Assembly (NCBI GenBank): GCA_007280935.1
Contig: QYQK01000002.1
Span: 1 to 34,605, forward strand
Length of the DNA: 34,605 nucleotides
Source: Opitutales bacterium
Lineage (GTDB): Bacteria > Verrucomicrobiota > Verrucomicrobiia > Opitutales > UBA953
Direction of reading: 5' to 3'
Shown here: positions 1 to 34,605 of the stretch, in pieces
Numbering within the stretch: position 1 is the stretch's first letter
Layout: each line of letters starts with the position of its first letter
Made by a program: the position numbers and the translations under genes
Notes under the pieces: model-generated
Seen by the model: the letters and a program-made list of their open reading frames with translations, nothing else
Told to the model about the DNA's origin: nothing
Databases searched by the model: none

Positions 1-861
1 CTCTGGCAGATCTTCCACGGCACCGGCCTCAGCGCCGGCCTCGACGACCTTGGTTCGCAAGGCGAACTGCCTTCGCATCCAGAACTGCTCGAATGGCTGT
101 CCCTGGAGTTCCGCGATAAGGGATGGGACGTGAAGAAGATGATCCGCCTGATGGTCACCAGCCGCACCTACCGTCAGAGCAGCAGCCTGCGCCCTGACCT
201 GAAGGAGACCGACCCCAATAACCGCCTGCTCGCCTCGCAGAATCCGCGCCGACTCGACGCCGAATTCGTCCGCGACAACGCCCTCTTCGTCGCCGGACTC
301 CTCAACATCGCGGATGTCGGCGGGCCCAGCGTGAAACCGTACCAGCCCGAAGGCTATTATGAGCCGATGCAGTTCCCCAACCGCACCTACGTCGCGAGTA
401 AGGACTCCGACCAGTGGCGCCGCGGACTCTACATGCATTGGCAACGCATGTATCTGCACCCGATGTTGATCAACTTCGACGCTCCTTCGCGCGATGAGTG
501 CACCGCCCTCCGTAATTATAGTAACACCCCGCAACAGGCCCTGACATTGCTTAACGACCCGACCTTCGTGGAAGCTGCCCGCGCCATGGCCGCCAGGCTC
601 CTCGTCCTGCCCTCCGGCGATCGCTTGAGCCAAGGCTTCCGCCTCGCGATGGGCCGAGACATCAAGGCTTCCGAACGCCCGTCGATGGAAAAGCTCATTA
701 GCGACCAGACGGCTTATTATAAAACCAATCCGGCAGAAGCCGCCAAGCTGATCAAGGTCGGCTTCAGCCAGTCGCTCGCCAACGACCCGGCTGAACTCGC
801 CGCCTGGACGCAGGCCTGCCGAGTCCTCCTCAACTCCCACGAAGCGATCACCCGCTACTAA
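1..861 (+). CDS. PSD1 (DUF1553) domain protein, C-terminal part; 5' end lies outside the window
   Basis: Frame 1 is open from base 1 to TAA at 859-861. Translation (LWQIFHGTGLSAGLDDLGSQGELPSHPELLEWLSLEFRDKGWDVKKMIRLMVTSRTYRQSS...DPNNRLLA...CTALRNYSNTPQQALTLLNDPTFVEAARAMA) matches the PSD1 C-terminus and the intact paralog at 4469-7609. Confidence 0.93.
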   Translation, partial: LWQIFHGTGLSAGLDDLGSQGELPSHPELLEWLSLEFRDKGWDVKKMIRLMVTSRTYRQSSSLRPDLKETDPNNRLLASQNPRRLDAEFVRDNALFVAGLLNIADVGGPSVKPYQPEGYYEPMQFPNRTYVASKDSDQWRRGLYMHWQRMYLHPMLINFDAPSRDECTALRNYSNTPQQALTLLNDPTFVEAARAMAARLLVLPSGDRLSQGFRLAMGRDIKASERPSMEKLISDQTAYYKTNPAEAAKLIKVGFSQSLANDPAELAAWTQACRVLLNSHEAITRY

Positions 862-865
862 GATC

Positions 866-2302
866 ATGCGCCCTTACGACCCCGTCGCTCACGCTCTGTC
901 GATCAATCGACGCAGCTTCCTCACCAAGAGCGCCTACGGCCTCGGCAGCGCGGCGTTCGCCATGCTCGCCGCGAAGTCCGGCTTCGGCGACCTACACGCC
1001 GCCCAGTTCTCCAAGGGCGTACTCCAGAAGCCCGATCTCCCCGTCAAAGCGAAGCGCGTCATCTTCCTCTGCATGGCCGGCGGCCCTCCGCACCTTGAGC
1101 TGTTCGATAACAAGCCGGTCCTGAAGAGCCTGCACGGGCAAGCCTTCCCGGAGTCGTTCACCAAGGGCAAGCAGATCGCCCAGCTCCAGAACACGGTCCT
1201 CAAGGCCCGCGGCGGTTCCTTCGAATTCAAGAAGTGGGGCAAGTCCGGCATGGAACTGACCGACATCTTCCCGCACATCGGCTCGATGGCCGACGACCTT
1301 TGCGTCGTGCGTTCGCTGAAGACAGAGCAGATCAACCACGATACGGCCCACGCGTTCTTCAACACGGGTTCGATCATCAAGGGCCGCCCGAGCATGGGCT
1401 CTTGGCTCCTCTACGGCCTTGGCGCCGAGACCGAGAACCTTCCCGGATATATCGTGCTGACCTCGACCGGTCGCACGGGTCAGCAACCCATTTCCTCGCG
1501 CCAATGGTCCAGCGGTGTCCTGCCTAGCAAGTTCCAAGGCATCCAGTTCCAGTCCAAGGGCGAAGCGGTCCATTACATCGGGAACCCCGAAGGCGTCTGC
1601 CAAAGCACGCAGCGCCAGGTCATCGATGAAATCCGTCGCCTCAACGGCCAGCTCGCCGAAGAGACCGTCGATCCCGAGATCGCCACGCGCGTCGCCCAGT
1701 ACGAGATGGCCTTCAAGATGCAGTCGAGCGTCCCCGAGCTGCTCGACTTCAAGAGCGAGTCCGCGAAGACGCTCGAAAACTACGGCATCAAGGAAGTCGG
1801 CGACGGCTCCTTCGCCTCGAACTGCCTCATGGCCCGCCGCCTCGCCGAACGCGGCGTGCGCATGATCCAGCTTTACCACCGCGCCTGGGACCTTCACGGG
1901 AACCTCGATAATGGGATGAAGATGGGCGCCGAAGACGTCGACAAGGCCACGGGCGCACTCATCCGCGACCTCAAGGAGCGCGGCATGCTCGACGACACGC
2001 TCATCCTCTGGGGCGGCGAATTCGGCCGCACACCGATGGGCCAAGGCACGGGCCGCGATCACCACATCGCTGGCTACTCGGTCTTTCTCGCCGGCGGCGG
2101 CATCAAAGCCGGCACGACATACGGGGCAACCGATGAACTCGGTTACAACGCCGTCGAGAACGTCGTGGATGTACACGACCTGCATGCCACGATGCTCGCC
2201 CTGATGGGCATCGATCACCATCGCCTGAACGTGAAATACCAAGGCCTGGATGTCCGCCTGACGGGCATCGCGGGCAAGGTGATCAAGGGCATCATGGCCT
2301 AA
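866..2302 (+). CDS. DUF1501 family protein, Tat-exported
   Basis: Intact ORF 4 nt after the PSD1 stop. Twin-arginine signal NRRSFLTKSAYGLGSAAFAML; DUF1501-type motifs (RVIFLCMAGGPPHLELFDNKP, SCVV-like VVRSLKTEQINHD, GGEFGRTP, GRDHH, VHDLHATMLALMGIDHHRL). Confidence 0.93.
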   Translation: MRPYDPVAHALSINRRSFLTKSAYGLGSAAFAMLAAKSGFGDLHAAQFSKGVLQKPDLPVKAKRVIFLCMAGGPPHLELFDNKPVLKSLHGQAFPESFTKGKQIAQLQNTVLKARGGSFEFKKWGKSGMELTDIFPHIGSMADDLCVVRSLKTEQINHDTAHAFFNTGSIIKGRPSMGSWLLYGLGAETENLPGYIVLTSTGRTGQQPISSRQWSSGVLPSKFQGIQFQSKGEAVHYIGNPEGVCQSTQRQVIDEIRRLNGQLAEETVDPEIATRVAQYEMAFKMQSSVPELLDFKSESAKTLENYGIKEVGDGSFASNCLMARRLAERGVRMIQLYHRAWDLHGNLDNGMKMGAEDVDKATGALIRDLKERGMLDDTLILWGGEFGRTPMGQGTGRDHHIAGYSVFLAGGGIKAGTTYGATDELGYNAVENVVDVHDLHATMLALMGIDHHRLNVKYQGLDVRLTGIAGKVIKGIMA

Positions 2303-2380
2303 GCGGTAAACGACACTTATACGCCGTTTAAATTCGGCGTTTAGACTTCAATGGTCGGGGCGAAATCATAAGGTCACCCC

Positions 2381-3037
2381 ATGCCACTCCACCGCCTCAC
2401 CCTGACGGCCGCCCTCCTGGCGACCGCTTTCGTCAATGCCTTCGCCGCCGAAGCAATCACACCCAGTGCGAAGACCGAACTCTTCAACGGCAAGGACACC
2501 GTCGGTTGGATCGTCCACCCGCAAGACACCTCCAAGGATACCTGGTCCATCAAAGACGGCCTTCTCGTCTGCACTGGCAAGCCCAGCGGTTTTCTCCGCA
2601 CCGAAAAGAGCTACAAACAATATAAGTTCACGGTCGAGTGGCGCTTCACTAAAGCGGGCAACACGGGCGTCGTCGTGCACATGACTCCGCCGGACGCGGT
2701 CTGGCCCAAGAGCATCGAATGCCAAGGCATGCATGATCACCAAGGTGATTTTTATTTCTGGAATGGCGCCACGGTCAAAGAGGGCACGGAATTGAAAGAT
2801 AAGAAGACCGGTAAGGTCCGCGGCTATAAGATCGGCCGTCCGGGCGATAGCGTCGAAAAACCCGTCGGCGAATGGAATACCTTCACGACGATTTGCGACG
2901 GCGATACCGTCACGATCCTCGTCAACGGTAAGGAAGTGAACAAAGCCACCGGCACCAATCTCTCCGAAGGTTTCATCGGCCTGCAAGTCGAAGGCGGCGC
3001 CTTTGAAGTCAAACGCTGCACCCTCGAACCCCTGTAA
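2381..3037 (+). CDS. DUF1080 (3-keto-disaccharide hydrolase-like) exported protein
   Basis: Signal peptide followed by TELFNGKDTVGWIVHPQ...GEWNTFTTICDGDTVTILVNGKEVNKAT, the DUF1080 signature. Confidence 0.9.
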   Translation: MPLHRLTLTAALLATAFVNAFAAEAITPSAKTELFNGKDTVGWIVHPQDTSKDTWSIKDGLLVCTGKPSGFLRTEKSYKQYKFTVEWRFTKAGNTGVVVHMTPPDAVWPKSIECQGMHDHQGDFYFWNGATVKEGTELKDKKTGKVRGYKIGRPGDSVEKPVGEWNTFTTICDGDTVTILVNGKEVNKATGTNLSEGFIGLQVEGGAFEVKRCTLEPL

Positions 3038-3064
3038 TCCGACTGCCCCTACCGCTCTTTAGAC

Positions 3065-4360
3065 ATGCGCTTCCTGACCCCCCTGCTCGCCGTCGCGGCT
3101 TCCGCTCTCTTTGCGGATTCCCCACCCGCCGGCTTCACCCCGCTCTTTAACGGCAAGGACCTTGCTGGCTGGCATGGCTACAACCCGCACCTCGTCGCTA
3201 AGCTCACCGGCGACAAGAAGAACGCCATGCTTACCAAGATGCGCGAGGAATTCCCACAACACTGGTCCGCGAAGGACGGCGAGCTCTTCAATCCTGGAAC
3301 GGGTGCGTATGCGACCACCGACAAGGAATACGGCGACATCGAACTCGTCCTGGAATATAATATGGCCCCCTTGGGCGACTCCGGCATCTACCTCCGTGCC
3401 TGCCCTCAGGTGCAAATCTGGGATCCCGCTAATCCCAAGGAAGTTAAAAACGACGCTCAACTGGGTTCAGGCTCCCTTTGGAATAATAGCAAGGGTGCTC
3501 CCGGCAAGAATGCCCTGGTCCTCGCGGACAAACCTCCCGGCGAATGGAATACTCTCCGCGTCGTGATGGTCGGCGCTCGCGTCAGCGTCTGGCTCAACGG
3601 TAAGCAGACTGTCGACCACGCCCTGCTCGAGAACTACTACGACCGTAAGGCTGCCATCCCAGCCAAGGGACCGATTTGCCTCCAGACGCACGGCGCCCCG
3701 ATTCGCTGGCGCAATATCGCGGTCCGCGAAATCTCCGGTACCGAGGCCAACCAAATCCTCGCCGCTCACGGTAACGCCGGTTTCAAATCCATCTTCAACG
3801 GCAAAGACTTCACGGGCTGGGCTGGTCCAACCGAGAACTTCGAAGTCGTCGAAAGCGCGATCCGTTGTAAAACGGGCAAAGGCGGCACGCCCTATTACAA
3901 CCAAGATCTCACCGACTTCGGGGCTCGCGTCGAATTCAAACTTCCGGCTGGCGGCAACAACGGTCTCGCGATTCGTTACCCTGGAACAGGTGATACGGCT
4001 TATGCCGGCATGTGTGAACTGCAGGTGCTCGACGACAATTATGAAAAGGTGAAAGGCAAAATCGACCCACGCCAGGTCCACGGCTCCGCTTACGGCATGG
4101 TCGCCGCCCAGCGCGGTTACCAGCGGCCGATTGGCGAATGGAATTTCCAGGAAGTCTCCGTGGTCGGCTCCACCATCAAGGTCGAGCTCAACGGCTATCT
4201 AATCCTCGATGCGGACCTTTCCACGGTCGACCTCGCCACGGTGATGGCGAAGAAGCCGCACCCAGGCAAAGATCGTAAAAACGGCTTCTTCGGCTTCGCT
4301 GGACATAACGACGCCGCTGAATTCCGGAACATCGAGCTCAAGGACCTATCCGCCAAGTAA
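3065..4360 (+). CDS. Exported protein with two tandem DUF1080 domains
   Basis: Two copies of the domain start motif: FTPLFNGKDLAGWHGY and FKSIFNGKDFTGWAGP. Each is followed by GEWN...VWLNGK or GEWNFQEVSVVGSTIKVELNG. Confidence 0.9.
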   Translation: MRFLTPLLAVAASALFADSPPAGFTPLFNGKDLAGWHGYNPHLVAKLTGDKKNAMLTKMREEFPQHWSAKDGELFNPGTGAYATTDKEYGDIELVLEYNMAPLGDSGIYLRACPQVQIWDPANPKEVKNDAQLGSGSLWNNSKGAPGKNALVLADKPPGEWNTLRVVMVGARVSVWLNGKQTVDHALLENYYDRKAAIPAKGPICLQTHGAPIRWRNIAVREISGTEANQILAAHGNAGFKSIFNGKDFTGWAGPTENFEVVESAIRCKTGKGGTPYYNQDLTDFGARVEFKLPAGGNNGLAIRYPGTGDTAYAGMCELQVLDDNYEKVKGKIDPRQVHGSAYGMVAAQRGYQRPIGEWNFQEVSVVGSTIKVELNGYLILDADLSTVDLATVMAKKPHPGKDRKNGFFGFAGHNDAAEFRNIELKDLSAK

Positions 4361-4381
4361 GGGCCAAACCAGCCACTTTCC

Positions 4382-4407
4382 AAAACCCCTCGTAAGAGGG
4401 GTTTTTT
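4382..4407 (+). terminator. Rho-independent terminator
   Basis: AAAACCCCTC-GTAA-GAGGGGTTTT perfect stem followed by T-run (TTTTTT), 21 nt after the DUF1080 stop. Confidence 0.9.
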
Positions 4408-4468
4408 ATTAAGTACGCGTTGCAAGGAACCATCTGCCCGCCAATCCTGTCCATAACTCGCCCACCCC

Positions 4469-7400
4469 ATGCGTCTGCGTCCGTCCACCCTTTATTTATC
4501 CGCTGCGAGCCTCTTGGCTTTTGCCCACGCCGTCGCGGCGGAACGGGTTGAATTCAATCGGGATATTCGGCCGATTTTTTCCGACACTTGCTTCGCTTGC
4601 CACGGTCCCGATGAGAACAAGATGAAAGGCAAACTTCGTCTCGACTCGCTCGCCGCGGCGCAACGAGGCGGCAAGTCCGGCGATGCCGCGATTGTTCCAG
4701 GTCACCCGGAAAAGAGCGAAGTGATGAAGCGGCTAACAACCCAAGATGCCGACGACCATATGCCCCCGGCTGACTTCCATAAAGTCCTCAGCAAGGCGCA
4801 GGTCGAGACGGTCCGACTCTGGATTAAACAAGGAGCCGAATATCAGGGTCACTGGGCTTTTCAGATTCCGAAGAAGCCTGCACTTCCGTCAATTCCGGCC
4901 GGCGGTAATGCCATCGATGCATTCCTCGCCAAGAACTTCGCTACCAAAGGCCTTACGCCCAATGCCGAAGCGCCTAAGGCCACCCTACTCCGACGCGCCG
5001 CCCTCGACCTCACCGGCCTGCCTCCCACCGACGCCGATCTCCAATCCTTCCTGAGCGACTCCTCGCCCAACGCTTGGTCCAAGGCCCTGGATCGACTCAT
5101 GGCCTCGCCTCACTACGGCGAAAACATGGCGATGCAGTGGCTCGACTTCGCCCGCTACGCCGACTCCAACGGTTTCCAGAGCGACACGCAGCGTACGATG
5201 TGGCCCTATCGCGATTGGGTCATCAAAGCTTTTAACGATAATAAGCCGTTCGACGCCTTCACGGTCGAACAGCTCGCCGGCGACCTGCTGCCAAACGCCA
5301 CTCGCGATCAAGTCATCGCCACGGCTTTCAACCGTAACCACCGCCTCAATGGGGAAGGAGGCCGCATCGTCGAAGAATGGTTCGCCGAAAACGTTATCGA
5401 TCGCATTGAGACCACCGGCTCGACTTGGATGGCGCTGACGATGAACTGCTGCCGCTGCCACGACCATAAATACGACCCGATCAGCCAAAAGGAATTCTAC
5501 CAGTTTTTTGCCTATTTCAATTCGAACGACGAATCCGGCGTCCTGGGTGAATTCGGCGGTTCCGGCACGACCCGCCGTGGTGGCAATACGCCCCCTTTAC
5601 TCGCGCTTCCTACGACGGACCAACAAAAGAAAATCGACGAAACCGCCGCCGCCCTAGCGACTGCCGAAAAAACTCTCAAAAGTATCCCGACCTCCCAACC
5701 CGAACTTTTTGCCAAATGGCTCGAGCGCCAACAGGCGGCCTTCGCCAAAAACGGCGTAGCTTGGCAACCGCTCGTCGGTGAAAAGGTTTCGGCAAAGGAG
5801 AATGCAGAATTCACCCGCTTGGATGACGGCTCTTGGTTGGTCTCCGGTGGCACCGCTGCGAAAGAGACTTACATCATTGAATCCACCCCTGTCCCAGGCT
5901 TGCTCACCGCTATACGACTCGAAGCGCTACCCGACGACTCTCATCCAGGCAAAAGCCTCGGCCGGGCCTCCAACGGCAACTTCGTGCTCAGCGCCTTCGA
6001 GATCCGCCTCCTGACCTCCGACGGCAAATCAGCCCCCCTCCCTCTTGTAAAAGCCGAAGCCGATTACGACCAGCCCGGCTGGAACATCGCCAAGCTTGGC
6101 CCAGCGCCCATGACCAAGGGCAAGGCCAAGAAGGCCGATAACAATAAAGCGGGTTGGGCGATCGGCGGCAATCTGCCCGCCAACCGTGTGGCTCGTAAGG
6201 CAATCTTCACCATAGCGCCGACGACCATCCCCACTGGCGCCAAGCTGGTCGTGGTCATGCGACAGGAAGCGGTCTCTAACCATAGCATGGGCCGCTTCCG
6301 CCTGAATCTCTCCGGCCAGGATCCTAAACTCCTCTCGCTGAAGACTGACCCGGCGGCTGAGGCAACCCGACGCCTGCTCGCGAAACCTGCCGATCAGCTC
6401 ACATCAGCAGACCAGAATGCCCTCGAAAAAAACTTCACCGATAGCCCTGAGCATCCCCGCTTCGCCGCAACCGCCAAGGTCGCGGCCGCCAAGACCGCGC
6501 ATGATGGCGCCCTCGGTGCCCCGATTTCGGTGATGGTGATGAATGAACTGCCCAAGCCTCGTGACGCGTTCGTGCTCCTCCGTGGCGAATACGATAAAAT
6601 CGGCCCCAAGGTCGAACGCAAGCTACCCGCCTTCCTCCCGCCCCTTCCGGCTGGCGAACCGAATAACCGCCTGGGCTTCGCTCGCTGGCTCGTCAGCGGC
6701 CAACACCCGCTCACGGGTCGCGTCTGGGTCAATCGCGCCTGGGAACGCTTCTTCGGTATCGGGCTGGTGAAGACCTCCGAGAATTTCGGTTCGCAGTCCG
6801 AGTGGCCCAGCAACCCCGAGCTCCTCGATTGGCTGGCCGTCGAATTCGTCGACCGCAAATGGGATATGAAGGCGATGCAAAAGCTAATCATGACCAGTGC
6901 GGCCTATCGCCGCAGCGCCGCCGTGACCCCTGAAATGTTAGAGAAAGACCCTGACAACCGCCTGCTCGCCCGCGGCCCCCGTTTCCGCCTACCCGCTGAA
7001 GTGATCCGCGATCAAGCCCTCTCGATCTCTGGCCTGCTCGTCGATCTCCAAGGCGGGCCCAGCGTCAAGCCCTACATGCCTGAAGCCGTCTGGGACGAGA
7101 CCAGCGTTTACGGCGACATGCGGAATTATAAGGCCGACAAGGGCGAAGGACTTTACCGTCGTTCGCTCTACACCATTTGGAAACGAACGGCGGCTCCGCC
7201 CACGATGCTACTCTTCGATTCTGCAGGTCGCGAAGTCTGTACGGTCAAACGTTCGCGCTCCAACACCCCGCTGCAGGCCCTCTCATTACTCAACGAAGTC
7301 ACCTTCGTCGAAGCCGCCCGCAAACTGGCCGAACAAGCCATGAGACAATCCGGCGATAACGCAGCCAAACTCGCCTGGACTTTCCGTCACGTGGTCCGGC

Positions 7401-7609
7401 GCAATGCCACCGCCGAGGAGCTTTCGGTTCTGCGCAAAGGCCTGGAGAAACGCCTCGCGACCTATGCCACCGACAAGACACTTGCGCCTAAACTTCTCGC
7501 AACCGGCCTGAGCCCTGCACCGACCGACCTCGACCACGACCAATTAGCCGCTTGGACGGCCACGACCAATATCCTCCTCAACCTCGACGAAACCGTCACC
7601 CGCGAATGA
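4469..7609 (+). CDS. PSCyt1-PSCyt2(DUF1549)-PSD1(DUF1553) exported cytochrome-c-like protein
   Basis: Signal peptide; CXXCH at 4589-4603 (CFACHGPDENKMKGKLRLDS) and a second CXXCH at 5447-5461 (CCRCHDHKYDPIS); C-terminal PSD1 motifs NPELLDWLAVEFVDRKWDMKAMQKLIMTSAAYRRS and RSRSNTPLQALSLLNEVTFVEAARKLA. Confidence 0.94.
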   Translation: MRLRPSTLYLSAASLLAFAHAVAAERVEFNRDIRPIFSDTCFACHGPDENKMKGKLRLDSLAAAQRGGKSGDAAIVPGHPEKSEVMKRLTTQDADDHMPPADFHKVLSKAQVETVRLWIKQGAEYQGHWAFQIPKKPALPSIPAGGNAIDAFLAKNFATKGLTPNAEAPKATLLRRAALDLTGLPPTDADLQSFLSDSSPNAWSKALDRLMASPHYGENMAMQWLDFARYADSNGFQSDTQRTMWPYRDWVIKAFNDNKPFDAFTVEQLAGDLLPNATRDQVIATAFNRNHRLNGEGGRIVEEWFAENVIDRIETTGSTWMALTMNCCRCHDHKYDPISQKEFYQFFAYFNSNDESGVLGEFGGSGTTRRGGNTPPLLALPTTDQQKKIDETAAALATAEKTLKSIPTSQPELFAKWLERQQAAFAKNGVAWQPLVGEKVSAKENAEFTRLDDGSWLVSGGTAAKETYIIESTPVPGLLTAIRLEALPDDSHPGKSLGRASNGNFVLSAFEIRLLTSDGKSAPLPLVKAEADYDQPGWNIAKLGPAPMTKGKAKKADNNKAGWAIGGNLPANRVARKAIFTIAPTTIPTGAKLVVVMRQEAVSNHSMGRFRLNLSGQDPKLLSLKTDPAAEATRRLLAKPADQLTSADQNALEKNFTDSPEHPRFAATAKVAAAKTAHDGALGAPISVMVMNELPKPRDAFVLLRGEYDKIGPKVERKLPAFLPPLPAGEPNNRLGFARWLVSGQHPLTGRVWVNRAWERFFGIGLVKTSENFGSQSEWPSNPELLDWLAVEFVDRKWDMKAMQKLIMTSAAYRRSAAVTPEMLEKDPDNRLLARGPRFRLPAEVIRDQALSISGLLVDLQGGPSVKPYMPEAVWDETSVYGDMRNYKADKGEGLYRRSLYTIWKRTAAPPTMLLFDSAGREVCTVKRSRSNTPLQALSLLNEVTFVEAARKLAEQAMRQSGDNAAKLAWTFRHVVRRNATAEELSVLRKGLEKRLATYATDKTLAPKLLATGLSPAPTDLDHDQLAAWTATTNILLNLDETVTRE

Positions 7610-9069
7610 ACTGCAACGACCATCAATTCCAAGGCCTCGACCATGCCACCCAGATGGCCTTATCGCGGCGTACTTTCATCAAGGGTTCCGCGGGCGGCAT
7701 CGGTCTCGCCGCCTTAGGCTCGATCATCAGTACCCCGACCTTCGCCGCCAACCCCGGCCTGGGCTTCCCTAACTTCAAGCCCAAGGCGAAGCGGATCATC
7801 TACCTGTTCCAATCCGGTGCACCTTCACAATTGGATCTCTTTGATCCGAAACCCGAGATGGAAAAAATGCGAGCTAAGGACCTCCCGGAAAGCATTCGCA
7901 AGGGTCAACGCCTGACCACGATGACGTCCGGCCAGAAGTCCTTCCCCGTCGCTCCTTCAATCTTCAAATTCAAACAGTATGGTCAATCTGGAGCGTGGTT
8001 CAGCGAACTCATGCCGCACATGTCTACCAAGGCCGACGCATGGTGCGTCGTCCGTGCGATGCACACGGAGGCGATCAACCACGACCCTGCCATCACGTTC
8101 ATGCAGACGGGCAGCCAGCTCGCAGGCCGCCCCAGCATCGGCGCATGGTCCGCTTACGGGCTCGGCAGCGAGAACGCCGATCTTCCCGCCTATGTGGTCA
8201 TGACTTCGTTCGGTAGCGGCCGACCCGAAGACCAACCGCTCTACGACCGACTCTGGGGCGCCGGTTTTCTGCCCTCCAAACTCCAAGGCGTTAAGCTCCG
8301 CAATAAGGGTGAACGCGTGCTTTACCTCAAGGACCCCGACGGCATCCCCCGCGAAGTACGCCGCGAACAGCTCGACGAGCTCGCCGCCCTTAACAACCAA
8401 CGCCACGACGTCCTCGGCGACCCCGAAATCCAGACTCGTATTTCACAATATGAAATGGCCTTCCGCATGCAGACCAGCGTGCCGGACCTGCTTGATCTTT
8501 CCAAAGAACCGCAACACGTCCTCGATCTCTACGGGCCGGATGTGAAACGTCCCGGCTCTTATGCCTCTAATTGCCTCCTGGCCCGTCGTCTCTGCGAACG
8601 CGATGTCCGCTTCGTCCAGCTCTTTCACATGGGCTGGGATCACCACGGCGGTCTGCCAAAGGCCATCAAAGGCCAGTGTAACGACACCGACCAAGCCACG
8701 GCTGGTCTCCTTACCGATCTCAAACAACGTGGGTTGCTCGATGATACCTTGATTGTTTGGGGTGGTGAATTCGGACGCACCATCTATTCGCAGGGTACCC
8801 TTACCGAAACCAATTACGGACGCGACCACCACCCGCGTTGCTTCACCGTCTTGATGGCCGGCGCCGGCGTCAATAAGGGCACGACCTTCGGCGAGACCGA
8901 CGACTTTAGTTATAATATCGTCAAGGATGGCGTCCACGTGCACGACCTCAACGCGACGATCCTGCACTTGATGGGCGTCGAGCATACCCGCCTTACCTAT
9001 CGCTACCAAGGTCGCGACTTCCGCCTCACTGATATCCACGGTGAAGTCGTGAAGAAGCTGCTGGCGTAA
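7606..9069 (+). CDS. DUF1501 family protein, Tat-exported
   Basis: ATGA overlap with the upstream stop (7606-7609) supports a start at 7606 rather than 7552. Tat motif SRRTFIKGSAGGIGLAAL; DUF1501 motifs GGEFGRTIYSQG, GRDHHPRCFTVLMAGAG, VHDLNATILHLMGVEHTRLTYRYQGRDFRL. Confidence 0.93.
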   Translation: MNCNDHQFQGLDHATQMALSRRTFIKGSAGGIGLAALGSIISTPTFAANPGLGFPNFKPKAKRIIYLFQSGAPSQLDLFDPKPEMEKMRAKDLPESIRKGQRLTTMTSGQKSFPVAPSIFKFKQYGQSGAWFSELMPHMSTKADAWCVVRAMHTEAINHDPAITFMQTGSQLAGRPSIGAWSAYGLGSENADLPAYVVMTSFGSGRPEDQPLYDRLWGAGFLPSKLQGVKLRNKGERVLYLKDPDGIPREVRREQLDELAALNNQRHDVLGDPEIQTRISQYEMAFRMQTSVPDLLDLSKEPQHVLDLYGPDVKRPGSYASNCLLARRLCERDVRFVQLFHMGWDHHGGLPKAIKGQCNDTDQATAGLLTDLKQRGLLDDTLIVWGGEFGRTIYSQGTLTETNYGRDHHPRCFTVLMAGAGVNKGTTFGETDDFSYNIVKDGVHVHDLNATILHLMGVEHTRLTYRYQGRDFRLTDIHGEVVKKLLA

Positions 9070-9122
9070 CGGCTAGCCTCCCGCCCTCGGGAATCGCTTA
9101 TCTATCATAGGCCGCCTCGCCT

Positions 9123-9150
9123 ATACTCCATACTCGATACTCTATACTCG
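9123..9150. repeat. Four tandem copies of a 7-bp repeat, consensus ATACTCN
   Basis: ATACTCC-ATACTCG-ATACTCT-ATACTCG starting at 9123, 9130, 9137, 9144, in the spacer between convergent genes. Confidence 0.85.
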
Positions 9151-9155
9151 CCCGC

Positions 9156-10649
9156 TTACTTCCCCGTCTGCTCCCGGTACATCACCTTGAAAGGATTCTC
9201 GGCCGGCCCGACGGCGTTCTCATTGACCATGAGCGGACGACACTCCTTCCACCAGGCATCATGCTTGGCGATCAGGTCAGAGACGACGTCGGGATGCGCC
9301 GAAGCGACGTCAGTCGTCTCCCCATAGTCGGTGCTTAAATCAAAGAGTTCCCACTTCGGACCGGAAGAATTGCCTTCCGTAGCAGCGCCAGCTGACTTCT
9401 TGGCTTTAGCGTTGGCCTTACCCTTGCCGCCACCTGAAGCACCGGCCGAAACCAAATGCCAGCGGGTCGTACGCACGCTCGTACCGGTAAACTTACTCGT
9501 CTCAGGATCGACACCCTTTACCATATTGCCCCAGCGGCCGACGTGCGTGAAGAGTACACGATCCGGCCAGTCGATATCCTGACCCACCTTTGCGGTCAGC
9601 AACCGGACGAGGCTGCGGCCTTCCATCTGGGCCTTCATCTGGTCGGAAGCCGGCGTACCCGTCAGTTCAAGAATCGTCGGAGCATAATCGATATGCGCGG
9701 CCAAGGCCTTGATATCCTGAGGCTGGAATTGCCCAGGTAACCGCCAGAAAGACATGGCTCGAATACCGCCCATGTATGGCGTGCCTTTGCCCGAGTGCAT
9801 CCCCGCGTTGAAGACCTTCACGCCAGCGGTACCGCCGTTGTCGTTCATCAAGACAATCAAGGTGTCTTTGGCGATACCCATGGCCTCAACCTTCGCCAGC
9901 AGCTTGCCGACATTAAGGTCGATATTATGGATCATACCGAAGAAATTTTCGGTATCCTTACCGAGGTTTTTACCTTCATAAATCGCGGCATCTTCTGGCT
10001 TGGCATGATAGGGGCCGTGCGGAGCGTTGGTCGCGATATAAGCGTAAAAAGGACGCTTCGCCGTCACTTCGCCTTCAATCCACGTCGTCGCCTGCTTAAA
10101 GAATTCGTCGGTACAATAGCCCTCGGTCTTCACGAACTTGCCATTATGCAATAACGTAGGGCCATAATATGAATTGCCCGGGACGTCGCCGCAGCTTCCA
10201 GGATAATGCTGTCCGATGCCGCCGGCTCCATGGATATAAACCTCGTCGAAACCGCGCTTGTTCGGTTGATACTCGGCTTCGTCGCCGAGGTGCCACTTAC
10301 CGAAGATACCCGTGCGATAGCCTGCTTTCTGGAGTTGCTGAGTCAATGTCACCGAAGCGAGCGTCATCCGCTCCCGCTCCAAGATGGTATGGGTGATGCC
10401 ATTCTTGAATTCATGTCGGCCGGTCAACAAGGCGCTGCGCGTCGGCGAACAGGTCGGTGATACCTGGAAGTCGACGAAACGGGCGCTTTCGCCGCGAAGT
10501 TTATCGATGTTAGGCGTCTTAAGAACGGGATTACCGTGAGCGCTCAGATCGCCATAGCCTTGGTCATCGGTCAGGATGAAAATGATATTAGGACGCTCGG
10601 CGGCGAGGGTCGCCAGACTGCTCAATAAGAGGGCTACAAGATATCTCAT
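9156..10649 (-). CDS. Sulfatase (arylsulfatase A-like), exported
   Basis: Signal peptide MRYLVALLLSSLATLAAERPNIIFILTDDQGYGDLS; FGly motif CSPTR at 10437-10451 (SPTCSPTRSALLTGRHEF); GKWHLGD; LMNDNGG. Confidence 0.95.
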   Translation of the reverse strand: MRYLVALLLSSLATLAAERPNIIFILTDDQGYGDLSAHGNPVLKTPNIDKLRGESARFVDFQVSPTCSPTRSALLTGRHEFKNGITHTILERERMTLASVTLTQQLQKAGYRTGIFGKWHLGDEAEYQPNKRGFDEVYIHGAGGIGQHYPGSCGDVPGNSYYGPTLLHNGKFVKTEGYCTDEFFKQATTWIEGEVTAKRPFYAYIATNAPHGPYHAKPEDAAIYEGKNLGKDTENFFGMIHNIDLNVGKLLAKVEAMGIAKDTLIVLMNDNGGTAGVKVFNAGMHSGKGTPYMGGIRAMSFWRLPGQFQPQDIKALAAHIDYAPTILELTGTPASDQMKAQMEGRSLVRLLTAKVGQDIDWPDRVLFTHVGRWGNMVKGVDPETSKFTGTSVRTTRWHLVSAGASGGGKGKANAKAKKSAGAATEGNSSGPKWELFDLSTDYGETTDVASAHPDVVSDLIAKHDAWWKECRPLMVNENAVGPAENPFKVMYREQTGK

Positions 10650-10690
10650 GGGGATGACTCAGCGTGAGCCATCCCCGACCGGAAGCAATC

Positions 10691-11497
10691 TCAGGAAACT
10701 CGCCGCTGCAGCCTAAAGGACCGATACGTCATCTCGCCCGAAACCGCGTCACGGTAAAGCCGCGAACCTTTCACGCCGGCGAAATCCATGGCCAAGCCAT
10801 GAAGTAACCGAGGCAGCGCCTGCCGCACCATCGCCTCATAACGCGGGGTATTAAGTTCCATCCCCCGGATGACCTCTGGATTGATCAATCGCATTTGCTC
10901 CAAGCGTAGCAACGGATGGTGCGATAAGGCTCCCACCCATTCGTCGACCCCATTAGGGTAGCGCAAATCGGCGTGACAAAACCAGCCACCGGGCTTCAGC
11001 ACCTTGGCCACCTGAGCCACGAAGCCCGGAAAATCCGGATAGCAATGCGAGGCTTCGACATTGATGACGACATCGAAACTACCGGCTGCAAAGGGCAAAG
11101 CCTGGGCGTCACCCGCCATAAAACTCAAACCAATGACCTGATGATTTTCACGGCAATAACGGATACCTTCGGGATTCAGGTCCAATCCGATATATTCCTT
11201 CGGCCCATGATAACGGGCGAAATACGAAGCTCCGCCGCCATGCCCACAGCTGACCTCCAACACACGCTTACCTCGCAAATCAACCCCGCCAAGCACGTGA
11301 CGATATAGTTGGATATTTGGCCGATCCGCTTCGTCCTCGGTGCGTAGCTCTGGGCGGGGATCATCCAGGCCGTCGAAAGCGTAATTCAGAAAACTGATGC
11401 CTTGCGCCCGCACCCGGCGGGTAAAGAACGGATACCACCATTGCCAAAGCTTCTGACGGAGCTTTGGACGAACCAGGACTTCTTCGATGAGGCCCAT
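10691..11497 (-). CDS. Class I SAM-dependent methyltransferase
   Basis: KRVLEVSCGHGGGASYFARY...YIGLDLNPEGIRYC...GDAQALPFAAGSFDVVINVEASHCYPD...VLKPGGWFCHADLR. The start at 11497 (MGLIEEVL) is 2 nt after the upstream stop; the ORF track also allows 11551. Confidence 0.88.
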   Translation of the reverse strand: MGLIEEVLVRPKLRQKLWQWWYPFFTRRVRAQGISFLNYAFDGLDDPRPELRTEDEADRPNIQLYRHVLGGVDLRGKRVLEVSCGHGGGASYFARYHGPKEYIGLDLNPEGIRYCRENHQVIGLSFMAGDAQALPFAAGSFDVVINVEASHCYPDFPGFVAQVAKVLKPGGWFCHADLRYPNGVDEWVGALSHHPLLRLEQMRLINPEVIRGMELNTPRYEAMVRQALPRLLHGLAMDFAGVKGSRLYRDAVSGEMTYRSFRLQRRVS

Positions 11498-11499
11498 GA

Positions 11500-12294
11500 T
11501 CAGGACCAGACTCCTTGTTCGACTAAAGCCTTGGTCGCGGCTGCCGACCAACCGCGATTAGCGACGGGATTAGCCGGACTCGGGTGCGGCACTTTCGCGA
11601 ATTTCACCGGCAGGCCTGCCAAGGCTTCTTGCGCCCGCGTCTCGGCATAACCGCCGACGCCGACCACGCTCTTAATCTGCAAGGCCTCGACCATCGAGCG
11701 CAGTAACTGGTCACAGGCACGATTTACCGGCGCCATACTTTCGTTCGGTAATTCCTCCGGAATGACATTACGCCCCAACTGGGTGTTCTCTAAAAAAAGC
11801 AAAGGGCAATAATTATGGACGACGTGGTTCGCGAAGAATTTATCCGCCGTGCCGAATCGCTCTTGGCATAGGCCCCAAAGCCGACGCCCGCTCACTTCCG
11901 AACGGTGACAGGCGAAGCCCGTCACTTTCTTCCCCGGGTGCTCGACGTCTGGACGCCCCACGGGTAGTTCAATCCCCATCCAATCCCGGACGGCGGCGAT
12001 CTCACCGAAAGGTACGCCCGTCTGTGCCATTCCGAACGGCCCAGGATTCATCCCCAAAAATAAGATCTTCCTTGGCCCGGCGGCCGCGTAACGCCTTAGG
12101 TAGGCTTCATGTGCCTCCCAGGCGTAATCCAAGGGACGGTAGACGTAATCCGCCGGCGACGGGAAAGAAAGGCCCGCTAATGCCTTACGTAACACATGTG
12201 TCGCTTTGATGACGGCATCCGCTGGCATACACCCAGACAATCCCTGCCCACCCTCGGGTCGAGCCGGAAGGGAGAGCCCGAGGTAAGATTTCAC
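11500..12294 (-). CDS. SMUG1-type uracil-DNA glycosylase (UDG superfamily family 3)
   Basis: KILFLGMNPGPFGMAQTGVPFGEIAAVRDWMGIELPV...EHPGKKVTGFACHRSEVSGRRLWGLCQERFG...VHNYCPLLFLENTQLGRNVIPEELP...VVGVGGYAETRAQEAL...VPHPSPANPVANRGW closely resembles animal SMUG1 in both catalytic motifs. An internal Met near 12228 is an alternative start. Confidence 0.93.
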   Translation of the reverse strand: MKSYLGLSLPARPEGGQGLSGCMPADAVIKATHVLRKALAGLSFPSPADYVYRPLDYAWEAHEAYLRRYAAAGPRKILFLGMNPGPFGMAQTGVPFGEIAAVRDWMGIELPVGRPDVEHPGKKVTGFACHRSEVSGRRLWGLCQERFGTADKFFANHVVHNYCPLLFLENTQLGRNVIPEELPNESMAPVNRACDQLLRSMVEALQIKSVVGVGGYAETRAQEALAGLPVKFAKVPHPSPANPVANRGWSAAATKALVEQGVWS

Positions 12295-12338
12295 CTTGCG
12301 CTTCCCCCCGTAGGTTAAAAAGTCCCCTGTCTACTCAC

Positions 12339-14291
12339 GTGAGCAAACCACAGCCTTGGACTACTAAAGACGCCGAAGAGTACTACGGCTTTAAACGCTG
12401 GGGAGGTAATAACTTCTCCGTCGACCCGCAAGGGCACCTCTGCGTGCACCCTAAGGGCGATCACCGCAAAATCCGGATCACGGATATCGTCAAGGAGGTC
12501 GAAGCCTCAGGCCTTAAACCTCCGCTGACCATCCGTGTCCAAGACCTGCTGCGCCACCGCGTTACGCAGATCAACGAGGCCTTCCGCCGTGCCATCGAAG
12601 AAGAAGATTACACCGGCCGTTACCGCGGCGTCTTCCCAATCAAGGTGAACCAACTCCGCGAGGTCGTGGAAGAAATCCTCGACGCCGGCGAAGAATATGA
12701 TTTCGGCCTCGAAGCCGGCTCCAAGCCCGAACTGATCATCGCGCTCGCTCTACTTGAAAACCGCAAGGCCCTCCTGATCTGCAACGGTTACAAAGACGAA
12801 GAATACATCGAGCTCGCCCTCATGGGCCGCCGTCTCGGCAAACAGACCATCATCGTCGTCGAACAACTTTCCGAAATTGATGCGATCATCCGCATCGCCC
12901 GTCGGATGGGCGTCCAGCCCCACATCGGTATCCGTGTTAAACTGACGACCGCAGGCGAAGGCAAATGGGCGTCCAGCACTGGCGAGAACGCCAAGTTCGG
13001 CCTGACGGCTTCCGAAATCGTCGAAGCCGCGAGCAAACTCTCCAAGGCCAAGATGAAGGATGCCCTGCGTCTGGTCCACTTTCACATCGGCTCTCAAGTT
13101 CCTAATATCGGTACAATCAAGAAAGCCGTCATCGAAGCGACCCGCTTCTATTGCGAATTAAAGCGCATGGGCTTCCCGATGGGGCTCCTGGATGTCGGTG
13201 GTGGTCTCGGTATCGACTACGACGGCAGCCGCTCCGCCTTCGAATCTTCCATGAATTACAGCATGGAAGTCTACGCCCGCGACGTCGTCGCCAACGTTAA
13301 ACAAATCTGCGACGAAAGCGGCGTCGAACTCCCGGACATCGTCTCGGAATCCGGCCGCGCCCTCGTGGCACCGCATTCCATCCTGATTTTTGAAGCCGTC
13401 GACCGCATCACCCGCGACGAAGGCTCCGCCAAACTGCCCAATGGCAAACTTCACCAGGTCATCCGCGAACTGGAAGCCGTCCGTAAGAACAAACGTAAGT
13501 TCGACCCACTCGAACGCTATCACGATGCAAAAGAGAAGCGCGAAGAAGCCCACGCACGCTTTAGCTTAGGTAACCTGCGACTCGAAGACCGCGCCCTCGC
13601 CGACCGGCTTTTCTGGGACATCTGCCGCCAGATTCGTTCCGACTTGGCCCATACTTCCGACGTCCCTGACGAGCTGGCGCGTCTCGACTCAATGCTGGCC
13701 GAACAATACGTCTGTAACTTCTCGGTCTTCCAATCACTGCTCGACCACTGGGCCCTTGATCAGCTCTTCCCGATTGCGCCCATCCATCGCCTCAACGAAC
13801 GCCCCAGCGTCCAGGCTACGCTCGTGGACATCACCTGCGACTCCGACGGTAAGGTCGACGATTTCATCGACCTCGAAGACGTCCGTCACACCCTCTCCCT
13901 CCACCCGCTCAAGGAAGGCCAACCCTACTACATCGGGGCCTTCATGGTCGGCGCCTACCAAGACATCATGGGCGACCTCCATAATCTCTTCGGTCGCGTC
14001 AACGAAGCCCACGTCTTCCTTGAAGATGATGAAGAAGACGGCTTCTACATTGAAGAAAGTATCCCAGGTTACTCCGTTGAACGCATCTTGGGGATGATCC
14101 AATACAACGCCGAAGACCTTTGCCGGATGCTTAAGCGCCAAGTCGATCGCGCGACCAAGGCCGACTCTGTCCGCCCCCGCGAAGGCGTGGCGATGGTGGA
14201 CCTCTACGAACGCCTCATCCGCGGCCGCACCTACCTTATCCCGCAACGCACCGAGACGGTGGTGAAGCGTAAGGTGTCCAAAAAGAAATAA
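12339..14291 (+). CDS. speA: Biosynthetic arginine decarboxylase
   Basis: GTG start. MSKPQPWTTKDAEEYYGFKRWGGNNFSVDPQGHL, YRGVFPIKVNQLREVVEEI (PLP lysine region), LRLVHFHIGSQVPNI, LLDVGGGLGIDYDGS, ESGRALVAPHS, full-length 650 aa. Confidence 0.96.
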   Translation: MSKPQPWTTKDAEEYYGFKRWGGNNFSVDPQGHLCVHPKGDHRKIRITDIVKEVEASGLKPPLTIRVQDLLRHRVTQINEAFRRAIEEEDYTGRYRGVFPIKVNQLREVVEEILDAGEEYDFGLEAGSKPELIIALALLENRKALLICNGYKDEEYIELALMGRRLGKQTIIVVEQLSEIDAIIRIARRMGVQPHIGIRVKLTTAGEGKWASSTGENAKFGLTASEIVEAASKLSKAKMKDALRLVHFHIGSQVPNIGTIKKAVIEATRFYCELKRMGFPMGLLDVGGGLGIDYDGSRSAFESSMNYSMEVYARDVVANVKQICDESGVELPDIVSESGRALVAPHSILIFEAVDRITRDEGSAKLPNGKLHQVIRELEAVRKNKRKFDPLERYHDAKEKREEAHARFSLGNLRLEDRALADRLFWDICRQIRSDLAHTSDVPDELARLDSMLAEQYVCNFSVFQSLLDHWALDQLFPIAPIHRLNERPSVQATLVDITCDSDGKVDDFIDLEDVRHTLSLHPLKEGQPYYIGAFMVGAYQDIMGDLHNLFGRVNEAHVFLEDDEEDGFYIEESIPGYSVERILGMIQYNAEDLCRMLKRQVDRATKADSVRPREGVAMVDLYERLIRGRTYLIPQRTETVVKRKVSKKK

Positions 14292-14300
14292 GCACCAAAG

Positions 14301-14328
14301 GAGCCGGACTTAGTCCAGCTCTTCTTTT
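14301..14328 (+). terminator. Probable rho-independent terminator of speA
   Basis: GAGCCGGAC-TTA-GTCCAGCTC (9-bp stem with one C/A mismatch) followed by TTCTTTT, 9 nt after the speA stop. Confidence 0.75.
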
Positions 14329-14376
14329 GCCTTACATTCTAACCGTGCTCACTTGCCCGCGCGCCCCTCTTGGCCT

Positions 14377-14862
14377 TTAGGCCAAGATTAACTTCAACCG
14401 CTTCAACTCATCCAAGGTAAGCGGTTCGGCTTCCCGCAAGTTCTCATAGGAGTCGACGTGCGCGAGCCAGGCCCAGTGATCGCCGCAATCCAACCGCTCC
14501 ATGAACTTGAGCCGCAAGATTGCCAGGACGCCCTTGAGTTTATAAAGCCCATCGCCAACGTGCTCGATTTGATCTCCGAGTTTGGCGATTTTATCCATCG
14601 TGTTACCGGTCTTCTTGCCAAGCAGATTGACATGGTTTGCTTGATCCACCGCCATATAATTCAATAAGCCAATCGGATTCACTTCGAGATTTTCCAAAGT
14701 TTTGGTATCCTTGAAGATCCCCACGATGAAGCGCTTAGGCTTCATCGAAATCGGGGTGACGTAACTGCAGATATTTAAATTACCGCGACCGTTCGCCGTC
14801 GTGGAAAGACTGTAAATCGGACCGTCGACACGGTTCCATGGTTTGACGCGAATACCAGGCAT
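14377..14862 (-). CDS. Flavin reductase-like (FMN-binding split-barrel) protein
   Basis: MPGIRVKPWNRVDGPIYSLSTTANGRGNLNICSYVTPISMKPKRFIVGIFKDTKTLENLEVNPIGLLNYM is typical of flavin-reductase-like domains. Confidence 0.75.
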   Translation of the reverse strand: MPGIRVKPWNRVDGPIYSLSTTANGRGNLNICSYVTPISMKPKRFIVGIFKDTKTLENLEVNPIGLLNYMAVDQANHVNLLGKKTGNTMDKIAKLGDQIEHVGDGLYKLKGVLAILRLKFMERLDCGDHWAWLAHVDSYENLREAEPLTLDELKRLKLILA

Positions 14863-14920
14863 AGAGGGTATTTTTTAGAGTCAATCTGCCCCCCGTTTGT
14901 TCCCATATTTTGGCTGTCTT

Positions 14921-15739
14921 ATGGATAATCTAAAGGTTAACCTAACGCCCTCACTGACGGGCTGCCTGCGAACTCCTCGACCCTCTACCTGCGCCCCAGC
15001 CACCATGCCCCCTATCGTCGCATTACATGGCTTTACGGGCTCAAGCTGGGACTTTTCCGCCCTACGTTCTTGCCTGCCACCCGACCGGTCGCTCATCACT
15101 CCCGACTTCCCAGGTCACGGCTCCTTGCGCGACCTCACCGCCACCACGGCGTATTCGCTGGCCAATCACCTGAACATCATCGATCAAGCGGCCGGCACGA
15201 GCGGCCCCATTACGCTTTTAGGGTATTCGATGGGCGGTCGACTGGCCCTCCACTGGGCCATCGCCCACCCTGAGCGCATCGCCCGACTCATCCTGATCGG
15301 CGCCAGCCCCGGTCTAAAAACCGCCGAAGAACGCCAGGAGCGCCAACTCGCAGACGCCGCCCTCGCCACTTTCATTCGAACCCAGGGTCTGGACGCATTT
15401 TATAAGTATTGGCACCATCAACCTTTCTTTCACTCGCTTTTCAAACTGCCCACCGAGCGACTCCATCCACTCCTAGCTCAAAGAGCGCTCAATCATCCAG
15501 AAGCCTTGGCTTTAAGCCTGGAAAACGTCGGCACGGGTACCCTTCCCTCACTTTGGCATCGACTGAAAGAAGTCCGTTTTCCCGTTGATCTTATCACGGG
15601 CGAGTTTGATCCGAAATTCACTGAGCTAGCTCACGCAATGGGCGCACACATGCCGCGAGCTCGTCTCAGCGTCGTCGAACAGGCCGGCCACGCCGTCCAT
15701 CTCGAACAACCTGGCGACCTGGCGGCACTCCTGAGTTAA
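14921..15739 (+). CDS. Alpha/beta hydrolase, MenH-like
   Basis: ALHGFTGSSWDF, DFPGHGSLRD, LLGYSMGGRLALHWAIAHPERIARLILIGASPGL, ITGEFDPKF, VEQAGHAVHLEQP. The start is uncertain: TTG 14897, ATG 14921 or ATG 15005. Confidence 0.82.
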   Translation: MDNLKVNLTPSLTGCLRTPRPSTCAPATMPPIVALHGFTGSSWDFSALRSCLPPDRSLITPDFPGHGSLRDLTATTAYSLANHLNIIDQAAGTSGPITLLGYSMGGRLALHWAIAHPERIARLILIGASPGLKTAEERQERQLADAALATFIRTQGLDAFYKYWHHQPFFHSLFKLPTERLHPLLAQRALNHPEALALSLENVGTGTLPSLWHRLKEVRFPVDLITGEFDPKFTELAHAMGAHMPRARLSVVEQAGHAVHLEQPGDLAALLS

Positions 15740-17040
15740 GCGAAGATTCCGAGGACGGGTTTACCTTTATTTCCGATGACCATCGGGCGACCAGCTGGCG
15801 TCAGGATCTCTTGTTCGACTGGGAGACCCGCTGCGTGTGCAATGGTGGCATGGAAATTACCCACGGTGACAGGGTCTTTTTCCGGCCCATATCCTTTGGC
15901 GTCGCTCGTTCCATGGACATAACCGCGCTTGACTCCACCGCCGGCCAAGACCGTTGAGAAGACCAAAGGATGGTGACCGCGACCACCGCCCACAAATTCT
16001 GGCTTGCGACCGAACTCCGTGGTGACGGCGACCAAGGTAGAATCTAAAAGTCCGCGGGCTTCAAGGTCTTCAATCAGTGTCGCGAAAACGTGGTCAAACT
16101 CACCCCCGCGATCAGCCATGCTATCATCCAAGGTCTTGTGCATGTCCCAACCACCGCTGGATACTTCGACAAAACGAACGCCGTTTTCTACCAGACGTCG
16201 GGCGAGCAAGCAGCCTTGGCCGAATTTGCTCTTACCATAGCGTGCGCGCGTCTCCTTGGTTTCCGAATTCAGATCGAAGGCCTTAAGATCCGTGCTCTTC
16301 ATCAGCTGGAAGGTGGTATCGTAAAACTCGTTATACGCTTTCACGTTTTCATCCGCCGCTTTTTTGCCGAAGCCGGCGTCTAAGGCGATCAGAAGTTCGG
16401 CGCGCTTGGCTTGCACTTCTTCTGACTCGATGCTTTTCGTATTCATCAAGCCGTCTTCGGGACTCAGGATTGGCAGAGGTGAGTGCGAAGCAGGGAACCA
16501 ACCGTTACCGTGATTCGCCGAGCGATTGATGGCCACGGAGGATGGCAAAGTCTTATGGCTACCACCGAGGTAATGTTGCGCCCAAGCACCTAATGTGGGG
16601 TGCTGAACGGTCCCACGCCTTTCAAAACCGGTCCGCATCAGGTAGGCGGCCGAGGCGTGCACACCGACCTTGGCGGTCATGGAACGGATGACGGTAATTT
16701 TATCGGCTACCCCGGCGGTCTCCGGCAGGTAAGAAGTCAGTTGGAAATCCGCCCGCGTCGGAATGGGCGTTCCTGGTCCTTTGCTTTCACCCTTCTTCGG
16801 ATCGAAGGTGTCGATGTGCGACATCCCGCCCGCGAGCTCCAGGAAGATCACGCGCTTCGCCTTACCGAAGCCTGGCAGACCTGCGTTCGGCACCGCCGCC
16901 CCCTGCTTTTCCGCCGCATCGGCGACGCGCGAAAAGAAAGGCAAGACACTCAGGCCGAAAGAAATCTTCGCACAACGTTCGATGAAGGTACGGCGGTCTT
17001 CGGGTGTCCGAAGTTGATTCGCAAAGGTAGGTGAGATCAT
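15736..17040 (-). CDS. DUF1501 family protein
   Basis: EDRRTFIERCAKISFGLSVLPFF (Tat-like), RVIFLELAGGMSHIDTFDPKKGESKGPGTPIPT, TTEFGRKPEFVGGGRGHHPLVFSTVLAGGGVKRGYVHG. The 3' end overlaps the convergent hydrolase by 4 nt (TTAA, 15736-15739). Confidence 0.92.
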   Translation of the reverse strand: MISPTFANQLRTPEDRRTFIERCAKISFGLSVLPFFSRVADAAEKQGAAVPNAGLPGFGKAKRVIFLELAGGMSHIDTFDPKKGESKGPGTPIPTRADFQLTSYLPETAGVADKITVIRSMTAKVGVHASAAYLMRTGFERRGTVQHPTLGAWAQHYLGGSHKTLPSSVAINRSANHGNGWFPASHSPLPILSPEDGLMNTKSIESEEVQAKRAELLIALDAGFGKKAADENVKAYNEFYDTTFQLMKSTDLKAFDLNSETKETRARYGKSKFGQGCLLARRLVENGVRFVEVSSGGWDMHKTLDDSMADRGGEFDHVFATLIEDLEARGLLDSTLVAVTTEFGRKPEFVGGGRGHHPLVFSTVLAGGGVKRGYVHGTSDAKGYGPEKDPVTVGNFHATIAHAAGLPVEQEILTPAGRPMVIGNKGKPVLGIFA

Positions 17041-19199
17041 TGGATAAATAAGAATTCGCGGGTGTTAGCTAAGACCCAAGCCAAGTCGGCCAGGTGCAAA
17101 CCGTTGGCCAGGCCTTTCTGGGCGGCGGCCAATTCGACCGGGGTCGGATGGCGCGAAAGGTAGGAAAGGTAAAGCGAATGGATCGGACCGTCGGTCGCTT
17201 TTGACTTCAAAGCGGTGCCGATGGCCACGCCGGTGGGGTCAGAAACAAGCTTCCCGATCGAACCGTTCATCATCTGTAGCACCTGCGGCACGCTACCATC
17301 ATTGGTCGCAGAATCCGTTAAGAGGCGGTCGCCCTGTCCGAAGAGTCGCAAGAAGTGGGATTCGGAGGCGGGCTGGGGCAACTCGCTGGCGCGGGCCATG
17401 ATCATGCTGAAACGGGTGACGGGCTTTTCGCCTTCGTATCCCGTAGCCAAGCCCATGGAAGAACCGCCCCCGGTCTTCTTGCCGTCCGCCATACTCTTGC
17501 CTTTACCGTTCTTATTAATGCTATCGATAACTTTGTGAATGACCGCTGGGCTTACCTTGCCGTCAGGTAAGGAATACGCCATCAATACGTCCGAACGACG
17601 CAGTAAGATATTGTCGGCGTTGGTTCCGATCGAATTGACCACAAAACTGTCCCAGGCTTGCTCCGCGGTGAGGCGACGCACGAGCGGACCGTTGAAAAGA
17701 TAAGGTCCCTTGGCGAGATCAGGGGTGACGCTGGCGCCGCTCTGATAGGTCCGGGAATTGTAGATGACCCGTTGGAATTCACGCAGGTCGAAGCGGGCGG
17801 CTTTCATCACGGAGGTGAGGTGCGCCAATAATTCCGGGCTGCTGGCCTGACTTAGATCGTCAATATCCACGACGGGCTCGAGCACGGCCAACCCAAAGGC
17901 TTTCTTCCAAAGGCGGTTGGCGATGTTCGTGGCGAAACGTGGGTTCTGGGGGCTGACCAACCAGCGGGCAAACTCATCGCGGAGCTGCGAAGGATGGGTC
18001 GTATCCAACTTATAAATCGGTAACTTGGCGTCGTTCTTCTCCCAGGTGATCAGCACGGGCGACACCGGGGAACTTGGCTTGGCGTCCTTATATTTATAGT
18101 CCTTAGGGAAGGTCAGGCTGTTCTTGCTCTGATCTTCCAGTCGGTAGGAATTTACCAAACCAATCTTCACGACGACGTTCTTCGACAGGGTTGGGTCCGC
18201 TTTGAGCGTACTCTGAATCTGCCGCGCGATGCCCTCGTTCTTACCATCCGTCGCACCGAAGAAGGATGCCATCTGGAAGAAATCCCGTTGTTTCCACTCC
18301 GCCAAGGGGTGGTCGTGACATTGGGCGCAGGCCATATTGGTACCTAAGAAAGTGGTCATGAGGTTCGAAACCCCATCCAAAGGCATGTCGGCATCGAATA
18401 ACATGAAGCCCGCGGCACCATTATCGGTCAATCGGCCGTCGGCCGTGACCATTTCCTTCACCACCTGATCCCAAGGAGCGTTCGAAGCGATGCGGGACTT
18501 CAACCAGTCTTCGAAGGTAAAGGCTGGGACCGCTTTGCCGAAGGTGTCCTTGACGCGTAAGAGGTCCGCCATCCAATTGAACATCTGCATCGTGTAACCA
18601 GGCGAATAGACCAACTTATCGATCAACTTCGCCCGTTTATTGCCAGCCGCGTCGTTCAAGAATTCATTAGCTTCCTCCGCCGTGGGCACCCGGCCGATGG
18701 CATCCACGTAAATCCGGCGTAAGAACTGCTCATCCGTCGCCAAAGGGTTAGGTTTCTGTTCCTTACTGGCCAAAACCGCTTGGATTAGGCGATCGACATC
18801 CGCCGCCGCCGCCGCGATTACGGCCGGACTAAAGGCGGCTTCCTTGTCCTTGCCCGCACAGGCTACCGCAAACTCCCGGTCTTCCGGAATGAGGATATTG
18901 ACGTTAAATTGGAAGGTTTTCCCACCCTTGGTCTGAATGGTGATAAAATCCTTACTGTAAGCACAGAACATCGCATCCACCTTCCGACCTTCGAGGTCGG
19001 TCCATTGGTGCCAAATCGCGCTCTGGCGGGCAATCTCCGCTACAGGCGTGACTTTCGTGATGACCGGCGGATTAGCCTTCTCCTCTTTATGGACGGCCTT
19101 GCTTTCGGGCTTCTTACCGGCGCCAAGAGCTGGCTGACCATGGCAAATCAAGAGACCAAGGGTTAAAAGCGACAGGGGGAAAGCACGCAGGTGTCTCAT
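17037..19199 (-). CDS. DUF1549/DUF1553 (PSCyt2-PSD1) protein with an N-terminal SHD1-like segment
   Basis: CAQCHDHPLAEWKQRDF at about 18315-18329; ANRLWKKAFGLAVLEPVVDIDDLSQASSPELLAHLTSVMKAARFDLREFQRVIYNSRTYQ; N-terminal WTDLEGRKVDAMFCAYSKDFITIQTKGGKTFQFNVNILIPEDREF resembles SHD1. The ATG at 19199 (MRHLRAFPLSLLTLGLLICHG) gives a proper signal peptide; the track start at 19211 is GTG. Confidence 0.9.
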   Translation of the reverse strand: MRHLRAFPLSLLTLGLLICHGQPALGAGKKPESKAVHKEEKANPPVITKVTPVAEIARQSAIWHQWTDLEGRKVDAMFCAYSKDFITIQTKGGKTFQFNVNILIPEDREFAVACAGKDKEAAFSPAVIAAAAADVDRLIQAVLASKEQKPNPLATDEQFLRRIYVDAIGRVPTAEEANEFLNDAAGNKRAKLIDKLVYSPGYTMQMFNWMADLLRVKDTFGKAVPAFTFEDWLKSRIASNAPWDQVVKEMVTADGRLTDNGAAGFMLFDADMPLDGVSNLMTTFLGTNMACAQCHDHPLAEWKQRDFFQMASFFGATDGKNEGIARQIQSTLKADPTLSKNVVVKIGLVNSYRLEDQSKNSLTFPKDYKYKDAKPSSPVSPVLITWEKNDAKLPIYKLDTTHPSQLRDEFARWLVSPQNPRFATNIANRLWKKAFGLAVLEPVVDIDDLSQASSPELLAHLTSVMKAARFDLREFQRVIYNSRTYQSGASVTPDLAKGPYLFNGPLVRRLTAEQAWDSFVVNSIGTNADNILLRRSDVLMAYSLPDGKVSPAVIHKVIDSINKNGKGKSMADGKKTGGGSSMGLATGYEGEKPVTRFSMIMARASELPQPASESHFLRLFGQGDRLLTDSATNDGSVPQVLQMMNGSIGKLVSDPTGVAIGTALKSKATDGPIHSLYLSYLSRHPTPVELAAAQKGLANGLHLADLAWVLANTREFLFIQ

Positions 19200-19249
19200 G
19201 GGGTATTTCACTACCTATTGAACCCCATTGCGAACTAAGAGTTTCCAAA

Positions 19250-19268
19250 ACTTAAGAAATTCTTAAGT
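19250..19268. promoter_or_regulatory. Candidate operator: 19-bp near-perfect palindrome ACTTAAGAA-A-TTCTTAAGT
   Basis: 9-bp perfect arms with a 1-nt centre in the divergent intergenic region between the PSD1 gene (start 19199, minus) and the Hsp70 gene (start 19376, plus). Confidence 0.5.
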
Positions 19269-19375
19269 ATCCTGCCACCCCTTGGGAGACCCCGTTTTCG
19301 TAAGATAAATATGCCTCGGCACCCTTGCTTCGTACCCTCTTTTAGCCGACACTATTTGACCTATATTTCCAAGCG

Positions 19376-21760
19376 ATGAACCCCCTGCCGCACCTCCGTC
19401 CGCCCAACGCCGAAATTCGCCCCGACTTGAAAGCTTTTCGGGTCTTGGGCATCGATCTTGGCACCACCAATTCCACCATCGCCCAAGTCCGTTGGTCACC
19501 CACGCGTCCTGATGAAATCGAATTGGCCGAGTGCCTGGAAATCATCCAGCCGACGCTTTCCGGCGACTTCACCTCGGTGCTCGTGCCCTCGGTCGTCGCC
19601 CACCTTCCGGATCGCAGTTTCGTCGGCGAAGGCGCCCGCCGCACCATGAGTCGATCAGTCGAACTCGGTCTTCGCCCGAATGCGACTTATCTCGCCGAGG
19701 TAAAAAACGAAATGGGCATCGGCCGCACTTTTCCGCAGGCCAAATTAGGCAGTCGCACGCCGGCCGAAATCTCCGGGCAAGTTCTGCAATTTCTTCGTGC
19801 GCAAGCCAAGGGCGCCATCGCACGTACGGTCGTTACCGTGCCGGCTTCTTTTCAGATCAGCCAGCGTGACGACACGGTACGAGCGGCGAAACTCGCTGAC
19901 CTTACATTGGGCCACGGCGACCTGCTCGACGAACCGATTGCAGCCTTCATCGATTTCATCGCCCGCCAAGGACTCGCCGCCCTCGACGGCGTCAACGATA
20001 AGACCGAAGTGATGATCATCGATTTCGGCGGCGGCACCTGCGATGTCGCCCTCTTCACTTTGCAACGTACCGCCGACCAACGGCTCAAGATCAGCCCACG
20101 CGCAGTCTCCCGCTACCATCGCTTAGGAGGTGCGGATATTGACCGCGCCATCGTCCATGAGATCCTAATCCCCGCCCTCGCCCATCAGAACAAGATGGCG
20201 CTCGATGAATGGGAATATGAAGTTCGCAAAGAGCAGCTCGAACCCCAACTCCTGGCCACGGCTGAACAGCTCAAAATCGGCCTTTGCGAAATCATCAATC
20301 ACCGGCTATCTCACGGCGAAAATCTGGCCGAAATCGTCATCACGGCGAAGAAACAATATCCCGGCGTCCAGACGTTACTGCTCAACGATGGTACCCGCTT
20401 GGCCTTCAATTCTCCGACCCTGACCGGGATTGAGTTCACCAACGTCATGCACCCTTTCCTCGACGAGGACAGCGTGCAAGTACGTGAAGATGAATATACT
20501 TTAAGCTGTTCGGTCTTCGCGCCCATCGAAGACGCGCTTGATCGCGCCAAACTTAAGCCCTCTCAGATCGGCTTCCTGCTCGCCGTCGGCGGGAGTTCAC
20601 TTAACCCGCTAGTGATTGATGGCTTGAAGCAATATTTTGGCGAATTCTTAGTCCACCGTTTCGATAACGCCCTCGACATGCAAGTGGCCGTCGCCCGCGG
20701 TGCCGCCTACCATGCGCTCTTACTTCACCTTTACGGACAAAGCATTTTCACGCCGGTCGCCAGCGATCTCCTCAGCCTCCAAACTGACCGTGGGAACCAT
20801 GAAATCATCCCGCACAATCAGAAACTTCCTTTCTCCGGCCAGTTCAAGCCCAACCAAAACCACCGCTTCATCGCACCAGGCGGCCCCATTCGCATCGTTT
20901 TCTGGGCCGGCCTGGGCATGGGCTCCCGCCCAGTATTCACCGGCGTCACGCAACCGATTAAGGCGGGTACGCCCTTGACCCTGACCTACACGCTCGATGC
21001 CAACCAGCATTTCACGTTCGAAATCACTCCCGAGAAAGGTGGCGAAAGTTTTTCAGGTACCATCGAATCGCCCCTCCACAACGTCGTTAATCCAGGTAAA
21101 GACCGCGAACAGATTCTAGAGATCGAACGGAACATCCGAGCAAGCGTTTATGGTCCTGACCGGCTGCCCGTCCAGATCATCGAACTCGCAAACTTACACA
21201 ATAAGGTCGGTATGCACGACAAGGCCATTCATCTTCTGAAACGGCTCATCCGCCAACGTCCCGAATATAAGAAAAGTGGTCTAGCTCAACTGGCGATTGC
21301 CTACGGACGCAAGGGCGATGCCTATCGCCAAGAAAAAACCTACCTCGAATGCATTCTCGCGGGTAACTCTACGGCCCTTTTTAATTTGGCGAATTTTTAC
21401 ACTCGCAAAGGCCGCTGGCTCGAAGCCGAAGAACTCTGCCGACGCTATGAAGCCGAAGACCCGAGCGCCATCGGGATGGTCCTCTATTCCCGTTGCCTCC
21501 GGGCGCGCGGCAAGATCGAAGAATCCCAAACCGCCCTGGCCGATGCTTTCCGCCGCTTCGGTAAAGATCTCAGCCGGCTCGATGATTCCGCTTTCTCTTG
21601 GTATGGCGCCGCCGTCGAACTGGCCCAAGATACGGTCATTAAGAATGGGTATATCCTCGAAGAGCGCAGGCGTAACGACCTTCGCCCCGGACATCCCGCT
21701 ATCGGCGAAGGTCAGCTGCCACTCTTTGAATCCCATCACGACGAGAGGGAGCGGCCTTGA
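19376..21760 (+). CDS. Hsp70/DnaK-like protein with C-terminal TPR-like region
   Basis: FRVLGIDLGTTNSTIAQVRW (phosphate 1), VMIIDFGGGTCDVALFTL (phosphate 2), LLAVGGSSLNPLVIDGLKQYFGE (adenosine region), AVARGAAYHALLL. The C-terminus NLHNKVGMHDKAIHLLKRLIRQRPEYKKSGLAQLAIAYGRKGDAYRQEKTYLECILAGNSTALFNLANFYTRKGRWLEAEELCRRYEAEDP reads as TPR-like helical pairs. Confidence 0.9.
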   Translation: MNPLPHLRPPNAEIRPDLKAFRVLGIDLGTTNSTIAQVRWSPTRPDEIELAECLEIIQPTLSGDFTSVLVPSVVAHLPDRSFVGEGARRTMSRSVELGLRPNATYLAEVKNEMGIGRTFPQAKLGSRTPAEISGQVLQFLRAQAKGAIARTVVTVPASFQISQRDDTVRAAKLADLTLGHGDLLDEPIAAFIDFIARQGLAALDGVNDKTEVMIIDFGGGTCDVALFTLQRTADQRLKISPRAVSRYHRLGGADIDRAIVHEILIPALAHQNKMALDEWEYEVRKEQLEPQLLATAEQLKIGLCEIINHRLSHGENLAEIVITAKKQYPGVQTLLLNDGTRLAFNSPTLTGIEFTNVMHPFLDEDSVQVREDEYTLSCSVFAPIEDALDRAKLKPSQIGFLLAVGGSSLNPLVIDGLKQYFGEFLVHRFDNALDMQVAVARGAAYHALLLHLYGQSIFTPVASDLLSLQTDRGNHEIIPHNQKLPFSGQFKPNQNHRFIAPGGPIRIVFWAGLGMGSRPVFTGVTQPIKAGTPLTLTYTLDANQHFTFEITPEKGGESFSGTIESPLHNVVNPGKDREQILEIERNIRASVYGPDRLPVQIIELANLHNKVGMHDKAIHLLKRLIRQRPEYKKSGLAQLAIAYGRKGDAYRQEKTYLECILAGNSTALFNLANFYTRKGRWLEAEELCRRYEAEDPSAIGMVLYSRCLRARGKIEESQTALADAFRRFGKDLSRLDDSAFSWYGAAVELAQDTVIKNGYILEERRRNDLRPGHPAIGEGQLPLFESHHDERERP

Positions 21761-22977
21761 CCTGGCTTACTCCACCCGACCGGCTCACCGCCGCGCAGGC
21801 CGCTGCCATCAAGGCGCCGACCACGGTTCCGGTCGTGCTCCGCGGTGGCCCAGGTGCCGGCAAGACCGTGGTGCTTTTACATCGCGCCCATCACCTACGG
21901 CATGCCTTAGGCCCGCAGGCCAAGATCGTGGTTTTGGTTTACACCAATGTGCTTCGCGACTTCATCCGATCGGCGGTCACCGAACTCCGCCTCGACCCCG
22001 AATCCATCCTGACTTTCGACCATTGGTGCCGGCTTCGTCATCAAGAACTGCTCGGTCCGACACCCGTCGGTCAAGATGGCTTTCCGGATTTCGAACTGAT
22101 TCGCAAGAATGTCCTGAACCATCTGAAACGCCATCGGAACTCTCCTCCCCTTGCGGCCGTCCTGGTCGATGAAGGCCAAGATCTGGATGATGACTGTTAC
22201 TCCCTCCTGAAGCTGAGCGGGCAACACTTGACCGTAGCGTTCGATAATAAACAAGCCCTCTACCATGAGGCCCAAAAGAACGACATCCTTCTCGCTCTGG
22301 GCACACGTCCGATTGAAATCGACTTAGCCGCGACCTATCGTGCCTGTCCGTATGTCGTGAATCTTGCCTGCGAGTTCATCGACGATGCCATCGAGCGCGA
22401 ACAATTTCGCAGCCAAGCCGCGACCGTCCAGATGGAACGGCAGACCCCTTTGCTTTACCTGGCGGCGAACGACCAAGAAGAACAACAACGGCTGGTCGAA
22501 ATCCTCCGCGAGCGACTTCAGAAAAATGAACGTGTTGGCATTCTTTTTCCGACCATCAAGCAGGTCGGTTTGTTCGCCGACTTCCTGCGCACCCAGGGTA
22601 TCCTCGCCGATCGCCAGACCACCACTGACCGGAAAGGTTTCCGGGCCAGCTTGGATTTCTCTTCCGGCCGACCTGCCGTCCTGACTTACCATAGCGCCAA
22701 AGGCCTGACTTTTGATTCGGTACTCATGCCCGGCGTGACATCGTCATCCGTTCGCGCCAGTAGGAATACTGTCTCGCGGATGTTCTTCGTAGCCATCACG
22801 CGCGCCACGCAATGGGTCTACCTCAGCGCCCTTGAAACCAAAGCCCACGAGAAAATCCTGGCCGCCATGCGCAAACTTGAGGTTCAACGCCGCGGCCTGG
22901 TCCAAAATCGCAGCGATTTACCCAAAGTTCCACGACCGACCAACGTACCTAAGCCGGACGACTGGACGGATATCTGA
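21757..22977 (+). CDS. Compact SF1 (UvrD-like) helicase
   Basis: TTG start in a TTGA overlap with the Hsp70 stop, preceded by GAGGGAG. Motifs: RLTAAQAAAI (Q), LRGGPGAGKTVVLLHRA (I), VLVYTNVL (Ia), AVLVDEGQDLDD (II), AFDNKQALYH (III), ATYRACPYVVNLA (IV), VLTYHSAKGLTFDSVLMPG (V), FFVAITRATQWVYLS (VI). Confidence 0.9.
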   Translation: MTWLTPPDRLTAAQAAAIKAPTTVPVVLRGGPGAGKTVVLLHRAHHLRHALGPQAKIVVLVYTNVLRDFIRSAVTELRLDPESILTFDHWCRLRHQELLGPTPVGQDGFPDFELIRKNVLNHLKRHRNSPPLAAVLVDEGQDLDDDCYSLLKLSGQHLTVAFDNKQALYHEAQKNDILLALGTRPIEIDLAATYRACPYVVNLACEFIDDAIEREQFRSQAATVQMERQTPLLYLAANDQEEQQRLVEILRERLQKNERVGILFPTIKQVGLFADFLRTQGILADRQTTTDRKGFRASLDFSSGRPAVLTYHSAKGLTFDSVLMPGVTSSSVRASRNTVSRMFFVAITRATQWVYLSALETKAHEKILAAMRKLEVQRRGLVQNRSDLPKVPRPTNVPKPDDWTDI

Positions 22978-22986
22978 GCGAGTCGC

Positions 22987-23391
22987 CTAAGCGTCCTTCT
23001 TCAGGGCCGACGTAAAGAAAGCGACAGCCAAGACCGCACCCGTCAGCAAATCCTCCCCGCTTCCGAGGAACGCCATGATACCCGGCTCAACCGTCGGTTC
23101 CACCAGTGAGAGGAAATTAAAAACAAGGCAAACGACCAAGAGCAACCAAGCCGCCCAGCGCTGCAGGAATAAAAGCCCGATTAGGCTGATCAGCAATAAC
23201 CCCAGCCCGAGTATCGCCAATCCGAAGACAGCGAAGGTCATGAATCCGACCTCCTGGGCCTCTTTCCATTGGTGCAACTCCACCGGCAAAAGCTTATCGG
23301 AAAAAAAGGAAAGGGCGAAACCCACCGCCACCGTGGCGAGCAATCCCACGACCCCGACTCGCAAAGTGATCTGAGCATTGTTCTTATCCAT
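22987..23391 (-). CDS. Small multi-pass membrane protein of unknown function
   Basis: 134 aa with several hydrophobic stretches (VGVVGLLATVAVGFALSFF, VGFMTFAVFGLAILGLGLLLISLIGLLFL, WAAWLLLVVCLVFNFLSL). Confidence 0.65.
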   Translation of the reverse strand: MDKNNAQITLRVGVVGLLATVAVGFALSFFSDKLLPVELHQWKEAQEVGFMTFAVFGLAILGLGLLLISLIGLLFLQRWAAWLLLVVCLVFNFLSLVEPTVEPGIMAFLGSGEDLLTGAVLAVAFFTSALKKDA

Positions 23392-23513
23392 GACGCCAAT
23401 CTAAATCAGCCGAATGCCCTTGCAAGTAAATCTACCAGCTTAACAACGTTTCTGCCGATATCGTAAAGGCGCTCATGGATGGGACGAATCTTAGCTTCAA
23501 GGCGAAGCCAGCT

Positions 23514-23798
23514 TCACTGATATTGCTCGGAACTCAGGATACCCTTTTCATCAAACACCCGGATGACCTGATTATAGGTCTTGTCGTAACGATTCTCCCC
23601 AGCGAATTTGGTTTTCTGCGTGGTCTCTCCTCGGTTCCAGACCGCAACCCGCTGGACATCGACGAAGCGCTCCTTGTCGGGCGGACCGTAGGTAAGTACG
23701 GCCTGATCATAAGTCATGACGCCGATATTCTTATTGGCACAGGCGACCAATAGCATCGCTATACCTATCAGAGATAATACCCGGAAACTTTTTCTCAT
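23514..23798 (-). CDS. Small putative lipoprotein
   Basis: MRKSFRVLSLIGIAMLLVACANKNIG has a lipobox-like LLVAC; the remainder resembles small outer-membrane-type lipoproteins (TYDQAVLTYGPPDKE). Confidence 0.7.
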   Translation of the reverse strand: MRKSFRVLSLIGIAMLLVACANKNIGVMTYDQAVLTYGPPDKERFVDVQRVAVWNRGETTQKTKFAGENRYDKTYNQVIRVFDEKGILSSEQYQ

Positions 23799-23856
23799 AT
23801 TATCACTCTAACACCTCAGGCCCATTAGTAAAGCCCCCCTCTCCCTTCTCACACCC

Positions 23857-25065
23857 ATGCGTTCTTGTCTCTGCTTCTGCCTTCTCAGCGTCGCCCTCGG
23901 TGCGGCGGAATACTTCCCGCCCTCGGACGCCCAAGGCGGCTGGCGCACGCCGAAGGACAAGGCCGAAGCCCGTGCCCTCGCCGGCATCGATCTCGATCGG
24001 CTCGAGCAGGCCTACCATGCGACCGAACGCTCCAACACGGAGAACGGCGGCCTGGTCGTGATCAGTAAAGGCTACCTCGTGCTCGAGAAATATTTCGGAA
24101 AGGCCCACCGCAACGCCAACCCAGACATGGCCTCCACGGGCAAAGCCTTCACGAGCATCGCCTGCGGCGTGATGTTGCAGGAGTTCAAAGCGAAGATTCC
24201 AGAGGGGCTCGACACGAAGGTCTACACAAAGGAATTCCTGCCCGAAGCATTCCCGCTCCGCGACCCCCGCGAAGCCAATATCCGCCTCGGCCACCTTCTT
24301 TGCATGACCTCGGGTCATAACGGAGAAGGTGCCACGCCTTCCGCGGTCGTCCGTGGTACAGCCCAACCGCTCAAATCCGCCAAGGGCCAGGATATCCATG
24401 ACGTGGACGGCTCCTCCTTGCGCACGCCGCTCTGGATCGCTCCAGGCGAAGGTTATTCCTATTCCTCGCCCGCCCCTCATATCGCTTCGATGGTCCTCCG
24501 ACGCGTGACAGGCAAGGAACTGCCGGCCTATATCGACGAGAAGTTCGGCAAGCCGATGGGCTGGGGTCCTTGGGGCTATTGCCTCTACCGCGGCGACGTG
24601 ACGATGGCCCACGCCAATGGCGCCGGATCGATCGCTCTTCGCGCGACCGATGCCGCCCGCTTCGGCTATTGCCTCGCCCAAGGCGGACGCTGGAAAGACC
24701 GGCAGCTTATCCCGTCCGATTACATCAAGCTCTGCCAGCAGACGCTTCCCTATAATCCGCACTTCCCCTTCAGCCTGCAGTTCGAACATAACCAGGCCGG
24801 CCAGATCCTCGGCGCCCCCCGCGACGCCTTTTACAAGACGGGTGCCGGTGGCTTCTGTCTCTACATCGTGCCATCGCTCGACCTGGTGATCTACAAGATG
24901 GGCGGCAAGGATGGTCAGTGGAACCCCGAGCTCACCCGCATCCCGCAGCCCGCGGATAACTTTGGCACACACACGGAACCGGCCCCACCTCCGAAGAACG
25001 GCGCGTACGAGACCTACAGCATCCCTCGCATCCTTGAGATGGTCTGCGAAGCGACGCTCCGCTGA
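23857..25065 (+). CDS. Serine hydrolase (beta-lactamase/PBP-like), exported
   Basis: Signal peptide; SxxK motif in NPDMASTGKAFTSIACGVML; YSYSSPAPHIASMVLRRVTGKELPAYIDEKFGKPMGW; HANGAGSIALRATDAARFGYCLAQGG. Confidence 0.88.
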   Translation: MRSCLCFCLLSVALGAAEYFPPSDAQGGWRTPKDKAEARALAGIDLDRLEQAYHATERSNTENGGLVVISKGYLVLEKYFGKAHRNANPDMASTGKAFTSIACGVMLQEFKAKIPEGLDTKVYTKEFLPEAFPLRDPREANIRLGHLLCMTSGHNGEGATPSAVVRGTAQPLKSAKGQDIHDVDGSSLRTPLWIAPGEGYSYSSPAPHIASMVLRRVTGKELPAYIDEKFGKPMGWGPWGYCLYRGDVTMAHANGAGSIALRATDAARFGYCLAQGGRWKDRQLIPSDYIKLCQQTLPYNPHFPFSLQFEHNQAGQILGAPRDAFYKTGAGGFCLYIVPSLDLVIYKMGGKDGQWNPELTRIPQPADNFGTHTEPAPPPKNGAYETYSIPRILEMVCEATLR

Positions 25066-25069
25066 GACC

Positions 25070-26503
25070 TCATTCTGCCTTCTTCTTGCCTTTGCCTTTT
25101 TTAATTACCTTGGCGGCACCATCGTCGCCTTCCTCTCCTCCGCCACTCTTGTGCGGAAGATCGGCGGCATCAGACTTTGGCAGGTATTTCGCCATCTCTG
25201 CTTTTTTCTCCGCCATCTCCGGCTTGCCAGCAAGATTGACGTACTCGAACGGGTCGGACGAATCCTGATACAGCTCTTCGCTGCCATCCGCATAACGGAT
25301 GTAACGCCAGTCCTCCGAGCGCACGGCATGGTTTCCTTTCATCCAAGTGGTCACGGCGGGCAACTTCCAAGCCGCTGCAGGATCTCGCAGTAATGGGGTG
25401 ATATCCGCGCCTTCTAGGTGCGAAGGCAGCGGAATCCCAGCCAAGGTGCAAACGGTAGGATAGATGCACGCGTAATCGACCGGACGCTGACACAAGGTAC
25501 CCGCCGTGGTGACACCAGGCACCCTCCAAATAAAGACCGTTCGCGTCGGCTCTTCCCAAAGCGCAAATTTACGCCAATGTTCCTTTTCGCCTAAACTCCA
25601 ACCGTGGTCGCTCCACAGGCAAATAATCGTGTTATCACGTTCCGGTGATTTCTCCCAAGCGTCAATCAGGCGTCCGACTTCGTAATCACAATACGCAATC
25701 GTCGCCAAATAAGCCTGCACGGCCTCTTTCCAACGTCCGGATTTCAGGATCGCGGCATGATCGCCTTGTGGTTTGGCGATCTTGACCCCCGCCGGCGGAA
25801 CGTCGGCCAAGTCGCCTTCGATATGCGGGGGTAATTGAATCTGATCCAACGGAAACAGGTCGAACCATTTCTTGGGTACGTTCCAAGGCATATGCGGCTT
25901 AACCAAGCCGGCCGCGATGAACCAAGGCTTCTCTTGCTTCTGGGACATTTTTTCGATGCACCAAGTGACGACGGAGTGATCCGGCATATCCTCATCCTTA
26001 CAGACTAACGGAGCAAATTTGATGCCACCGACTCCGTCGTCCTTGGCCTCGGGATGGAGTTTCAGCGGGCCGCCCTTCCCTCCAGCATAGTAGTCGTCGA
26101 AATAGCCTCCGCGATCGCCGGCGCCGTGGTAGATCTTGCCCGCACCGTAGACGGCATAACCGTTCTTCGCCAGATGGCTGTTAAGTAATTTATCTTCACT
26201 GATACCGGGGCGCCAATTCTGGGCGTTATCATAACAGCCGGTGCTGCTCGGCCTTAATCCCGACATTAGCGAGGCTCGGGACGGATTACAGGAAGGCGCG
26301 GTGCAATAGGCCTTAGTGAAACCCACGCCCAGCTTGGCGAGACGATCGATATTCGGCGTCCTAGTCTGTGCATTTCTGCCCAAGAAGCCAACCCAATGAT
26401 TCAGGTCATCGATAGGGATGAAAAGAATGTTCGGCTTCTTCGACGCATCGGCGCTCATCAAGGCCATCGGGCAGAGGCATAACCAAAATAACAGGGGGCG
26501 CAT
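25070..26503 (-). CDS. Sulfatase (iduronate-2-sulfatase-like), exported
   Basis: KKPNILFIPIDDLNHWVGFLGRNAQTRTPNIDRLAKLGVGFTKAYCTAPSCNPSRASLMSGLRPSSTG with FGly motif CNPSR at 26276-26290; LWSDHGWSLGEKEHWRKF; lysine-rich C-terminus. Confidence 0.94.
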   Translation of the reverse strand: MRPLLFWLCLCPMALMSADASKKPNILFIPIDDLNHWVGFLGRNAQTRTPNIDRLAKLGVGFTKAYCTAPSCNPSRASLMSGLRPSSTGCYDNAQNWRPGISEDKLLNSHLAKNGYAVYGAGKIYHGAGDRGGYFDDYYAGGKGGPLKLHPEAKDDGVGGIKFAPLVCKDEDMPDHSVVTWCIEKMSQKQEKPWFIAAGLVKPHMPWNVPKKWFDLFPLDQIQLPPHIEGDLADVPPAGVKIAKPQGDHAAILKSGRWKEAVQAYLATIAYCDYEVGRLIDAWEKSPERDNTIICLWSDHGWSLGEKEHWRKFALWEEPTRTVFIWRVPGVTTAGTLCQRPVDYACIYPTVCTLAGIPLPSHLEGADITPLLRDPAAAWKLPAVTTWMKGNHAVRSEDWRYIRYADGSEELYQDSSDPFEYVNLAGKPEMAEKKAEMAKYLPKSDAADLPHKSGGGEEGDDGAAKVIKKGKGKKKAE

Positions 26504-26661
26504 CAGGCCAATCTGTCTTTGTATTCAGGGCTATCAAGTGAGATTTCCTCCGAACGTACCGCCTAAAGCTATCTCGCCTAGGTGCGTTTGAAGATGATTG
26601 TGCTGCGGTTGACGGTATCACTAAAGGTTGTGCGGTCCTGATATCAGGCTTAACTGACATC

Positions 26662-28296
26662 ATGTTACCCCGCATCTTTGGTCTGGTTGCTTTCTTGGGC
26701 GCTCTGGTCACTGGCTTCGCCGCCGAACCTGCCCGGCCCAACGTACTGGTAATCCTGCTCGACGACGTCGGCTTCTCCGACATCGGCTGTTACGGCAGCG
26801 AAATCCCGACGCCCAACCTCGACGCTTTGGCTACCCACGGGGTTCGCTTTACGCAATTCTACAATACCGCACGCTGTAGCACGAGCCGTGCCTCGCTGCT
26901 CACCGGCCTCTACTCCCACCAAGCGGGTATGGGCTGGCTCGATGGCATGGTTAAACCCGAATCCCTCGGCACGCACGGCAGACTCCATGACCGATGCGTG
27001 ACCATGGCCGAAGTCCTGGGTTCGGCCGGCTATCACACTTCCATGGTCGGCAAGTGGCATCTTGGTCAACAAAACGGTACAACTCCTTGGAACCGCGGTT
27101 TTCAACGCACGGCGACCACGCAGTTCGGTGAACTTTATTTTCCCGTCGAACGCAGTGCGGAACCCTGCAAATACGTTTACCTTGACGGACGCAAGGTACC
27201 CTCCCATTCGCCCGAAGTCGGCACCGGCAATTGGTATGCGACGTCGATGTTCACCGATTGGGCTTTGAAATTCGTCGACGATGCCAAGGAGAAACAAAAG
27301 CCTTTCTTCCTCTACTTCGCCCACGGCGCCGCCCACTTCCCGCTGAAAGCGCCCGCCGACCTCATCGCTAAATATCGCGGCAAATATAAAGCGGGCTGGG
27401 ATAAGCTACGCGAAGTACGCTATGCCAAACAAATGGAACTCGGCATCATCGACCCTAAATGGCCGATGTCACCCCGCCCCGAAGAAGTCAAAGCCTGGGA
27501 TAGCCTTACCGCCGAAGAACAAGATCGCTTCGATAACATCATGGCCGTCTATGCCGCGATGATCGACGGGATCGACCAAAGTGTCGGACGCATGGTAGCC
27601 GGATTGAAAGAACGCGGCATGCTGGATAACACCCTGATTCTCTTCATGTGCGACAACGGCGGCAACGCCGAAGGCGGACCCAATGGCGTCACGCAAGGTG
27701 AAGTGATCGGCAGTCCCGACTCCCATGTGCTCCTCGGTATGAGCTGGGCTACCTTAAATAATACGCCGCTGCGCCGCTATAAGCACTTCACCCACGAAGG
27801 CGGCGTAAGCTCTCCCTTCATCGCCCATTGGCCCGCCGGCATCCCGGCCGCCCGCATGGGACAGATTGAAAATCAGCCGGGGCACCTGATCGATGTCATG
27901 ACGACCGTGATGGACGTCACCGGAACCACTTACCCTTCGGAATTCAACCACCATCGCATCCTTCCCGCCGAAGGTGTCAGCCTGCGCCCTGCCTTTCTTG
28001 GCCAGCCACTCCATCGCGTTAAACCGATCTTCTGGGAACACGAAGGCAATCGCGCCGTGCGCAGCGGCCCCTGGAAAGCCGTGATGAAATTCAAAGGCGA
28101 ATGGGAACTCTATAACATCGAAGAAGACCGAACCGAACTACACAACCTCGCCGGCATCAACAAAGCGATCGCCGGCCTGCTGGCCAAACAATGGGAAGAT
28201 TGGGCTGCCAGTTCTTTTGTCGACCCTTGGACGCTTCCGCCCACCAACAACTGGGGAGCGGAACCCATCAGGTTCAGCGGCGGGAAAAAGAAATAA
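26662..28296 (+). CDS. Arylsulfatase-like protein, exported
   Basis: ARPNVLVILLDDVGFSDIGCYGSEIPTPNLDALATHGVRFTQFYNTARCSTSRASLLTGLYSHQAGMGW; GKWHLGQQNG; LFMCDNGGNAEGG; FWEHEGNRAVR. Cys motif CSTSR at 26875-26889. Confidence 0.93.
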   Translation: MLPRIFGLVAFLGALVTGFAAEPARPNVLVILLDDVGFSDIGCYGSEIPTPNLDALATHGVRFTQFYNTARCSTSRASLLTGLYSHQAGMGWLDGMVKPESLGTHGRLHDRCVTMAEVLGSAGYHTSMVGKWHLGQQNGTTPWNRGFQRTATTQFGELYFPVERSAEPCKYVYLDGRKVPSHSPEVGTGNWYATSMFTDWALKFVDDAKEKQKPFFLYFAHGAAHFPLKAPADLIAKYRGKYKAGWDKLREVRYAKQMELGIIDPKWPMSPRPEEVKAWDSLTAEEQDRFDNIMAVYAAMIDGIDQSVGRMVAGLKERGMLDNTLILFMCDNGGNAEGGPNGVTQGEVIGSPDSHVLLGMSWATLNNTPLRRYKHFTHEGGVSSPFIAHWPAGIPAARMGQIENQPGHLIDVMTTVMDVTGTTYPSEFNHHRILPAEGVSLRPAFLGQPLHRVKPIFWEHEGNRAVRSGPWKAVMKFKGEWELYNIEEDRTELHNLAGINKAIAGLLAKQWEDWAASSFVDPWTLPPTNNWGAEPIRFSGGKKK

Positions 28297-28311
28297 GCTC
28301 TGGCGCGCAGG

Positions 28312-31300
28312 CTATTTGACGGCGGTTCGTGGGTTCGGCAGGAAATAAAAATGCCCGTCTTCCGCTCCGCCCAAAAAATCCGGAATGCCGTCACCGTCAA
28401 AGTCGACGACTGTGGGGCTGACGTCATGGCCTTCGATATTCTCCTTCACCAGCGGGCCCATATCCTTGAAGAGCCACTTGCCGTCGCGTTCGCCGACCTG
28501 GCGGAGGAAATTCGCATTGGAAGAATTCAGCAGGATATCGGTTTTGCCGTCGCCATCCCAATCGACGACGCAAAGTTTCCGGCGGCCGCTCTTCCCTGCC
28601 ATCCCTTTGCTCAGCAATAACGGCTTACCGTCTTCGTCGCAGAAGGAGCGCCGAGGCGAAAGTAACACCCGTTTGCCATCTTTCAAAGCCCGCTCGAAGT
28701 AGGCGAGGTAACCTTCCTGATCTAGCATAACAAGATCGGTGAGTCCGTCCTTGTTCCAATCTACGGCGACCGGCGTGGTGCGCCACTGCGTCAGCAAGGC
28801 TTTCCCTTGGGGCTTCATCCAGCCCCACGCCATGGCGGGCTGAGCACCGTCCCATTCCACTTCGATCGGCTGGGCAATGCTAAGTTTCGGCTCCTTACGC
28901 GTACCGATGTTCTTATACCAAACGACCTTACCCAAGATGGAATTGACGATGAGGTCGGGCAGACCGTCACCATCCCAATCGGCAACCGACAGCGTCGTGT
29001 ATCCCCACTTAGCTTCGGCGGGACCTTGGATGCTACCATTACCACCGGCCATGATGCGCAGCGTTTTACCGTCTGCTTGCAACAGCTTAGGGGCCGCGAA
29101 CTTAGGCTTGGCCACGCCGGGTCCGCTCAGGTTTTCAAAGAAAGCGACATACCCCGCCGAATCGCCGCTGATTATATCCATGTCGCCATCTCCGTCCCAA
29201 TCAAAACCCACGGGCGTGGCGAGCGCTCCGAACTTCAAGTCATCCGCTTCTTGCTTGAAATACCGCGGGGGTGAAAAAAGCGGCGTGCGGTCGCTCGTAA
29301 ATTTTCCGGTATTTTCGATATAAGCGACTCGTCCATCTTCATCCCCAACGATGAGATCCGTCTTGCCGTCCTTATTCCAGTCAATCGCCACGGGGGTAAT
29401 CATCTCGAGATCCATCGTCAAAGCCCGTGGAGCGCCAGGAAGCTTCGATGCCTCAAACGTAGCCTTCCATGCCACCGATCGGGTATTCTCCGTGACGCCC
29501 GGCGGCACGGTTAAACGACGCCCTTCGGCATATTTAGGTTCCTTACGGGTTCCGATGTTTTCAAAATAAGTAAAACCATCCAAAAATTCTCCGCAGATTA
29601 GGTCAAGATCTCCGTCGCCGTCAAAATCCGCAAAGCAAGGCGAAGGCCAGCCGAAGGTCTCTAAGGGCTTGCTCCCAGCATTTATCTTGATCGGCGTGGC
29701 ATACTTGGGTTTTTCGTTGGTGCCGATATTACGGATAAGATAAACGAATCCGCGCAATGGACCTTTCGTCCAGATGCCTTTCTCGCTGTAAGCATTGTCC
29801 CAACCGTAATCCGTCCAATCCCCCACGCCGACGATGATGTCCGTCAAGCCGTCGCCATCGAAGTCAACTTGCTTCCACATATTAGCCCGGACTTTATTCG
29901 GATGGATATGCGTAGATAATGTCAACTTACGGCCGTCTTCCAATCCGCTCTTAAGAAAATCAGGGTATTCCATCGCCGGCCCCATGACTTTGGTGACGCC
30001 GTCGACGACGCTGAGCTCGATATTCTGCAAGCCTTTGCTGATACGCTGCGCCGACTTGAAGACCGGCATGGCGTTCTTGGCGGTGTCGACGCCCGACGAA
30101 AATACGTACACGCCGTTCGAAGGCTTGTCGGGACAGTTCACGACGAGGTCGAGCTTTCCGTCGCCATTGAAATCCATCGGTAAAGGCCAAGCCCAGAGTC
30201 CGACGCCTAGATCCACGACAAGTCCGGGGTTATTATATTTGAGCCTCTGCAAACCGGAAGCGACGGGTGGTGATGCGAGTTCGACGGCATGGGCGTAGAA
30301 AACGATCTGGTCGTACTCCTCCTTATGATTGCCGAAACCCTTGCGCAAAGGCGTGCGCAAAGCGTTCGTGCCGCCAGCCTGCATGACATCGGGCCCTTCT
30401 TTCGCCAAGAGTTCAGCGCCCTTGCTGCCGGGCCGCACAATCGCGATGTGGCCGGATTTCTGCGGATCGGGATTCTTAAGCGTGGCGAGGACGAGGCGTC
30501 CCTCGTTCGCTTGCTGTTGCGCAGCAGTGCCGTCCTTCAAGACGACCCATCCCGCTTTCTTGCCGGCATCCGATGCCAACCAATCGAACTGCGCATTGGC
30601 GAGTAATACCACGCCATGCTCCGGCGGACGCAGGACATACATTCCAAACCGTTCGGTCGCTGCGGCCACAAACTGACTGCAATGTGTATGCTTGCTCTTG
30701 GCATCTTTGATCGGCTGGCCAGTCGGTAAGCCGGTCTGCCAATCGACGACCGCCCCAGGCAACCAATACTTATCAACCTCCATGGCTTCGAGGCGCTTCC
30801 AAAGCTCTTCGGTTGGCCCCTTGGGTCGCGCAACCCAGCGCACGGCCTTCTCGACTAAAGGCTCTAGTCCGGCTGTCTGCTCCGGATGCGGACTGGACGT
30901 GAAAACGCGTCCGAGCCCGAAGGTACTGCGGACCATGGCAGGTGCCTTCACCATCACGCCGACGGGAGTATCATTCTCCGCCAACTCGGTTTGAAAACGG
31001 AGGAGGGTCTCAAATGCTGGCAGGTCCTTACGGACATCAGGCTTAATGATGGGACCATTGGCATAACGAATACCGCGATTGGAAATCGTCTCCCCGAAAG
31101 CTATCCCATCAATTTTAACCTCACCCTGTCCGCGCCGCCACTTCGACGACACAGTCTTGGCATTGAGCACACCGATGCCCCATTCGAAACCACTGCATGC
31201 GAGGTAAGCACCGGCACAGATCCCGACATAGCCTCCACCGTTTCGTACAAATTCACGCACCTGAGCGCGACCTACTTCGGTAAGTCCATCGGCTTCTGCG

Positions 31301-31539
31301 CTTCCGCTTCCGCCCGTAAACATGACCAAATCATAACCTTTAAGTCCATCCAGTGCGGCGAAATCAGTGCCTTTTAATCGGGTAAGTTTGATGTCAGGCG
31401 TCTTACTGAAAATGGCTTCAACCGAGGGAATACCCTTACCGGTCGCCCCTTTGTCATCATAGAGGGCGACCTTGATGACTTGCGATTCAGCCGCCCATGA
31501 CGAGACGACAAAGGTCAGGGCCAGAAGAAATGCTTTCAT
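28312..31539 (-). CDS. Large exported protein: BPL_N/glutamine-amidotransferase-like domain, putative cysteine-amidase-like domain, and about 9 FG-GAP/VCBS-type repeats
   Basis: MKAFLLALTFVVSSWAAES signal peptide (the track start 31548 adds MSI). VIKVALYDDKGATGKGIPSVEAIF...VMFTGGSGS...GGGYVGICAGAYLACS; HTHCSQFVAAATERFG...SGHIAIVRPG...QAGGTN; repeats such as DFNGDGKLDLVV, DFDGDGLTDIIVG, DFDGDGDLDLICGE, DWNKDGKTDLIVGD, DWDGDGDMDIISGD, DWDGDGLPDLIVN, DWNKDGLTDLVML, DWDGDGKTDILLN, DFDGDGIPDFLGG. Confidence 0.88.
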   Translation of the reverse strand: MKAFLLALTFVVSSWAAESQVIKVALYDDKGATGKGIPSVEAIFSKTPDIKLTRLKGTDFAALDGLKGYDLVMFTGGSGSAEADGLTEVGRAQVREFVRNGGGYVGICAGAYLACSGFEWGIGVLNAKTVSSKWRRGQGEVKIDGIAFGETISNRGIRYANGPIIKPDVRKDLPAFETLLRFQTELAENDTPVGVMVKAPAMVRSTFGLGRVFTSSPHPEQTAGLEPLVEKAVRWVARPKGPTEELWKRLEAMEVDKYWLPGAVVDWQTGLPTGQPIKDAKSKHTHCSQFVAAATERFGMYVLRPPEHGVVLLANAQFDWLASDAGKKAGWVVLKDGTAAQQQANEGRLVLATLKNPDPQKSGHIAIVRPGSKGAELLAKEGPDVMQAGGTNALRTPLRKGFGNHKEEYDQIVFYAHAVELASPPVASGLQRLKYNNPGLVVDLGVGLWAWPLPMDFNGDGKLDLVVNCPDKPSNGVYVFSSGVDTAKNAMPVFKSAQRISKGLQNIELSVVDGVTKVMGPAMEYPDFLKSGLEDGRKLTLSTHIHPNKVRANMWKQVDFDGDGLTDIIVGVGDWTDYGWDNAYSEKGIWTKGPLRGFVYLIRNIGTNEKPKYATPIKINAGSKPLETFGWPSPCFADFDGDGDLDLICGEFLDGFTYFENIGTRKEPKYAEGRRLTVPPGVTENTRSVAWKATFEASKLPGAPRALTMDLEMITPVAIDWNKDGKTDLIVGDEDGRVAYIENTGKFTSDRTPLFSPPRYFKQEADDLKFGALATPVGFDWDGDGDMDIISGDSAGYVAFFENLSGPGVAKPKFAAPKLLQADGKTLRIMAGGNGSIQGPAEAKWGYTTLSVADWDGDGLPDLIVNSILGKVVWYKNIGTRKEPKLSIAQPIEVEWDGAQPAMAWGWMKPQGKALLTQWRTTPVAVDWNKDGLTDLVMLDQEGYLAYFERALKDGKRVLLSPRRSFCDEDGKPLLLSKGMAGKSGRRKLCVVDWDGDGKTDILLNSSNANFLRQVGERDGKWLFKDMGPLVKENIEGHDVSPTVVDFDGDGIPDFLGGAEDGHFYFLPNPRTAVK

Positions 31540-31548
31540 GATAGACAT

Positions 31549-32694
31549 TTACAGAGGGTGGTTTCGTGCGATCAGGGGCAACGCAACCTTGGCGCCATCG
31601 GCGGCGAAAGAAGCGAAGACGCCCAAGGTCATCTCAATGGTCTCACGGCCGGCTTCAGGCCCGCAGAGCGGCTCGCGCCCTTCCTTCATGGCCGCAAGCA
31701 GGTCTTTCACGGCCCCGTGGTGGCCACCGTTGATAAGTTTGATATCCGTGATGGGCTCAGGCTGCCCGACCCCGCCGGTGGTCACGGGCGTGCGTTGGCC
31801 GTCGCGCTCCAGGATGACGAGCGGCTCTTCGTCGACTTGCAGGGAAAATACTCCGCGCGTGCCGATGAGTCGTGCGCCGAAGGGCATGCCTTTCGTCCAG
31901 GTACCTTTCTTTGAATCAAAATAAAGGGGGATCCCGCTCTGGGTCTCATAACGGGCATGAATCTCATCGCCGACGAGCAGACCGACGCCTTCGTCGCCCG
32001 GATGGATATCGGCCTTGGTCGCCGGGCGTCCATCAACCAAGACCCTCGCTTCGCATGAAATCGCCGGGCCGGTAAATATCGTCGCGAGGTTGAAACCATG
32101 ACCGCCGAGCACCCAGAGATCCAGCCCACCCCCGCGCTGGTCCTGCTTACCGATGACCCGGACTTCCTTAAGTTCGCCAATTTCACCCGCCGCGATCAGC
32201 TTCCTTACCACGACGAGCACCGGGTGATAACGGTTACGATGCGCGATGGCCAGCCGCACGCCTTTCTCGGCGCAAATTTTCACGATCTCGTCGGCTTCCG
32301 CCAAGGTACGCACGAAAGGCTTTTCGATATAGATGCCTTTCACGCCAGCTTGAATCGCGGCGACAATCATGTCGCGGTGTTCGTGAATATGCCGGGCGCA
32401 GATCGCCACGATGTCGGGCTTGGTCTCGGCCAGCATTTTCCGGTAGTCGGCATAGCCTGGAATATCGCCCAGCAGCTTACGCTCCTTGGCTAGACCTTTC
32501 TCGTCGGCATCGGCCACGCCGACGATCTTCGTGCCAGCGATTTTCAACCAGACGGAGTCCTCCCCGTGTCCGTAGTTACCTTGACCGGTATGACCGATGA
32601 CGCCGACGGACAGTACGTGCGAAGGGTTCTGTCCGCGCAGCAAGCTGGAGGATAAGGCCAAAGCGGAAGTAAGCAGGAAATCACGGCGCTTCAT
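31549..32694 (-). CDS. Gfo/Idh/MocA family oxidoreductase with Tat-like signal
   Basis: MKRRDFLLTSALALSSSLLRG Tat-like N-terminus; VGVIGHTGQGNYGHGEDSVW...IVGVADADEKGLAKERKLLG...YADYRKMLAETKPDIVAICARHIHEHRDMIVAAIQAGVKGIYIEKPFVRTLAEADEIV...LAIAHRNRYHPVL. Confidence 0.93.
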   Translation of the reverse strand: MKRRDFLLTSALALSSSLLRGQNPSHVLSVGVIGHTGQGNYGHGEDSVWLKIAGTKIVGVADADEKGLAKERKLLGDIPGYADYRKMLAETKPDIVAICARHIHEHRDMIVAAIQAGVKGIYIEKPFVRTLAEADEIVKICAEKGVRLAIAHRNRYHPVLVVVRKLIAAGEIGELKEVRVIGKQDQRGGGLDLWVLGGHGFNLATIFTGPAISCEARVLVDGRPATKADIHPGDEGVGLLVGDEIHARYETQSGIPLYFDSKKGTWTKGMPFGARLIGTRGVFSLQVDEEPLVILERDGQRTPVTTGGVGQPEPITDIKLINGGHHGAVKDLLAAMKEGREPLCGPEAGRETIEMTLGVFASFAADGAKVALPLIARNHPL

Positions 32695-32782
32695 GAGATT
32701 GGGGGCGAGGAGGATTTCTGTCTCATATCATTAATCTAGCAACCGGATACCGTCTCAACCGTAACCATAATCGACGAGATGA

Positions 32783-34087
32783 TTACTTCCCTAAATACTT
32801 CATCACAGCTTTCACCATCCCGTCTCGCGCCGTCGGCGAATGGCTATGGCCACTGGGGATGTCGTTATAAATCTCCTTGGGGATGGTGAGCTGATTATAA
32901 GCTGCATAGACGCTGGTGGGCGGGCAAGTGGCGTCGATGAACCCGACAGTGAAGAAACAGCCGGCGGCTTTGGTGCGGGTCGCGAAATTCATACAATCGA
33001 TATAACGATAAGTCTCCAATACGCTCATGTCGGGCTTGCCATCGACCACAGACACGATCTTAGGCCAACCTGCGATGCGATTCACGAGCATACCGCTATG
33101 ATCGCAGCCCGCCGGGACGCCGGCGGCGAAGAAGGTGACACGCGCGTCAAGTCCGGCCGCGGCAATCGCCTGATAACCGCCCTGACTTGCACCGAAGACG
33201 ATCACATGCTGGCCGTCCCATTCCGGCTGAGCGGTCAGCACGTCGATGGCACGCACGAGACGCAGCATCATGCCTGTGAAATAAGCCTTCTCGCGGTCGT
33301 TCTTGTTCTCATAGCGATAGTCCTTCATGGCACCGACTTTGAGATCGGCATAATATTTCGGTGGCAGGCCATTCTGGATCCCGTGCGCATTCATATCCAT
33401 GGCGATGAACTCTTTGCTCGCCCAACTCGACGACCCGCCTAACGAGCTATCGCTCACGCCGGCGCCATGGACGGTCAGGATGATCGGCAAGCTCTTCGGC
33501 TTAGCACCCGTCGGCTTGGCCATATAACCCGAAATCTGCAGACCAAGGGCGGGCGCCGTCACATCAAACGAATCCACGCCCTTCACCGGCGATTTCACGG
33601 GCGTCAATTGAGGGGCAACCGGAATCGTGGCGAGTTTGGCTTTCATGCTCGCCCAAAAGGCGTCGAAGTCCTCTGGCACAGGCAAACTGCGCTTAATCTC
33701 CGTCGGATCAACGGCGGCACCTGCCAAGCCGGTAATCGGCGCGACCTTGGCTTTCGCGTTCGCGCGATAGGTGACCTTGACCTGCACGAACCCCGGCTCA
33801 TTCAGGATGCCGGTCGCGACCGCCTTGCCGTCCGCAAGTTCCGCCTGCCCCTTCTGCTCGGTGGGTAGACCATCTTTGACGACAACCCAATCGACGAGTC
33901 CCACGGCTGGTTTAGCGCTATCGGTGACTTTGATATTAAAGATGACTTTTTCGCCTTGGTGATAGATCGCATCCGCGCGTTCGGCCCGGACCGAGATGGC
34001 AACCGGCGTTACTGGAGGCGTCAGCTTGGTTTGAGCATAAAGCGGCTGCAAAAGCAGCGCAGCCAGGGGTAAGAGGCAGCGGGTCAT
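32783..34087 (-). CDS. Acetyl-xylan esterase / cephalosporin-C deacetylase-like (AXE1) exported hydrolase
   Basis: Signal peptide; LQISGYMAKPTGAKPKSLPIILTVHGAGVS, YFTGMMLRLVRAIDVLTAQPEWDGQHVIVFGASQGGYQAIAAAGLDARVTFFAAGVPAGCDH, GFIDATCPPTSVYAAYN. Confidence 0.88.
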   Translation of the reverse strand: MTRCLLPLAALLLQPLYAQTKLTPPVTPVAISVRAERADAIYHQGEKVIFNIKVTDSAKPAVGLVDWVVVKDGLPTEQKGQAELADGKAVATGILNEPGFVQVKVTYRANAKAKVAPITGLAGAAVDPTEIKRSLPVPEDFDAFWASMKAKLATIPVAPQLTPVKSPVKGVDSFDVTAPALGLQISGYMAKPTGAKPKSLPIILTVHGAGVSDSSLGGSSSWASKEFIAMDMNAHGIQNGLPPKYYADLKVGAMKDYRYENKNDREKAYFTGMMLRLVRAIDVLTAQPEWDGQHVIVFGASQGGYQAIAAAGLDARVTFFAAGVPAGCDHSGMLVNRIAGWPKIVSVVDGKPDMSVLETYRYIDCMNFATRTKAAGCFFTVGFIDATCPPTSVYAAYNQLTIPKEIYNDIPSGHSHSPTARDGMVKAVMKYLGK

Positions 34088-34134
34088 GACCCGTACTATC
34101 CTGCAAGGCCTTCTATCGTCAACCTGCTTACGCC

Positions 34135-34605
34135 TTACTTATCCTGATTCTTCGCCTTGGCCTTCGCTTTCTGCTTACCCGTCGGGCTCTTCTTGATAAG
34201 CTCGATATTTACGTCGTTCTTCAAGTCTTCACCCGGCGTACTCCGGCCACGTGCGATAAGCTTCTCCAAGTCGGCCCGCATCGCGGCGACGCGTTCAGGG
34301 AATTGCGCTTCTAAGTTATTTTTCTCCGAGGGATCATCCTTGAGATTATAAAGCTGTACGGGAGGCAGGCCGGCTTCCTCTGCTCCCGGGCGCGGCGAGC
34401 TCCAACCACCCGATCCAGCGCTCAAGCATAATTTCCAGTCGCCGGCCCGGATCGCAAAACTTCCGTTGATCGACTGGCTGATGATTCCGTTGCGGGTAGT
34501 ATCGGAGCTTCCACCCAAAAGCACGGGAAGAAAGCTAATGCTATCTTCTCCTTGGTTCGGAGGTAATTTTGCTCCGGTGATCTCCGCAAAGGTCGCCATG
34601 AAATC
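34135..34605 (-). CDS. Sulfatase, C-terminal part; 5' end lies outside the window
   Basis: Open frame to the window edge; ATFAEITGAKLPPNQGEDSISFLPVLLGGSS...RNGIISQSINGSFAIRAGDWKLCLSAGSGGWSSPRP...QLYNLKDDPSEKNNL is a typical sulfatase C-terminus. Confidence 0.9.
   Translation of the reverse strand, partial: DFMATFAEITGAKLPPNQGEDSISFLPVLLGGSSDTTRNGIISQSINGSFAIRAGDWKLCLSAGSGGWSSPRPGAEEAGLPPVQLYNLKDDPSEKNNLEAQFPERVAAMRADLEKLIARGRSTPGEDLKNDVNIELIKKSPTGKQKAKAKAKNQDK

Follow-up and report, generated by a model that had tools for sequence, protein, structure and literature searches.

The window analysed here, a stretch of 34,605 nt from an Opitutales bacterium (GCA_007280935.1, contig QYQK01000002.1, positions 1-34,605, forward strand), contains a pair of overlapping genes; all features described below lie on the forward strand. 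The first gene (19376..21760) starts with ATG and encodes a protein of 794 aa, identified as an Hsp70 by Pfam, by an AlphaFold2 (AF2) model and by Foldseek matches to DnaK, and called Hsp70-TPR in the following. The second gene (21757..22977) starts with TTG and encodes a compact SF1 helicase of 406 aa, which is UvrD/PcrA-like according to Pfam, AF2, Foldseek and a profile alignment. The TGA stop codon of the first gene and the TTG start codon of the second share the tetranucleotide TTGA (21757-21760), and a Shine-Dalgarno-like sequence, GAGAGGGAG (21743..21751), is located upstream of the TTG. Both reading frames and their overlap, proposed in an earlier note on this DNA, proved to be real. 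Within the window's genus (95-99% identity) dN/dS is about 0.05 for both genes, which indicates purifying selection on the Hsp70 as well as on the helicase.

The Pfam HSP70 match covers residues 23-305 of Hsp70-TPR (E 5.6e-24), and Pfam TPR matches are located at about 602-722. In the AF2 model (mean pLDDT 88.5; the input rows of the structure predictions exclude plasmid-derived sequences) an NBD (1-455) is followed by about nine strands that form a beta-sandwich (466-564) and then by helices (575-769). The NBD (19376..20740) comprises DLGTTNS, K110, DEP (E186), DFGGGTCD (D216, T221, D223) and VGGSS, with the phosphate-1, phosphate-2 and adenosine motifs of the Hsp70 superfamily. K110, E186, D216, T221 and D223 are invariant among 29 members of the Hsp70-TPR family, D27 and T30 are conserved in at least 90%, and GGS 405-407 is invariant in the family alignment. 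We take the conserved residues to be the equivalents of the catalytic residues of DnaK. With its signature residues preserved, the ATPase appears intact, as had been claimed.

The earlier note had also suggested that the usual C-terminal region of the Hsp70 is replaced by TPR-like repeats. This applies to the alpha lid, but not to SBD-beta. Foldseek matched the model with NBD and SBD-beta of the lid-less DnaK 7krv_B (TMt 0.72, 541-residue target), and the family profile alignment reaches DnaK residue 527 of 9dvi_B. Since AF2, Foldseek and the DnaK profile alignments cover both NBD and SBD-beta, the protein is predicted to keep the peptide-binding beta-sandwich (about residues 460-566; 20753..21073) and to have exchanged only the SBD-alpha helical lid for a TPR array (residues 575-770; 21098..21685). 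Thus, it shares the ATPase and the SBD-beta fold with DnaK, HscC and HscA and differs from them by the TPR array, the missing lid and the helicase partner. N670 is the one residue of the array that never varies, which raised the possibility of a classical carboxylate clamp; the adjoining repeats lack the expected Lys/Arg, as judged by eye, and therefore no clamp is claimed. The C-terminal tail (21686..21757) carries a Leu-Pro motif, GQLP, with L781 conserved in 93% and P782 in 72%.

The helicase was recognized by Pfam as UvrD_C (E 3.8e-12) and UvrD-helicase (E 1.7e-10), and Foldseek with the AF2 model (pLDDT 88.7) ranked UvrD/PcrA first (E about 1e-15). Motifs Q and I-VI, reported before as readable, are present on two RecA domains and invariant in the family alignment: Q14, G30/G33/G35/K36, D138, E139, Q141, D142, D163/Q166, R195, K315, G316, L317, F319 and R349. 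The Walker A sequence GGPGAGKT (21841..21867) is invariant in 31 members, and the Walker B sequence or motif II, DEGQD, corresponds to residues 138-142 (22168..22182). The profile alignment to UvrD skips the stretches of domains 1B and 2B, whose absence had been deduced from the length of the protein. Model and alignment accordingly describe a UvrD-like core cut down to RecA1 and RecA2; UvrD, PcrA and Rep share all SF1A motifs and this core, but the compact helicase lacks 1B/2B, has a docking-like C-terminal tail and is patchily distributed, not housekeeping. The best NCBIfam match was HelR (E 4e-13) and HelD structures turned up in the profile search, as expected for an RNA-polymerase recycling factor of the HelD/HelR type with a chaperone partner. 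We regard this explanation as very improbable: the HelR match scores 48.5 bits where the cut-off is 750 and is best at residues 11-50 only, the arms of HelD are too big for a protein of 406 aa, and the fold search favours UvrD/PcrA. A HelD-like function was rejected.

The helicase ends with a low-complexity linker and an acidic/hydrophobic tip, DDWTDI (22918..22974). In 35 of 36 intact paired helicases the final residue after a variable linker is F, L, I or Y, and 31 of the 36 have in addition D or E within the last eight residues. A hydrophobic end was found in only 26.5% of the neighbour proteins (Fisher p 6e-17, a value that overstates independence, because the sequences behind it are related), and compact helicases without an Hsp70 partner have no such tail. 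These statistics suggest that the tail is likely a docking element for the partner Hsp70. A beta-clamp-binding motif (QxxLF) at the C-terminus was rejected; only one locus, L047 (QADLF), fits.

That the flanking genes are unrelated is all that speaks, in the window, for a chance adjacency of two unrelated genes, and a wider comparison speaks against it. Of 55 genomes of the window's genus, 15 encode the helicase, each time directly behind Hsp70-TPR and at one clean insertion site; the pair is missing in all 24 genomes of sister genera, and a clean empty site was seen in relatives without it. A GTDB scan together with plasmid and phylum searches yielded 47 loci of the Hsp70-TPR family from about 14 phyla. 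In 40 of them the helicase is the next gene on the same strand, and the junction is mostly a 4-nt overlap or a distance of no more than 20 nt. None of the generic DnaKs of the same scan (below 170 bits) is followed by a compact helicase. The trees of both proteins agree (r = 0.87; 0 of 2000 permutations). Housekeeping DnaKs stand apart from the Hsp70-TPR family, and profile E-values separate Hsp70-TPR from DnaK, HscC and HscA in four genomes (<1e-219 versus >1e-36). Chance adjacency is refuted by these co-occurrence data and deserves practically no credence. The autonomous module postulated in the earlier note is therefore kept together far beyond the genus, and genus, GTDB scan and matching trees clearly contradict the opposite case, that the genes are not conserved as neighbours.

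The module is rare, with 3 carriers among 296 Bacteroidota and 1 among 274 in the class of Rhodoferax. Persicobacter and Antarctobacter carry the pair on plasmids, in Antarctobacter between IS elements, and some copies are damaged by in-frame stops or IS. A phage collection contained only partial DnaK-like matches (about 25%) and no full-length relative of Hsp70-TPR, so that the module is not phage-borne in that collection; a scan of viral contigs gave weak motif matches only. From distribution and tree comparison, the pair is best described as a rare module, which was spread horizontally among bacteria and inherited jointly.

The genomic neighbourhoods differ between lineages. In the window's genus the pair occupies one stable chromosomal site among unrelated sulfatase/PSCyt genes with no defence neighbour, and the window alone therefore shows no sign of defence. 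Here the divergence of the pair keeps pace with that of the adjoining PSCyt2 gene, as would fit an accessory function passed on vertically. Across the family, a strong defence neighbour among those tested was present in about 11 of 36 neighbour-scanned loci. The neighbours include PglZ (E 1e-271) and BrxL at L047, a type IIG RM protein (E 1e-175) and HKD-Snf2 at L052, IIG RM and NERD-UvrD at L054 and L060, PDC-S02 (E 3e-125) and IIG at L062, PDC-M27 at L056, the UG19 reverse transcriptase (RT UG19, E 5e-123) at L074, a type II MTase (E 9e-115) at L082 and HsdR (E 3e-157) at L089. Models of type I RM and of SoFic were also among the matches, and other loci (e.g. L051, L088) have metabolic neighbours. 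PADLOC families amounted to 275 near module loci versus 8 near ordinary dnaK, an enrichment that is indicative only, because the control genes (3-11 kb away) sit near housekeeping dnaK; the immediate dnaK neighbours were dropped as controls because they are mostly grpE/dnaJ. The link to defence genes, a guess in the earlier note, is now visible at BREX, RM, UG19 and NERD-UvrD loci.

Such loci could also mean that the pair supplies accessory parts to larger systems (restriction, BREX or ARMADA-like) and is no system of its own. It directly follows PglZ-BrxL at L047, a DUF1016 nuclease and a type IIG RM protein at L062, and, at L060, a type IIG RM protein together with an ABC-type ATPase. However, the partners vary by locus, and many loci, including the window and the plasmid copies, lack such a partner, which makes this interpretation quite unlikely. 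Membership in BREX was rejected, since PglZ occurs at one locus and not in the window and is not a constant partner.

In one branch a HEPN-type RNase domain is fused to the Hsp70 (five members); HEPN_Swt1 with RNxxxH motifs was above the Pfam cut-off at L047, L086 and L087. One clade, the type B branch, carries a third gene, for which no Pfam family was found save one stray FAD_SOX match in one member. Pontibacter (L089) and Bacteroides (L080, Bacteroides caecigallinarum) provide three-gene versions, Rhodoferax antarcticus (L062) an intact two-gene pair. Relative to the window pair, other clades thus differ by a third gene and by HEPN fused to Hsp70. The window belongs to the type A clade with two genes, no HEPN and no recognised effector.

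No named system or published description with this pair was found in database and literature searches, in agreement with the earlier note; unpublished and subscription catalogues of predicted defence systems were outside their scope. With PADLOC no whole-protein match to a system gene was obtained: the best E-value of the Hsp70 was 0.004, and the helicase gave only UvrD-domain matches to helicases of other systems. The closest of these models, NERD-UvrD (C3a187; E 2.3e-20, residues 26-360), has a NERD nuclease domain that the window helicase lacks, and the latter has an Hsp70 partner. Gabija is likewise a two-gene defence system with a UvrD-like SF1A helicase, GajB (profile match E 2e-24), but GajB is larger (about 490 aa) and its partner is the nuclease GajA. 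Membership in Gabija was rejected, as the adjacent partner here is an Hsp70.

Type II/III CoCoNuTs combine an Hsp70-like protein, CnuD, with an SF1 helicase, CnuH, and often with a HEPN RNase effector (eLife 2024, PMC11090510), and therefore resemble the module in its components, including HEPN in some members, and in its defence context. Their basis is a set of McrB/McrC-type components, and no such component adjoins the pair in the window. CnuH resembles UPF1 and carries long coiled-coil insertions, in contrast to the bare UvrD-like core of the window helicase. CnuD, proposed as RNA-binding part, is described as degenerate in its ATP site (PMC11090510), whereas the ATPase residues of Hsp70-TPR are invariant. 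McrB-like GTPases and McrC-like partners were absent from the Pfam-annotated genes of the window and from the best 25 neighbour families elsewhere. As UvrD/PcrA also rank above UPF1 in sequence and fold searches, membership was rejected. An HSP70 chaperone occurs as well in the proposed GTPase/tubulin/HSP70 conflict systems (eLife 2020, PMC7159879), but these are centred on a GTPase and use GrpE/DnaJ partners in place of TPRs inside the Hsp70; a text search of that paper revealed no UvrD or SF1 helicase.

From the strict pairing, the patchy distribution, the plasmid copies, the defence-island context, the HEPN fusion and the conserved tails we infer a defence function: the two genes probably form the core of a conflict system that is mobile and accessory, most likely directed against phages or plasmids. 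Alternatively, the pair could be an accessory stress or quality-control module without a phage role: Hsp70-TPR would remove or refold proteins at stalled replication forks, R-loops or ribosomes, and the helicase would clear away the nucleic acid. This reading would agree with the active-looking ATPase and the retained SBD-beta, with the UvrD/PcrA-type motor, with the stable site and the strong purifying selection seen within the window's genus and with the metabolic neighbours at several loci. We consider it rather unlikely in view of a rare module scattered with transfer over about 14 phyla, its presence on plasmids and in defence islands, the HEPN domains fused to the Hsp70, and the close relatives, most of which lack the module, as well as the copies that have been damaged by IS or carry in-frame stops.

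In a defence system of this kind, the compact translocase would engage a nucleic acid or nucleoprotein that is foreign or damaged, and its acidic/hydrophobic tail would tether it to the Hsp70, probably in the groove of the TPRs or at the peptide site of SBD-beta. Usually, the EEVD tail of an Hsp70 itself binds TPR co-chaperones; the proposed docking would reverse this arrangement. The ATP cycle of the Hsp70 could act as a timer or gate that keeps the helicase, and the fused HEPN RNase where present, inactive until a phage protein or stalled complex in the peptide site causes the Hsp70 to release or assemble helicase/HEPN. As a result, either the nucleic acid would be cleared or the RNase would arrest growth; in the branch to which the window belongs, the helicase itself might be the effector, or else a factor with its gene at another place. 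We propose only tentatively that this is an undescribed immune system, in which the Hsp70 ATPase cycle switches a nucleic-acid motor, the helicase tail binds the TPR/peptide site of its partner, and interchangeable N-terminal nuclease domains of the Hsp70 (HEPN, possibly NERD) serve as effectors in some branches.

Chaperones are natural infection sensors, since a phage burdens the cell with folding clients and upsets its proteostasis. To our knowledge, hardly any bacterial immune system has at its core an Hsp70 that looks active. If the pair is a defence system, the Hsp70 chaperone cycle would join the switches that trigger bacterial immunity, beside CoCoNuTs. The pair may also provide a minimal model of Hsp70 control over a nucleic-acid motor, which could be tested by a few mutants thanks to the conserved helicase tail and the invariant TPR asparagine, and the DnaK family would gain a branch with TPRs in place of the lid.

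The gene coordinates proposed in the earlier note held: the Hsp70 gene occupies 19376-21760 and the helicase gene 21757-22977 of the window, and the TTG start of the latter overlaps the stop of the former. Pfam searches identified HSP70 (E 5.6e-24) followed by TPRs in the first product and UvrD domains in the second. The Hsp70 ATPase had been called intact, and K110, E186, D216, T221 and D223 are indeed invariant in a 29-member family alignment, in which D27 and T30 are at least 90% conserved. The SF1 motifs read in the helicase are likewise invariant across the family (31-member alignment). The usual C-terminal region of the Hsp70 was thought to be replaced by TPR-like repeats; a TPR array is present (575-769), but a sandwich resembling the peptide-binding domain SBD-beta is kept. 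AlphaFold2 predicts the order nucleotide-binding domain, sandwich (466-564) and TPR array. The nucleotide-binding domain and the sandwich align to a lid-less DnaK in both Foldseek and profile searches. The helicase was rightly considered too short for the accessory domains 1B and 2B: a structure model together with fold and profile searches shows a UvrD/PcrA enzyme that lacks them and is reduced to its two RecA domains.

The closest public relatives are Opitutia MAGs (Verrucomicrobiota). Within the genus of the window 15 of 55 genomes carry the helicase, always with the Hsp70-TPR gene immediately upstream (15/15), and one further genome has the Hsp70-TPR at a contig end; none of 24 genomes of four sister genera contained this helicase. 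At every well-readable flank in the genus the pair adjoins the same divergent PSCyt2/DUF1501 operon, and in several pair-less genomes this operon abuts the gene that elsewhere comes after the pair. The pair is a clean two-gene cassette in the genus. Because pair and flanking gene have diverged to similar degrees (64-69% versus about 65%, and 95-99% versus 93-99%), the pair looks inherited with loss inside the genus. The dN/dS of both genes is about 0.05. The remaining window genes encode sulfatases, PSCyt/DUF1501 proteins, esterases and similar; many sulfatase, DUF1501, PSCyt1/PSCyt2/PSD1 and 3-keto-disaccharide hydrolase genes lie at 866-9069, 9156-10649, 15736-19211 and 25070-28296. Such dense sets are common among PVC degraders of sulfated polysaccharides. 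An FG-GAP repeat protein of 1078 aa is encoded at 28312-31548; its N-terminal start is weakly BPL_N/ThuA-like, and its TcdB_midN Pfam match lies inside the repeats and probably reflects repeat similarity.

Beyond the genus, tblastn detected the pair in Persicobacter (Bacteroidota) and Antarctobacter (Alphaproteobacteria), in both cases on a plasmid. When GTDB genomes were scanned with the Hsp70 alignment, the 80 matching loci formed two well-separated groups, 43 belonging to the Hsp70-TPR family (>300 bits) and the others being ordinary DnaKs (<170 bits). Adding the plasmid loci and two more from a phylum search gave 47 family loci, spanning 14 phylum-level groups. The conservation as neighbours on which the earlier proposal depended was confirmed, as the compact helicase is the next gene at 40 of the 47 (fragmented at one, L059). 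At 18 of 39 loci helicase start and Hsp70 stop overlap by 4 nt, and at most others the two genes lie no more than 20 nt apart. Several loci come from isolates (Rhodoferax, Pontibacter, Zeaxanthinibacter, Bacteroides, Dulcicalothrix), therefore binning errors are not the explanation. A mirror-tree comparison of Hsp70 and helicase gave r = 0.87, reached by 0 of 2000 permutations. Chance adjacency of the two genes was rejected on this correlation and the 40/47 count. Since the two trees agree and phyla are intermixed, the pair, judged from these sequences, moves between lineages as a unit.

At the other seven loci the contig ends (L069, L084), IS66-type genes follow a HEPN-Hsp70 immediately (L086, 3645-4180), or the Hsp70-TPR gene has no helicase behind it (L058, 10001-12403; L067, 9782-12292; L068, 2850-5288; L094, 3-2342). 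The last four are possibly a solo branch in Pseudomonadota; at L058 a 235-aa protein of no known kind directly follows the Hsp70-TPR. The family is rare: with the query genome counted and only three candidates scored per genome, it was present in 3 of 296 Bacteroidota genomes and, in the class to which Rhodoferax belongs, in 1 of 274. Two of the three Bacteroidota matches have an in-frame stop, and damaged copies (L086, L171, L172) are typical of turnover. A single contig of Dulcicalothrix desertica carries the three-gene form of the module as two near-copies, separated by about 18 kb (L174, 6728-11403; L175, 6157-10871).

The family has two main branches. Type A, including the window, consists of two genes, mostly overlapping by 4 nt, with an Hsp70 of about 800 aa. 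Type B occurs in Bacteroidota, Cyanobacteria, Myxococcota and some Proteobacteria and Verrucomicrobiota, usually with a third gene next (341-589 aa; conserved N-terminal part, variable tail) that gave no meaningful Pfam match. A small third group (L016, L078, L079) has a different third gene where visible. In some type B members the Hsp70 begins with a HEPN domain: HEPN_Swt1 exceeds the Pfam cut-off at L047, L086 and L087 and is sub-threshold at L017, and the RNxxxH motif occurs in these four and at L076. At L072 the N-terminus is NERD-like, marginally under the cut-off. In conflict systems, HEPN domains typically serve as RNase effectors (PMC3710099).

In 35 of 36 intact paired helicases the last residue after a variable linker is F, L, I or Y, and 31 also have D or E within the last eight residues (for example DDWTDI, DDLDFL, ELFDDFL, DELFF, IDDLF, EISLF). 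Such an end residue occurs in 26.5% of 238 neighbour proteins (Fisher p 6e-17, optimistic as the sequences are related). The acidic/hydrophobic tip is absent from the Hsp70-less compact or NERD-type helicases of L018, L045 and L046 and from the NERD-UvrD proteins of L054 and L060. SSB recruits partners through such a free terminal tip, and EEVD tails meet TPR domains by a different form of it. Two parts of the Hsp70 are available to it, the TPR array, in which one residue (N670) is invariant, and the kept peptide-binding domain. The tail probably tethers the helicase to the Hsp70.

The earlier note had suggested looking for defence genes near homologs. Strong defence-gene neighbours were found at several family loci: PglZ (E 1e-271) and a BrxL-like gene, the latter by sequence (L047); type IIG RM (L052, L054, L060, L062; E to 1e-175); HKD-Snf2 (L052); NERD-UvrD (L054, L060); the DUF1016-type nuclease PDC-S02 (L062); PDC-M27 (L056); UG19 reverse transcriptase (L074); a PDC-M55/HEC-05 match (L076); HsdR-like and Fic-like genes, by sequence (L077); a type II methylase (L082); and HsdR (L089). 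Type I R, M and S and SoFic models were also matched within the neighbour set. At E up to 1e-12, 90 pair neighbours matched 275 PADLOC families versus 8 for 90 control genes; as the controls lie 3-11 kb from ordinary dnaK and are not a random genome sample, and many PADLOC models overlap, this defence enrichment is indicative. DprA/SMF-like proteins of one family (34% identity) adjoin the module at two loci that are not related, one of them type A and the other type B (L064, 9268-9894; L176, 12312-12788). On Streptomyces fungicidicus plasmid p1 (L018, 2954-9011) and at L046 (2248-10225, with a NERD-UvrD gene too) the genes for DrmA- and DrmB-like proteins are followed by that of a compact SF1 helicase. 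It is of the same general type but has neither an Hsp70 beside it nor the C-terminal tip, and the three genes form a DISARM-like set with the helicase third.

Among the annotated window genes no defence gene was found. A role in stress or quality control is the main rival reading. It is stronger for the window than for the family, because the pair there occupies a stable site and has no defence genes as neighbours. HelD-like polymerase recycling by the helicase was rejected, as was membership in CoCoNuTs, Gabija or BREX. The nearest described systems are CoCoNuTs and GTPase/HSP70 systems. The literature covered, with few subscription papers and preprints, contained no Hsp70 paired with a UvrD-type helicase, and a prior name is possible. 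As a system the pair is new relative to everything testable here, and by kind it stands among multi-gene conflict systems. It is best read as a module for defence or conflict. The ATP cycle of the Hsp70 would then gate the motor that acts on nucleic acid, along with a HEPN RNase in some of the branches.
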